From positions 79,687,959-79,751,958 of the forward strand of contig NC_080579.1 in assembly GCF_029962835.1 (NCBI RefSeq): a DNA stretch of 64,000 nt, written 5' to 3'. Source of the stretch: Magnolia sinica. Lineage: Eukaryota; Streptophyta; Magnoliopsida; Magnoliales; Magnoliaceae. Below, piece by piece: positions 1 to 64,000 of the stretch. Position 1 is the stretch's first letter; each line of letters opens with the position of its first letter. The translations under genes and the position numbers were made by a program. The notes below the pieces were generated by a model. That model saw only the letters and a program-made list of their open reading frames with translations. It did no database searches and was not told the DNA's origin.

Positions 1-79
1 ACCATGTAACAAAATAGTTTTTTCTAGTTTTTACCTTTTAATCAATGGGTTTTCCTCAGGGAATGTAAGGGCATGTAAG

Positions 80-178
<99 letters not shown>

Positions 179-760
179 CTACAGACTGTAAACTGTTAGT
201 TACGGACATGACCCGTAACAATGCTGCTACGGTTTAATCCTTTTAACCACCGCCTCTTCCTAGGCTAGCGGGCTATATAGAGCCCACTGTAATGTGTGTG
301 TTTTATCTTAGCCGTCCATCCATTTTGAAAGCTCATTTTAAGGCATGAGCATAAAAAAGTAGGCAGGTAAAGGCTCAAGTGGACCACATCATAGGAAACA
401 ATGGAGATTAAGTTTCTACTATTGATTTGTGGTGTGGTCCACTTGAAGCTTCGATCTGCCTCTTCTTGGGAATCATGCATAAAATTACCCATTGAAATCA
501 TTACTAATGGGATGAAGTGAAAACAACAAAATGATAGCCTGGTATAAAACTTGAATGGCCATAAGAGTCCTTCAACGGTTATCAATGAATGACCACTGTT
601 TCCTCTCGTGTGGCCAACCTGAGTGTTGGATACACCTAATTTTAGATTGCATTGACTAAAATGAGCTTGCAAAACATACAAACATATCAGTGAGCCCCAC
701 GCAACATCCTTGCGCAGGAACTTATCCGCGTCCTTGAAAGAGAACTTCATTCTCACGGTT
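1..760. repeat. Dispersed repeat, copy 1 (uninterrupted)
   Basis: This stretch aligns by eye with a second copy that starts just before 2056 and resumes at 12596-13161 and 16334-16440. Shared landmarks are the TTTTTACCTTTTAATCAATG block, a CCGTCCATCCATTTT block, a GTGGACCACAT block and an end near AACATCCTTGCGCA. It probably begins before the window. It has no coding capacity and resembles a MITE-like or terminal fragment of a DNA transposon. Its main value is as the empty-site reference for the two insertions in copy 2. Confidence 0.75.
83..175. repeat. (GA)n microsatellite
   Basis: A near-perfect GA dinucleotide run of about 93 bp. The paralogous position in repeat copy 2 (about 12685-12715) has only a short purine-rich stretch, so the run expanded after the copies diverged. 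Confidence 0.98.
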
Positions 761-874
761 TCTTCTCATCTCTCTGTCTCATGCACCAACTTCCTCCATA
801 CCGATATCGCATACCACCTTCCCCTCTCTCTCTCTTTCTGAAACTCGGGTTGAATCAGATTCACACAGGTGAAG

Positions 875-921
<47 letters not shown>

Positions 922-2055
922 CTATATATATATATATTAATTTTGATTTTGGAATTTGCATGTAACCCATCTGCAATTGATAATGGAGTGAATCGTGCTT
1001 TAAGGACAATGTAATTTTTACGTGATTCAGCCTCGTAAAACAAAAATAAATAATTATTTTTATTTTTATTTTTCAGTATTTCCACCACATTTTTCCAACA
1101 CGTGGCATGAAAATTTCATTAAATCTTAAACGTGCTAACCATAACTAGCCTGGGTAGGATGGCTCGCGTTCATCTCCAGGTCAGCATGGATCCACATCAT
1201 GCGCTGACCAAGGTCAGGCAGAGCTCTTTTAATACACTCTGATCGCCAACAGTCTTCGGGTTTGTGTTTCCACTCCGTGTTCACTATTTGAGAGATAGCA
1301 TGGGATCAAGTATGCCGTGCGCACGTACTGCGCTAAGTGTCTATAAGCCATGCAACATTAATCACTTCAACAAAAGTCCACTCTGTGCTGAACGATGTCT
1401 TGCACTTAGCATGCACAGGCGGAAAGCACTCTGAGTGGTCCAATGGCAGCGTGACATGTGTCCATAACCTCCCAACTAACTTTTAGGTGAGAAATAACTG
1501 TGTAACCATCTCGTGGGAGAGAAATAATGGTCTCCCATCATTATAAATACCCCTTTAAATCTTCATTCCCATAACTCATGCCATTTGATTCCTGAGATTG
1601 CTTAATAGCTATTCGGCTCTACACCATCTGTTTGAGCACCAATAGTACCCCCCTGTTGACTATTTGAGAGACTTGAGCTGCAGCTCAATGCTTATTGTTC
1701 ATGACACTGGTGGTGGCTGTGTTGATTATCCAAAGACCCAAATAGTGACCTGCGCTGATTGTTTGGACTGATTAATAGAACTCCTGGGTGGTCCTGCTCT
1801 AACTGTCAAGAGGGTCGACTCTAGGTTTCTCCAGTAGAATGTACTAGTTTTGTTTTTGTCCAAGGACTTTTGGACGCCTCAGGGCAAGGAAAACATGCCG
1901 CTAGAACTTCCAAACTTTCTGGAGCTTATATAGGATGACATGCTATGTCTATTGAGTGTTTGAAGCATTGCTATGCTCTGCCTAATCAATGATCTAGACA
2001 CACTAAAGACGAAGGATCATAGATTAAGACTATTATGTATCATGTAACAAACTAG
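761..2055. other. Intergenic stretch with TC and TA microsatellites, no gene seen
   Basis: Contains a TC run at about 877-917 followed by a short TA run. The rest is unannotatable AT-rich DNA. Apparent long frames here translate the dinucleotide repeat and are not credible genes. The last 15 bases before 2056 belong to copy 2 of the dispersed repeat. Confidence 0.7.
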
Positions 2056-2336
2056 CACTACACCAAAAAGGCCATTTAGGAACGAGCCTGTCTTTGGTTC
2101 TGAAACGGCTTAAAAGCTGTACCAAATGTGGAAGCAAATATAAATCCCTAATTTCATCACTAATCCCCTCACTCCCTACCCTCCCGGCCTTCTAACGCGA
2201 TCTCTCCCTCTCTCCCAGCCCTCTCGCGCGCTCGATCTCTCCCTCTCTACCGGCCCTCTCCCACGAGCGATCTCTCCCTCTCCCTATTCCCGACCCTCCC
2301 TCTCGATCTCTCTCCCCATCTGTCTCCCTCCGTCAC

Positions 2337-2419
<83 letters not shown>

Positions 2420-2450
2420 TTCCCTCTCTCCCTCTCCCTTCAACAGAAAC
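2056..2450 (+). other. Left terminus of element A and TC-rich leader
   Basis: The CACTA terminus is followed by ATTTAGGAAC and a CGGCTTAAAAGC subterminal repeat, then a pyrimidine-rich stretch (CTCTCCCTC, GATCTCTC) with a pure TC run at about 2339-2417. The same order of parts recurs at 5176, 24647 and, degenerate, at 45563. The pyrimidine tract resembles a plant 5' UTR or core-promoter leader, which is inference. Confidence 0.7.
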
Positions 2451-5175
2451 AGCTGGAGTTCGGATCGGATTTCGCAGGTGTGAAGCGGCTGGAGTTCGGA
2501 TCTGGTCCGTGCGCTTAGGGATTGCATCCAGTCCATCCATAAGGTTTGAATCCACAATTCCATGATTTTCCTTACTCAGTTTCTGTTTTCCCCTAAATTT
2601 CTATAGATTTTGGTTTTGATCGTTTTGCATGTTCTAGACTGTTAATCTGATGTGGCCATGAATGGGGTTTTTTCATGCATGTCCTCTTCTATCAAAGCTT
2701 CCTATTAACTATGCCCTTTCCGATCTTGCATGACAGCCTTCCAATCCTTGTTTCTGCCATGGATGGCTTCATCTTTGTGGCAAAACCTGTTCATGAGTCG
2801 GATAGATAGGACCATGAATGGGGTTTTGTCATACATATCCTCTTCCAACAGAACTTCATATTAGTATTTGCCTTGCATCTATTGTTTTCCACTATATACA
2901 TTTGTACATTTCTGTCTCGAAGAAATTGGGGCTTCGTTGCGTACAAGAGTTTTGATCCTATACCCAGCATCAACGGCTTCATTTCATCTCCCAAATCTAG
3001 TGCTAAGGGTGGAATGAGTTGGGGATTAGTGGTGCTTTGAATTGTAGCAAATTCCATAAAACAAGGGATAGTTGGATGGTTAGGATCTTTGAATCTGACA
3101 TATTTTGGGGATTGTCGAACATGGGCCCCACTTATGCTGAATGGGTCCATCACTATACCGTTTCACAACCCAATGCATCATGTCCTTGTAATTCCTCCAA
3201 AAGTTAATATGGTAGGCTTGATAAAAGCTGAAAGCTTTCTGGTTGTCTCCTGATCAATTCCTGATGCATCCAACGGTTCATGTTCTCAGATGCAATGCGA
3301 TTTATAATGGGATATCCTGAAAACAAGAACTTAAGAGCGTGTTTACAAAAGTGCTAGATATTGCAATATCCATATTCGATATTATTGAAAGTACCACTAA
3401 AATGGAGGTTTTAATACATTTTTCTCTGGCCCGTTGAAAGCATACCAATGGCAGGGAAGGGCCTAATATTGCACCTGAAATTTCATTTTGATGCATTTTT
3501 ATTTTTAAATTTTGTTTTTTTATGGCAAGTTTTGATGAGCGGTTCAGGTGATCTTCATGCTAGGACTCTGCTTCTTCACAGCTTGGATGTTATAAACACG
3601 TGACACATCTACTTACTGCATGTGAACGTTGCATGCATTGAGTTGTAGGTGGACATTTTTCATTTAAAACAAACTTGATCTGTTGCACGTATCGAACTAC
3701 ATGACTCTGGCAACTTGTTACCTGATATGTTGCTGTACTGAATTATAGTTGAAGCCTGGTGCTATCTCATACTTACCCAGTCTTAGCTTGTTAGTCAACC
3801 TTGTATTGCTTAAACAATAGTTAGGTAGTAATGTGGAGTTGTGGATATTGCTTGTTGTCGCAGTGTTATATCACAGATGGATCTGGTAGATTGGAGAGCC
3901 CAGTTAGATTATCAGTGCATTGATGGAATAGAAGATTTTCACCTTGATTTTATTAATTTAGTTGGTCGAGCTGTCAAACACCATTCTTAACAAAAAATAA
4001 TAATCTGCAGTTCGTTGCCAGTTTAATTTCTGCAAAAGGGATCAGCAATCTGCAGTTCATACTCATAGGCTCAGCTTCCTTCAGTTTTTGCAACTTCCGA
4101 CGTTTGAACACCATTAAAAGTGAATTTGAATGCCAATGAGAATGCCGATGGCGATCTTCTTAGGCCTCCTGCTTTATGAATTTGAATTTACTGTAACGTG
4201 TCTGTCAAAACTACCTTCTGAATTGTTTATCTTCATGATCTCCAATCCATTCAATATGGCATTGATTTTTTCAGGATCACTCATATTTGAAGGACCGACG
4301 CATACACTTGTGACTCCCGAACTGTTGGGGCCCACAAGCATTGTCATCTCTAAGGTAACTGCATTTTTTAAAAATCTCGTCTCCATCCAAGTATTTTTCC
4401 TTTAAATGTTGCTTATATAGCTGCTTGATCTCCAGGAATATTGAGACCTTAATCTTGGGTAAAGGGCAGTTGGGCAATGCTTTTTTTCCATTCATTAACC
4501 TATTCTCAACCTTGCTTGCCATCCATGTCTGCCTGTCCTGGTAACATGCATGATCACGCATCATTAAAAGAAAATCTGCATAGTGGCGCTGTGCTTTCAT
4601 TTCTTTGACTGGATTCTAAATGGCTGCATATGTTATCTAAGTATGTGTGTTCTCTGTCAGTAGAGACTTGGCCCATGCCGGTCCCATCCCTAATTGTACC
4701 ATATTTGTAGCTGTCCCTTGTGGAATTTCATGTAGACTTTCTCTTCTTCTAACTTTCATGGCTTATTGTTGTGTGTTTTTAACTTTTTATCCATTTAACC
4801 CACAAACATCTTTCGAGGTTATCTCATTGTTTTTCTTATTCTGTAAGATTATAAAATAATGGATATTGTATATGGTGTCTTTATGGGAACTTGATTTCTC
4901 ACATGCAACATTCCCTGTTTCTGGAAACTCTTTGCTTTAGAGGTATTGATATTTTCAAACAGCTTCACCATGGGTTTCAATATCCTAGTTCTATAAAATA
5001 TAAAGTGATTTCTTCATGGAATGTTTCTTTCAGGGACTATCTTAGCCTAAGTTCATCAGATGAATCTCCGGAAATAGACTAGAGTAGATCTAGTTCTTAA
5101 AACAAGTTGAGATGTGAAGCAGAAGAAATATCACATCTAGGTTTAAATCATTTTGAAATATCTATTATTTACATG
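2451..5175. other. Element A interior, no recognised gene
   Basis: About 2.7 kb of AT-rich sequence with intron-like texture. Possible small exons follow AG acceptors near 3873, 4274 and 5033, the last ending in a stop within about 55 bases. None gave a peptide I could assign, so this may be captured intron or UTR sequence. Confidence 0.4.
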
Positions 5176-5420
5176 CACTACACCAAAAAAGCTATTTAGG
5201 AACAGGTACCTCTTTAGATCTCAAACGGCTTAAAACCGTGTCAAATGTGAAACTGTTTTATACCTTTCCAAAACCAACACATATCCCTAATTCCAGCCCC
5301 AATCCTCTCTCCCACCCCTCCCGGCCCTCTCACGAGATCTCTCTCTCTCTCTCCCGCTCCCCATTCCTCACCCGCCCTCTCGATCTCTCTCCCTCGTTGT
5401 GGCTCATCTTCCTCTCACAG
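5176..5420 (+). other. Internal CACTA left terminus with TC-rich leader
   Basis: CACTACACCAAAAAAGCTA begins at 5176 and is followed by ATTTAGGAAC, AACGGCTTAAAACCG and a TC-rich stretch at 5304-5400, closely paralleling 2056-2450. The 3 bases before it are ATG, which do not match the TAC after 12595. This may be the end of a nested relative that lost its right end, or an end duplicated within element A. Confidence 0.7.
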
Positions 5421-5921
5421 CAAGCCTCTGCCTGAGCATTTAGGGTTTCTGTTTCCTTGTCTCATCTCTGCATTTCTTGAAAATCTGCTTCTGCTTGCAG
5501 AGCTCTCATTTTGATCAAAACGATCTAAGTTCCGATTTTCCGTTCTCCGAAAATTTCGGGTTTCTGTTTCAGATCTACGCTTGATGAATTCCGGTTTTAT
5601 TTCTGATTCCAAAACTCCTCATCGACATTCCACCATTGATGGATCCATAGGACCTGTGAATCACGTTTTGCATGTATCGTCAGCTGACGGTGGTGTGATT
5701 TTAGTCAATCAAATCGTGTGGTGAGGGTTTAGCACGGTTTGCACATGAATATGGTCACTGTTTTCTGATCAGATGGTAAGAAAATGTCTTGATTGTGATC
5801 TACGTTTGGATTCGTGATGTTCTGTGGTTAAGGTTGTTGTGGGTGCTTTTGGTTGGATTCCGATGGCGATTGGGTAAGGAAATTTTGAATTCGGTTTCAT
5901 CTTCTGGAATTTGTTTTTGGC

Positions 5922-6247
5922 ATGGATGGGAATATGCCGAGCGGGAATATGATGTCTAGTCCCTACGTAGTGTTGGACCTACATGGATCTTTGCATCCGC
6001 ACCAGCATACGCAGCAACACCCTCATTCGCTTCACTAGCAGCACCTCCAAGATGGATTTCCTCTCTCAGTCGGGGCCCACCTCGGACATCGAAGCTCCAT
6101 GGGTGGTGATCGGGCCAAGAACTGTACGAGTGATGAGGATGATGGTGGAGGGAAGGGGAAGAAGAACTCCCCGTGGCAGCGGATGAAATGGACGGATCAG
6201 ATGGTGCGGCTTCTGATCACTAATCCTCTGTACTGTGAATTATGGTA
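5922..6247 (+). pseudogene. Captured 5' part of a trihelix transcription factor gene
   Basis: From ATG 5922 one frame reads an N-terminus with VVLDLHGSLHPHQH, a His/Gln-rich stretch, an acidic TSDEDDGGG segment and then SPWQRMKWTDQMVRLLIT, the start of the trihelix DNA-binding domain of plant GT-type factors (the At1g21200-like subgroup, recalled from knowledge). A TAG at 6036-6038 interrupts the frame where a glutamine codon would fit. Homology stops right after RLLIT and a stop follows within a few codons, so most of the DNA-binding helices and the C-terminus are missing. The preceding 500 bases (TAGGGTTTCTG and similar) look like the parent 5' UTR. A functional factor is excluded. Confidence 0.75.
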
Positions 6248-6824
6248 AGATACTCCACTGGCTCCACCATCCTGGCTTGACCTCTCATGCTTTCTGACAG
6301 TAATCTGCTTCCAATAGCTGTTCTCTGTTGATCCACCATCCTGGCTCGACAGATTGTTTAAAGTTTTTTCTGTTTTGATTTCTGATATGAATCATAAAAC
6401 TTGTGTATGGATATCTCAGTTCAATTGCTAGTATATTTATTTGTGATTTGTTGTTTGATACCTCAAACCCCGTAGTTGCTGTTTTGGGTTAGGGTTTTGG
6501 GCTTTGGCTGCTTTGGAGCAGCTCCTGTATTTTTGCTTTCTCTCTGCGTTTACCTTTTTTCTCTTTGTTTTCGTTGTTTCCATGCCTTGTTTTTCCTCTT
6601 TCCTTCAATAAAGGTACCATCTTTCAAAACAGAAGAAGAAGTAGAAGCAAATTTTCTTTGATCCATGCTTAAATAGTTCTAATGGGGATGTGAAGTGGGT
6701 CTGGCTGCTGTCTCAGTGAATGTGAGTGAATTGTTTGTATTAATTTTGAAGTTCTTAATATCTGTTACAATTCTAAATTGGTTCATTTAAGCAAGTAAAC
6801 TTGTTGATAACTGTGCTTTTTCAG
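6248..6824 (+). other. Junction between captured fragments
   Basis: T-rich, intron-like sequence between the trihelix fragment and the first DUF616-type exon, ending in a TTTTTCAG acceptor. It contains a partial internal duplication of a CACCATCCTGGCT block (about 6265 and 6338). No coding sequence was recognised. Confidence 0.5.
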
Positions 6825-8037
6825 ATGAAGATGTACTAGAGGGCCCCAATGCAGACCAAAGATCTTCTCAGCGTTTCACCGTTGTGTCCAACAACAACAA
6901 TATCTCAAGTCAGTACGATTCCCCCCTAATATCCAGGGAACAAGATAGTAAGAGGGAAAATAATTCTTCTTTACTGAAGATGCGGTCATTAATTATTGAA
7001 AATAAAACCTTGCCTCGTCCTCTTCGCATTCGTCCCCCTACCATTCATGCAGGGGCCCTTCCTCTGCCTCGTCCTCCTGCCATTCATGCAGGGGGCCTTC
7101 CTCCTGGACATCCTTGTGAAAATTTCACACTTCCACCTCCACCGGCAAATAGAAAACAGACTGGCCCACATCGTAAGTTTGAGTCCCTACAATGCTCATA
7201 TTTGGATGTTGAAATTATTGTAGTTATGAGAAAGCTGAATTTTGTTGCTTCTTGTTTTTTCTCTTTCAGCTTGTCCTGTCTGTAACCTTCCTGTTGAGCA
7301 GGCCATGGCCTTTATGCCGACTACTCCATCAGTTTCTCCTATACTTGAGAATTTAACATACATTACAGAAGAAACTCCAATTAGTCCACCACCATTTGGA
7401 GGCTCTCCTTTTGGTGGATATCCATCTCTGCAACAGTGGAACGAATCTTTTGATATAAAAAAGTCCATGAGTGTACACTGTGGGTATGGTTTATATCTCC
7501 TTATTAAATGTTTTATGAATTTTTTTAAGTGGTCAAGTTTTTCTACTAAAAAAATGATATTGTTTAATCGTTTTTTCGTCCATATCTTTGATTGTGTTTA
7601 TAAGTGTGTTTTTGAGGAACAAAAAAAAAGGAAAAAAGAAAAGAGAAGATTTTTCTTATAGCTATGAATGTTGGGATTTCTTTCAATTGATTGATTACTC
7701 ATGTTGTGTTTTAACTGACACATTTTGTCATTACATTTGTTAAAGGATTAATGATGTTGATATTCTTGAAATGGAGGAATGCCGTGGAATAGTTGTTGCA
7801 TCAGCTGTATTTGGTACTGATATGAGCATTAGAAGTTCAAGCGAGTGTAAATTTTCTTCTTTCCTCATGAATATGTCATTTACCAGGAAACTATGACATA
7901 ATACAACAGCCAAGAAATATTAATGAGGCTGCAAAGAGAAATGCTTGCTTTTATATGTTTGTGGATGAAGAGATGGAAGCATATATAAAGAATTCTAGTG
8001 CACTTGACAGCACTAACAGGGTGGGACTATGGAGAGT
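6825..8037 (+). pseudogene. Captured exons of a DUF616 / MUCI70-like glycosyltransferase gene
   Basis: Four exons with GT-AG borders are visible: about 6825-7172, 7270-7483, about 7746-7813 and 7887 to about 8037. Spliced, they give HPCENFTLPPPP, then CPVCNLPVEQAM and a PFGG...GGYPSL...ESFDI...MSVHCG block, then DILEMEECRGIVVASAVFG, then YDIIQQP...KRNACFYMFVDEE...VGLWRVV. This order is diagnostic of plant DUF616 proteins, which include the putative Golgi hexosyltransferase MUCI70. The third exon is shortened. The first carries an in-frame Pro/His-rich duplication (two copies of IHAG). Start, C-terminal half and stop are missing, and sequence after VGLWRVV is no longer DUF616. Retained introns show genomic rather than cDNA capture. 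Confidence 0.85.
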
Positions 8038-8345
8038 TGTTGACGATTCTCCATGTGTGAGATCTGTGGCTGCTTTGTCAATTTCAGTTTTGAAACTTCT
8101 GCTGAAAGGTGTGTTTTAGAATCTAAAGGTCATATAGTGAGTGAACACATCTACAACTATGAAGGTATGCTTTAGAATCTAAAGGTTATATATAGTGTTA
8201 AAAACTAGTGGATGGCTTGGAAAATTCAGAGAAGTTATATTAAATTCAGATTTGATAGTATAATACACCCAAAGTTTTTGTAGTTATGGCTGCATCTCTC
8301 CTTGCAGTTAATTTCTGAGTGCAAGAGCTAACTGATTGTTAACCA

Positions 8346-9112
8346 GGTATGATTGCCCAGACCATGTGAATCCTGCAGAATATTTGGCCGATCTCATATC
8401 AGTTGACTATAGTTCTGCTGAAAGTGTCTATTCTTCTCAAAAGAGGATTGATGACCTTGTTGAGGCATTCTCACAGAACACATCAAATATTCTATATGCA
8501 AGTCCAATTACCAAAAATGAGGCCTTGAAGATCCCAACAAAGTTTGGCAGGAAATCCCAACAAAGAGGATTGATGGCCAATGTTTTTTTAGAACTCAACA
8601 AATGTCATTTTTTTTTGTGCTCCTTTGTTGCATATAATCTCGAATGTTTTCATAATTTGCTACTCAAGAGTAAAATAGTCAGGTGATTGAAAATCTACTT
8701 TGGAAACAATTTGTGGTTTGGAAGTTGTCCCAGAATATGATATTCACAAAGCGTGTGAGTTTCAACAAGAAATTTTCTGTATGTATAACATTTAGCTTCA
8801 TATAACATGATGACACCTTTCAATTGAATTCTAAGACAAATTTTAAGATTTTTATTTTTTTTTATTAATTCTATAGCTTTTGTGCAGACACCTTAATGGA
8901 ACAGTCATCTTCAATTCTAAGTCTCTCCTAAGTTCTTCTCTTCTATCAGCTTCTGACTTCGAAATGATATTTATTCTTAGGCTTCTCGTGATGGGCCTAC
9001 AAACAAAGTTCGGGCAAGAATGTCTATTGCATCAGCTATAATATTTGGTTCAGTCTTTTGGTGAACGGGAAAATCTCAGACATCCATACAGGACAGGATG
9101 GGACTACTTCAG
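8346..9112 (+). pseudogene. ABCG7: Captured exons of ABC transporter ABCG7
   Basis: Exon 8346 to about 8560 reads YDCPDHVNPAEYLADLIS, then DYSSAESVYSSQKRIDDLVE, part of the linker after the nucleotide-binding domain of half-size ABCG (WBC7) transporters. A second exon, 8981-9112, reads ASRDGPTNKVRARMS, then IASAIIFGSVFW and TSIQDRMGLLQ, entering the first transmembrane segment, with an intact GT donor. A TGA directly after the FW codons replaces an expected arginine codon. The exon between (the basic stretch ahead of ASRDG) is missing or eroded. Walker motifs and most membrane helices are absent. The ABCG7 assignment comes from recall of the plant sequence and is firm at subfamily level. Confidence 0.85.
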
Positions 9113-10892
9113 GTTTGCATCACTCTGGCTTTCTTTAAATTCCATGCCAGTTCTGATGGTTGATGTGTTGAATAACTAAATTATTGGATATCAGTTATAG
9201 TACATATGATTTAATATGTGACCACATAACTTGTGATACTAGAAATAATATGCTATTTAGATGTTTTACTAAATTAGTATAATCCAGTCAGCGAAGCACA
9301 TGTAAAATGTAACAATAAAAAATGAAAAAGTGATTCTAGCTAATATATTGAACCCTGCAGTAGTGTTTCCATTTCTGGTGAATTTTGATTTGTTACACAC
9401 AAATCCTAGATGACACTCCAATTGGACATGCAAATCCAAGATTTTGGCATGATACCATATCAACCTTGGCATTGTGCCAATGACCAGTTGACCTAGGACT
9501 GATTTCATTTCTCCTTTGAAACTGAATGTAAATAATATCATTTGTCACTCAGGTTTTCAAATGGTAACATGGCTCATTTCATGCAACTGTTTATTGTTTT
9601 GTGAGTTCTTTTTCTTTGTTTTGTGAGTGCTAAATATAATTTTTGCAAAGCTGTCAAGGTAAAGAACAATTTTGGATGAAAAAAATAAATTATGAGTAGA
9701 AAAACAGCATTTAAGAGTGTCGAGTTTCTTTCTAAGGACTAGTTGTTTAAGCCTCATTGATTAACCAATCTTTTGTGACCAGCTTCTTTGACAACTTTCA
9801 TGGTTTATCTGTCTGATTTCCTTAGCCCTGTTTGGTTGCCACTTAAAAAATGATTTCAGCTTCTTTGACAACTCATGTTACCAAGCAAAGGAGACAGATG
9901 CTCTCGTAAAGCTAATCATAGGTACAGTGCGGGTGGTGGTTCTGAGCTATGTATAGAATTAATATTTCATCATCATCCTCATCTAAGAGTATGCATTGGG
10001 GAATGTTAATGTCTATGTTCCCTAGGCTGTTGTTGGCTGATTTCTCATACCCTACACACGGATCTTCTCCTAATTTAATGATAACTGATCTGCAGGTGGA
10101 CTTTTGCATTAGTCATTGTCTATTTTGCGGTATGTCCTACTCTTCATTCTCTTTGTTCTATAAGAGTATGCATTCAATCAGGCCCCTTTTTTTGTTAGTA
10201 GCATTGCGATATTTGTAGGTATTTATTATCTAGATAATAGAATGGATTTGTATGTGCAATGTCTATTTCTAAAATGGTAAATGAATTCAATTGAAGCTGA
10301 ATACAATATTCAAGCCATTTTCAGCTTTACATATACGATTGTTGATTGTAGCTTGGCACTGTGATATCTGCTCATGGATGCTGGATGTATTCAAACCATC
10401 TCATGGAGAATGAGGAAAGTGGTGGATTCTTGAAAACAGATTTACAAAGTAAATCGGCAACCGCAACTTTCAGGACAAATAAAATCAGGGGTACCATCAA
10501 ACTGCAAAGCTGTCATGAGAAAGAGGAGATCGAGCGAAGAGCTGGGTTTTAGGGTTATCTGATGCAATCTGTATATCAGGTTAGTTGGTCGAAACTGTTC
10601 GATACTATTTCCAAAGTGCTGTAGGCTCAACACAGGGCATTCACAGTGACAGAAATAGATTGGTCTCATCAGTGCTTTATTCTAGTTCCTGATAGTTTAT
10701 ACCATGTACAAGTTTTCATTTATTCGATTTCTTATGGAGTGCATTGCTGCAAAGTGCACAATTAGGAATTCTTCCTTGCCACCCGTGATATAGTCTTGTT
10801 TATCATTTGGGTGTTGTTAGGTGAGATTTCTGGTGAATTTGTCTTGAAATTGCATACTAAAGTCGATCTGTTCATTTGAAAGACTTGTGCAG
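9113..10892 (+). other. Element A interior, possible unassigned exons
   Basis: AT-rich sequence. An open stretch after an AG acceptor near 10350 encodes about 67 residues (VISAHGCWMYSNHLMEN and on) before a TAG. An open run at 9949-10218 is serine-rich. Neither was recognised. They may be captured exons of unknown parents or chance frames. Confidence 0.35.
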
Positions 10893-10972
10893 GTGCTGTC
10901 ATGCTAACGGGCATCATTTTCTGGGGTCTTATAGTTCCGTTTCTCTCAATCGAACATTTCAGCTTGAATATG
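10893..10972 (+). pseudogene. Captured exon of a FAR-17a/AIG1-like membrane protein
   Basis: An 80-base exon between an AG acceptor and a GTGAG donor encodes GAVMLTGIIFWGLIVPFL followed by a SIEHFSLNM tail. This hydrophobic segment resembles a transmembrane helix of plant FAR-17a/AIG1-like proteins. The match is short and from memory, so the family call is tentative. Only this exon of the parent is present. Confidence 0.5.
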
Positions 10973-11117
10973 GTGAGATTTCTGTTCTATTCATTCCTTT
11001 GGTTTTTCTAAAAGGTTAAATACTCCATCATAAATTGGTTTGATGTGTACTACATTGAGTTGACATGGTTGATTGTGTGCTCATTTCTGCAAGCACTTGT
11101 CACTTTGAAATTTTTAG

Positions 11118-11330
11118 GGGCCTAGCTTATATTCACAGTGTACCCAGGGTTTGTCATAGGGATGTGAAGCCTCAAAATCTTTTGGTATGTGTTTTCTTTA
11201 TTAGGGATGTTTACTGAATTTGTTCTGTTTGGGAACTACAATTGTTTATCTTACTTGGTGAATTTTTGTGCAGGTGGATCCTCTCACCCACCAAGTTAAG
11301 CTTTGTGACTTTGAAAGTGCAAAAATTCTG
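11118..11330 (+). pseudogene. Captured GSK3/shaggy-like kinase exons with altered DFG motif
   Basis: Exon 11118-11184 encodes [20 protein letters not shown], the catalytic loop with its HRD and the KPQN metal-binding signature. After an 89-base GT-AG intron, exon 11274-11330 encodes VDPLTHQVKLCDFESAKIL. This is unmistakably the GSK3/shaggy (brassinosteroid-insensitive2 type) family. The magnesium-binding DFG has become DFE and DFGSAK is now DFESAK, so even an intact product would probably be catalytically dead. ATP-binding lobe, activation-loop tyrosine and C-lobe are missing. Intron and splice sites are well preserved. Confidence 0.88.
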
Positions 11331-11453
11331 GTACATGCACACCTTCGTGCTTTTTATGGTGTACTTTCATGCTTAAAACCTGACCAGTGGGAATATATCA
11401 AGTTCTGCATATCATCACAAGGGGAAAGCGAACATATCATTTTAGACTTTTAG

Positions 11454-11827
11454 TTGATGCATTATCTAGGCTCCTTGATATAGTGAGGGAATTAGGTCCA
11501 CGAAGAATCATCACGGGTGTGTTACTTTGATCTTCTTTGTCTACAAAATCTTACCTTTGATAATTTTTTATGTTAATTATGACTTCTAAGTGGTACCTGA
11601 TATCATTGGCATTTGCAAGCATGAAACACCCAGTTGGCTTCACACAGCAATTTCCACTAACTCAACCACTGTCACAAATGTTGTAGGCTGTGGCTGGTAA
11701 AGGACATGAAACTTATCAACTAGAAGGCAGCAAGAAGTTCTTCGATGATAGGGAAGAGTGCCAAGAAGCGTTGCAATATGTTGATGAGCTTCATCAAGCT
11801 GGGATAGACAAGCGAATTTCCATGGCA
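11454..11827 (+). pseudogene. MURE: Captured exons of plastid MurE-like ligase
   Basis: Exon 11454 to about 11516 encodes VDALSRLLDIVRELGPRRII and exon 11687-11827 encodes VAGKGHETYQLEGSKKFFDD, then REECQEALQYVDELHQAGID. Both match the C-terminal domain of UDP-MurNAc-tripeptide ligase, which in plants (PDE316) acts in plastid transcription and greening. The two exons are not adjacent in the parent: the region between them (the GENDRGKRP-like segment) is missing. Relative to the family, two bases are lost after GID, which shifts the frame. A GT donor (GTAAG) follows. Non-functional fragment. Confidence 0.85.
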
Positions 11828-12101
11828 GTAAGTTGATCATCAGTCTTACCTGAGTATTAATTGAGCTTACTAGGCCAAATTTCATTACAAAAACCACTTT
11901 TTTTCCTTCGCAACATCACTTCATAGATTGGGATTTTAATTACCCGGTGGGTGCTATATCATATTCATGGTGTGATCACCTTCTATAAGGTGTTAGCTCA
12001 TAGGATTAGGATTTCATGGCCTACTCTTATAAGCTACTTGTTCAACGATCTTACTTCCCAATCTCATAAAGCATTAGTTAATGATTTCTATTCATGTACA
12101 G

Positions 12102-12197
12102 GTTTGAGGAGCAAGAGGTTCCTGGTTCAAGGTCATTCTTTACAGAGATTATTTCCTCGATATTGGATATTAAGTTCTTGAAGAATGGGCCATTGTA
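12102..12197 (+). pseudogene. Captured exon of a PP2A B55 regulatory subunit
   Basis: After the acceptor TTCATGTACAG an exon encodes FEEQEVPGSRSFFTEIISSI, then LDIKFLKNGPL and a TAA. This matches the plant PP2A 55-kDa B subunit just before its first well-conserved WD40 strand (RSFFTEII-SISDIKF). It is truncated in place of the following RYILSRDY segment. It is the last gene fragment before the right terminus, and its TAA could terminate a chimeric transcript read through element A. Confidence 0.78.
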
Positions 12198-12329
12198 AAT
12201 TTATTATTGTAAATATATATAATTTTTATTATAAAGTTCCTATATTTGGTTAATATTAATTTTTAATTGTACTTTTTCTTTGGGTTTTAAATATAAAAGG
12301 AAATGTAGGCCATTTCTAAATAATGAAAA

Positions 12330-12595
12330 ATACCGTTTCTAAAATAAGGCAGCATTAAGAACCGTTCCTGAAATTTAATATCTGGCCGTTGGCAACATTG
12401 AGAACGGTTTAAAACCGTTCCTAATATAAAAAATTGACCGTTTGCAACATTAAGAACGGTTTAAAACCGTTCCTAAAATTCCATTTCTAAAATTTCAAAC
12501 AGTAGCCGAAACGGTTTAGAACCTTTGCTGATTTGCTGCGACGCCTCATTTAGGAACGGTTTAAACCGTTCCTAAATGACAATTTTTGTGTAATG
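12330..12595 (+). repeat. Right terminus of element A: palindromic subterminal repeats
   Basis: Several copies of AACGGTTTAAAACCGTTCCT or truncated forms occur, each a near-perfect palindrome, spaced by short AT-rich DNA, with the last ending at GTAATG 12595. Element B has the same array at 33150-33402. In CACTA elements such repeats are TNPA-type binding sites. That role is family knowledge, not shown here. Confidence 0.85.
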
Positions 12596-13161
12596 TACTT
12601 TTCTCTAGTTTTTACCTTTTAATCAATGGATTTTCCGTAGGGAATGTAATTAAGAGCCTGTAAGTAAGCACAGCCTAGAAGTAGCATGAAAAAAATGAGA
12701 AAAAGCTAAGGATTGTAGGTTTTTAGTTACGGACATAAACCGTAGCTATATTGCTACGGTTTAATCTGATCCCTCCCCGGCTAGAGGGCTATGGAGCCCA
12801 CTACAATGTGTGTTTTATCTAAGCCGTCCATCCATTTTGATAGCTCATTTTAAGGCATGAGCATAAAAAAGTAGGCAAATAAAGGCTCAAGTGGACCACA
12901 TCGTAGGAAACAATGGAGATAAGTTTCTACCATTGATTTGTGGTGTGGTCCACTTGAAGCTTCGATTTGCCTCTTCTTGGGAATCGAGCATAAAATTACC
13001 CATTGAAATCATTACTAATGGGATGAAGTGAAAACACCAAAATGATAGCCTGGTATAAAACCTGTATGGTTATAAGAGTGCTTCAACGGTTATCAATGAA
13101 TGACCACTGTTTCCTCTCGTGTGGCCTACCTGATTGTTGGATACACCTAATCTTAGATCAC
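12596..13161. repeat. Dispersed repeat, copy 2, left part
   Basis: Collinear with positions about 15-650 of copy 1, lacking its GA expansion. It is split from its beginning (about 2041-2055) by element A and from its end (16334-16440) by a solo LTR. Confidence 0.8.
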
Positions 13162-16100
13162 TGTAACGCCCTGAAAATCGGGGGTCGAGCAAGAGCCCAA
13201 CTCCCGAGTCCCAAAACATCACTTATGCAACATATATGATGATGATTAAATGTTATCTGTATTAGTGCATTAAACATGTGTGGGATTATACCAAATCAGT
13301 GTATCATACTCCAGAGGCAATTAAATAACGTAAGCGGAAGACTGAGAGATGTATCTAAGCATATATGGAATGTATAGACCATTGCCGGTCTCCAAAGTAT
13401 GAATACATTGCCAGGTCAAATAATTACATGTATTAGTTCAAAATACAAAATATCAAAGATAGTCCAACTACAAATGATAAGCCCTACAGCCCCTGTCGAT
13501 CAGGACAGTCTAAGTAAACCCGTCTGATAACTGCATGTAAGAGAACTCCTCCTCGTCGTTGTAGAAATCAGGCTCCACCTCATACGTCGCATCGCCATCT
13601 ACAACTAAGACAGTCCGGTTGGTGTTTAAAACATCGTCCCAGAATGTGGGAGTGAGTGATCAACTCAGTGGAGCTATAAGGCAAAGGTTAACATGTTATC
13701 AATTCAATCAAGCAGAAATGATAAAGCAGTACAACAATCAAGCCCTAAATACTCTTGTTAATGCAAAGATTGTATGATATGATGCATGCCCTCGCCTGCA
13801 CTCCCTCTGCGAACTTCATCTCACGGTCGCGGCATGCACCACTCCCGACACATGTTACTTCATCGCCAAAGCACCGTGCAATGCAATGTTATGATCATAT
13901 TAACCAAGTTCTTACTTAGGTTTATTCATACAGCAGGGTTGGGAAGCTAAGGTACCTCCCTTATATCAATTCCCAAACAATGATCCATTCTAGGGTCGTC
14001 AGTCCTAGTAAATCTCATACGATGTTACGGTTCTAGGTCACTACAAAGGGGTCGTCACCTGATCAGTGTAGGCCTAGTTTATACTCTAGTTGCTACAAAA
14101 AGGCTCGTCGCCTCAACGCGGTCTCAGAGTACGCTCAAGGTCACTACAAAGGGCTCGTCACCTAATCAGTGCAGGCCGACAGCTCGAATACAGTGTCCCA
14201 TACCACCGTATTCGACTCACGAGTTTGGGTTGCTCACTAGTCACTACGGGGAGGCTCGTCACCCCAGCATAGGCCGACAGCATGACCACGGTATCCCATA
14301 CCACCATGTCCGGCTCATGAGTCTTAGTGGATCGTGGTACCATGGTTAAACGGGCTTTCCACTGGTGAGTTTGGTACCTTAGGTTCAAGCAGTAACATCC
14401 ATACATGGTGAACATACATCAGGTCAATCAGGTTACTTGACGAGCTCGACTAGTATGAGCATACATCAAAATGATCGACATGAAGTGCATAAGCACTCCG
14501 TGTGGCCTAACCACTGTCGACAACCGAGGTACAACTCGGATTCATCGAAGACGTCCTGAGTGGCGAAACGACCACGGCCACCAAACCAGGACCTGTTACT
14601 GATTGCCTGGACTATACCATAGTCTCAAACATACTTCAAATACAATAGGAATACGTATGCGCTAGTCCAATACAGCATGTAGCAACTAACTTAAACATAA
14701 GTCTCATTTGAGCATTTCAACGAACACAGTGTACATAATAGCGTACATAGGCATTTCAACCATAAAACATGTAGTAGTGTATAGATACATAAAGGAAAAC
14801 TATAACCATGGTTAAGGGAATTGAGAATCCTATCTCAACACCCTCATTACATGCATTCCAACAAGTATTTCCTCGTTGAGGCATTTTATCAAACACTTAG
14901 ACTACACACATTACATGCATGTAATGACTTAGTTAAAACACATGTTATAGCAAATCCTTTCACAAGGAAATGTCACGCATACAACGATCATGCATTTACA
15001 ATCAATAATCATGGCAAGCACAAATCATAAATCCATATTCATTCAAGCATATCAACAAACACATGGATTTCACTATATTCAACATAGTTCATAGATGTGG
15101 TAAAGTGTGGGAAACATCGCATCTAAGCATGTGATATCATTCAAGTCAGGCATAAATCATTAACTGACATTGAAAGCCTTGAAAACCATAACCTAAACAT
15201 TTATAGTCTGCACATTTCGCCGGTAGACTCGTAACGGACTCAATTTAAAAGCTAAGTCTTTGTCTACGGCACCACAACAACCTATAACAGGGAATAGGTT
15301 AGCTATTCCACCATTTACACTATTGAAAACCCTAAAACAGATTAGGGTTAGGTTTTCTTACCTAAGAACGGAATCGGAAACGCCGGAATAGCGACACGGG
15401 AAGAGTGGTTAAGCGCGTGGAGTAAGGGGGTTGAATCCCAGGAACAAACTCCAGCTTTCTCTCTTTTTCCTTCTATTTTTCTCTTTTCTCTCCCCTAGGG
15501 TTTAGAAATTTGTATGGAGTGAGAGAGAGAGAGAGGGTTTTAAGCCTTTATATAGGCACAGGACTGATGGAAATGGCCCCAGGGCCAAGGTATACTTAGG
15601 TTATATCCAAAGGGTGTCTGTTTCAGTCCAACGGAGCACTTCTGGTGGCCTCCCTTCAGCATGCGGTCGGACTTAAGCTTTCTGACATTGGATCTAGGTC
15701 AAGCTGAGTTTTCGGTCCGAACGGATTTACAGATCGACCGTGGCGGACCAATTTCAGTTCGACGATCACCGGTACTCGATCAGGGCCACAAGTGCACCGA
15801 CATGAGTTGGAAATTTTTCCTGATCCGAGGGTGTACTTGGGTCAGATTCTTATGGTTTGAATCTTTAAATTTAGCCTGTAAGCGAACGACTCAATTCACT
15901 TAAGTTTCAGTTCACTTGCTAAAGATATTCGCGTTTCTCACAAACTTCGCTCCGGGCTCAAGTTGTGCGTTTCTGGGCACTATTAGGACTTGATTTCTGA
16001 GGTGGTTGTCAAGTCCAGTACTGCAGTCATAACTACATAGTTTTGTAGTAATCGGACTTTTGACGTGTTGTCCAGGTCCGATACGGAGTTTCAAGGTGCT

Positions 16101-16333
16101 CCTGAGAGCAACTGGGTTTAGGGATTGATCCTAGATTTCAGGGTAATGCAGCATTAACGATTCTATACATTTTGAGTCTTGCAGTTCGTGTTTATAGTGA
16201 TCAGTGCTAATTTCACAGGTAATCTGGTTCAGCACTAGATAATTATCGTCTAATTTCTAAAGGATTTGGTCCTTAGTGATTTCTGCCTGAGGTGGTACTC
16301 GGGTCTTTGTATGGATTTTTTTGAGACGTTACA
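13162..16333 (-). mobile_element. Solo LTR (3.17 kb), Del/Tekay-like Ty3/gypsy
   Basis: It runs from TGTAACGCCCTG to GAGACGTTACA, with TG...CA ends and flanking 5-mers ATCAC and ATCGC (one transition). It splits the dispersed repeat cleanly. No internal direct LTR pair, PBS or coding domain is visible, so it reads as a solo LTR. A relative in the opposite orientation is at 41474-44923. Read on the minus strand, it has a TATATAA-type box near 15548-15556 preceded by GGCCCTGGGGCC. The Del/Tekay assignment rests on LTR size and the TGTAACG...CGTTACA ends and is inference. Confidence 0.8.
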
Positions 16334-16440
16334 ATCGCACAGCCTAAAATGAGTTCACAAAACACACAAACATATCAGTGAGCCCCACCCAACATCCTTG
16401 CGCAAGAACTTGATCCGCGTCCCTGAAAAAGAGAACTTAT
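16334..16440. repeat. Dispersed repeat, copy 2, right part
   Basis: Matches about 648-748 of copy 1, including the shared ACATATCAGTGAGCCCCAC block, and resumes exactly at the solo-LTR target duplication. Confidence 0.8.
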
Positions 16441-18554
16441 TCAGTTTCGTCACTGAATCAACTCTCCCAAGCTCCTTGCAGGATCCATATGCAATGTATG
16501 TTTTGGGTCCTAGGTCAGGCTTTAAGCAAACCTTAGGAAACTTTGTGGCAAGATTGAGAAAACCATATTTTGGATGGGTATGATCATAAAATGGGAGCGC
16601 TGCAATGAATTCAGCACCATGCCTTGGCAGACACTCTTCAAATGAACAATTTTAGGTGAAAAAAAAAAAACGCATGCTGCATGCTGCATATATTGGCAAT
16701 TATGTCCATAATTAGTTTTAGACAATGCAAATACATAAATTTTCACCATATTAGCAAGCAAGATAAAGTCTATGGAAATAATCCAAGCACTTTCAAGAGA
16801 CAGAATGAGAACCTTTTGAAAATTTCTATCCAGGTCTTGCAAGGGTTCTGTCCGCATGAAAAAAGATATTAGATACTCCAACAAATGTGCGAAATAGTCA
16901 TTGTACTACTTGCAAACACAAAACATGCAATAAGCTAAAAAACATTAATATAATAGTGATTATTATAAAAGGATGTAGTGGATATGCAAAAAGTCCCTAA
17001 ACACATTCAATTGTTCTTATGAAAGTAAAAGCCAGAAGGTTACTTAGCCATCTTCAGATTCTTAAGAATCTTATGCATTTGTGTAAACACATCCAAGTAA
17101 GTAGAGTGTTCAATGCTCTCCAAATTTAGAGTTGATGTACTCATTTAAACAATTCATGCATATGTAGGTATTGACTAAAAGCTTCCTGATGATACAAATC
17201 CAGATTCGTGTCAGTACAATATTATCTGATATAAAAACTGCAACTAATTGGTGGAATGCTTTAGACATCTAAACAAGATGGCTTCTTCTTTTTCATTGCC
17301 AAATCACAGAGGGTCATTTCACAATCGGAAGTTGAAACCCAGACGCTATACATTGCAAATGGGGCCTGTCAACTCTATAACATGGGACTAGAGAACCTAG
17401 AGCAAACATAAGCAAACCCCAATAAGATTTTGAGGTCTATGAAAAGCATGCATTTTGTGACAGTTCTTATCTTGTTTTTCACAACAATTCTTTATCTTAT
17501 TTTCTTGTTAGATCTCAAAAATTGTACAGTTTTCATTTTAGTGTTAGATCTGACTAGGCTACACTGTGTGACCATCCTATAGGGCCTGTTGAATCAAGGC
17601 CAGGCCAGGATCAATCGGTTATCAGGCCTGGAGGCTCAAACCCATATCAGGACGAAAGCAAACTGGGCCTGAACAATCCAGTCCATTTGCATCCCCAGTA
17701 GTAGTATTGAGAATACTAATGAGAAATTCTAGGATGATCCACTAGCACAGGTGTTCTTGATGCGGCCATTTGTAAGGTGGGTCCCATCGCAAAAATGCTC
17801 ACAACAAAATATCGGGCCCATTCGATTATCAGATGGGCCACACAGGTATAAGAAGCTTAACAGTCTACATTTACATGCGGACCACCTGATGAATGGATCT
17901 TATTTATCTCGACACTAGTGCATATGCACCGTGGCCCACACCTGATTAGTGGCACAGATCCTTCCGATGTTTACCAAATTAGTGTGCAAACGACCCCTTC
18001 AATCACTCCACCTCAAAATGACCTATCATTTCACAAACGAAGAATCATATTTCTGAGATTTCCATTTCATTATCATAATCAGGACTGGTGTGGAGATAAA
18101 AAAAAACTTATTTTCTTTCATCTTAAAATCCCCAAATCCCCAATTTGTAAAATCAGAAAATCCCCAATTTCAAAAATCTTCAAATCCCCAAAATCCTAAA
18201 ATCCCTAAATCTCCAATTTGTAAAATCAGAAAAACCCAATTCGGGTTCCACATTCAAATCTGTTAGCCCTAAAATCTCTAAATCCTGAAATAAGGGTCCA
18301 CATTCAAATTGGGAATCTACAAACAACTAACTCCCGAAGCATTAATATTGAGAGAGAGAGAGAGAGAGAAATACTTCACCTGTGTGATGTCTGATGTGGT
18401 ACATATATTTTTAATCCTGTACACTTATAACTTCATTTTTTATTTTTTATTTTTTAAAGGGAAGGTGGATGGACCACTAATTTTATTGAAAAAAGAAAAC
18501 TATACATCCATTCGGTGGGCCCCGACAAAAAGGAATTGAGCTGCGCCTATCGTA
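16441..18554. other. Intergenic, no gene recognised
   Basis: AT-rich sequence. At 18115-18290 there is a degenerate low-complexity array of AAATCCCCAAAT-like units, and at 18347-18369 a short GA run. A block near 17760-17930 has the GTGGGTCCCA / GGGCCCA texture of old MITE relics. Confidence 0.5.
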
Positions 18555-19075
18555 CAAGCAAAAGAAAAAAAAGGCCACCAAACCAATGGACACAACAAAC
18601 TAGGGGAAGGGGTTAGGAAGACCTGACGAACCCTAGCCCCACCTTATCAAGGAACACTAGCCTGCGGATATCCTAGGGCAGCGACGAGGCGTAGGCGAAA
18701 TAAGAGGAAGATTGAGAAGCACTCCCAGGTCTAGCTAAGCCGTTAGCCGGGGCATTGCCTTCTCTGAGGACATGCTGAAGGCTCAGCTGTCCGTAGTTCC
18801 CCATTTTAGCAATCCTCAAGCTCCAATTCCGCCATATATCCAAGATGGGTTGGAGGATTGATTGAGAATGCCCACTACTAATCTGGAGTCCAATTCCACA
18901 ACTATTCTAGACAGCTCCATAGCAAAACAGTAGATAAGCCCGTCCCAAACTGCTCTGAATTCAACTAGATTGTTGGAGCCGGCACTGTAACCCGCTGTGA
19001 AGGCAAAGAGCACATTCCTATTGTCGGACCTGCAGATCCCCCCACCACCTGAGGTGTAGCTCATCTGATGATTGG
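18555..19075 (-). pseudogene. LINE (L1-type) RNase H tail fragment
   Basis: On the minus strand the frame from about 19064 reads GGGGICR, LFAFTAGYSAGSNNLVEFRA, VWDGLIYC, VVELDSRLVVGIL, and further down HVLREGNAPANGLA. This is the order of the RNase H-like (RVT_3) domain at the 3' end of plant L1-type LINEs: acidic residues in AEFRA/ELDS-type motifs and the H-REGN-AD-LA signature. A stop after the domain and loss of reverse transcriptase and endonuclease show a truncated relic. Confidence 0.75.
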
Positions 19076-19297
19076 ATCGACCAGACCTTTTTGTTCTAGA
19101 GACGATCTTGATGTTATTCTAGGCTATAGACCATAAATGGTAGGGGCCACCAGATGTACAGCTTGGATCCTGCACATGTGTAACACACGTACGGAAACAA
19201 GAGTGCTTGTTGACTGAGATAAGATCAATAGCACCAAATCGTTCCCATTAGAAATCCCATCTAGTCAAAGTCAACCCAGCACTCTAGCAGTTTGGAG

Positions 19298-19302
<5 letters not shown>

Positions 19303-19337
<35 letters not shown>
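19303..19337. repeat. (TC)n microsatellite
   Basis: A pure CT run directly upstream of the DUF642 start codon, probably in its former 5' UTR. Confidence 0.95.
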
Positions 19338-19340
<3 letters not shown>

Positions 19341-19853
19341 ACATGATGCAGGGAAAGCTGTTGCTCTTACTCTTCATAACAGCAGCAGCAGCAGCTGAAG
19401 AAGGTAAGTTACAATTCTTCCACTGACCCTAGCATTTCAACACAATTATAGAATTACCCTGCCTGACAAGCCACCTTCTCCACAGATCTACTCCAAAATG
19501 TTGGCTTTGAATCCCCATCGTTGAACGTAACGACAAACTCCAAGACACCATTCATGCTCTTGACACAAACCAACCCCATACCTGGCTGGACCTTTAGCGG
19601 GACAGTCCAGTATGTTACAGCGGGCCCCAACATATCATTGCCAGGAAATGACCACGCCATACAGCTGGGCACTGATGGGAAAATAAACTAGACATTTAGA
19701 GCTAATGGAACATCGATGGATTACGTACTTACCTTCACGCTCGCTCTAGGAGGCGACAACTGTTCTACGTCTACCACCATGAATGTGTCCGTTCCGGGTA
19801 GATCATCACTGGTTGCACTGGAACAAAGGTGTGAAAGCAAGGAGTGGGAGAGT

Positions 19854-20424
19854 TGTTGAGATGTGGAGCCACATCTGGACAGGGGTGCTCGACAAGTCGA
19901 GGGCTGGCTCTACTCAAAGTCCAGCGAGCATCAGTTTTTTGGTTCCGAGGTGCTTGACCAGTCGAGGCCCATGCTCGACCAGTCGAGGGTCCATTCGACC
20001 GGTTGAGCAGCCTGCTCGACTAGTCAAGGTTACGCAGATTCGTTTTGTGGATTTGATACAGACTGTGGAAATTTGAATCGGTTTCGCAAAGGTGCGAAAG
20101 AGAAGCTGCCTAAACTATAAATAGGGGTCCCTAGGGCTTTTCTAGGGTTATGGGAGTTATTCTAAAGTGTGGGCAAAGGGTTTTCTCTATACATCTAAAG
20201 GGAAAAGGTTATTATAATGCTTGTAATCTTGTTTTCTTCATAGTGGAAGTTTGCACCCATGGTTTTTTACCCTTGTTTGGAGTTTTTTCACATATATATT
20301 GTCTTGTGGTTTGTTTGGAATGCTTTGATTCTTCTTCTAGATTATATTTCTTCTTGTTTATCGTTTGTGGGTGAGACCGGAGATTGGATCTCATTTCACT
20401 GCGTTGTTGGGGTGCTACGCAACA
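19854..20424 (+). mobile_element. Solo LTR (571 bp), copia-like
   Basis: Starts TGTTGAGATGTGGAGCC and ends GCTACGCAACA, with perfect 5 bp duplications AGAGT at 19849-19853 and 20425-20429. It contains repeated CTCGACCAGTCGAGG palindromic units and a CTATAAATAGG box near 20118, so the LTR reads on the + strand. No internal region is present. It interrupts exon 2 of the DUF642 gene. Confidence 0.9.
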
Positions 20425-20530
20425 AGAGTCATGCTTGCTACTTGGGGAGGTGGGGTGCCAACAACGGACCAATCAATCTCAACCTTCATAGCCAACCGAA
20501 TGAAGCCAATCCCAATATCACATGTGGGCC

Positions 20531-23500
20531 TGTAAGACCTGAGGCCCCAAAATCTGGTTCATACACTGGATAGTCGTTGGCTGTAGGTCCATTGGCCCTA
20601 AGAATGTTTTGACTTGATCATAATGTTGTTTTGTTATCTAGCAGCAAGCCGGATTTCAACCCGATGTCCGAATTTTAAGATACGGACTTAAAATTAAACA
20701 ATCTGAGAAATGACAATCATGTCCTTATTTTATCTGGCGGAGCCCCATCATCGAGTTTTCAAAATCTGTTAGGTCCGAGAGCCTAACCGTTGTGACTGTA
20801 GTCAAGTTACGGAGTTACTGGCGAAAACGGCATGTCAATAGGACACCCGAATTGTAAGTTATGAATAGATATGCACATGTATATTTTAATAAAATAACTC
20901 AAATGACCTCGATGTTTTTAAAATCCTTGGAATATGTTAGTTCAAATTACTTAAATAACATTGTTACATTGTTACCATAAGCTTACACTTCTCAAAAACA
21001 TCACAAAACACCTCCCAAACCTTCTTTTTAGACAAAAACTAATTTTAAAACCAGTTTCAAGTCCATAAACATAAAAATTCTCTTTCAACATCCCATTTCC
21101 AGCACTCTCTTTCTTGTTGAGTGTGAAGTTGAGAAGAAGAAGAAAAGGAAATAGAAGCTGAGGTTGAGAGCCAATCCTTTGATAGTTACAGGTGAGTTCA
21201 TAGATTAGGAGCACGCATATATGTGCACACGTTGGGGTTGGATTTTCCTTGAAAGCCCTATAAAAGACTAGATTTTTTTATTTAGGGTTAGGTTATTGCT
21301 GGATTTTCCTTGAAAGCCCTATAAAAGATTAGGGTTAGGTTATTGTTGGATTTTCTGATGTAGTTGGTTAACTTATTGCTGGATTTTCCTTCAAAGCCCT
21401 ATAGAAGACTAGCTTTTCTTATTTAAATTGGTTAGGTTATTGCTGGATTTTCTTAAGGTTATTGCTGAATTTTCTAAGTTAGTTGATTAGGTTATTAATG
21501 GAAGATTAGATGATAGAGATGATTTAGTTTTGTTTAAATTTATACGTATTTCCATAGGTTTCTCTCTTTGTCCCTTACAAAGTCCGCGAACCGTCTAGAT
21601 ACAGGATGCATTACATGAGACCCTATGAGAAACTTAAAATTCATGAGGAGACCACATGAGGAAGGTCATCCTATGCTTGTCTTGAAAAACATGCTATATT
21701 GTGATTGTGTGTGGACTCATGCATACCGTGATTGTAAATGAGATGAAACATACTTTGTTATGACTTGAGTTGGACACCACACCAAAAATGTGTAATTCAA
21801 CAGGACATGATTAGAGGGTCCGTGGGTGAAAGTCTCTAAACCCCGATTGGTACCATTGGGAGTAACCAATGCCTACACCAGGTGGAAGAACAGAGCGCTA
21901 GAATGCCGAAATACCAAAGTAGGCGGCGACTCCCACCAACGCGTGTCGATTGGTTGAGAGGTTTGACCTGACCTGCTTATGGGCAAGCACAAATAGGTTG
22001 TGTGTGACGAGCTCGTAAATTGTCCGCTATCGTTTTGCCAAGCGACTTATGACTTCTCGTTGTTAGGAAGATAGTGAGGTTCAACACAAGTGGGTTAGAC
22101 TAGTTCAGCCCGTGAACTATGTAGTCCCACCTCTATAGTTGACCACGATGGAAAAGGTCTATACAAGTGGGTAGCAATTATATGCGAGTCTCACCTCTGT
22201 TTTAGACCTTGGTGATCCAATTGAGAAATGTGGAAAGTGGTAGAAATGTTGAAAGAGTATGTATGTTACAAGTGGGTAGAAGTCCCACCTCTGTATATAA
22301 AAATGATTTGGAACATAAAAAGTGGCATAATGCATTGTATCTTTATTTTATTATTATTGGTCCAGCAGGCCTGTGCATTATATGAGCATGACATGAAACA
22401 TGCATTTTCACTGCACACGCACTCACTGGGCTTAGTAGCTCAAGCTTTCCTTTCATTTTTTTTTATAGGTGAGAGTAGGGAGCTGCAGGAGTAGAGGCTA
22501 CAGATTCCAGTTGTCCTTTTGTTTTGTACATATCATTGTATATATTCTTTAGTAATACCCTAAATATGTACATCAGGTATAGTAAATATGATATGGTTTA
22601 TGTTTTGGCTTTGCCTTGATGTGCTCAATTGTACACAGTAACATATATTGAATATGATGAAATTTTGAGAAATGATACGTGTTTGTCGTCTTTACTTTCA
22701 GAAATCCTCCTTGTGGAGCCCCACTTATGGGACTTAGTATGTGATAGTTGGAAGTCCCAAAATCGGAGTTCTACGGAGGCTATCAACCAAAATTTGGTGT
22801 ATAGTAATCATGGATTACCAACACTAGATTTAGGGTTGACACGTTTATTCTTAAGGCGATCAAGATGCCAGTTGAAATCCAAGGTGAGTTGTTCTCTCCC
22901 ACTTGGAGATAGTTATTTAATGGTTTAGATGAAATAATATGGGCAGTGATTTGATAAGCCTATGCCGGTCTCCATGGCGTGTGGGCTCCATTGAAGATGA
23001 CCCCGTGCAAACATCAAGCTAATCATCTCATGTGGTGGGCTGCACTGTATCTAGAAGCACAGAATGCTGGCAATTTCTTAAGATGTAAATGTAAGGCCCA
23101 CCTAATGGATGGAGATGCCTGTTAATTGGTCAAGACACACAAGCCTATCGCTCTATTTTCATCAGTGAAGAAGGAAAAGAAAATGAGCTATATTATGTTG
23201 GTACTAAATGAAAATTAGGAAAAGGAAAAGGGGCGTCTCCAGGGCATCCCACCTATACCTGCTACATATGCCAGTTTGGTTGGAGCAAGATCCAAGCAGT
23301 CCATGGATCTGACCATGCAACAGATCTGGCCCAAAATCAGGTTGTTCCATTCTTCAGGTGGGCTACAATGTTAGAAGCAGTTTAATGGTCTATAAAACAT
23401 ATGAAGAAGCATTTTCAAGCCATCAATTTATTTCTAAACTGTGGATAAGAGTAATTTTTAGGCCAAGGCATCTTTAGAGTGGGATGTAAATGTGCGGTCT

Positions 23501-23740
23501 TGTACAGGTTTGTGGGCTGAGCAAAGCTACAAGCCTACAGCTAGCCCTTTCATTCTCATTCAGTAATACTAGAGCACAAAGTAGTACATCTTCTTACCCA
23601 AAAGGGGGGGGGGGGGTTTATCTATCAAAGTGTAGCTCCCCAAAACTGGGGAAAAAACAAACAAACAAAGACCAGTAACCAGAATATCAAAACATGTTAT
23701 TCTCTAGTAAATATAGAATCCCTTCACATTCCCAATCATT
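20531..23740. other. Long intron or insertion region in the DUF642 gene
   Basis: It begins TGTAAGACCTGAGGCCCC, which could be a GTAAG splice donor or the start of a Del-type LTR. A matching end was not found. It holds a tandem array at 21238-21480, a Del-LTR-like segment (about 21590-22500) with repeated CAAGTGGGTAG...TCCCACCTCT motifs, and MITE-like relics at 22940-23480. A homopolymer G run lies at about 23604-23617. No gene was recognised. Confidence 0.5.
21238..21480. repeat. Tandem repeat, about 60-75 bp unit, ~4-5 copies
   Basis: Diverged units each contain GCTGGATTTTCCTTGAAAG and CCCTATAAAAGA followed by a GGTTAGGTTATT spacer. The last copies lose the middle. No coding sense. Confidence 0.8.
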
Positions 23741-23880
23741 TCCAATTTTAGTATTTTCTGCTGCTACTCTCCTAACGGATAATCCGATGGTGGAAATTCC
23801 AAACAACTTGCTGATAAATGGTGGATTCGAGGTGGGGCCCGCTTTTGTGACTAACTCCACTGAGGGCATTCTACTGGATA

Positions 23881-24646
23881 TTTTTGGGCAGTGGATATTA
23901 TTTTCTATGGTGTGGCCCACTATTTGGTTGGATCTGCTGGAATTTTCATTTGTCTGATCTTCGAATAGGATTCAGCTGTGGGACAGGTTCGATGTCATAT
24001 ACATACAACATATGCCCCACAATTCTCAACTTTATCATTTTTTAAGAAAAACAAATGGGTGTAATTTTTTTAATTTCATCCGTGTTTTTTTATTCTTAGA
24101 GTCATTATTTCATAAAATTCTCACTCCTGAAGAATGAATTTTGTGGTAAAAATTCTTTTTTTTTTTCTAAATTTTTTAAAAGATGACTCCTCAAGTACGC
24201 ATAGCATGGTCATATGGCAGTCTAGACTGTCCAAATCATTAACCTAGCCATGGATGGAGTTCGTGCAACAAATATATATATATATATATATATAAAATCA
24301 AAGTTTTAGCAATCTGATTTCCCTTTGAATTTGGACCACTCACAATTTTACTTTTAATCATATATTTAATAGAAGATTGCTCAATCATGGTCTTTATAGC
24401 TGTACATCAACACCATTGCCACAACTGAGGAGGACAATCAAACATAGTAATGGTGCAAAATCAAGGAGAAAAGAAAACTTGGGATGCTCTAACAAAGTGT
24501 GCTGCATTGTTATGGGCGGCTGGCCCTGGCCCTGGCCCCAGTAACCCAACCCTCATGGGTGGAGCTTGGGCTCGTAAACTTGGCTTAGGTGACTATATCC
24601 AGGATGGATGTTGCCCTGATAATACCTTAATACTATGTGCGGCTCA
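23881..24646. other. No gene recognised, TA microsatellite
   Basis: A TA run at about 24274-24293. An open frame from 24450 with GPGPGPSNPT and KLGLGDYIQDGCC was not assigned to any family. Its position after the DUF642 fragment gives no clear continuation. Confidence 0.4.
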
Positions 24647-25345
24647 CACTACACCAAAATCGCCAAACTGGTATGGTTGGCGTTTTGGTTCAGAAACGGC
24701 TTTAAGCCGTTCCTGATTTGAAACGGTATTGAACCCTACCGGAATAGTTGTTGTTGTACGTTGTTACTTTCACTTTTTTATTGGTGTGTCCCAATTGAGT
24801 GTTGGATATTCTTATTTCTTAGTATTATAGCTTATTGTATTATTTTGAAACAGATGGACGGAATGGATTCTATTAAAACCCTCTGAGTGGACCCCACATG
24901 GCCCGAGGTCACATTTATGTAAATCTGCTGTAGACTACGAGATCATTTTCATTGCCAAAATGCCCTAATCCCTCCAAAACGCCCAAAACGCGAGCTCCCT
25001 CTCCCTCTCTTTCGATCTCCCTCTCCCGATCTCAACCATCTCTCTCGATCTCCCTCTCTTTCGATCTCCCTCTCCCGATCTCCCTCTCCCTCTCCCAATC
25101 TCCCTCTCTTTCAATCTCCCACTCCCGATCTCAACCCTCTCTCTCAATCTCCCTCTCCCTCGATCTCCCTCTCCTGATCTCCCTCTCCCTCTCTCAATCT
25201 CCCTCTCCCGATCTCAACCCTCTCTCTCGATCTCCCCCCCCCCCCTCGATTTCCCTCCCTTTCGATCTCCCTCTCCCGATCTCAACCCTCTCTCTCTATC
25301 TCCCTCTCACTCTCCCTCCCTCTCTCGATCTCCCTCTCCCTGCAA
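24647..25345 (+). other. Left terminus of element B and TC-rich leader
   Basis: Terminus and subterminal repeat at 24647-24740, then from about 24985 a 360 bp imperfect array of CTCCCTCTCGATCTC-like units, including a C10 run near 25236. Same layout as in element A. Open frames here only translate the repeat. Confidence 0.75.
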
Positions 25346-25399
25346 CATCCACCATCCCACGACAGTCCCCACACATGGAGTGCTTGTTGATCTAGATCG

Positions 25400-27593
25400 T
25401 TGAGTCTCATCCGCTGGATGTTGTTAGATTTATAAAGTTGAATTACATCAGGTTTTGAAGGTAAGTTATCACCCTACATTCCATAACATATGTCAATGGA
25501 TTGTGCACCTGCATTATAGTATAAGAAATCAATGTCAAGATGCCTTTTGGTAAATGAGGACCGTTGATGGTCTATATGGTGATGAATTCTCTGATCAGAG
25601 ATCCTCACTGTCCATATAGGTGGGCCATCAATGAGATTTTCACAACATATGTGGGCTATATGGATGAAGACGATCTTGGATCAATGAGGTTTTCACCTTA
25701 TGGGCCGTTAATGGTAGGGGCGTGCTGAATGATCAGTCCGGATATGGTACCAGGGGGCAGAATGGATAAGCTTCTTTTGAATTTATTACCAAGAAAATCA
25801 ACAATTTAAGCTTTTTATTTTATTTATTTATTATATATTAAGGTGAACTATGGTGGTATCAGGAAAATGTGGGGCCGAGTGAAATGTTCAAGGAATCCAA
25901 CCCATCTATGAGACACGTCACTTCAGATCACCTCTATGATCCAAAATTAATGTGGGCCACGTCAAAGGAAATGAGCAGGAAGAGAATGCCCACCCTTGAA
26001 TTTCACAGTGGCCCACCTCCATCATATGATAGCCTGAATTTTGGCCAGACCCTTCATTAGATGGATTGGATGAAGGATTTGAACAGTCAGATCGACCTTT
26101 ACATGTCAGCTCATAATTTAGCTAATTTGGCTTACACTGTCACAAGTATGTCATAGAGCCTATTTTGGATATATATTTTAAAACCTAATATGATCTGCTG
26201 CATATTTTATGAATGCACCTGCATCTTACTTTTCACTTTAGGTACTTTGCCTTTTGGTTTGCAGTACCCCAATTCTTCTAGTCTTCATTGTTTCATAAGC
26301 AGCTTATGGTTGTGCCGTTTCTGCATGTCATGTTTTTGAGATTTGCTAGTTAACCTTGCAAGTGATAGCGTGTGGATCTAACCATAGAGCAATGAAGAAG
26401 CATATGATCCATAGTGCCCATCAATCTGAAACAAGATGCACATATTAGGAAATGCTTGTTGGTACTTCCTGAGATTCCCGAGAGCAAGGATTTTATTCTC
26501 TGTAGCCAGCCATGCAAAAGATTGAACTCCAAATAGTGTGAGGCGCTGGCAAAATCTAACACAGCGAGTCTCGGCCTCATCACAAGAAAAAATGGTCTGA
26601 GAGAACTCAATCCCAATTCCTTGCTTGTCAACTATCACTTTTCACATTTTAGTGTAAGAACATCCCACTATGAAACTTTGTAAGCTGCTCATGCATGAGC
26701 ATGGCTACAATTTGTAGTGGGATGCTTAGGGTGTATTGGGTTTTGCCAGAGAATATCAAAGAGTCATTTGAGATAATGCCTACTAGTTGTGGCATAAAGG
26801 ACCAAATCCTTTTTCAAGATGTCATGTGGGATGTTAACAAGTTAGCATATTAATCTTGCCAAGAGGTGTCCACGAGCTCTACTTGTATAGGGCATTCCCT
26901 GCCGTTGCCTTCATGCATCCTTTCCTTTCAATGTAGTTATGCATCCAAAATTCCATACTGTGAAATCATCCATCCACATCCATGATGCGTGCATGGGCAT
27001 CCATGTCTGACATTGATATTCTGAAGAACATGACATAAGCACATAATGTATTATTGTTTCTTCTACTTCTGAAGGTCTCCTGTATTTCTGGCATCATTTT
27101 TCTTTCTTTCCTGGTAATACATTATGTGACTTTTCAAAAATAAACATAAAAAATTAATGCATTATATCAGGTCAGCTTATGAAACTTCAGATTCCATGAC
27201 TGCAGCTGCACCCCATGTAGCCAACCATATTATATAGTGTGTTTACTTACCCTTTCAAAGAGAATATAGGCTAATTAGTTAGAGCAGTTCTATTTATTTT
27301 TATTTGATACTTGTTGATATCACACAGATGGTTGGGAAGAGAATGCATTAAGTGGTTGTGATACTTGTTTGAGACTTGATATCACACAGTTCTATTTATT
27401 ATATAGTGTGTGAATATAGGCTAATTACTTACCCTTTCAAAAAGAATATTGGCTATTCATGTTGTTTATCCATTGATCGTTTGGCCTGAAACATCAGATT
27501 GCTAAATGGGTTTTGATTTTGGTGTGCTGTTATTATGGCTTTTCTGTCTTTATTAATAGCTTTTTGTTTCTATGATCTTTAATAAAATTGCAG
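25400..27593. other. Element B interior before the first recognised exon
   Basis: Non-coding, apart from the LINE relic below. The 25540-26100 segment has MITE-like GGGCCATCAATG / GTGGGCCAC blocks. The 27230-27450 segment repeats ATATAGGCTAATTA...TTACCCTTTCAAA twice. The last bases form an intron ending in AAATTGCAG. Confidence 0.45.
26370..26640 (-). pseudogene. LINE reverse-transcriptase zinc-binding domain relic
   Basis: The minus-strand frame reads FAWLATENKILALGNLRKY, and after a frameshift CASCFRLMGTMDHMLLHCSM. This is the zf-RVT region of plant LINEs (typically FAWLA...LTLDNLRKR...C-C...DHLLLHC). It is heavily degraded and antisense to the captured exons in element B. Confidence 0.75.
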
Positions 27594-27737
27594 ATTATTG
27601 AATCTCTGATAAATGGGGTGGATTTATCTGAAGAGGAGGCAGAAGCTTCTCTTGATTTTTTACTGAGTGAAGCTACGGAAGTTTTGATCAGTGCTTTTCT
27701 TGTTGTTTTGAGAGCCAAAGGAGAGTCATTCGAAGAA
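27594..27737 (+). pseudogene. PAT1: Captured exon of anthranilate phosphoribosyltransferase
   Basis: A 144-base exon with an AG acceptor and GTGAGT donor encodes IIESLINGVDLSEEEAEASL, then DFLLSEATEVLISAFLVVLR and AKGESFEE. This is the N-terminal helical domain of plant plastid anthranilate phosphoribosyltransferase (TrpD/PAT1), the second step of tryptophan synthesis. It is open throughout and well conserved. The catalytic phosphoribosyl-binding loop is absent because the next exon is from something else. Confidence 0.85.
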
Positions 27738-27799
27738 GTGAGTGGAATTCCTTTCTGTTCTTGGATTTGCAGCTCGTGATTTTCGTTTTATCCTCTCAG

Positions 27800-27921
27800 G
27801 CATAAAGAGGGCTTCCGAGTCTTACAAGACAGGAGAGATTAGTGCAGACATTGTCCTGAATGTGTCCAATCTGATGAAGGATATTCGCATTTGCATGGTA
27901 TCAGACGATGACTTCTCCGAG
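27800..27921 (+). pseudogene. Captured exon of an unidentified conserved gene
   Basis: Between CTCTCAG and GTAAATG, 122 bases stay open and read IKRASESYKTGEISADIVLN, then VSNLMKDIRICMVSDDDFSE. The clean splice borders, coding-like composition and amphipathic helices suggest a real exon. I do not recognise the family. It is not part of the anthranilate enzyme. Another possible exon follows at 28308-28400 (EECEDLRYRMKEGHLKRMED). Confidence 0.5.
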
Positions 27922-28577
27922 GTAAATGTTGTCACCAATTGCTTATGTTCTAAAGATATTGTGGCAAGTATACTCAACAGTTGATCTCAATTTTCATAAG
28001 CTACTAAATTAATTGACTTGGAATTCAGCTAGAGCAACTCAGTTTAGTTGATTCTGAGTATGAAATCAAATTGCATTTCTATAGAATTTCTTATGCGTTG
28101 GTTGACTGGCCAATTTCTTCATCATGTTGTGGGTTTTTAAGCCTGGTATCAGTATATGTTTGCAGATTGTTATTGATCTTTTGTACTTGACGACATTAGG
28201 TCGTAGAATCTATCTGTGATAAATCACTAGAACTAGTACATATCAATGCCCATGCCGGCACCATCTCTTAGAATTGTTCTTTGTTGCATGTTTGTGGTCG
28301 CAGGAAGAATGTGAGGATCTACGTTACAGAATGAAAGAAGGCCATCTTAAAAGAATGGAAGACACCTGTTTCTGCTCACACCACTGCCGAGATTGAAAGT
28401 ACTATCATCAAGGCTTCCTGGCTCATCTAGATCAGTACTAGAAAAAGTTCCTATCATGGACGCCTCCTGTCGTACATTTATTAAACTAATTGTATATACA
28501 TTTACCATTAGCTCTAATATTAATCTAGTGGAAGAAAAGAGCTATTCAACAAGTGAGAAATTGCTATTTTGATGCAG

Positions 28578-29039
28578 GGAACAAATAAAAGATCTTAAGC
28601 CTCTGAAACAGGGGATGCCCAATAAAGTTGAAGAGTGCCCTCGTTCTTCTTCTTTGTATCCTTTATAAGTATAAACTGTTTTATTTCGAGTTGTATGGCT
28701 TCTTTGATATCTATTTTATCTAGCGATTGAGAATCCATTGAAGGTTTTTTCATTTATCCTTAAGTGCATTTTAGAAGTCCCACCGCTGCAGGTTTGCAAC
28801 CCCGAAGAGTGGGCTCTACTCCTTCCTATAGCTTTAATTTTAGATGAAACGAATGAGCTAAGAAAAGAAGGGAGGTTCGTCTGATATGTTCTAGTTTTGC
28901 ATATGGTCATTCCTCACAGCTTCCACACTTCATCAACTGAAGATATTTCCACTATGTTGTTAAACAGTTCTACTCTAAGCTTAAGGAAAAGATTCATGCA
29001 AAGGAAGTGGAGAAAACTACCATGCAGGCCAAATCTAAG
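28578..29039 (+). pseudogene. Captured exons of a WAVE-DAMPENED2-like (TPX2-domain) gene
   Basis: Three exon-like pieces follow in family order: about 28578-28660 (QIKDLKPLKQGMPNKVEE), about 28793-28875 (RRVGSTPSYSFNFR, then a TGA, NE, a TAG and KKRRE) and 28968-29039 (FYSKLKEKIHAKEVEKTTMQ plus AKSK). The last is the core of the microtubule-binding TPX2 domain of plant WVD2-like proteins. The two in-frame stops lie in the middle exon. The C-terminal basic part (LRKSLTFKA-type) is missing. Confidence 0.8.
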
Positions 29040-30900
29040 GTGGTACCATTTTAATTCTAATCTACAAGCTGAGCAGTGATTAACAATTTGGTTGTTTTTT
29101 CTTTATTGGATTGAATGATTTTGATTGTTTCAAGTCTGTATATGATGGCAAAGCTGGGAAGATTCTGAACTCGTTTCATGTATTTGAGGGTGTCCATGTG
29201 CATGGAATTTCTTGTATCTTTCTTGATTTAAGAAACTGTGTCCATCTGCAACAGCTGCTATGAAGATCACTAAGTTTGGAGAAAGGAGAGTTAAACTATT
29301 TAGCTTACAAGTTGAAATGACATCTGATTATCAAAGTTCAGTGAAAGCATGTGTCAGCTTGATGCTAATCCATATTTTCTCTAAATTTAATCATTCGGTC
29401 ATGGAAGTTTGCTTCTTGAAGGTACCAATAGTCGTTCTCTGTTCTTTTCTTCTTCTTTTTTTATCCTTTTTTTTTAATCCTTTTGATAAATGTGTGATCT
29501 CTCTTAAACCAGTTTTGATGTTTTTGTTCTTAAAATTATTTGCTGGCCTGTTAGTAGCAGGCCTATATGCCTTGTGAGCATGAGGACGTAGGACGTAGCA
29601 ACAACTCTGTGTCTATGGGACATTTCTAGATCCAATATGGTTGCTGAAGTAAAATGTCCAGGTTAGTTTTCTCAGAAGCAAAATGTTCAGAAATAAGTTG
29701 TTCCTTCTTTCTGATTGGATTTTGGAGGGATCAGGTTTTGGTAGTTAAAAGGCAAGAATGCAATTTCTATGAAATTTACATTTTAAAATGATGCTAGATT
29801 AGCTAGTCAGACCAATCTCGTGCTTTTGAGTTAACCGCCATTCTGGAGTTGCATGATCAATGTAATCCCATTTTTTTTTTCATTATTTTACATAGATAAG
29901 AATAAACATACATAAAATGTCTCATTTTGGATTGTGATTTTGTGTGCTTTTATTTTATTTTATTTTTTTCAATACCTAGCAAGTATTTGATCCATAGTCA
30001 TATCATGGTCATCTGCGTTGATTATCACATTTTGTCATGAATGCTGCCATTTCTTTACAATTAAGATCTATGTTGTAATTTCCCTATCTTTTTGTAGGGT
30101 CAGATTTCTTTGTAAAAGTTTCAGAGTGGAAACTGCAACAGAAGCAACAAAGAGAGCAACAAGAAATAGTTGATTTAACAATGGGAAACAATGAGCTTGG
30201 CAAAGATTCAGAATCTTTGACTTGTGAGTCTATCACTGCTTTCCACTGTCCCATTATTTTGTCTTTAATGTCTATCAAGCATTACCATAAGCTACTTAGC
30301 CCTTGTTAATAATGCTGCCTATCTGCCTATATGAACTGTTGCAGAGCCAATAATGGATGGTAGCAACATGCAACTGGAGACTTTGGTATCAATTTGTATT
30401 AGATCCAATTTTTAACACTACTTCACAATTGTTGTCAAGTTGAATGCTTGAATTCCAGCTTATAATGGGTGGTTGAATCATTTCTTTCATAAGCCATAAA
30501 AATTCCTTCTTTCCCTAAAAAGTGGAATAAAAAGTTATTGGCCCCACACTGATAATTCTATAAGAACTTGCATAAACTTGAAATATTTTTTTTCTTGGAG
30601 AAAAGAACTCATATATGGGTCGGTCCATAAGAATCCAATATAAAATGGTGCATGTCTGACATATGGCCTCGAGCCATTTCTCAAACATCACTTCATGGTT
30701 CTCCAGTTACTCCTAATTGCCTTCATTGTCATTTCACAAATTGTAAACACAATGGATCTTCTTGAAATGGGTGATGATCAACAATTATATAACATGGGAT
30801 GAACATGTAGAGAGATAAACATCAATGGGGATAGAGAACCCATTATCTTAGCATTACCTTTGATAGGCCAATGACAGCTGATGTGTTTCAGTTGTATGAT
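29040..30900. other. Element B interior, unassigned
   Basis: AT-rich with poly-T tracts. Possible exons are about 29256-29420 (AAMKITKFGERRVKL...) and 30098-30225, which reads FFVKVSEWKLQQKQQREQQE then IVDLT, a Lys/Gln-rich helix. Neither was assigned. Confidence 0.4.
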
Positions 30901-30920
30901 CACTACACCAAAATCGATTA
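30901..30920 (+). other. Internal CACTA-like left terminus in element B
   Basis: CACTACACCAAAATCGATTA reproduces the first 16 bases of element B's left end, then diverges, with no subterminal repeat following. It lies about 70 bp upstream of the UBC exon. It may be the tip of a nested insertion or a duplicated end. Confidence 0.6.
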
Positions 30921-30972
30921 ATATTGCCAATACAATCTATTTTCTATGAGATAGCATGATCACTCCCAACAG

Positions 30973-31147
30973 ATGGTTCGCCACACAAAAAAGGATATGC
31001 CTGTCCATGGGTGATTGTAAGTCTTGGGCTGAACTATCTATTGGTGTGATATTTGTAAGTTGTGATGTTTCTTATAACTTGAAAATTTTCTTTTCATCTT
31101 CTTTCAGTTCATCCAGAGACTTGGAACCCAATGTGGTCTGTGGCAAG
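30973..31147 (+). pseudogene. Captured exons of a UBC6/UBE2J-type ubiquitin-conjugating enzyme
   Basis: Exon 30973-31016 and exon 31108-31147, separated by a GT-AG intron, splice in frame to WFATQKRICLSMGDFHPETW followed by NPMWSV. Plant UBC32/33/34, ER-membrane E2 enzymes in ER-associated degradation, carry nearly this sequence just after the active-site region (GRF-TQKKICLSMSDFHPESWNPMWSV). The catalytic cysteine lies in that conserved CLSMSD-type motif, and here a cysteine is present. The rest of the UBC fold and the tail anchor are absent. Confidence 0.8.
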
Positions 31148-31249
31148 GTAAGGTGAAACTAAGTTTCTGTTATGTTGCTGGAATGCTGTTTGTTTGGATT
31201 TTGGTAATTGGTTTAACTGCTTTCACATGCTGACATGTTTAAGTTGCAG

Positions 31250-31351
31250 ATATGCAGCTACAGGTTTCTTATGCTCCTCATTTCGAGTCTGTTTCTGATA
31301 TGAAGGAGAAATTGGAAGGCAAGAGGAGAAATTCTAAGCCGACTAAACTGT
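31250..31351 (+). pseudogene. RBM48: Captured exon of RNA-binding protein RBM48
   Basis: After TTGCAG the frame reads MQLQVSYAPHFESVSDMKEK, then LEGKRRNSKPTKL and TGA. This is the end of the RRM and following helix of RBM48, a minor-spliceosome factor (family: L-ISYAPHFESLSDTKEKLEGRR). Only one exon is present. The TGA follows directly where an intron donor might have been. Confidence 0.8.
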
Positions 31352-33149
31352 GAGTTTCTTCCAAGATTGATATGTGCAGTCACTTGCAAAAATTACCTTA
31401 TTGTACCTTAAACAAGCTTGCTCTTCTTTTTTCCTCTTCTTCTATTTCTACAAATTGCAGCTAGAAGATCCAAAGGATCAGAGCCTTCCAAGCAAATGTA
31501 AGGCTTATATTGCTACAATTATTCTTATTCATAATTCTCAAGGGATCATACAGAATCAGCAAAAGCATATGGTGTGATATTTGCAAATGGCATTGATTTT
31601 ACCTAGTCATGAACTGATTGTTTTAATCCATTTTCTCTGTTTTTGTATTTTTTTTTTTTTTTTTTTTTATGTTCCTCTTCATGTCAGGATTATTCCATTT
31701 TCTATCCCTTTAATTACTAATGCATGATTTGGGTTTTCTTTATAATGTGTAAGATTTTCTTTTGAGTTCCTTAATTCAATTAATATGCTTAATATGTTTT
31801 GTTTTTCTGTTTTTTTTTTTTTTTTTGGAAATACAATTAATTTTTATCTGGAAATTATAGCAAATGGACCAATAAAACCTGTAAGTAATTTAAGGGATTT
31901 GTGTCTTTGTGGCAATCAGTCCATTGTAACGCTTCTTGCAGTAAGATTCATGGCACAAGAGTCAACTTCATCTGTCAATTTCGTGTTTTATTTTTTCCTT
32001 CTTTTTTTTCTACAGGTACTCCTATGAACATTTCTATGTGATGGATCACCTGGCAGGTTGGCATATGCCTGCAAAAATCAGGAGAAAGCCACATATGCCA
32101 AATTCTTTTTGTAAAGTGGTGGATCACCTGGCAAGTTGGCATATGCCTGCTGTAATGGTTCGTGGAGCAAGCATGCCTTTGTGGCTTGCGAAACTTCTCC
32201 CAAATTAAGGAAAGAGAACCTTTGCTTGCTATCAGAATGGACTTCCACAATTATTATTATTATTATTATTTATTTTGGTTTCTCCCTAACAATGACCATG
32301 ATATCGCTGTTTTTGCTATTCAAAAAATGTATTTTTTTTTTTTTTGGGCGCAGTAATGATGACAAGGTCCCTTTTGTCATTCAGAATTACTGATTGACCA
32401 CCATGCATGCGATAGTGTGTTGGCTATGGTTCTTTTATTTTGCACAAAAAGCTTCTATCTATTATTGCAGTGTCCTCAATTTCAGCTTTGCATATTTTAG
32501 CTAACTTAGTCACCCTGATCATCTCTGCACAGCTATACTGCAAGCGAGCTAGACATACGTTCAGATAAAACTCCTGAAGAGAGCGCTCTTCTTGTAGAAT
32601 CTAGAAGGGAGTTCTGCTCCATATTCTATTTTACATCTTAGGGAGAGACTTCTTAAGGGTTTTTTTTTTTTCTTTCTTTAGTAAGAACCTCCGAAGGATG
32701 TATTCTGGTTAATTTGCTTTTGTGGAATTCTTTTGCTATGTTTTTATTATTTCAAAATTCAAATGCTCTCTCTCACACACATTCGCGTTTTTGGATATTA
32801 GCATGCATTGATGTTTTTCTAGATTTTTTCCTGCTCAGCAATCCTATCCAATTGTATAAGTAGCGGTGGGCATGGCATTGTTCTTCTTGATTTGTAGATG
32901 AGGGGTTATGGATATAAATCATCTTTTATTGAAAGTAATTCTCTTTCATGGTAAGGGACCTTTCTTGTTTCAAAGTTTGTCTAAGGATGTTCATGATGTT
33001 TGCTTATTTCATGACTTGGGAAATCCCTTGTATAAATTAGCTTATGTTTTTCTTTGGATTAATCTTTCTTTTGATGGAATGCAATAAACTTCTATTAATT
33101 TATTTCCCTTGACCCTAAATTTCGTTTTTATCAGGGTTTGAAATTATTC
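31352..33149. other. Element B interior, unassigned
   Basis: T-rich, with a TTA microsatellite near 32252-32270 and poly-T tracts. A 50 bp GATCACCTGGCA(A/G)GTTGGCATATGCCTGC unit occurs twice (about 32044 and 32122). A short open stretch at 32533-32610 (SYTASELDIRSDKTPEESAL) was not assigned. Confidence 0.45.
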
Positions 33150-33402
33150 TTAAAATTCCGTCATAAAATCTGACCGTTGGCAACATTAATAAGCATTCAA
33201 AACCGTTTCTAAAATTGTGCCCAAAATGTGACTGTTGGCACCAGAACGGTTTAAAACCGTTTCTAAAAATTGAAACAGTACCCAAAACGGTTCTGAACCG
33301 TTCTTGATTTTCTGCGACGCCTCATTTAGGAATGGTATTAAACCGGTCCTTAAAGCATTTAGGAACGGTTTAAAACCGTTCCTAAATGACGATTTTGGTG
33401 TG
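33150..33402 (+). repeat. Right terminus of element B: palindromic subterminal repeats
   Basis: Collinear with 12340-12595 of element A: CTGACCGTTGGCAACATTA, repeated AACGGTTTAAAACCGTT, TGCGACGCCTCATTTAGGA and the terminal GATTTTGGTGTG. Homology between the two right ends is the strongest sign that A and B belong to one family. Confidence 0.88.
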
Positions 33403-34262
33403 TCACCTTCATGAGTATGTTGTATATCCACGTCACCCATCCTTTAAGCAGATCCAAATCATTGGTGGACTACACTTTAAAAACTTTTTGAAGGCCACAA
33501 GTTTTGGATTAATCTGGTCTTTGTATTTCCCTTCATTGAGGTCTGGCTGACCTTATCAGTGGGTTGGATGGCAAATAAACATTAGGGATCTACTTTTGGT
33601 GGGTCCCGGGTTGCCTTTGTATTTTAATAATAGTGAAAAGCAATATTTTCTGTTTTATGAGTTTTCAATGGTTTTGTGTAGTACTTTATTTTTCATCAGG
33701 TTTACTCGCATACATGTAGCATCTACCACTGCTTCCCAGAATATTTTTTTGTTAGACTAAAATGGATACGGATCTAGTTTGTAGCTATTTTTACTTTTGG
33801 CTTTTTACTACAGAATTAGGCCTACTTTTGGATACTAATTTCTTCCGTAGCTTTTTTTTTTCCCTATGGGCCTGGTGATTACGAACTAGATCCGTAGCCA
33901 TATTAATAGCTACAATTTTAGTTCGTAGCCTTTGTTCCTTTTTTGGTATCTCATTGACAAACAGATAGACTTACATAAGAGATGTACCATCACATTAATA
34001 ATAGATTAGTATTGCTAAAGGAAGATCAACTAAATATATTTTTGAGTGCAAGTATGATTTCTGTACTATTGAATCCATAATGAAAACACATGGTGACTAT
34101 TCATTGGCCCACATTGAGGCACTGAAAATGGGTGTAAATGCAAGCTATGACTAAAGGAATGATTAATTAAAAGCGAAGAGTTGTTGCCTCATGAGGGTGA
34201 AAAAGGAGTAAAGAAAAGTGAATAAAAGACCACCACTGCTAGAGTATTACAGAGCAAATTAT
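33403..34262. other. Non-coding, relics of other DNA transposons
   Basis: 33420-33640 has MITE-like blocks (GTGGGTCCCGG, GGTTGGATGGCAAATAAAC). 33755-33945 repeats TACGGATCTAGTTTGTAGC-type motifs in both orientations, also seen at 63188-63356 and, more weakly, near 200-240. No gene was seen. Confidence 0.55.
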
Positions 34263-35340
34263 TTAAAATTTAAAGTTTTTATAGTTATTAAATCTCTTGG
34301 CCAAGATTTTCATTCGGCCACTCGCCATCTTCATCGACTCTTGCAGCCTTGCAAGCTCTCGCTTCGTTGATGCAAATTTATCTTTCGATTTGGAGATCCG
34401 AGAGTACGAAGAGTGGTAAGCTTTATATGCAGCTTTCAAATCTTGTTCCTTCTCTTTCTCTGATGCTTCCATCACTTCCAATCATTTTGTCAACTCCTCC
34501 AATCGCTTCTTTAGCTCCTTGATTTGCATCCGGATCGATTCCTTCTCAACCGTGGTCAAATTTTTGTCGGTGAATAAATCCTTGACCCGATGAAACTGAA
34601 CTCTGAAGTGATGGAAGGAGGTGGTTGCAGTTGAAATCATCTGTTGAAGAGGTATCATAGAGGATTCAGTTTGATCGACCTCAGCTTTGGCTTCTTTATA
34701 GCTACAAGTAGTTGTTAGAATTTGTCTCAACGAGTTGATTTGAGGAGAGAGGTCGATATCAGAAGCCTTTGTAGACTCCAGTTTGTCGACGAGAGTAGCC
34801 AAAGCCTCTAGTCGATTATTGACCAGAAGATCGGTTAGATCGAAAATCAACATCGTCTCTATCTCCTTCTTCAGATAGTCGAGCTCCGATTGCTTATCGG
34901 AATGTGAGTGTGAGGTCGAAGGAGTGTCAATTGCCATTGAATCTTCCTTAAGGGTCTGAACCAGAGAATTATGCAATGCCTCTAAGTCTTCCAATGATTG
35001 AGGAATCAAATTGAAGTCCATCCTCTCTGAAGAAGGGCGAGAAGATTCTTCGACTTGTGGAGAATCAACTATAGCTAGATTTTCCTTTTGCTATAATTTC
35101 ATAGAACAATTAGTTGATATAATGCTATATTCTTAAATTTAATTGAAAGAAAATAAAGGTGGGTTACAAATAATTACCATCTTCTTTGCCTTTCTAGCAG
35201 CTCCATTATACAAGTCGTGTGAGAACATTTAATCTCTCTTCCAGAAGCCTTTCCCTTCTCACAAGAAGTCTTTGACCGTTTCATGGACCTTAAATCAACA
35301 AACATATTCCATTCTTCTCCGTTCACACTATTGAGACAAT
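34263..35340 (-). pseudogene. TE-associated coiled-coil protein fragment, one stop codon
   Basis: On the minus strand an open frame runs from ATG 35021 through a helical Lys/Glu-rich protein (LEDLEALHNSLVQTL, MQIKELKKRLEELTK), meets TGA at 34482-34484 and continues in the same frame for about 72 codons (EKEKEQDLKAAYKAYHSSYS and on) to 34263: about 252 codons with one nonsense codon. Upstream, past an intron-like gap, 35174-35340 reads NCLNSVNGEEWNMFVDLRS. The layout recalls the C-terminal coiled-coil part of plant mobile-domain type transposon proteins, but I could not assign the family with confidence. Confidence 0.45.
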
Positions 35341-36894
35341 TTCTTTTTCTCTCTGCATCCTGATCATACATATCGTCGTAAAGGTAATGCCTCATAGCTT
35401 TAAGGCAAAGATGATTGCCGCCAGTTCCAAGCCATGAGTAGGGTAGTTTTCCTCGTGTTTTTTCAGTTGCCGGGAGGCATATGCGATCACTCTGTCCCTC
35501 TACATTAGCAAGCATCCTAAGCCAACCCAGGAAGGGTCAGTGTACTTAGCACTTGCTTGGGTAACACGAGTACCAGTGCAGATGTCAACTTGTCCTTCAG
35601 CTCTTGGAAAGCCGCCTCTGCCTTCTCGCTCCAGGCAAACTTGATGTCATTCCGAGGGAGGTGGGACAATGGTCGAGCTATTTTCAAGAAGTCCTTGATG
35701 AACTTGCAGTAGTAGCCGACGAGTTCGAGAAAGCTTCTCACTTTCGTTATTGAATTGGGTTGCTTCCAATCTTGCACTACTGCCACCTTGGCGAGGTCCA
35801 TGGCTATGCCTTCCTTTAATACTACATGCCCCAAAAATTTATCGTCTTCTTTCCAAAAGTCGTACTTTCAAAATTGCGTAAATAGTTAATTTTTCCTGAG
35901 TGCATGGAAGATTGCCCTCAGGTATTCTTCATGGTCTTCTTGACTCCTTGAGTACACTAAGATGTCATTGATGAATACAATGACGAATCTTTATAGATAA
36001 GTCTTGCTCGGGAGTGATGAAGATTGCACATCCATCCTAGGTCTTGAGCCCAACTGTAGGCGAGCTCGAGAGACCCGCTCCCCATCCTGTTCAGACCGTA
36101 TGGACATCTCCACTAGGTCGGCGTACGCATGTATGTTGGCATAACACTTCTTTGTGCGTATACCTGCTTGTAGCCCCTCAGAAAAATGCCACATTTTCAT
36201 TTGTTCATCTGCCACTATTCGAGGAGCATATTTCGATAGCTCCATGACATTTCTCGTATTTGGCTACTGACATCCCTCCCTATTGGAGGCGGAGAAATTT
36301 ACCCTCCTCGTTACGGTAGGCGAGTGAGAAGTACTTCTTGAAGAAGCGCGACTCAAACTCGTCCCACGTCCATATGAAACCCACCGGGACAGACCTCAGC
36401 ACACTGTCCCACCACAAATCTACCACCTTCTCGAACACGTAAGTGACATGTTCAACTTGCTCCGCCTCGGAGCAATGGAGTGGCCTAATCATCTTAGAGA
36501 CCCAATTTAGTTAATACTCGGCGTCTTCGGGTTGGTGGGTGCCTGCAAAGGTAGGTGGCTCGAGCCTCTAAAAGTGCTCAAATAAATTGCTCATTATGGC
36601 TGTGGTGAGGGCCTGCGCGGTCTACACCGATCGGGCCGCATTTATACTTTGGGCAATGGCTCCCACAAGTGCTGCTAGAGTCCGTTGTTGTTGTTGTTGT
36701 TGCTGCATTAGGAGCATCATTTGCCCTATTATATCCGACGTTGGGGTTACATGTGGGGTAAAGGATGCAGGCCGAGTTTGGCCAAAAGCTGGCGGCGCAT
36801 CTGGGATTGCCTCCCGTGCAACATCCCCCACACCAAGTGAGTCTACCCATCTTAGGTGACCTTGCCCTAGTGAAGGTTGTTGCTGCACTGCCAC
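35341..36894 (-). pseudogene. Deleted Ty3/gypsy gag-pol remnant
   Basis: Minus strand, 5' to 3': a Gln-rich gag N-terminus (MLLMQQQQQQQRTLAALVG), a retrotransposon gag domain (VVDLWWDSV, WDEFESRFFKKYF, MKMWHFSEGLQAGI), then directly the reverse-transcriptase core at about 35990 (FVIVFINDILVYSRSQEDH, where FINDILVYS stands for the Y-DD catalytic box), then GHVVLKEGIA, VRSFLELVGYYCKFIKDF and an RNase H start ([20 protein letters not shown]) in a shifted frame. The zinc knuckle, protease and first half of reverse transcriptase are missing, and several stops and frameshifts occur. Chromovirus (Del-like) affinity is likely from the motif spelling. Confidence 0.82.
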
Positions 36895-37324
36895 ACCTTC
36901 GGACTCTAGGCGTAAGTCGGGGCCCTACTGCTCGCGGGGAGAAGAGCGATCTTCCTCAACTAATCCGCCATGCTGGAGGCAAACTAAGTAACGATCTCCA
37001 TTAGGAGGCATCTCTCATATCCATGTTACAAGTGTGCGTCAGACTCATAAGGAAATTATGTGTATTCAAGCACAACATGCAACCCAAAAATGTCTTCCAA
37101 TGGGGATGTATGACAAATCATCATATGCCATAAAATATTTGTGTAATTCAAATAAAGCAGGACGATTTCATTGCAACAGATAAGTGTTACCGTTAAAGTA
37201 AGCTACCATAACGAATACATCGTATAAAACTAAACTCTAGTCACTACGTACCAACACAAATAAGAAAGGAAACCAAACCCTAACTGTTTCAGGTTAGGTA
37301 CACAAGCATCTAACAATTAATAAG
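36895..37324. other. Spacer between gypsy remnant and two-exon gene
   Basis: No gene recognised. It would hold the 3' UTR and terminator of the minus-strand gene that ends at 37325. Confidence 0.5.
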
Positions 37325-38036
37325 CTAAGGAGGGGGTGCTCCCTCCTTTTGTACGTTGCACAATATCTGCTTCAGTATGCGGTATATCTTCGTTTCGACC
37401 AACTTTAACTCAAGTGCGTCCAAGCGCTCTTGTATTCTTCGATGAGAGAGAGGCTCGGTCTCATCTCTAACCTGTCCTTCGCTTTCGTCTCCCCCTTCAC
37501 TTTTTTCCTCCTCCTCGCTCTCACCCTCCTCATCGGCCTCATCCTCAAACTCTTCGATTTGAGCCATACATTGTTTGGGGCCCACCTTCATGCGGTCTAG
37601 GGTGCCGTCGCTATTCACCTTTGAAGGGCAAGCTTCTTTTATAACGGCCTCATCAACGCAATACCTGCGACCAAACCTCACATAAGTTCCTAAAATCAAA
37701 TCCACCCATTTCACTACATAACATAAAAGATTCAAAAACAAAACAGTGTTTTTTTTAAAGCTTTTCTTAATCAAAAACAAATACTAACGTCGGAACTTTT
37801 CCACTCGACCCACTACCGGACGATGAACCAGACGGCCCACCAGCAAGCAGCATTCTCATCCGTTTACTCAATGGAAGATTATCGATGTCATCCATCACAG
37901 ATTCACCATCATCATTAACTTCGCGCTTGATTCTAGACCGAGTCGAATCTGCAGCCGAAAACCGTGGAGGCACATGTTGGTAAATTCCACCATCGATTTC
38001 CATCTTCATAGTAACGCCACTAGAACGCCGATCCAT
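37325..38036 (-). CDS. Two-exon acidic/coiled-coil protein of unknown function
   Basis: Exon 1 is 38036-37789 and exon 2 is 37664-37325. A 124-base intron has a GTTAGT donor and a GGTCGCAG acceptor and splices in phase, giving 195 residues with no internal stop. The N-terminus (MDRRSSGVTMKMEIDGG) leads to a basic SKRMRMLLAGG segment and a Ser/Gly linker. The middle is strongly acidic (EEFEDEADEEGESEEEEK) and the end predicts a helix (RRIQERLDALELKLVETKIY). No domain was recognised. The layout suggests a nuclear or nucleic-acid-associated protein, which is inference only. A TATA-like TATTTAA lies about 95 bases upstream. It could be a host gene or a transposon-borne ORF. Confidence 0.6.
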
Positions 38037-38130
38037 GCTTGCAAGTTACGCTTCAAATGTCGAAATCAAACTACTGAGATTCAGAGGCATTTCTCAAAGC
38101 ACAACGCATTCTCTCTGGAATTCGTACATT

Positions 38131-38137
38131 TTAAATA
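38131..38137 (-). promoter_or_regulatory. TATA-like box
   Basis: TATTTAA on the minus strand in the context CTATCTATTTAAAATG, 95-101 bases upstream of ATG 38036 and preceded by a pyrimidine-rich stretch. Position and context fit a plant core promoter for the two-exon gene. Confidence 0.45.
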
Positions 38138-38229
38138 GATAGAGAGGGGGGAGGATTCTGGTTAGGGTTTTCTTTTTCCCTCTCTTTTGGTTGGTGGAGA
38201 AAGGATTGAAGAAGAAGAGAGGAGCGAGA

Positions 38230-38405
38230 GATTGATTGGAACTCAGAGCGGTTTGTCTGTGGGGAAGGATGGAATTTGGGATTTGGGGAGTGCGCGAAAG
38301 ACGTTTTCTCTGCTTCGATTGGAAGTCGGAGCGGTTTTTTTTTTTGAGTGGGGAAGGATAGAATTTGGGATTTGGGGATGGCAAGGAAGGCGTTTGCTCT
38401 TCTCC
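38230..38405. repeat. Imperfect tandem duplication upstream of the two-exon gene
   Basis: Two copies of about 85-95 bp, each with GATTGGAA(C/G)TC(A/G)GAGCGGTTT, GTGGGGAAGGAT and GAATTTGGGATTTGGGGA. They lie just upstream of the TATA-like box. Confidence 0.75.
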
Positions 38406-38454
38406 GTGGCGCCAGGGATTGGAGGAGAGGGGCCTTTTGGCGCTCCCGAGGAAG

Positions 38455-38925
38455 AGAAATTAGTGAGCCGATTTGCGCGGGAAGCGGATTGGCTAGTGTA
38501 CCACACCATCGATCTGGCTGATGTGTTGACGTGACTGATCCTGTGGGTCCCATCATGAGGTATGTATTATATCCCAACCGTCCTTTCATTTGGCTAGCTC
38601 GTCCAAAGGCGTGAACTGAAAAATTAAACAGATCTCAATGCTTAAGTGGACCACACTGCAAAAAACTGTGGGGGATTGAACGTCTACCATTGAAACCTTC
38701 TTGGGTCACAGAAGTTTGGATCGTTATGATATTTGGTTTTCCTCTTCATCCAGGTTTGTGTGACTATGGTGGGCCTACGAATGTTTTAATGGTTAGAATA
38801 ATTGTCCCACTATTATTTCTGGTGTGATCCACTTAAGCTTTGGATATTAATAAATTTTTGTAACATACTCTAAAATTATCTAAAAAAAATGAATGAATGG
38901 CGTGGATATAATAAATACACCGTGT
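38455..38925. repeat. Third copy of the foldback arm repeat
   Basis: Runs parallel to the left arm of the foldback at 39249: AAGCGGATTGGCTAGTGTAC, TGTGGGTCCCATCATGAGGT, TTAAGTGGACCACACTG and TGAACGTCTACCATTGAAAC all recur in order. Non-coding. Confidence 0.75.
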
Positions 38926-38929
38926 AACT

Positions 38930-39093
38930 TTGATCTCCTTTGAATCGTTCTGCAACTCGAAGATCGAGGAGCTGCGACGCTCGTCTTTGCACGACACGTA
39001 CCCACACCATGTAACTTTGCTCTCCTTTGAACCGTTCGTACAACTCGAAGATCGAGGAGCTGTGACGCTCGTCTTTGCATGACACGTACCCAC
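38930..39093. repeat. Tandem duplication, about 80 bp unit
   Basis: Two copies of CAACTCGAAGATCGAGGAGC followed by TGYGACGCTCGTCTTTGCAY and GACACGTACCCACACCA. The repeat creates spurious overlapping frames on the minus strand. Confidence 0.85.
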
Positions 39094-39248
39094 ACACCAG
39101 CTATATCGCTGGTGCGTGGTACACCTGCCAAATCGGCTTCCGTTTGCGCTAGGGGATTCCACTGCAACATGTGCGCTGGATTCGGTGATCGTCCATTGGG
39201 TGGGGCACACCTTTGTACGGTCGAGATTACTTTCGATCGAGGGACGCG

Positions 39249-40316
39249 CGGGGAAACGGATTGGTTGGCGTACCTCACACCAGCTATTTAGCTGTTGTAT
39301 TGACGTTAGCAAGTACTGTGGGTCGATTACGAGTTATGTGTTATATCCAAACCGTCCTTCCATTCGGCGAGCTCGTTTTAAGGCTTGAGACGAAAAATAA
39401 GACAGATCTAACTATCAAGTGGACCACACTGAAAAAAGCAGTGGGGAACTGAACGTCTACCATTAAAACCCTCTTTGGGGTCACAGAAGTTTTGGATCAA
39501 TATGAAATTTATTTTTCCTCTTAATTCAGGACTTTGTGACCTTATGAATGGATTGGATGGAAAATAAACTTTATGGTGGGCCCTACAAATTTTTTAACAG
39601 TGAAAATCATTATCTCCTCTAGTATTTGTGGTGTGGTCCAGATGATCTTTGGATATGATTCATTTTTTGGATAATGCTCTAAAATGATCTCTAAAAATAG
39701 ATGAACGGTGTAGATATAATAAATACATCATTGTGGGGCCCATGTAACTTTGATCTCCTTCGAACAGTAGTCTTCTCTGAGTTGTACGAACGGTTCAAAG
39801 GAGATCAAAGTTACATGGCCCCACAGTGATGTATTTATTATATCCACACCGTTCATCCATTTTTAGAGATCATTTTAGAGTACTATCCAAAAAATTAATC
39901 AAATTCAAAGATCAATTGGACACCACAAATAGCAACAGAGATAATGATTTTCACGGTTAAAAATTTTGTAGGGCCCACTATAAGGTTTATTTTCCATCCA
40001 ATCTGTTCATAAGGTCAAAAGGACCTGGATGAAGAGGTAAAATAAATAAATAATTTCATATTGATCCAAAAATTCCGTGAACTCCAAAAGGGTTTCAATG
40101 GCATATGTTCAATCCCCCTCTGCTTGTTTCAATGTGGTCCACTTGATCATAAGATCTATCTTATTTTTCCTCTCAAGCCTTACGACGAGCTTGAAAAATG
40201 GATGGACTGTTTGGATATAACACATACCTCATGATGGGACCCACAGAACTTGCTCACGTTAATACACCAGTTATATAGTTGGTGTGTGGTACACCAACCA
40301 ATCCGCTTCCGTCCCC
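39249..40316. repeat. Foldback (large inverted repeat) element
   Basis: Left arm about 39249-39772 and right arm about 39790-40316 are reverse complements, starting CGGATTGGTTGGCGTAC and ending GTACACCAACCAATCCG. They meet at a short centre around TAGTCTTCTCTGAGTTGTACG, where CGAAC/GTTCG and AAAGGAGATCAAAGTTACAT pair. Arms of about 520 bp with a spacer under 30 bp would form a long hairpin if transcribed. No coding sequence. It resembles foldback or Mutator-like MITEs. Confidence 0.82.
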
Positions 40317-40341
40317 GTCAGTCCGGACGCCGAATCGCTAC

Positions 40342-40909
40342 TAGGGGTGTACATCGAATCGAACCGAGTTGAGCTGGCCTCAGCTCGAACTTGGCTCGGC
40401 TCTGTCCTCAAGCCTGACTGGCCAGCTTGGCTTGGTTCGGTCAGCAGCTCGGGCTAGCTCGGGCCGAGTTCGCCATTGAGGCATTTCCACAAACACCTGA
40501 ACTGTGACTTCAAAATCCCATTGTTTTACAAACAGAAGCAATGGTTTTACAGGTATTTTATCAAACACCTTCTAAGCAACATAAACCAAGAAAAATAGAG
40601 AAAAAGGGTGTTTGTTTCATGTACATACCTTCCTTGCCACCAACCACATTTCGTTGAGTCATTTTATCAAACAGTTGGTGAGCAACATCAATGGCAAAGT
40701 AACCGAGTCACCGAACTGGTTCGATCCGAGTTCGATTCGAGCTGGATTTGATCCGAGTCGAGTCGAGTTGGGGCCTGCTCGAACTCATTTTCGAGCTCAA
40801 AAAATCAGCTCAACTCGGCTCAAACTCAGCTTCGAACCGAGTCGAATCGAGCTTTTTCGAGTTGAGTTGAGCGAGCTAACCGAGCTAGCTCGGTTCGTGT
40901 ACACCCCTA
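40342..40909. mobile_element. hAT-like MITE
   Basis: Terminal inverted repeats TAGGGGTGTACATCGAATC and its partner ending GTTCGTGTACACCCCTA bound 568 bp rich in CGAGC/GCTCG words (GAACCGAGTTGAGC, GAGCTAGCTCGG). The flanking 8-mers ATCGCTAC and TTCGCTCT share a TCGCT core and fit a decayed 8 bp hAT duplication. No coding sequence. The superfamily call is inferred from ends and duplication length. Confidence 0.7.
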
Positions 40910-41473
40910 TTCGCTCTTGACATCGTTCGTACCAGTTTTGCTATTAAAGTGACATCACTATGATGTATGTTGTGTGTTGTATCTGCACCGTCCATCCATT
41001 TATAGAGATCATTTTAAGGCATGAGAGAATAAGCACATCCAAAGCTCATGTGGACCCCCTCCAAAGAAAAAAATGGGGATTGAATGCTTACCATTAAAAT
41101 TTTACGTTTTTGCTAATATTCGTGTTTTCACTTCATGTACATCTATGTTGTTACCATATGAATACGTTAGATCTTCAACAAACATTATGGTGAGCATAAG
41201 AAGGTTTCAACATTAGGTGTCACTGTTTTGTTATTTTATATGTTTTGTTGTTTTCTATGGTGGGGTCCACTTGAGCTTTGAATCTATTTCATTCTTTTGA
41301 TCATGCCTTAAAATGATCTCTCCAAATGAATGTACAGCGTAAATACAACACATATATCATGGTGGGGATAGTCTACACGGCACATGCGGAAACTTGATGA
41401 ATCTATAAAACTATGACTAAGTTCTAATGAGGAATGATTAAGACCAATTTAAAAATCATACTATTAAAAATAC
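40910..41473. other. MITE-like non-coding block
   Basis: 40985-41370 holds inverted blocks (CCGTCCATCCATTT...ATCATTTTAAGGCATGA and CATGCCTTAAAATGATCTC) typical of the small inverted-repeat elements throughout this window. The 5-mer AATAC at 41469-41473 is the target duplication of the following solo LTR. Confidence 0.6.
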
Positions 41474-44400
41474 TGTAACGTCTCGGGAAAATTCCGTACA
41501 AAGACCCGAGTTCCACCTCAGGCAGAAATCGCTCAGGACCAAATCCTTTAGATTAGACGAAAATTAATCAAGTGTTAAACTAAATTATCTGTGAAATTAG
41601 CTTGAACCACTTTAAATACGAACCGCAAGACCCAAAACGTGTAGAATCGTTGACGCTATATTACCCTGAAACTTAAAATCAATCTCAAAACTCGGTTGCT
41701 CTCGGGAACACACCGAAACTCTGTATCAGACCTGCACCGCACGTTGAAAGTCCAATTACCATGAGACTATACGAATATGACTGCCTTACTGGGCTTGACA
41801 ACCATCTCAGAAATCAAGTCCAGATAGTATCCAAAAACGCACAACTTTAGCCCGGAGCGAAGTGTGTGAGAAACACGAATATCTTTAGAAAATGTACTCA
41901 GATTTAAGTAAACTAGGCTGTTCGCTTGTGGGCCAATTCTAAGGTTTCAGATTGTCAGAATCTGACCCAAATACACCCTCAGATCAGGGAAAATTTCATA
42001 CGTAGGTCAGTTTACTTGTGGCCCTGATCGAATGGCAATGACCGTTGAACTAAAACTGGTCCTCTGCGGTCGTTCCGTAAATCCGATCGGACCGAAAACT
42101 TAACTTGACCTAGATCCAATGTCAGGGAACTTTCCCTAGATCGTATGCAAAAGAAGGGGCCTCCAGATGTGCTCCATTGGACCAAAACAGCCACTCTTTG
42201 GCTATAACCTAAGTATACCATGGCCCTGGGGCCATTCCCTTCAGTTCTGGGCCTATATAAGGGCCTTTACCCACCCCTCTCTCATTCCATACGAATTCTA
42301 AACCCTAAGAGAGAAAAGAGAGAGAAAGTGGAGAAGTGAGAGAGCGAGTGTGAGATAGTTCTTGGGATTCGATCCCACTACTCCGCGTACGTAACTACTG
42401 CTTCCGTGTCGCTATACTGGAGATTCTGATTCCCTAACCTGTTTTAGGAATCCAAATACGTAAATCGGTGAAATAGCTAACCCGTTTTATTGATTAGGTA
42501 TTCAAAGTCTAGTTTACAAGGCGAGAGTGTTCAAACTGAATCCATTACGAGTTTACCGGCTAAAGGTGCGGACTATAAACGTTTAGGTTATGGTTTTCAA
42601 GGCTGTCAATGTCGGTTAATGATTTATAACTGACTTGGTTGCCATTTCTCATGCTAGATACGATGTTTCCCTCGCTTTACAGATATATATGAACTATGTT
42701 GAATATAGTGTAATTCATGTGTTTGTAAAAATGTTTGAATGGGTATGGAATTTGGATTCGTGCTTTCCATGATTATTCGTCGTGGATATATATGATTGTT
42801 GTATATGTGACAAATCCTTAGTGAAAGGATTTGCCCTAATACATGTTATGACCAACATACGTCATGTATGTTGAAGTGTGTAGTCTAAGTGTTTGTAAAA
42901 ATGTTTGATTGGGTATGGAATTTGGATTTGTGCTTGCCATGATTATCCGTCATGGATATATGATTGTTGTATATGTGACAACTCCTTGGTGAAAGGATTT
43001 GCCTTAATACATGTCATGACCAACATACGCCATGTATGTTGAAGTGTATAGTCTAAGTGTTTGTAAAAATGTTTGAATGAGTCTGGAATTATGATTTGTG
43101 CTTGCTGTGATTATTGATCGCTAATACATGATTGTTGTATACGTGGCTACTCCTTGTGAAAGGACTAGCTATAGTATGTGTTTTTAACAAATTTATTACC
43201 TGTGTGCAATATGTGTGGTCTAAGAGTTTAAAAAAATGCCTAAATGAGAAAATGCTTGATGTAATGTAATTACTGAGGGTGTTCAGATAGGATTCTCAAT
43301 TCCCTTATATATAGTTACAGTTTCCTTTATGCCACCTATCTTACTACTCTGTGATTTACAGATGAATGCCTATGTATGATGACATGTGTGGTATGTGTTT
43401 GTTGAAATGCTCGAATAGGATTTATGTTTAGATTTGGTTGTCACATGCTGTCTTGGAATATCACATGTGGATGCTGTTGGTTAGAGTGTAATTGGGGCTA
43501 CGATGTAGTCCAGGCAATCGGTAATAGTTTACGATCGGTGGCCGTACTGCTTAGCCATACGCCTGATGAATCCGAGTCGTACGCTGTTTGTCTATAGTGG
43601 TTAGGCCACGCGGAATACTTACGCACTCCATGTCGATCAAGTCAACGTACGCTCGTACCAGTCGAGCTTGTCAAGTAACCCGATTGGCCCAATGTATGTT
43701 CACCATGTATGGACGCTACTGCTTGAATCTAAGGTACCAAACTTACCAGCGAAAGGCCCGTTTAACCTTGGTACCTCGATCCGATAAGAGTCATGAGCCG
43801 GGCATGGTGGTATGGGACACCGTGGTCGAGCTGTCGGCCTACGCTGGGGCGACGAGCCTCCCCGTAGTGTCCAATGAGCAACCCAGACTCGTGAGCCGAA
43901 TACGGTGGTATGGGATACTGTATTCGAGCTGTCAGCCTACGATCAGGTGACGAGCCCATAATGACCTCGAGTATACTCTAAGACTACGTTAAGGCGACGA
44001 ACTTTTCCGTAGTGACCTCGAGTATAAACTAGGCCTGTACTGAGGTGACGAGCCACTCCGTAGCTACCTGAAACTATTCTTCGTATGTGATTAACTAGGA
44101 TTGATGACCCTAGATGGATCAATGTTTGGGTAAGTGATATGAAGGGAGGTACTTTAGCTTCCCAATCCTGCTGTATGAATATGCCTAATTAAGAACTTGA
44201 CTAATCACGATCATGCATTGCACTGCATATGCTTTGGCGAGGAAGCGCACGTTTCGGGAGGATGCCATGCGCGAATGTGAGATGAAGTCACTGAGGGAGT
44301 GTAGACGAGGGCATGCATCATTACCGCATACCATTCTTGCATTAATAGGAGTAATCTAGGACATGATTGCTGTACTGCTTGACTGAATTGATAACATGTT

Positions 44401-44923
44401 AACCTTTGCCTTATAGTTCCACTGAGTTGATCACTCACTCTCACTCTGGGACGGTGTTTTAAAACACTAACCAGACTATCTTAGTTGTAGATGATGGCGC
44501 AGCTTATGAAGCGGAGCCTGATTTTTATGACGACGAGGAGGAGTTCTCGTATATGCAGTATTCTAGCGGGTTCATGTAGGCCGCATTCTGATCGTTGGGG
44601 CTATAGGGATTTCATGATGTAGACGGACCTACACATTTTGATATTTTGTATTTTGAAACAATACATGTAATTGTTTAACCTGGAACATGATTATACTCTG
44701 GAGACGCACCACCACTTATATGTTTTAAACATACCTATCATGGTCTTCTGCTTGCGTAATTTAACTGTCTCTGGGGTATGATATGCTGATTTGGTATAAT
44801 CCCACTCATGTTTAGTGCACTAACACGGATAACATTTAATCATCATTATCCATGTTGCATAGGTGATGCGTTGGAACTCGTTAGTTGAACTTCTGCTCGA
44901 CCCTCGATTTTCAGGGCGTTACA
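41474..44923 (+). mobile_element. Solo LTR (3.45 kb), Del/Tekay-like, opposite orientation to 13162-16333
   Basis: TGTAACGTCTCGGG at the start, CAGGGCGTTACA at the end, and perfect AATAC duplications at 41469-41473 and 44924-44928. The sequence is collinear with the reverse complement of the other solo LTR (ACCCGAGTTCCACCTCAGGC, CAAATCCTTTAGA, CCTCCCCGTAGTG blocks). A TATATAA box at about 42254-42260 sits between GGGCC boxes and is followed by an AAACCCTAAGAGAG leader, so transcription would run on the + strand. No internal region. Part of the length difference from the other copy comes from a tandem expansion at 42721. Confidence 0.88.
42721..43160. repeat. Tandem repeat in solo LTR, ~169 bp unit, 2.5 copies
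   Basis: GTTTGTAAAAATGTTTGA restarts at 42721, 42891 and 43059. Each unit contains TTGTATATGTGACAA and AAAGGATTTGCC, and the first two ACCAACATACG. The third is incomplete. Confidence 0.88.
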
Positions 44924-44928
44924 AATAC

Positions 44929-45562
44929 AATTGCCTACCTTAAATCAATTTACCAATTAAAGTTAAGAAGACAACTAACAGTAAGGCTTTCAAGCTAAAG
45001 TGAGTCCAATTACATAAACTACAAATGATGTTCCAATCAAGCAACTAATTTATATATATACTATACTTATGTGTACTTAATAAGTACATAATATACAACC
45101 CAATCAAAGCATTCATATAATTTAGCTAATTAAATATGTAAGCATGAATTAGAATTGCAAATATTCATAATCGCAAGCACAAGCATGTATAGTGGTTCGA
45201 TTTCCCTATTCAACTCCTGATGGACGTACTTTCCTTAAGTGTACCAGTATTTACTATCGGAGGTTTTAAATTTGCTTCCAATCTAACATTTACATGGTTT
45301 CTCTTAGGCTAACCACTAGCCTACATGTACACTCCTGTGTTGAAAGCACCATTTTTATCCGTGTTGATGGCTCCCATAAGAAACTCTAGCTGGTTTTTTA
45401 TCGGCTAACTAACAACCATTAGCGGTCTTAATTCAATGAGCTACGTACACTCCTGTTGAATGATTTCACGAAGACTAACACGTATGCACCCGTGCCCAGT
45501 AAACCATGTACACACCGGTGTTGGTGAATTCAACCCTACAAAAGAGCTTAGGTCTTATACAT
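44929..45562. other. Intergenic, no gene recognised
   Basis: AT-rich with a TATATA stretch near 45050. The region 45200-45540 contains repeated GTACACTCCTG words (three occurrences) but no gene. Confidence 0.5.
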
Positions 45563-45845
45563 CACCACCAAAATCATAAATTTAGAATGGTAGCTGTTTT
45601 AAATTTGGAACAGTTTTAAATTGTTTCAAACGTTTTTTTAAATATATATATTTAAAAAAAAAAAAAAACAGCCCTAAAGAGTTTGTCCGCTCGATACCTC
45701 AAATTCCCCAAATCATCTTACGTCTCTCTCATGTTCTCCTCCTTAAAAAAACCCACTGACCGACCCTATCTCCCTAAGAAAACCCCAATCTCTCATCTTC
45801 TCCCTAAAAAAACCCATCTCTCTTATCTTCTCCTCAACCCACCGA

Positions 45846-45903
<58 letters not shown>

Positions 45904-46292
45904 CTCTTTAATTGAAGATGGTCAGTTCTGCATCCCCGCCGACATTGGCGCTGACAGAGGCGCAAGAGTTCAGGACAATCAGATCTTTGAGTTCAAGGAG
46001 GCATTTAGCATGTTTGACAAGGATAAAGACGGTCAGGTCCCTTCAATCTTCACTTTTCCCCTGTTTTCTACTGGAAAATCTATTGATGTTATGATTTTTT
46101 ATAGATTTTTTTACGGTCAAGGTTTTTTTTTTTCCGTTTGATTTGATGTTGATTTCATTAAATCTTATGGTTCAATGCTTCAATTCGTTGCAATCAGGCT
46201 TGGCAGAGAGCCATGTGGTTGGAAATTTGCTTATTGCATTCCCTGATGAGTACCACGTCCAGTGAGATCTAGTCATTTTGCTCATTGTAAAC
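45563..46292 (+). mobile_element. Truncated, degenerate third CACTA family member
   Basis: CACCACCAAAATCATAAATT, then TTTAGAATGG and a TTTGGAACAGTTTTAAATTG subterminal-like block, parallels the left ends at 2056, 5176 and 24647 with decay of the CACTACACC tip. It is followed by the same pyrimidine-rich leader (TC run at 45849-45901) and a captured host exon. The right part is missing: the Tat-element LTR begins at 46293. Confidence 0.5.
45918..46035 (+). pseudogene. Captured first exon of a calmodulin gene
   Basis: About 45970-46035 encodes DNQIFEFKEAFSMFDKDKDG, the first helix and start of EF-hand loop 1 of calmodulin (family: [20 protein letters not shown]). The break falls where plant calmodulin genes have their conserved intron, after the loop glycine. 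The upstream ATG (45918) is in another frame, so a frameshift separates start and EF-hand. The other three EF-hands are absent. Confidence 0.75.
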
Positions 46293-47173
46293 TGTTGATG
46301 CAAAAATCTGGTAAACCTTCATTGGACCTTCGAGCACCTGCACACGAGGAAAACAAAGGAGACCCTGGCTACAACAGGGGGACCCTCTAATGCCTAAGTC
46401 AAAATATAGCAAATTGGGTCCAGTAGAATTGATGGTTCACTGGTGCGTACCTTTTACTGTAGATGAGGCTTCTATTTATAGGCTACAAGTCAATTACGCG
46501 GAGAGAGACGCTTCCTGAATCATAGGCGTGCGTTTAGCAATTGTTTCTCAACCATTTCACGAGATCATTGGCGATGATAAGATCAAGTGGTCGACCTCTG
46601 AAGACACATGTGGTCGAAGACTGAGGTCGAGCATCCGAGCTGATCTTCTCAACTATGCTGAGGAAGAGCTCCTCGAACTAGGCTCTCCTATGGGCTATGG
46701 TCAACATGTTATATCCGAGCACCGGAGGTTATATCCGAGCACTGAGAGTTGTATCTGAGCACTGAGGCCGAACTCCCTTCCCTGGTGAAGTATAGATGAC
46801 ATCGGGGATGACCATCCTCTTTATCTTATCATACGGTGTAGGGACTTCACCGTAAATTCCGAGTTGCACGACCCCGCATATGGGATCACGGCTCGGATGG
46901 TCCTCGGTAGATCACAGACAGATCTCCTTGCAGGAGCTCGAAAATGGACAGGACCGTGAAAAGGCCCGGAGCTCGTCCCCTTTCACAAGAAGCTGAAATA
47001 CTTCATCTTCTGGTGGACGAGACATCGGGCGGGCGGATCTCCTAGTGTTCAATCGATGCTATTCTGGCCGATGAGGAGCTCCTTAGTTATGGTCGGCGCC
47101 ATCCGACCATGTGACATATATTGATATCCAAGCAAATGTCATCTTTCGGATCAGTTTGTTTTTGCCCATAACA
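46293..47173 (-). repeat. 3' LTR of the Tat element with adjacent polypurine tract
   Basis: On the + strand the block begins TGTTGATGCAAAAATCTGG and ends TTTTGCCCATAACA. It is followed at 47174-47191 by GTAGCCCCCCTACTTTT, which on the minus strand is the purine-rich AAAAGTAGGGGGG expected just before a 3' LTR. The 881 bp length is inferred from these ends, since no second LTR remains for comparison. Confidence 0.65.
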
Positions 47174-47727
47174 GTAGCCCCCCTACTTTTGAGCTAACTA
47201 CGTAAGCTCGGGAAGTAAGTCAGTGTAATGAGGTCGGATTGATGATATCTGTGTATGGGAGGTTGAGTCAGTTCGTCACTAATGTGGAGAGGGACGATGA
47301 ACATGGAGATCGATGAGGATTTGCAATGATGGTTGAGCACGGTCGAGGCGGCATGCATTGGCAAGGCACCTTTTTGGCTCCCGACCTATGGGGCGTGGAC
47401 AAGTAGTGTTGCTTGGGAAGCCGGGTCGTCCATCAAAGGGGAGGCCTCCACGTGGCTTTGAGCGCGTGTTGAGGAGCCTCTTCGGCTACTGATTAAATGC
47501 AGGCAATTAATACATGCGGTCGAGCTGGTTATAAAAAAGGGAGGAACCCTAATGATTCTAGCCATTTTCTCCTGCTTCTTCTTCTCAAGCTCCCGGACTT
47601 GGTGATTTCCGATAAGTCGGAAATCTTCTCCTTCGGTGACCTCTGCTTCTTCAAATCTTCTCTATTCTTCCATTTTCTTTCATTTTTCCCCTTCGTTTCT
47701 GCTTTCCGACCATTTTTTGACCGAAAA

Positions 47728-49842
47728 TGTCCAATATATCGGATGATTGAGATGAGCCCATGGCCTTCGAGGGCGACTCAGAGCCGGAGGATTGGGACTT
47801 GCCGTTGGGGACTTCCCAAGATCTACTGTCCCCGATCCCGCTACTGAATGAAAGGGCGGTGACCTAGTCCTCGGCTGAACGACCGACAAATGCTGAAGCG
47901 GGTCCTCCCTCGACAGAAGGAGAAGAGGCTCGGTCCCCTACAGAAGGATCCAAAGAGATCTGCCTGTTTGGGTTGAGACTCAAGGAATCTGACGTGGTGC
48001 AGATTAGGTCGGAATATCACATCCCTAATTCGGTGATACTTCGTACTCCTATACTTGGTGAAGTTTCGGGTGATCCTGGCGAGGCGAGGTGGTTGTGTTC
48101 CTAGTAGCCTTGCAGTGTGGCCTCAGACTTCCCTTTATCGCATTGTTAGGGAAGTCATAACTCGTCTGAGGTTGGCCCCTGGCCAAATAATCCCAAACGC
48201 TTGGAGGCCCTTACTGGGGGCTTTTATACTATGGTTTCAACTTGAGCATACCGAGCTGACCGCTGATGAATTCCTCCATCTCTACCAGACGAAGTCCAAC
48301 CCGAAACATGCAGGTTGGTACTACTTCTCAGCATGGCGGGGCAGTGGAAAAGCCCTCATTACAGACAACCCGTCTTCCAACAAGAACTGGAAAGACAAGT
48401 GGTTTTAGGCGTCTAGAGACTGGGAGGCTCCGGTGGTTGCTGGACTGTAACCTCGGGTTTCAACCCGCTTTACGAATCCAGGTCGGGTATATCCGAACTG
48501 CTGACATTGTAATTTGCATTCATTTTTTTTATTCTAACTGTAGTAGCTTTTTGTAGTTCTGCCCAAGGAACCTGCTGTGGTAACCAAGTCAAAGCATAAT
48601 CGGATTGCTCGCGCGAGATTGGCGGACGCTTCTAATAGATCTTAGAAGGTGTTGATCACTCTCGAGCTCCTTTATCAATTCGCTCTCACTTCATCCATCT
48701 TGAGAGGTAGACAGACTATCATTTCTTCTGAACTTAACTTTTTTCTTTTCTTTTTATTTCTAATCAATATTTTTGGTTACGCAGTAATGGTTGATCTCCC
48801 TCGAGCCGCCAAAAGAACTCATGTCCCTTCTGATGCCGAGGAGGGCGATTATAACCCCCACCAAGCAACGGGCGAGCTCTTTCGTAGTGGTGGAAGGGAG
48901 ATCAACATCGGGTGCTAGTCAACCTACGGTAGAGCAGTCAAACTTGGCTGCCATCGAAGGGAGGGCTCGGGACGCCCCCACAAGTGCAAATCCTCTGGTG
49001 GCTCCAGAGGTGGTGGACTTGGAACCCTCCCCCGTACAGGAGGTTGTTCCCACCACTGAGGCTCAGCCCCCCCTCGGCCCCAGCTCAAGAGGGAAGTTTG
49101 TCTGGTCAGAAGGCAGACGAAGCTCAGGAGGTCCCCTTTCCACAAGGGTACTACACATAGGGTCTTGTCCCCTAGGTGGCCCGACACGTTCCTGAGGCCG
49201 AGATCATGGCTTTGATGAAGATGCATTCGGTCACCTTCTTAGGTGAGGTGGCCGCGACATTTTATAAGGTATAGCTCTTTCCTTGCATTATACTAGTTTT
49301 CACAATTTGATGCTATCTGATGTATTTCTTCATTTTCTTTTTAGATTGCTCTTGCTGTCCTGTCTGCCCGCTGAGCGGTGATACGTGTCGGGGAGGAGAG
49401 CGAGGAGACCGATGCGAAGCTTCTCGCCAAGACCGCAGAGGCCGTTCATCTTCGCTCTACTTTGGAGAAATTTGGGGAGGAGTTGACGGCTTTGAAGATC
49501 CATGCGGAGGAGGTCAAGAAGGAGGCAGCTCAGGCGAGGGCCGAGCTAGAGGTGATGCGGTCGCACCTAAACAGGGTGAAGGCTAAGGCCATTAGGCTGA
49601 AGGCTGAACTAGCCGAGGTGAAGGTCAGCTTAGCAGTGAAGTTGGTTGAAGTTAATGCATTCATCCCTTTTGCTCGAGCGGCAGCGGTAGGGGAATTCAA
49701 GGCCTCAAAAGAGCGAGCAGACGAAAATGAGCTACTTTACAACTATGGGTATGATAAATGTCTCGAGGATATCAAAGAAAAATACCCCGAGCTTAGCCTG
49801 AGTGTCCTTCAAGACAGTTATGCCGAGGACCCAATCCCATAA
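47728..49842 (+). pseudogene. Antisense extra ORF of the Tat element (Transposase_28-like plus coiled coil)
   Basis: Opposite to pol, three pieces follow: an acidic N-terminus with stops (GDSEPEDWDLPLGTSQDLL), then from 48055 a globular part (RLRLAPGQIIPNAWRPLLGA, ELTADEFLHLYQ, GWYYFSAWRG, PSSNKNWKDKWF), then 49378-49842, a long coiled coil (LRSTLEKFGEELTALKIHAE, RVKAKAIRLKAELAEVKVSL) ending in YDKCLEDIKEKYPELSLS. The middle matches the plant family annotated as putative gypsy-type transposon (Transposase_28). Its function is unknown. At least two frameshifts and several stops break it. Confidence 0.75.
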
Positions 49843-49849
49843 GGAGCCG

Positions 49850-50237
49850 AAGACCTGACCCAAGCAGAAGTCGAGGCCTTGATTTTAGCAGAAGCTTAGC
49901 AGCCTCCTCAAGGGGACTAGCCTCTCCTAACCCTTTTCCTTGTACTCCTCCTAATGTAGTTTCTTCTCTTCTTCTAGTATTATTATTATTATTATTTTTA
50001 TTTTTAATATCAATGAAACTATGATTTTTGGTTTGCACATTCTTCGTGTGCTATGTTTTTAAGTTTTAGTAGGTCAGGTGTTGTGTGTTAGTAGATTGGT
50101 CATGTTGTCCTGAAGGTCGAAGTGTTTGGGAGGTGTTTTTCCCTTTTCTTTGTGGAAGACCTGCCCTTGCAGGACACAAGAAGAATTAACTACGCCGACC
50201 TATTCATAATAGGCCGAGCAGCTTGACGAGTGGACTA
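49850..50237. other. Spacer of the Tat element before the nested copia
   Basis: Contains a TTA microsatellite (about 49978-49997) and non-coding AT-rich sequence up to the TTTTC target duplication at 50238-50242. No gene. Confidence 0.6.
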
Positions 50238-50242
50238 TTTTC

Positions 50243-50598
50243 TGTCAAAGGAAATATCAATCTACTCAGCAGATTTACAGCTTTACAGATTTACAGATTT
50301 ACAGCTTTACAGATTTACAGATTTACAGCAGATTTACAGCTAATATCTACAGCAGATTTACAGCTAATAGCAGATTTACAGCTAATATCTACAGCTTTGA
50401 CTGATATGACAGTTATACAGATTTATTCCTTCCTTAATTAGGATATATTAGCTGTACAGTATATTTAGATAGATGTATATATGGTAGGGGCTGAAGATCA
50501 GCTTGTATTTCTTCCCTAAATAGCTTGTAATCTACCTATATAACGGGCAATTGTCAATGAAGAAAGACAGACTTTTTCAAAAAGACTCTAAACTGTCA
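50243..50598 (+). repeat. 5' LTR of copia element, atypical U3
   Basis: The first 20 bases and last 177 bases match the 3' LTR. The 159 bases between (50263-50421) are unrelated to the 3' LTR and consist of CAGATTTACAG / CTTTACAG tandem units with CTAATATCTACAG variants. Confidence 0.93.
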
Positions 50599-50610
50599 TG
50601 GTATCAGAGC
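50599..50610 (+). other. Primer binding site (tRNA-iMet)
   Basis: TGGTATCAGAGC directly abuts the 5' LTR and is the standard plant copia primer site complementary to the 3' end of initiator methionine tRNA. Confidence 0.95.
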
Positions 50611-50689
50611 TATAGCTCTAAATTTCCATTTGTCTCGTGCTCTCAAGTTTCTTAGTCTCGGTTATTCTTGTTCTAGTTCTGTTGACCTC

Positions 50690-53600
50690 ATGTCTTCCGA
50701 TAAGTCTGATGTTTCTTTGATTCGTTTCAATGGCAAGAACTACTCTGCTTGGGCGTTTCATTTCAGGATTTTCGTCAAAGGTAAAGAGCTGTGGGGACAT
50801 GTTGATGGCAGTAACCTAGCTCCTGACAAAGACAAAGACAAAGACCGACACGCCAAGTGGGAAGTCAAGGACGCACAAGTTATGGCATGGATTTTGGGAT
50901 CCGTTGAACCCAACATCAGCTTGAACCTTCGATCTTCTCAGACTGCAGCTCAGATGTGGACATACCTGAAGAAGGTCTACAGTCAACAAAACACTGCTCG
51001 TCGTTTCCAGCTTGAACATGAATTGGCCACTCTTCAACAGGATAGTCTTTCTATCTCTGATTTTTACTCTAGATTCACTAATCTTTGGGCTGAATACACT
51101 GATATAGTTTATGCTGACTTACCATCCGAAGGTCTTAGTTCTGTTCAATCTGTCCATGAAACTACTCAGAGGGATCAATTTCTAATGAAACTAAGGTCTG
51201 AATTTGAAGGCACCAGATCCAATCTTATGAACCGAGAATCTGTCCCCTCCTTGGATACATGCCTAAATGATCTTCTTCGCGAGGAACAACGCCTTCTCAC
51301 TCAAACCACCATGGAACAACGACGATCTACATCTGTTCCTGTAGCCTATGCAGCACAAGGCAGGCCACGAAGCAGGGATATGAGCACTGTTCAGTGCTTT
51401 TGTTGCAAGGGATTTGGTCATTATGCTGCAAACTGTCCCCGAAAATTCTGCAACTATTGCAAAAAGGATGGCCATATCATCAAGGAATGCCCAACTCGAC
51501 CCCCCAAGAAATCGGAGACAGCATATACTGTCTCAGTTGGCTCTTCTAGTGCGGGTAGTTTGGTGAATACAACACAAAGTGCTCCTGCTCCTGCTCCCGT
51601 TTCAGTCCAACCCGTGACCCCTGACATGATTCAACAAATGATCATTTCTGCATTTTCAGCTTTAGGACTCTCAGGTAAACCCTTCACTACATCATCTCCT
51701 TGGTACTTTGATTCCGGGGCTTCCCATCATATGACAAACAATGCTGCTTCTCTTACCAATGTAAACAAATATTTTGGAAATCTCAAAATTCATACTGCTG
51801 ATGGCAATCATTTACCTATCACGGCCACTGGTGATGTTTCCTCCTCTCTCACTGATGTCTTCGTATCTCCCGGTCTTACCACCAATCTTGTGTCTGTCGG
51901 TCAGTTAGTTGATAATGATTGTAAAGTAGAGTTTTCTAAATCTGGTTGTATTGTGCAGGATCAACAGTCAGGGCAGATGATCGCGAGGGGGCCTAAAGTG
52001 GGACGTCTTTTTCCTCTTCAATTTCCTTTGTCTTCTTTTTCTTTGCCTTTTGTCGCTTGTAATTCTGCTCATGTTGATTACCGAGCGTGGCATAAACGTC
52101 TCGGACATCCAAACTCTAATGTACTTCATGCTTTATTGAAATCTGGTTTTCTTGGGAATAATGAAACACCATCTCTTAGTGTTGTTCAGTTTGATTGCAA
52201 TTCTTGCAGACTTGGCAAAAGTAAAACTCTACCCTTTCCTTTTCACACACCGCATGTTGTCAAACCTTTCGATCTGATACATAGTGATGTGTGGGGTATG
52301 GCACCAGTCACTTCGCATGCTAATTACAAATACTTTGTCACTTTTATTGACGAATATAGTCGTTTCACATGGATTTATTTCCTTCATTCCAAAGACGAAG
52401 TGTTTTCTGTTTTTAAGATTTTTCATGCATATATTCAGACACAATTTTCGGCCCATGTCAAAATCCTTCGTTCTGACAATGGGGGTGAGTATATGTCTCA
52501 TTTATTTCAGGACTTCCTACAGAATCATGGCATCATCTCTCAACGGTCTTGCCCTTCGACACCTCAACAAAATGGAGTGGCTGAAAGGAAGAACCGTCAC
52601 CTTCTTGATGTGGTTCGCACTCTTCTGTTAGAATCTTCCACGCCCTCTCGATTTTTGTGTGAAGCTCTTTCCACTGCTGTCCATCTCATTAACAGATTGC
52701 CTTCTCCCACATTGAACCATGACTCACCTTTCACCAGGTTATTTGGTCACCCTCCAACTTATTCTAACCTTCGTACCTTTGGTTGTGTCTGTTATGTTCA
52801 TCTTCCTGCACATGAACGCACAAAACTTACGGCTTAGTCAATTAAATGTGCTTTTCTAGGATATTCAGTACAGCAGAAAGGTTTTCTTTGCTATGATCCA
52901 AATCTGTGTCGCATTCGAGTTTCTAGAAATGTGATTTTTTTCGAAAATCAATATTTCTTTTCTACCCATCAGGATCATGTTTCTCCTTCATTTTCTGTTT
53001 TGCCTATGTTTCCTAACTCTCTTGCAGATCCAGTCCCTTCTAAACCTCTCCTAGTGTATCGACGACGCTCCACCGCCACTTCCCACCAACCTTCAGCACC
53101 TCCTGAGCCCCCTCAAGCTTCTTCCCCGACTGCTGCTCCTGTTTCAACACCTGCACCTCCCTCTCTCCGACTCAGTACTCGGGTTCGTAGACCCCCAGAT
53201 AGGTTTGGTTTCTCTTCTCCTTCATCCTTCACAGCCACTTTGTCGTCTATTTCTCTTCCTTCATCTTATAAACAGGCAATGGAGCATGAGTGTTGGCGAA
53301 AAGCAATTGAAACCGAACTTCTCGCACTTGAAGAAAACCAAACATGGGATGTTGTTCCATGTCCCTCCTCCGTGAAACCCCTTGGCAGTAAGTTCGTGTT
53401 TTCTATCAAGCTTAATTCCGATGGGTCCATAGATCGTTACAAAGCTCGGTTAGTGGCACTTGGCAACAAACAAGAATATGGTCTCGACTATGATGAGACC
53501 TTTGCACCGGTCGCCAAAATGACCACTGTCCGAACTATACTCGCTCTTGCTGCATCCCAATCCTGGCCCTTACATCAAATGGATGTTAAGAACGCATTTC

Positions 53601-54787
53601 TCCACGGTGATCTCAAGGAAGACGTTTACTTGAAACTTCCCTCTGGTATGCCCACTTCCTCACCTACTGATGTTTGCAAACTGAAACGTTCTTTGTATGG
53701 TTTGAAGCAGGCAGCAAGAGTATGGTTTGAGAAGTTTCGATCCACTTTGCTTAGTTTTTCTTTCACTCAAAGTCAGTATGACTCCTCTCTTTTTCTACAA
53801 AGGACATCCACAGGTATCGTCGTCCTCCTTGTTTATGTGGACGATATCGTCATCACTGGCTCTGACTTGGAGGCAATCTCTGCGGTTCAGACTTTGTTGA
53901 ATTCTACATTTCACATGAAAGATCTTGGCCAGCTCACCTATTTCTTGGGTTTAGAGGTGCATCATCAACCGCACGGTCTCCTCTTGCATCAGCACAAGTA
54001 TAGTCAAGATCTGGTTCAGCTAGCCGGTCTCACCAACGCTACCTCGGTTGACACCCCCATGGAACTTAATGTGAAATATCAACGTGACGAAGGGGAGCTT
54101 CTTGAGGATCCTACTACCTATCGGAAGTTGGTTGGTAGTCTTATCTATCTAACCATTACCCGACCAGACATCTCTTATGCTATTCATACCGTCAGCAAAT
54201 TCATGCAAGCACCGAGGCATCTCCATCTATCTGCAGTCCGCCGCATAATTCGCTACATTCTTGGGACACCTACTCGTGGCTTATTCTTCCCTTCCGGTTC
54301 TTCACTTCAGCTACAAGCCTATAGTGACGCTGACTGGGCTGGCTGCCCAGACACCAGGAAATCTACTACCGGCTGGTGTATGTTTCTTGGTGATGCCCTT
54401 ATCTCTTGGAAATGCAAGAAGCAGGACCACGTCTCTAAATCATCTACTGAGGCCGAGTACCGAGCCATGTCTGCAGCATGCTCCGAGATCATTTGGCTGC
54501 GTGGTCTCCTCACAGAGCTCAGTTTCATTCCCGTACATCCTACTCCACTCCATGCTGACAACACTAGTGCCATCCAAATTGCCGCAAACCCAGTCTATCA
54601 CGAACGCACCAAGCACATCGAGGTTTATCACTCAATCAGGGAAGCCTATGATCATCAAGTCATCACTCTTCCACATATCTCCACAACTTTGCAGATCGCC
54701 GATATCTTCACAAAATCCATGCCACGTCAGCGCCATCATTTTCTCGTTAGCAAATTGATGCTTGTCGATTTACCAGCATCAATTTGA
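50690..54787 (+). pseudogene. Copia gag-pol polyprotein with a single in-frame TAG
   Basis: The likely start is ATG 50690 (MSSDKSDVSLIRFNGKNY), although the frame is open from 50630. Residues below count from 50630. Gag (UBN2-type, FNGKNYSAW) is followed by two CCHC knuckles at 256-269 and 274-287, protease DSG at 361-363 (WYFDSGASHHM), the pre-integrase WHKRLGHPN at 487, and integrase D553, D616 and E652 with the D-35-E spacing. TAG at 52835-52837 stops the frame inside KLTA|SIKCAFLGYS. The same frame then continues: reverse transcriptase with YVDDIVITG at 53834, RNase H with SDADWAG and STEAEYRA, and a stop at 54785. All catalytic residues are present. Without readthrough, only gag-protease-integrase would be made. 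Confidence 0.95.
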
Positions 54788-54794
54788 GGGGGGA
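54786..54794 (+). other. Polypurine tract
   Basis: GAGGGGGGA immediately upstream of the 3' LTR TG, overlapping the end of gag-pol. Standard position for plus-strand priming. Confidence 0.9.
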
Positions 54795-55132
54795 TGTCAA
54801 AGGAAATATCAATCATCAAGACATGGCCTATCAAATATGCCATGTGCCGCTCTATCTGCACGGTTGATCTGATTTACAAGATTTTGGTACAAAAACCATG
54901 CATAGATTTCCCATTTTTAGCACGCGAGTTTTGATTGCCTTTGTGGAACTTAAGGTTTATTCCTTCCTTAATTAGGATATATTAGCTGTACAGTATATTT
55001 AGATAGATGTATATATGGTAGGGGCTGAAGATCAGCTTGTATTTCTTCCCTAAATAGCTTGTAATCTACCTATATAATGGGCAATTGTCAATGAAGAAAG
55101 GCAGACTTTTTCAAAAGGACTCTAAACTGTCA
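54795..55132 (+). repeat. 3' LTR of copia element
   Basis: 338 bp. Its middle (54815-54955) is ordinary unique sequence (ATCATCAAGACATGGCC and on) and has no counterpart in the 5' LTR. Ends match the 5' LTR. Confidence 0.95.
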
Positions 55133-55499
55133 TTTTCCACTTGCACTAAGAGAAGTCTTAGTAGTAGGTCGTGTAGTCCAAGTAGAAAAATCGTCAAGTA
55201 GAAATTTGAAATTCCCATTCTCAGGAATTCTTATTATGGATAAGTAGACAAGCCATTCTGACCTTATAGGTCGGTTATTTTCGATCTGAGACCTAATTGG
55301 TCTTTATGGACAGTAGCTCTTCAAATGCTCGGCATTCCATGAGTGCGGTAGAGGTCATCCATCCATATTTTCAAGTCAGTATGTTCCTGGTCAGGTTATG
55401 CCCATTATCTTATAAGGCCCTTCCCAGTTCAGCACTAGGGTTCCCGAACCGGCTTCCTTGGTATTTTGGAAGGTTAAACGGAGTACTAGGTCTCCCAGT

Positions 55500-56570
55500 T
55501 GGAACCTTCGCACCTTCACTTAGGAGTAGTAGAATCGGGCGACTTGCTGCTAGCGAGTCGCAGTCTTCAGCTGCACTTGCTCCCTTTCCTCTTCGAGTAA
55601 GTCGAGGCTCAAAGCCATTTGTTCGACGTTCTGAGATTCATTATATGATTGAATTCACGCAGTAGAGAGCCCTATCTCGACTATAATGATGACCTTTGAC
55701 CCAAAGGTTAGGGAGAAGGGAGTTTCTCCTGTAGACGTCTGGGCAATAGTTCGGTATGCCCAGAGGACATAGGGAATCTCCTCGACCCAGGCTCCTTTGG
55801 TCTTTTAGAGCTTAGTTCTGAGGTGATTTTTGATGATTTTGTTAACTGCCTCTATCTGGTCGTTGGCCTGAGAATGCCGAGGTGAAGAATAAGCATTATA
55901 AATTCCGTGATTTTCACACATGCCTTAGAACCGATCATTGTCGAACTGTTTATCGTTGTCCGAGACGATTGTATGTGGAATCCCGTATCGGCAGATGACA
56001 TTTTTCCAGATGAATTCACTGATCTTTTACTTGGTAATCTTGGCCAGCGGTTTGGCCTCGGCCCATTTGATGAAGTAATCGAATGTAACGACAACGAACT
56101 TTGTCTGTCCTTTACCTGTTAGCAATGAGCCAATGATGTATATCCCCCATTGGGCGAACGGCCATGGTCCGGTCATGGGGGTCAGCTGCTTTGGCGATTA
56201 ACTAGGTATCGCCACGAATCTTTGACACTTGGCATCTTTTCAGATGGTCGGTCAAAGGTATCCTTTTCGGATGACCTTACAGGCAAGGGCCTGGCCGCTG
56301 GAATGCTTGCAACAAATTCCTTCATGTATTTCTCTCAAGACGTACTGAGCCTCCTCAGGTTGGAGACACCTCAGTTAATGTAGAGAAAAACCTTTTTGTA
56401 TAGGGTGTCTCCTACCATGGTATATCGAGCCAACCTAACCCGGACCCTGTGCGCCTCGAGCGTGTCTTCAGGTAGCTTGCCTTCTCGAAGATACTCGGTG
56501 ATCAAGTCCATCTAGCTTGGGGTCAAGATGATGGGACAAGCTATCTGAAGGTCGGGCTCGTTGATGCTCG
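55500..56570 (-). pseudogene. Tat-lineage integrase fragment
   Basis: The minus strand reads KFVVVTFDYFIKWAEAKPLA, FIWKNVICRYGIPHTIVSDN, YSSPRHSQANDQIEAVNKII, GAWVEEIPYVLWAYRT and TGETPFSLTFGSKV, a textbook Ty3/gypsy (Tat) integrase core. The D, D and E catalytic residues are in FDYF, VSDN and IEAVNK. Stops occur after AKITK, DRF and RTKL. The C-terminal GDLVLRLTFQNTKEAGSG segment follows, near 55470. Confidence 0.85.
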
Positions 56571-57535
56571 GGTCTGATAGAAACTCAATGGGTATTGATC
56601 TCGGGATGTCATCCTCGGTCGTCGTGGCCAACTTTGCCAATGTGTTTGCCGTAGAATTTTCCGCTCTGGGAACCAGGATGACGTCGCATCTTTGGAACTT
56701 GCTGATGAGTTCTTGTGCTTTCTAAAGATAGGCGATCATTTTTTTCTTCCTGGGACTGGTACTCATTGGTGACCTGGTTGACATTGATCTGTGAATCACT
56801 GTGGACTTTTAGAGTATGGGCCCCCATTGTTGCTGCTAACCTGAGTCTGGCGAGCAATGCTTTGTATTCGGCCACATTATTCGATTTTTAGAATCCAAAT
56901 CTCAAGGCATATTGCATGCAGGTTTGGTCGGGTGCGTCAGGGACTATCCCGACCACGCTGCCTTTAGAGTTGGAAGAGTTGTCGACATACAACGTCCAGA
57001 CCTGTTGGTTGACTTCATTGTTCGGGTCAATTGGAGCTTCTAGGTTCTATCCATTGGTGAATTCAAGTCGGCTACTGCTTAGCCCTTGATGGCGGTCCGA
57101 GGCTGATATCTGATATCAAACTCGCTGAGCTCGATTACCCATTTTGTGAGCCTACCTGACACCTTAGGCTTCTGGAGCACTTGACGAAGAGGTTGGTTTG
57201 TTGGAAGTATGATTGTGTGGGCCTGGAAGTAAGGACGGAGACGACGAGATGGCACAATCAAAGACAGGGCGAGCTTCTCAATGTCGGGGTATCTGGTCTC
57301 GGCTGGGATCAATGCATTACTGACATAATAAACTAGGAATTGCTTTCCCTCTTGTTCTTGGATGAGGGCCGAGCTGATTGCCGCGGTCGAGACTGCTGGG
57401 TAGAGCAGTAGTGGCTCTCCTTGCTCGGGCTTTGAGAGCAGTGGAGGTGAGCCTAAGTACTGCTTGAGCTGTTGAAATGCTTGCTCACAGTCCTTGGTCC
57501 ATTCTATCTTGTTTTGAATGCTGGGAAAGTTCTGA
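56571..57535 (-). pseudogene. Tat-lineage reverse transcriptase end and two RNase H domains
   Basis: Minus strand from about 57535: IEWTKDCEQAFQQLKQYLGS, IPAETRYPDIEKLALSLIV, QPLRQVLQKPKVSGRLTKWV and ELSEFDIRYQPRTAIKG are the RT-linked RNase H of Tat elements. After a linker come YVDNSSNSKGS and VAEYKALLARLRLAATMGAH with LKVHSDSQINVNQVT, an archaeal-type second RNase H (aRH) found in this lineage. Stops are present (for example before KSNNVAEYK). The upstream RT palm is lost at the 57535 break. Confidence 0.82.
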
Positions 57536-58085
57536 TAAAGATGGTGGCTGAAAAGAAAATTTCTTTTCCAGTGTACCCAGGGAAATATGCTTCCCTTATG
57601 TTTCCTTGAGTTTCTCTATAGTTCCACCTCTTTCATAAAATGAAAATCAGACCCATTTTTTTCTAGGGAACATGTTTCCCACTTTGTAGATGGTTTCCTG
57701 CAACTAAGTCACAACTTAACTTCACGCCTCTTTAAACTTTAAAGGACCAAAATTTTGATAAGGAGAGACCAATGTTGGCTTTCCTCATGGCCATTTAAAG
57801 GATGTGACTGCTATCATATTTTACTTTTGGGGTTGTATAATCTATATTTGAGATCATGACCCACAATTCAAATTTATGAGTGTTGCACAATGTTCCACCC
57901 AATAATCAGGAATGATTTCACACACTTCTGTGTTTTATAATATATTGGACTGACAAAATCCAAGGTGGGCCCCAACTTTATCATCCAATTTTCTTGAGGA
58001 TTTATTAAGAAAGCGTTTGGCTTATTATAAGATGGACTTGCATAGATAGAGTGATTCATGCCATTTTAGTCTTATTTCATGGAGG

Positions 58086-58155
<70 letters not shown>

Positions 58156-58196
58156 TAGAATACATTCCACTACCAAAACCAGACACTCTTGTAAAA
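57536..58196. other. Non-coding, with (TC)n microsatellite at 58088-58150
   Basis: Unique-looking sequence from the gypsy break to the TC run, then intron-like sequence. A CACTACCAAAACC at 58168 resembles a CACTA tip but has no supporting subterminal repeats. Confidence 0.6.
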
Positions 58197-58436
58197 TGCC
58201 AAAGATCTTGCTGCAAAGAAGGATACAGCTGCTCTGGAGGAGCTTTCTCATAGAGAGGTTTGTTCAATTAGTTGTGTTCTACTATCCATATTCATTATTC
58301 AATTTCCACTCTTGCGGTCTCATCTTACCTTTTCCTTGCTTACCATGATTAGGTTGAGAAATTTATGGCACGATGGAGCAGTAATAAAGCCTTTAGAGAT
58401 TATAATGAGAAGGATATTGCCATCACTGTACAACCA
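58197..58436 (+). pseudogene. Two exons resembling a proton pump-interactor gene
   Basis: About 58197-58257 reads AKDLAAKKDTAALEELSHRE and, after a GT-AG intron, 58353 to about 58430 reads VEKFMARWSSNKAFRDYNEK followed by DIAIT. Spliced, this looks like the coiled C-terminal half of plant proton pump-interactor proteins (A-K-LEEL---EVEKFM--W---KAFR-DY). The similarity is from memory and moderate. The following conserved RQLSRDGR-type block is absent, so the fragment is truncated. Confidence 0.45.
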
Positions 58437-59475
58437 GAGTCCTATTTGAATTTAATACCATTTTGAAAAAAATTAAAAATTTCCAGATTCCTATTTGAAT
58501 TTAGCACCATTTTGAAAATGGTAGTGACTCATCCTCACACATGTCACGGACGTACAGCCATCCAGCCCATTCAAATTACGAGGCCCATTGTAGATGGATC
58601 ATATCTCTAAATTACAGTAATCAAGCAACCCTAATAATCCAAGTAGTGGCTACAAAATGGATGGTGTAATGTAATGAGTGGCCCAACTTCAAAGGGAAAA
58701 ATCACATGGTTAATACTATTTTCTCAGTATAAGCTATGCTCCATCCACAATTGGTTTACTTTTTAAATGATGGTGAACTGACATGGGAGTCTAGCCCATG
58801 AAAAATGTAGGCCTAGAAATTAAGCATAATACAAACAAGTTGTTACATGTTTTCATGTATGATTTCTAAAATTCCCTTGCTTACTGACCAATATAAATGC
58901 TGAAGATGTATTGTTGACATTTGACATGTAGAAACATCCCATTTCTGCTAACTGTGGTAGCCTTTGGAAAAAGGTTATAGCCAGTACAGTGAATTAATAA
59001 GGGATTGAACTTTGGATGATGTGATGAAGGAAATGGGCTATCTTATTTGGAATGGCATATCTAAATTCAAAGATGGGTTGCGAGGAGTTGGTGAAATCTT
59101 TTTTTTTTTTTTGCATCCAAATCCTTTCTTTTGTCTTTTAATGCTTTCCAGAGTTTCAAATAAAAGAAACACAACACTTCACTCAATGACGCGTGTTGTC
59201 AGAAAGGCCATAATCGTTATTGCTTCCTCTGCATGTCTTTTATCTGGTCACAAATTTGGTATTATTGAATAACTGGTTAAACATTCTTTTTTTATTTTTT
59301 CAACCTATCGAAAAAAATAGGAACGGTTTTCTTTCAAGTACCATAGGCTTAGATGCTTTTAGAAGTACATCTATTAAGCATTGATTCTATAAAATTTGAT
59401 ATTTCATTGTAAATAGTTGATCAATTCAATAATTCAATGGTATGATTTTACCAATCCCATATTAAATGATCATTT
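58437..59475. other. No gene recognised
   Basis: AT-rich. TTTGAATTTA(A/G)(T/C)ACCATTTTGAAAA occurs twice (about 58446 and 58494). Otherwise featureless. Confidence 0.5.
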
Positions 59476-59577
59476 CTTCTTCTTCTTCTTCTTCTTTGAT
59501 ATGTAAATTGGTCTCGAACCAGAGACATCAGTGTTGAAATGCCCTATCTACCAGTGAGCTACAGGCTCAAACCCTCA
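59476..59577 (-). mobile_element. tRNA-derived SINE 1
   Basis: On the minus strand it has an A box (TAGCTCACTGGTA) and a perfect B box (GGTTCGAGACC, 59510-59520) with near-tRNA spacing, ending in a (GAA)n tail. The 7-mer ATCATTT flanks it at 59469-59475 and 59578-59584. The anticodon arm does not fold convincingly, so this is a SINE head and not a tRNA gene. Confidence 0.72.
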
Positions 59578-59651
59578 ATCATTTATTGTTCTGAAAGCAG
59601 GTGGTCTTATTTATGTCATGTTAACTCATGTACAAAAGTTGACTATCACAG

Positions 59652-59748
59652 GGAAGTGATGATGGGTCTGATGCTTCATGCAAATGCTAAACAGCTGATA
59701 AAGAAACAAAAGTATAATGATGCATTGGATGTTCTTGCCATGAGAGAG
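59652..59748 (+). pseudogene. Exon of a NUB1-like (NEDD8 ultimate buster) gene
   Basis: A 97-base exon with a CACAG acceptor and GTTAG donor encodes EVMMGLMLHANAKQLIKKQK, then YNDALDVLAMRE. This matches the TPR-like helix pair after the ubiquitin-like domain of plant NUB1 homologues (MMGLMLHANAK-LIK---Y-DALEVL-MGE). The rest of the gene is not seen nearby: an isolated fragment in the same + orientation as its neighbours. Confidence 0.75.
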
Positions 59749-61183
59749 GTTAGTTCCAATGCCCACTGCTCCTTTTATTTTATTTTTTAAACTACACACC
59801 ATCACACCCACACACACCGCAATGGGTACTTTGTGTTATGTTTTAATAAGCATATCTATTAGTTTCAGCTTAGCATGACATAGGCCAACTCCATTGCAGA
59901 TACTCTTATGAAGGCCTCTCTAAACCAGCCCTTTGCATTGCAGATACTCTTATGAAGGCCTCTCTAAACCAGCCCTTTGCATTGCAGATACTCTGTTTGT
60001 TTCAAAATATCTTTTTAAACAGTCGTTTCTCTTATTCTTTTCTCCATTTCCTTTTGCTCTCGATTTGCAGCAATGTCTTTCCGAATGTTAAGATTCTTCC
60101 GATCCTTTGCTAGATATTTCCTTGTTGAGAAAATGCGATTCTTTTAGATCTAACTTCTTTCAGTTTATGTATTAGTTTTTTTTTTTCTTTTTTTTTTTGG
60201 AATTTCATGTCTTAAACCGCTAGATCTGATGCGATCTTTGTGAAACTATGACATGAAACAATGGAGATATTGTTTATGTGTTTTTCTAGGTTTTGCTGTC
60301 CGAATTGGGAACGATTTTATTGGAGTGGATTTGATTTTGTGACTTGAATCATTCTTTACTCGTAGTTGTGGGAAGTTTCAGTGAAAATCTTGAACTGATT
60401 ACATTTGTTCTTCATATTAGGGCAATTTTTTTATGAAAATCTTTATCATCTGCATATAACTTCTAATTAAGGAAAATCACAGGAGTGATATTGAATTCTG
60501 TGTGTTTTGTAAGGATTTTGTCCGAAATAGGACAGATTTAGATGAAAATCTAAACTTCAGTTACTATGGATGGATCACTTGGAGCTGTAAGCTTTTCTCC
60601 TCCAAATTATGCCAGATTATGTTGAAAATATGGATCACTTGCATTCTCCAAAAATGAGGGGATGTTGTGACAGAGGCTTCTTTCTTTTTTTTCTTTTTTC
60701 TTTTTTTTTTTTTTTTTTTGTAGGATTTTATCTCCAAAATAGTACAGATTTTGCTGAAGATTTTAGTTGAACGCTTTGGATTTACATATAAACCTTTCCT
60801 CTGTTCAGATTTGATGAAGATATTATGATCATCGACATTTTCATCCAAGTGAGGGAAATTTATGACAATGATCCTGAATTTCATTGCATATTGTAAGGTT
60901 TATTCTACTAATTAGGGAAGATCTTCCGCTCATCTGGTTTTCTTCATGGTAGCTTATTTGGTTTTCTTCTTTTTAGAAGTCTTCTCCATAGGAACTATTT
61001 CTTAGTTGACTAATTGAAGCCTAACTTGTTCATATAGGAATCATGGATCGTTTGGGATTAGACTTGCCCATTGAGGGTGACGAAGGGATAAAATGATCTT
61101 TTCATGAAGTCACATGCTTTACCAGAGACAAGATTTGATAGGTGTAACCATTACATCTTTACATGCATTTATCATGAAAAATT
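59749..61183. other. Non-coding, with a 44 bp tandem duplication
   Basis: At 59897-59984 a 44 bp unit (CAGATACTCTTATGAAGGCC and on) occurs twice in tandem. 60060-60900 reads like an intron or 5' UTR, with repeated AGGATTTTGTCC / AGATTTTGCTGAAG motifs and a long T tract near 60695-60719. No gene. Confidence 0.55.
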
Positions 61184-61195
61184 GTAATCCAAACA

Positions 61196-61352
61196 TGACC
61201 TTTTTTTTTTTTTTTGTTAGCTTGTTAGTGCACACCCCATTGTTAGTACACCCCACTGTTAGCCACACCCCATTGGGGAATGGATACCAAAACCTTAGCG
61301 TTGAAAGGTGGTTATCTTCACTCAGACTACCACTTGAGCTATGGATTGGTGC
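61196..61352 (-). mobile_element. tRNA-derived SINE 2
   Basis: The minus strand starts GCACCAATCCATAGCTCAAG with an A box (TAGCTCAAGTGGTAG) and a degenerate B box (GGTTTTGGTATCC), then GGGGTGTG-rich body repeats and a poly-A tail (T run at 61201-61217 on the + strand). A perfect 12 bp duplication GTAATCCAAACA flanks it at 61184-61195 and 61353-61364. This is a complete SINE insertion. Confidence 0.88.
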
Positions 61353-61364
61353 GTAATCCAAACA

Positions 61365-63187
<1,823 letters not shown>

Positions 63188-63356
63188 CACTAAATGGCTA
63201 CAGACTAAACCATAGTAATTGACATGTAGCAATTGCTACTTTTTAGATACGGATATAGTCTGTAGCAATTTCTTCAGTAGCTATGGTCCGAAACCGTAGC
63301 TATATAGATATAACTATGGATCTAGTCTATAGCCTTTGCTCTGTTGTTTGGTAGTG
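63188..63356. repeat. Short CACTA-ended repeat with TACGG/GTAGC motifs
   Basis: 169 bp beginning CACTAAATGGCTACAGAC and ending TTGTTTGGTAGTG, with internal GATACGGATATAGTCTGTAGC and inverted partners. The same motif set occurs at 33755-33945. The flanking triplets do not match, so it may be a MITE or the right end of a longer decayed element reaching left over the gene fragments. Confidence 0.55.
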
Positions 63357-64000
63357 CTAACCTTTGATGTTGGTCATTTTTTTATACTTCTGTTTTACAC
63401 AAGCAATAGATTGGATGGTTTATATCATCTAAGGTGAGAGATTAGTGCTTTTAGAAGTGAGGCAACTAAAACATTGATGGGTTTGGGACACACAATTCAA
63501 TTGACAGTAAATTTTGGCATCTTATTTGTGCAAGTGTTATAAAATGTTAAGTTAATTTTGGTTTCTAGAGTTTATAAGAAAATTTTGAATATGCATTAGA
63601 TGAAAGTCAACTTGAGTTACATTCAACGTCTTTAACCGCATCCTCTTCTCGTATTATCAGCGAATGGTTTCCTTGACCCCTAGTGAAGTCAGTTTTACTT
63701 ATAGTACGGACTTTATACTCACTAGAGGAATTCCCAAGTGAAACATCAGTTGCAGAGTGGATCATTATGCTTGCATTGTCTTGGCTGGGCTAGATATTTG
63801 GCTGATGTTGTATGTTCAGATATGGATTCCTTTAAGAAACATAAAGAAAAAGAAAAAAAAATGAGGATTCTATGTATGTTTTGTCCTTTTTTCATTTCCT
63901 AATTCCTTTTATGTGCTTTATATGTAGGCCTTTAGTTGCTTTGATATAGTATACATTCAATAAATAACATACTCAGGCAACTATTCATTTGTCTTGTTTA
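63357..64000. other. No gene recognised
   Basis: AT-rich sequence to the window end. Confidence 0.5.

Follow-up and report, generated by a model that had tools for sequence, protein, structure and literature searches.

A probable fused Pack-CACTA element of Magnolia sinica with cargo from many host loci

Introduction

How can pieces of many unrelated host genes come together inside a single transposon? How TIR transposons capture host gene pieces is still debated, and the current model for Pack-CACTAs is fusion by neighbouring insertion. The question is raised by a locus of Magnolia sinica (GCF_029962835.1, NC_080579.1, 79,687,959–79,751,958; this whole stretch of 64,000 nt is referred to as the window), in which positions 2056–12595 (10,540 bp) had been described by a sequence-only reading as a CACTA element with clear termini, holding exons of at least seven unrelated host genes, with introns retained, and suggesting repeated rounds of capture. 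Positions below are those of the window, and features lie on its plus strand unless stated otherwise.

Results

Boundaries and target site of the insertion

When the joined flanks were compared with the genome, 10 of the 53 matches listed (best 40 of 2804 candidates scored) crossed an unoccupied site. Five of these ten empty paralogous sites were aligned: they read TAG directly followed by TTTT, the positions that correspond to 2055 and 12599 being adjacent, while the window reads TAG, element, TAC, TTTT. The target site duplication is thus 3 bp long with one mismatch, TAG at 2053–2055 and TAC at 12596–12598 (both unstranded), and 2056–12595 is a single CACTA insertion with terminal inverted repeats. 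A start of the element at 5176 was considered and rejected, since the empty sites put the 5′ boundary at 2056.

The outer 5′ terminus, CACTACACCAAAAAGG, begins at 2056 with an exact CACTACACCAAAAA, and its inverted copy lies at 12567–12595 (29 nt, 83% complementary). At the 3′ terminus three of 14 positions differ from CACTACACCAAAAA, so this end is decayed. Inverted ends starting with CACTA, the 3-bp duplication and subterminal repeats at both ends support the assignment to CACTA (En/Spm) elements. A Helitron (A/T insertion, no duplication) was rejected because of the 3-bp duplication and the inverted terminal repeats, and a Pack-MULE (long TIRs, duplication of about 9 bp) because of the 29-nt arms and the 3-bp duplication; an Rfam search of the window gave no match. 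The mismatch in the duplication and the decayed 3′ terminus make present-day mobility of the element doubtful. The scored genome matches include no second complete copy of the composite, which could therefore have grown in place instead of moving as a unit.

Two 5′ termini and one 3′ terminus

The outer 5′ terminus and its CT-rich subterminal region (2056–2440) have 46 genome matches (best 40 of 49 candidates scored). Genome-match comparison identified 2440–3040 as inherited family sequence: 2440–2684 is common to CACTA copies on chromosomes C5, C17 and C1 (two copies), and 2050–3040 to a copy on C12 (78%). The 3′ terminal region (12187–12595), for which there are 766 genome candidates (best 40 scored), carries AACGGTTT..AAACCGTT subterminal repeats. 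Repeats of the AACGGTTTAAAACCGTTCC type number four at the 3′ end, each copy being 45 nt long, and weaker ones occur at both 5′ ends. As only the best candidates were scored, these family-copy counts are lower bounds. The genome-match table covers loci outside C7 (the window itself), rows of at least 45 bp, and rows outside the CT-rich stretches 2190–2460 and 5300–5420.

A second, internal CACTA 5′ terminus with its subterminal region is located at 5176–5395. It is intact and shows 82% similarity over 61 nt to the outer one. The element thus has two 5′ termini and one 3′ terminus, and a 3′ terminus of an outer element was not seen; the internal 5′ terminus points to a fused, two-5′-ended element, although we came across no intermediates of such a fusion. 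The sequence-only reading had passed over this terminus and the fusion, the mosaic at 3040–5175, and two of the pieces described below (SEC5 and X).

The CACTA transposase domain PF02992 has many matches elsewhere in the genome (best 150 of 1669 candidates scored), several of them uninterrupted. None of the matches listed lies inside the element, which has host gene pieces between CACTA ends as expected for a Pack-CACTA. Comparing by eye the coordinates of listed PF02992 matches and of matches to the terminal and 5′ regions, we identified no element with the same ends and a transposase; on both C3 and C6, the distance between a 127-bp family piece and a PF02992 match is about 6.6 kb.

Cargo of the inner element (5394–12186)

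The first piece (5394–6221) is the 5′ part of a trihelix gene with its parent at C6:49246549, where the ORF carries Myb_DNA-bind_4 (Pfam, 2.5e-16); up to 6013 it is common to a CACTA copy at C10:40913443. It is followed by a piece of an exocyst SEC5 gene (6216–6329; C19:67587722, 94%, Sec5 at 3.4e-15 at the donor locus) and by 6330–6469, whose donor is unnamed and which is common to C1:107.53 Mb and, in part, to C10:27.38 Mb at 81%. A TOD1/MUCI70 (DUF616) gene piece with introns spans 6470–8045 (PF04765 at 1.5e-7 and 1.4e-14); a related copy at C5:14.597 Mb spans it, and about 60 bp are lost at 7836. Piece X (8036–8253, 94%), of unknown nature, is also found at C14:79796785 and, from 8106 on, at C3:11718953. 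The ABC transporter gene piece (8252–9987) was identified by genome matches and by Pfam at its parent locus, C2:132.12 Mb (ABC2_membrane, 6e-7), and is shared with a copy within a CACTA at C14:51.80 Mb. From its translation we take it to be ABCG7-like. Similarly, 10053–11110 is presumably a FAR-17a/AIG1-like gene piece, a name taken from the translation; it has related copies (93–96%) on C17 and at other loci, and Pfam found nothing in the two FAR segments.

The last three pieces lead up to the 3′ terminal region. Two exons of a GSK3 kinase gene (11110–11454) have PDB matches to GSK3 chains (about 4e-12) and to a different kinase chain (2e-14), and the DFG motif is replaced by DFE. The plastid MurE/PAP11 gene piece (11454–12025; match at 5e-27) has candidate parents at C17:67374861 and C17:67277835, which match 11540–12028, and the PP2A B55 gene piece (12025–12186) was found at 3.7e-5 by PDB search only. 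When short exon translations were searched with Pfam, the trihelix, ABC, FAR-17a and MurE pieces did not yield the families expected for them, and parent loci or PDB sequences served instead. All seven genes named in the sequence-only reading are thus recognisable, with the ABCG7 number and the FAR-17a name as our assumptions.

The retention of introns was borne out at the exon pieces checked: both GSK3 exon pieces lie between AG and GT, as does one from MurE, and AG precedes the B55 exon piece and one TOD1 exon piece. No ORF of more than 164 aa is present in 2440–12200, and we could recognise no protein in the cargo as intact. Twelve pieces are in sense orientation and one in antisense (two with the KOW neighbour described below; binomial p = 0.003 or 0.013, with some of the gene names presumed). 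The mostly sense order and the splice signals kept in the checked exon pieces make chimeric spliced transcripts from the cargo possible.

Modules shared with other CACTA copies

The join of MurE, B55 and the 3′ end was found at four other loci (C6:83.83, C5:104.40, C5:55.08 and C16:52.46 Mb), the copy at C6:83.83 Mb having only about 30 bp of MurE. Matches to 12000–12186 number 18; besides the window and the four carriers of the join, the remaining 13 all begin at 12025 or later. The order TOD1-X-ABCG is repeated in one copy on C14, where TOD1 and ABCG lie 741 bp apart. Parental synteny was rejected for this locus, because the two are separated by X, which two further loci carry as well, and the copy has a CACTA 3′ terminus of its own 1.3 kb downstream; we favour a related element with the same cargo. 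The parents themselves are scattered over chromosomes, and no syntenic block of donors accounts for the cargo. C8 and C9 also have copies that combine TOD1 pieces with a CACTA 5′ terminus. Recurrence of some cargo joins in other CACTA copies supports a build-up of modules, and their inheritance, in rounds.

A sister copy on C5 has both end regions in common with the element and 13 kb between its ends. In the 1.5 kb of its interior that were searched, the cargo is different: 130–279 matches C17, and 301–1500 belongs to a C9/C16 family. Its 3′ terminus is broken, and this copy is thus no proof that a pair of the 2056-type and 12595-type ends was mobile.

A patchwork of short pieces at 3040–5175

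The 5′ 3 kb of the element are a mosaic too: between 3040 and 5175 we found nine pieces of 127–508 bp from eight further loci on six chromosomes (C8, three places on C15, C19, C18, C2 and C5). The first piece (3040–3547, unstranded) matches C8:4785347–4785846 (84%, 5.3% substitutions), a donor that adjoins an opposite-strand ORF with a KOW motif below the Pfam cut-off. It is followed by pieces matching C15:23175166–23175299 (3545–3678, 96%, source gene unnamed) and C19:6267205–6267331 (3809–3935, 92%). The piece at 4010–4337 lies on the minus strand and stems from a CrRLK1L-like receptor kinase gene on C18, whose open 902-aa ORF contains Malectin_like (1.1e-27) and Pkinase (2.6e-45) domains according to Pfam. 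An F-box gene piece (4336–4507; C15:72972350, 94%, F-box-like at 2.6e-11 at the donor locus) is followed by an exon end plus intron from C2:13508775 (4497–4670, 92%), which we take to be WD40/TWD40-like, and by a piece of C15:73363120 (4667–4809, 92%). The latter donor is presumably myosin XI-like, and Pfam gave no myosin match there. Two pieces of an auxin response factor gene region at C5:108.70 Mb (4808–4970 and 4971–5175; 94% and 96%) are directly joined, skipping 1474 bp of donor sequence. At this donor locus one ORF has a B3 domain (1.6e-7) and another has no Pfam match.

Genome searches found no donor for 3679–3808, 3936–4009 and 9988–10052 (about 270 bp together), and a separate search with 3670–4015 yielded nothing beyond the C19 match. 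Taking both halves, the pieces match loci on many chromosomes and end abruptly at the joins read, in agreement with capture from unrelated host loci. The number of seven donors is too low, as the matches point to about 17 source loci altogether. In some cases the best match may be a paralogue, not the donor itself.

Seven of the patchwork joins carry 0–4 bp of microhomology. A scripted count over 10 joins gave 25 bp in total versus 7.2 expected (P = 0.0002), with 0 bp at the trihelix/SEC5 join and 10 bp at the TOD1/X join; the signal is weaker without the longest join (P = 0.011). Substitutions are homogeneous among eight of the nine patchwork pieces, all except the C19 piece (5.3%, chi-square p = 0.72). 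The seven comparisons from the second half are less homogeneous (p = 0.03), and all fifteen pooled are not clearly heterogeneous (p = 0.13), so that dates alone do not separate rounds from a burst. The homogeneous divergence together with 0–4 bp of microhomology suggests a single template-switching repair episode for 3040–5175. Because the pieces are short, several episodes close in time are also compatible with it.

Discussion

The element is very probably a non-autonomous Pack-CACTA that arose by fusion of two related elements, with inner cargo gained in rounds and an outer patchwork probably from one repair episode. An outer element would have supplied the 5′ end (2056 to about 3040) and lost its 3′ end, and the 3′ end would come from the inner element (5176–12595), which would also have retained a 5′ end of its own; a transposase made elsewhere would move the product in trans. 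The inner element appears to have acquired its host pieces over rounds, leaving B55 next to the 3′ end, MurE, GSK3 and FAR-17a further in, and TOD1-X-ABCG and trihelix towards the 5′ end. Since several module joins are present in other CACTA copies, we conclude that modules have been inherited, probably with recombination among copies. Repeated rounds of capture, as proposed from the sequence, are therefore upheld for the 3′ half, and for the 5′ patchwork a single episode appears the better description.

For the patchwork, we lean towards template switching: broken ends would have copied successive templates at short microhomologies, so that the outer part gained its nine pieces, and the same step may also have fused it to the inner element. 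Tentatively, patchwork and fusion may even represent one break-repair event at an excising CACTA, with serial switching through eight host loci, mostly genes.

Neighbouring insertion could instead be the only route, two CACTAs landing close together many times, their inner ends being lost and the DNA between them becoming cargo. Under this model, as set out in PMC8903248, two 5′ termini in tandem and the loss of an inner 3′ terminus are to be expected. Another family 3′ end lies 20.8 kb downstream within the window, a family 3′ end is found 1.4 kb from the receptor-kinase donor ORF, and two patchwork donors, the F-box and myosin-like loci, are only 0.39 Mb apart on C15, so that not all donors are unlinked. 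However, each round yields one contiguous stretch; about eight rounds without traces of ends would be needed for the nine pieces from eight loci, and no terminus remnants were seen between them. We consider this route alone rather unlikely.

It is very improbable that 2056–5175 is flanking DNA and only 5176–12595 the transposon. The intact terminus at 5176 directly after a host piece, that of the auxin response factor, would fit, but the empty sites already contradict this reading, the ATG before 5176 does not match the TAC after 12595, and 2056–2684 is common to other CACTA copies. An assembly artefact is likewise very improbable, as the compared pieces differ by 2–8% substitutions from their best matches, where misjoins would be identical, and the second-half joins recur in independent loci, even though none of the other loci scored (best 40 of 75 candidates) showed the 3040–5175 joins.

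The fused Pack-CACTA resembles several known systems, as far as the excerpts considered describe them. The soybean CACTA Tgm-Express1 (wp allele) likewise carries several unrelated host gene fragments with introns, five in 5.7 kb (PMC1947982), which softens the view that the Magnolia element is unusually dense; it differs in its putative 17 or so loci in 10.5 kb, its internal second 5′ terminus and its modules common to other copies. Pack-CACTA/Pack-TYPE elements of Arabidopsis, maize and rice share TIR, TSD, host pieces and the absence of transposase, and fusion of neighbouring elements has been described for them (PMC8903248); that fusion model alone does not account for the 2.1-kb patchwork, with its short pieces joined at microhomologies. 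Conserved CACTA ends, a captured interior and mismatched duplications (14 of 339 copies) are also reported for the Tpn1 family of Ipomoea nil (PMC5105172), where genic regions are described as captured with no count of donor loci for each copy, and wheat 3B shows CACTA gene capture at scale, mostly by the Vincent family, with about one gene per event (140 events, 145 genes; PMC4290129), again according to the portions seen. Multi-locus Pack-CACTAs are thus known already, and the element is a rich example with readable seams.

It bears two signatures together, a fusion scar in the form of the internal 5′ terminus and the patchwork, whose microhomology joins can still be read, and some of its modules can be traced through related copies in the same genome. 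The order of capture, and neighbour fusion versus template switching, therefore become testable at orthologous loci of sister species. If a single break-repair event is the true origin, CACTA capture would be a repair mosaic, going beyond the fusion of neighbours alone.

Insertion unit

The window spans C7:79,687,959-79,751,958. Within it, the insert at 2056-12595 starts with CACTACACCAAAAAGG, and its other end is a decayed inverted copy. Its flanks are sequence that is repeated in the genome, and for this reason copies of the unoccupied site exist. We searched the 1.84 Gb genome (127 contigs, C1-C19 chromosome-sized) with a 600-base query made of both flanks joined. Ten of the 53 listed matches cross the flank join, and two of these ten span the entire query at 82-84%. 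One empty site is found where the window begins. Five aligned empty sites read TAG, then TTTT, and the window reads TAG, element, TAC, TTTT. TAG and TAC are the 3-bp duplication typical of CACTA elements, with one substitution. Since the empty sites lack the whole of 2056-12595, all of this stretch is insert, including the internal 5′ terminus at 5176.

The flank repeat occupies 1-647 and 12697-13158 (170-647 and 12697-13158 are 88% alike). Elsewhere in the window we observed an exact CACTACACCAAAATCG terminus at 30901, a long inverted repeat pair (13162-16333 and 41474-44923, 77-78% alike), an ORF at 45683-46141 with a weak EF-hand match (1e-4, under the cut-off), and a copia-type LTR retrotransposon at 50419-55133, whose 181-bp terminal pieces are 98% alike and whose two ORFs contain gag, integrase and reverse transcriptase domains.

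Sources of the pieces

CACTA family sequence runs from the insert start to 3040. It is followed by a patchwork of nine short pieces (3040-5175) that match C8 (3040-3547), C15 (3545-3678), C19 (3809-3935), a receptor kinase gene on C18 (4010-4337), C15 again (4336-4507), C2 (4497-4670), C15 (4667-4809) and C5 (4808-4970 and 4971-5175). The second half opens with another CACTA 5′ terminus (5176-5395). Then follow pieces matching a trihelix gene on C6 (to 6221) and SEC5 on C19 (6216-6329), a piece of TOD1/MUCI70 (6470-8045) and the piece called X (8036-8253). After X come parts of an ABC transporter gene (8252-9987) and of a FAR-17a-like one (10053 to about 11110), then pieces of GSK3 (11110-11454), MurE (11454-12025) and PP2A B55 (12025-12186), before the CACTA 3′ end (12187-12595).

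These sources come from DNA searches of the same genome, with boundaries from local comparison with the fetched loci. Source loci were obtained for nearly the whole insert. The sequence-only reading had named seven donor genes; all seven are recognisable, and the total was too low, as there are 17 source loci (the two C5 pieces counted once, family sequence excluded). The DNA searches gave no donor for about 270 bp and no named donor for 6330-6469. The TOD1, FAR-17a and GSK3 pieces each match many loci, so their exact donors are ambiguous.

Ten piece names are backed by family models or PDB sequences: TOD1/MUCI70, GSK3, MurE and B55 directly, and trihelix, receptor kinase with malectin-like domain, F-box, Sec5, ABC2 membrane and ARF-type B3 (1.6e-7) via the donor loci. 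This supports six of the earlier names (trihelix, TOD1 as DUF616, ABC transporter, GSK3, MurE, B55), while FAR-17a and the number in ABCG7, read from translations, are presumptive. We likewise tentatively read two donor genes as myosin XI-like and TWD40-like from their translations; the myosin XI-like donor had no Pfam support. Next to the C8 piece, a KOW motif scored under Pfam's cut-off.

ORFs in 2440-12200 reach at most 164 aa. In the GSK3 piece, the glycine of DFG is lost. Introns had been described as retained, and in the exon pieces inspected AG and GT are kept at GSK3 and MurE, and AG at B55 and TOD1.

Modules common to other CACTA copies

The 3′ end of the element has 766 candidates in the genome, of which 40 were scored. 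In the generic 3′-end copies compared, the match begins at 12186-12206. Among the scored matches, four CACTA copies continue through B55 into MurE, being shared from 11996 (C6:83.83 Mb, about 30 bp of MurE), 11785 (C5:104.40 Mb), 11594 (C16:52.46 Mb) and 11389 (C5:55.08 Mb). Positions 12000-12024 are covered by 5 of the 18 matches to 12000-12186, namely these four copies and the window; the other 13 begin at 12025 or later. This fits a MurE-B55 join that was made once and then passed on.

A copy on C14 has the order TOD1-X-ABCG and its own 3′ terminus. It contains 741 bp extra between X and ABCG, so the X/ABCG join of the window looks like a later deletion. The locus at C1:107.53 Mb shares 6292-6837 over the SEC5/TOD1 boundary, has a different upstream gene, and is probably another multi-capture element. 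An ACT-domain-like gene piece adjoins the module there (0.0023, under the Pfam cut-off), presumably PurU-like from its translation. At C10:40.91 Mb a 5′ terminus and the trihelix piece are in common and are separated there by about 155 additional bp. Copies on C8 and C9 with CACTA 5′ termini contain TOD1 pieces. A sister copy (C5:104.40-104.41 Mb) has both ends in common with the element. Its interior was searched over 1.5 kb, of which the first 138 bases are family sequence and the remainder matches other loci.

Proposed origin of the patchwork and of the probable fusion

The joins of 3040-5175 were found in no other locus scored (best 40 of 75 candidates). Substitutions relative to the donors are 3.4-7.0% (5.3% overall) in eight of the nine pieces, the C19 piece excluded, and are homogeneous (chi-square 4.5, 7 d.f., p = 0.72). 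The second half is less homogeneous (p = 0.03, seven comparisons); all fifteen comparisons together give p = 0.13. On C15, two of the donors of the patchwork are separated by 0.39 Mb; the others are on different chromosomes or far apart.

At the ten joins for which both source sequences were compared, the ambiguous bp are 1, 3, 2, 1, 4, 2, 0, 0, 10 and 2. Their sum of 25 bp compares with 7.2 expected from random cuts within the same loci (P = 0.0002). If the longest join is excluded, the values are 15 versus 6.5 (P = 0.011), and if the two possible deletion joins are excluded as well, 13 versus 5.1 (P = 0.011). The pattern is moderate evidence for microhomology-guided joining, not proof of it.

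Two processes are needed for the element, one for the internal terminus and another for the patchwork. We slightly favour the view that template-switching repair, of which abortive gap repair is an example, made the dense 5′ patchwork; PMC8978399 cites a mechanism by Rubin and Levy. That a single event made the patchwork and also the fusion is somewhat doubtful. The internal 5′ terminus at 5176, which lacks a partner 3′ end, is consistent with the proposal for Pack-CACTA elements, in PMC8903248 (section 9) and the review PMC13317346, that neighbouring elements fuse.

A 3′ end of the same CACTA family was seen on C18 (29.616-29.620 Mb), 1.4 kb away from the ORF of the receptor kinase that is the source of 4010-4337. 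Another, at window 33150-33405, is in the same orientation 20.8 kb downstream, is 74.5% alike to 12376-12576, and has altered last bases.

Place among known elements

At C3:22.65 and C6:71.72 Mb, a distance of about 6.6 kb separates the 127-bp family piece 2558-2684 from matches to the PF02992 transposase, and this proximity is a lead to an autonomous partner of the element. Multi-locus capture by CACTA elements is already in print: among Pack elements, maize Pack-CACTAs hold the largest number of loci (PMC8903248, section 10), and five gene fragments are described for the CACTA element Tgm-Express1 (PMC1947982), compared with 17 source loci here. Our searches of open-licence papers turned up no CACTA with this many named sources. 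The element is a rich, unusually legible example of the known Pack-CACTA kind.
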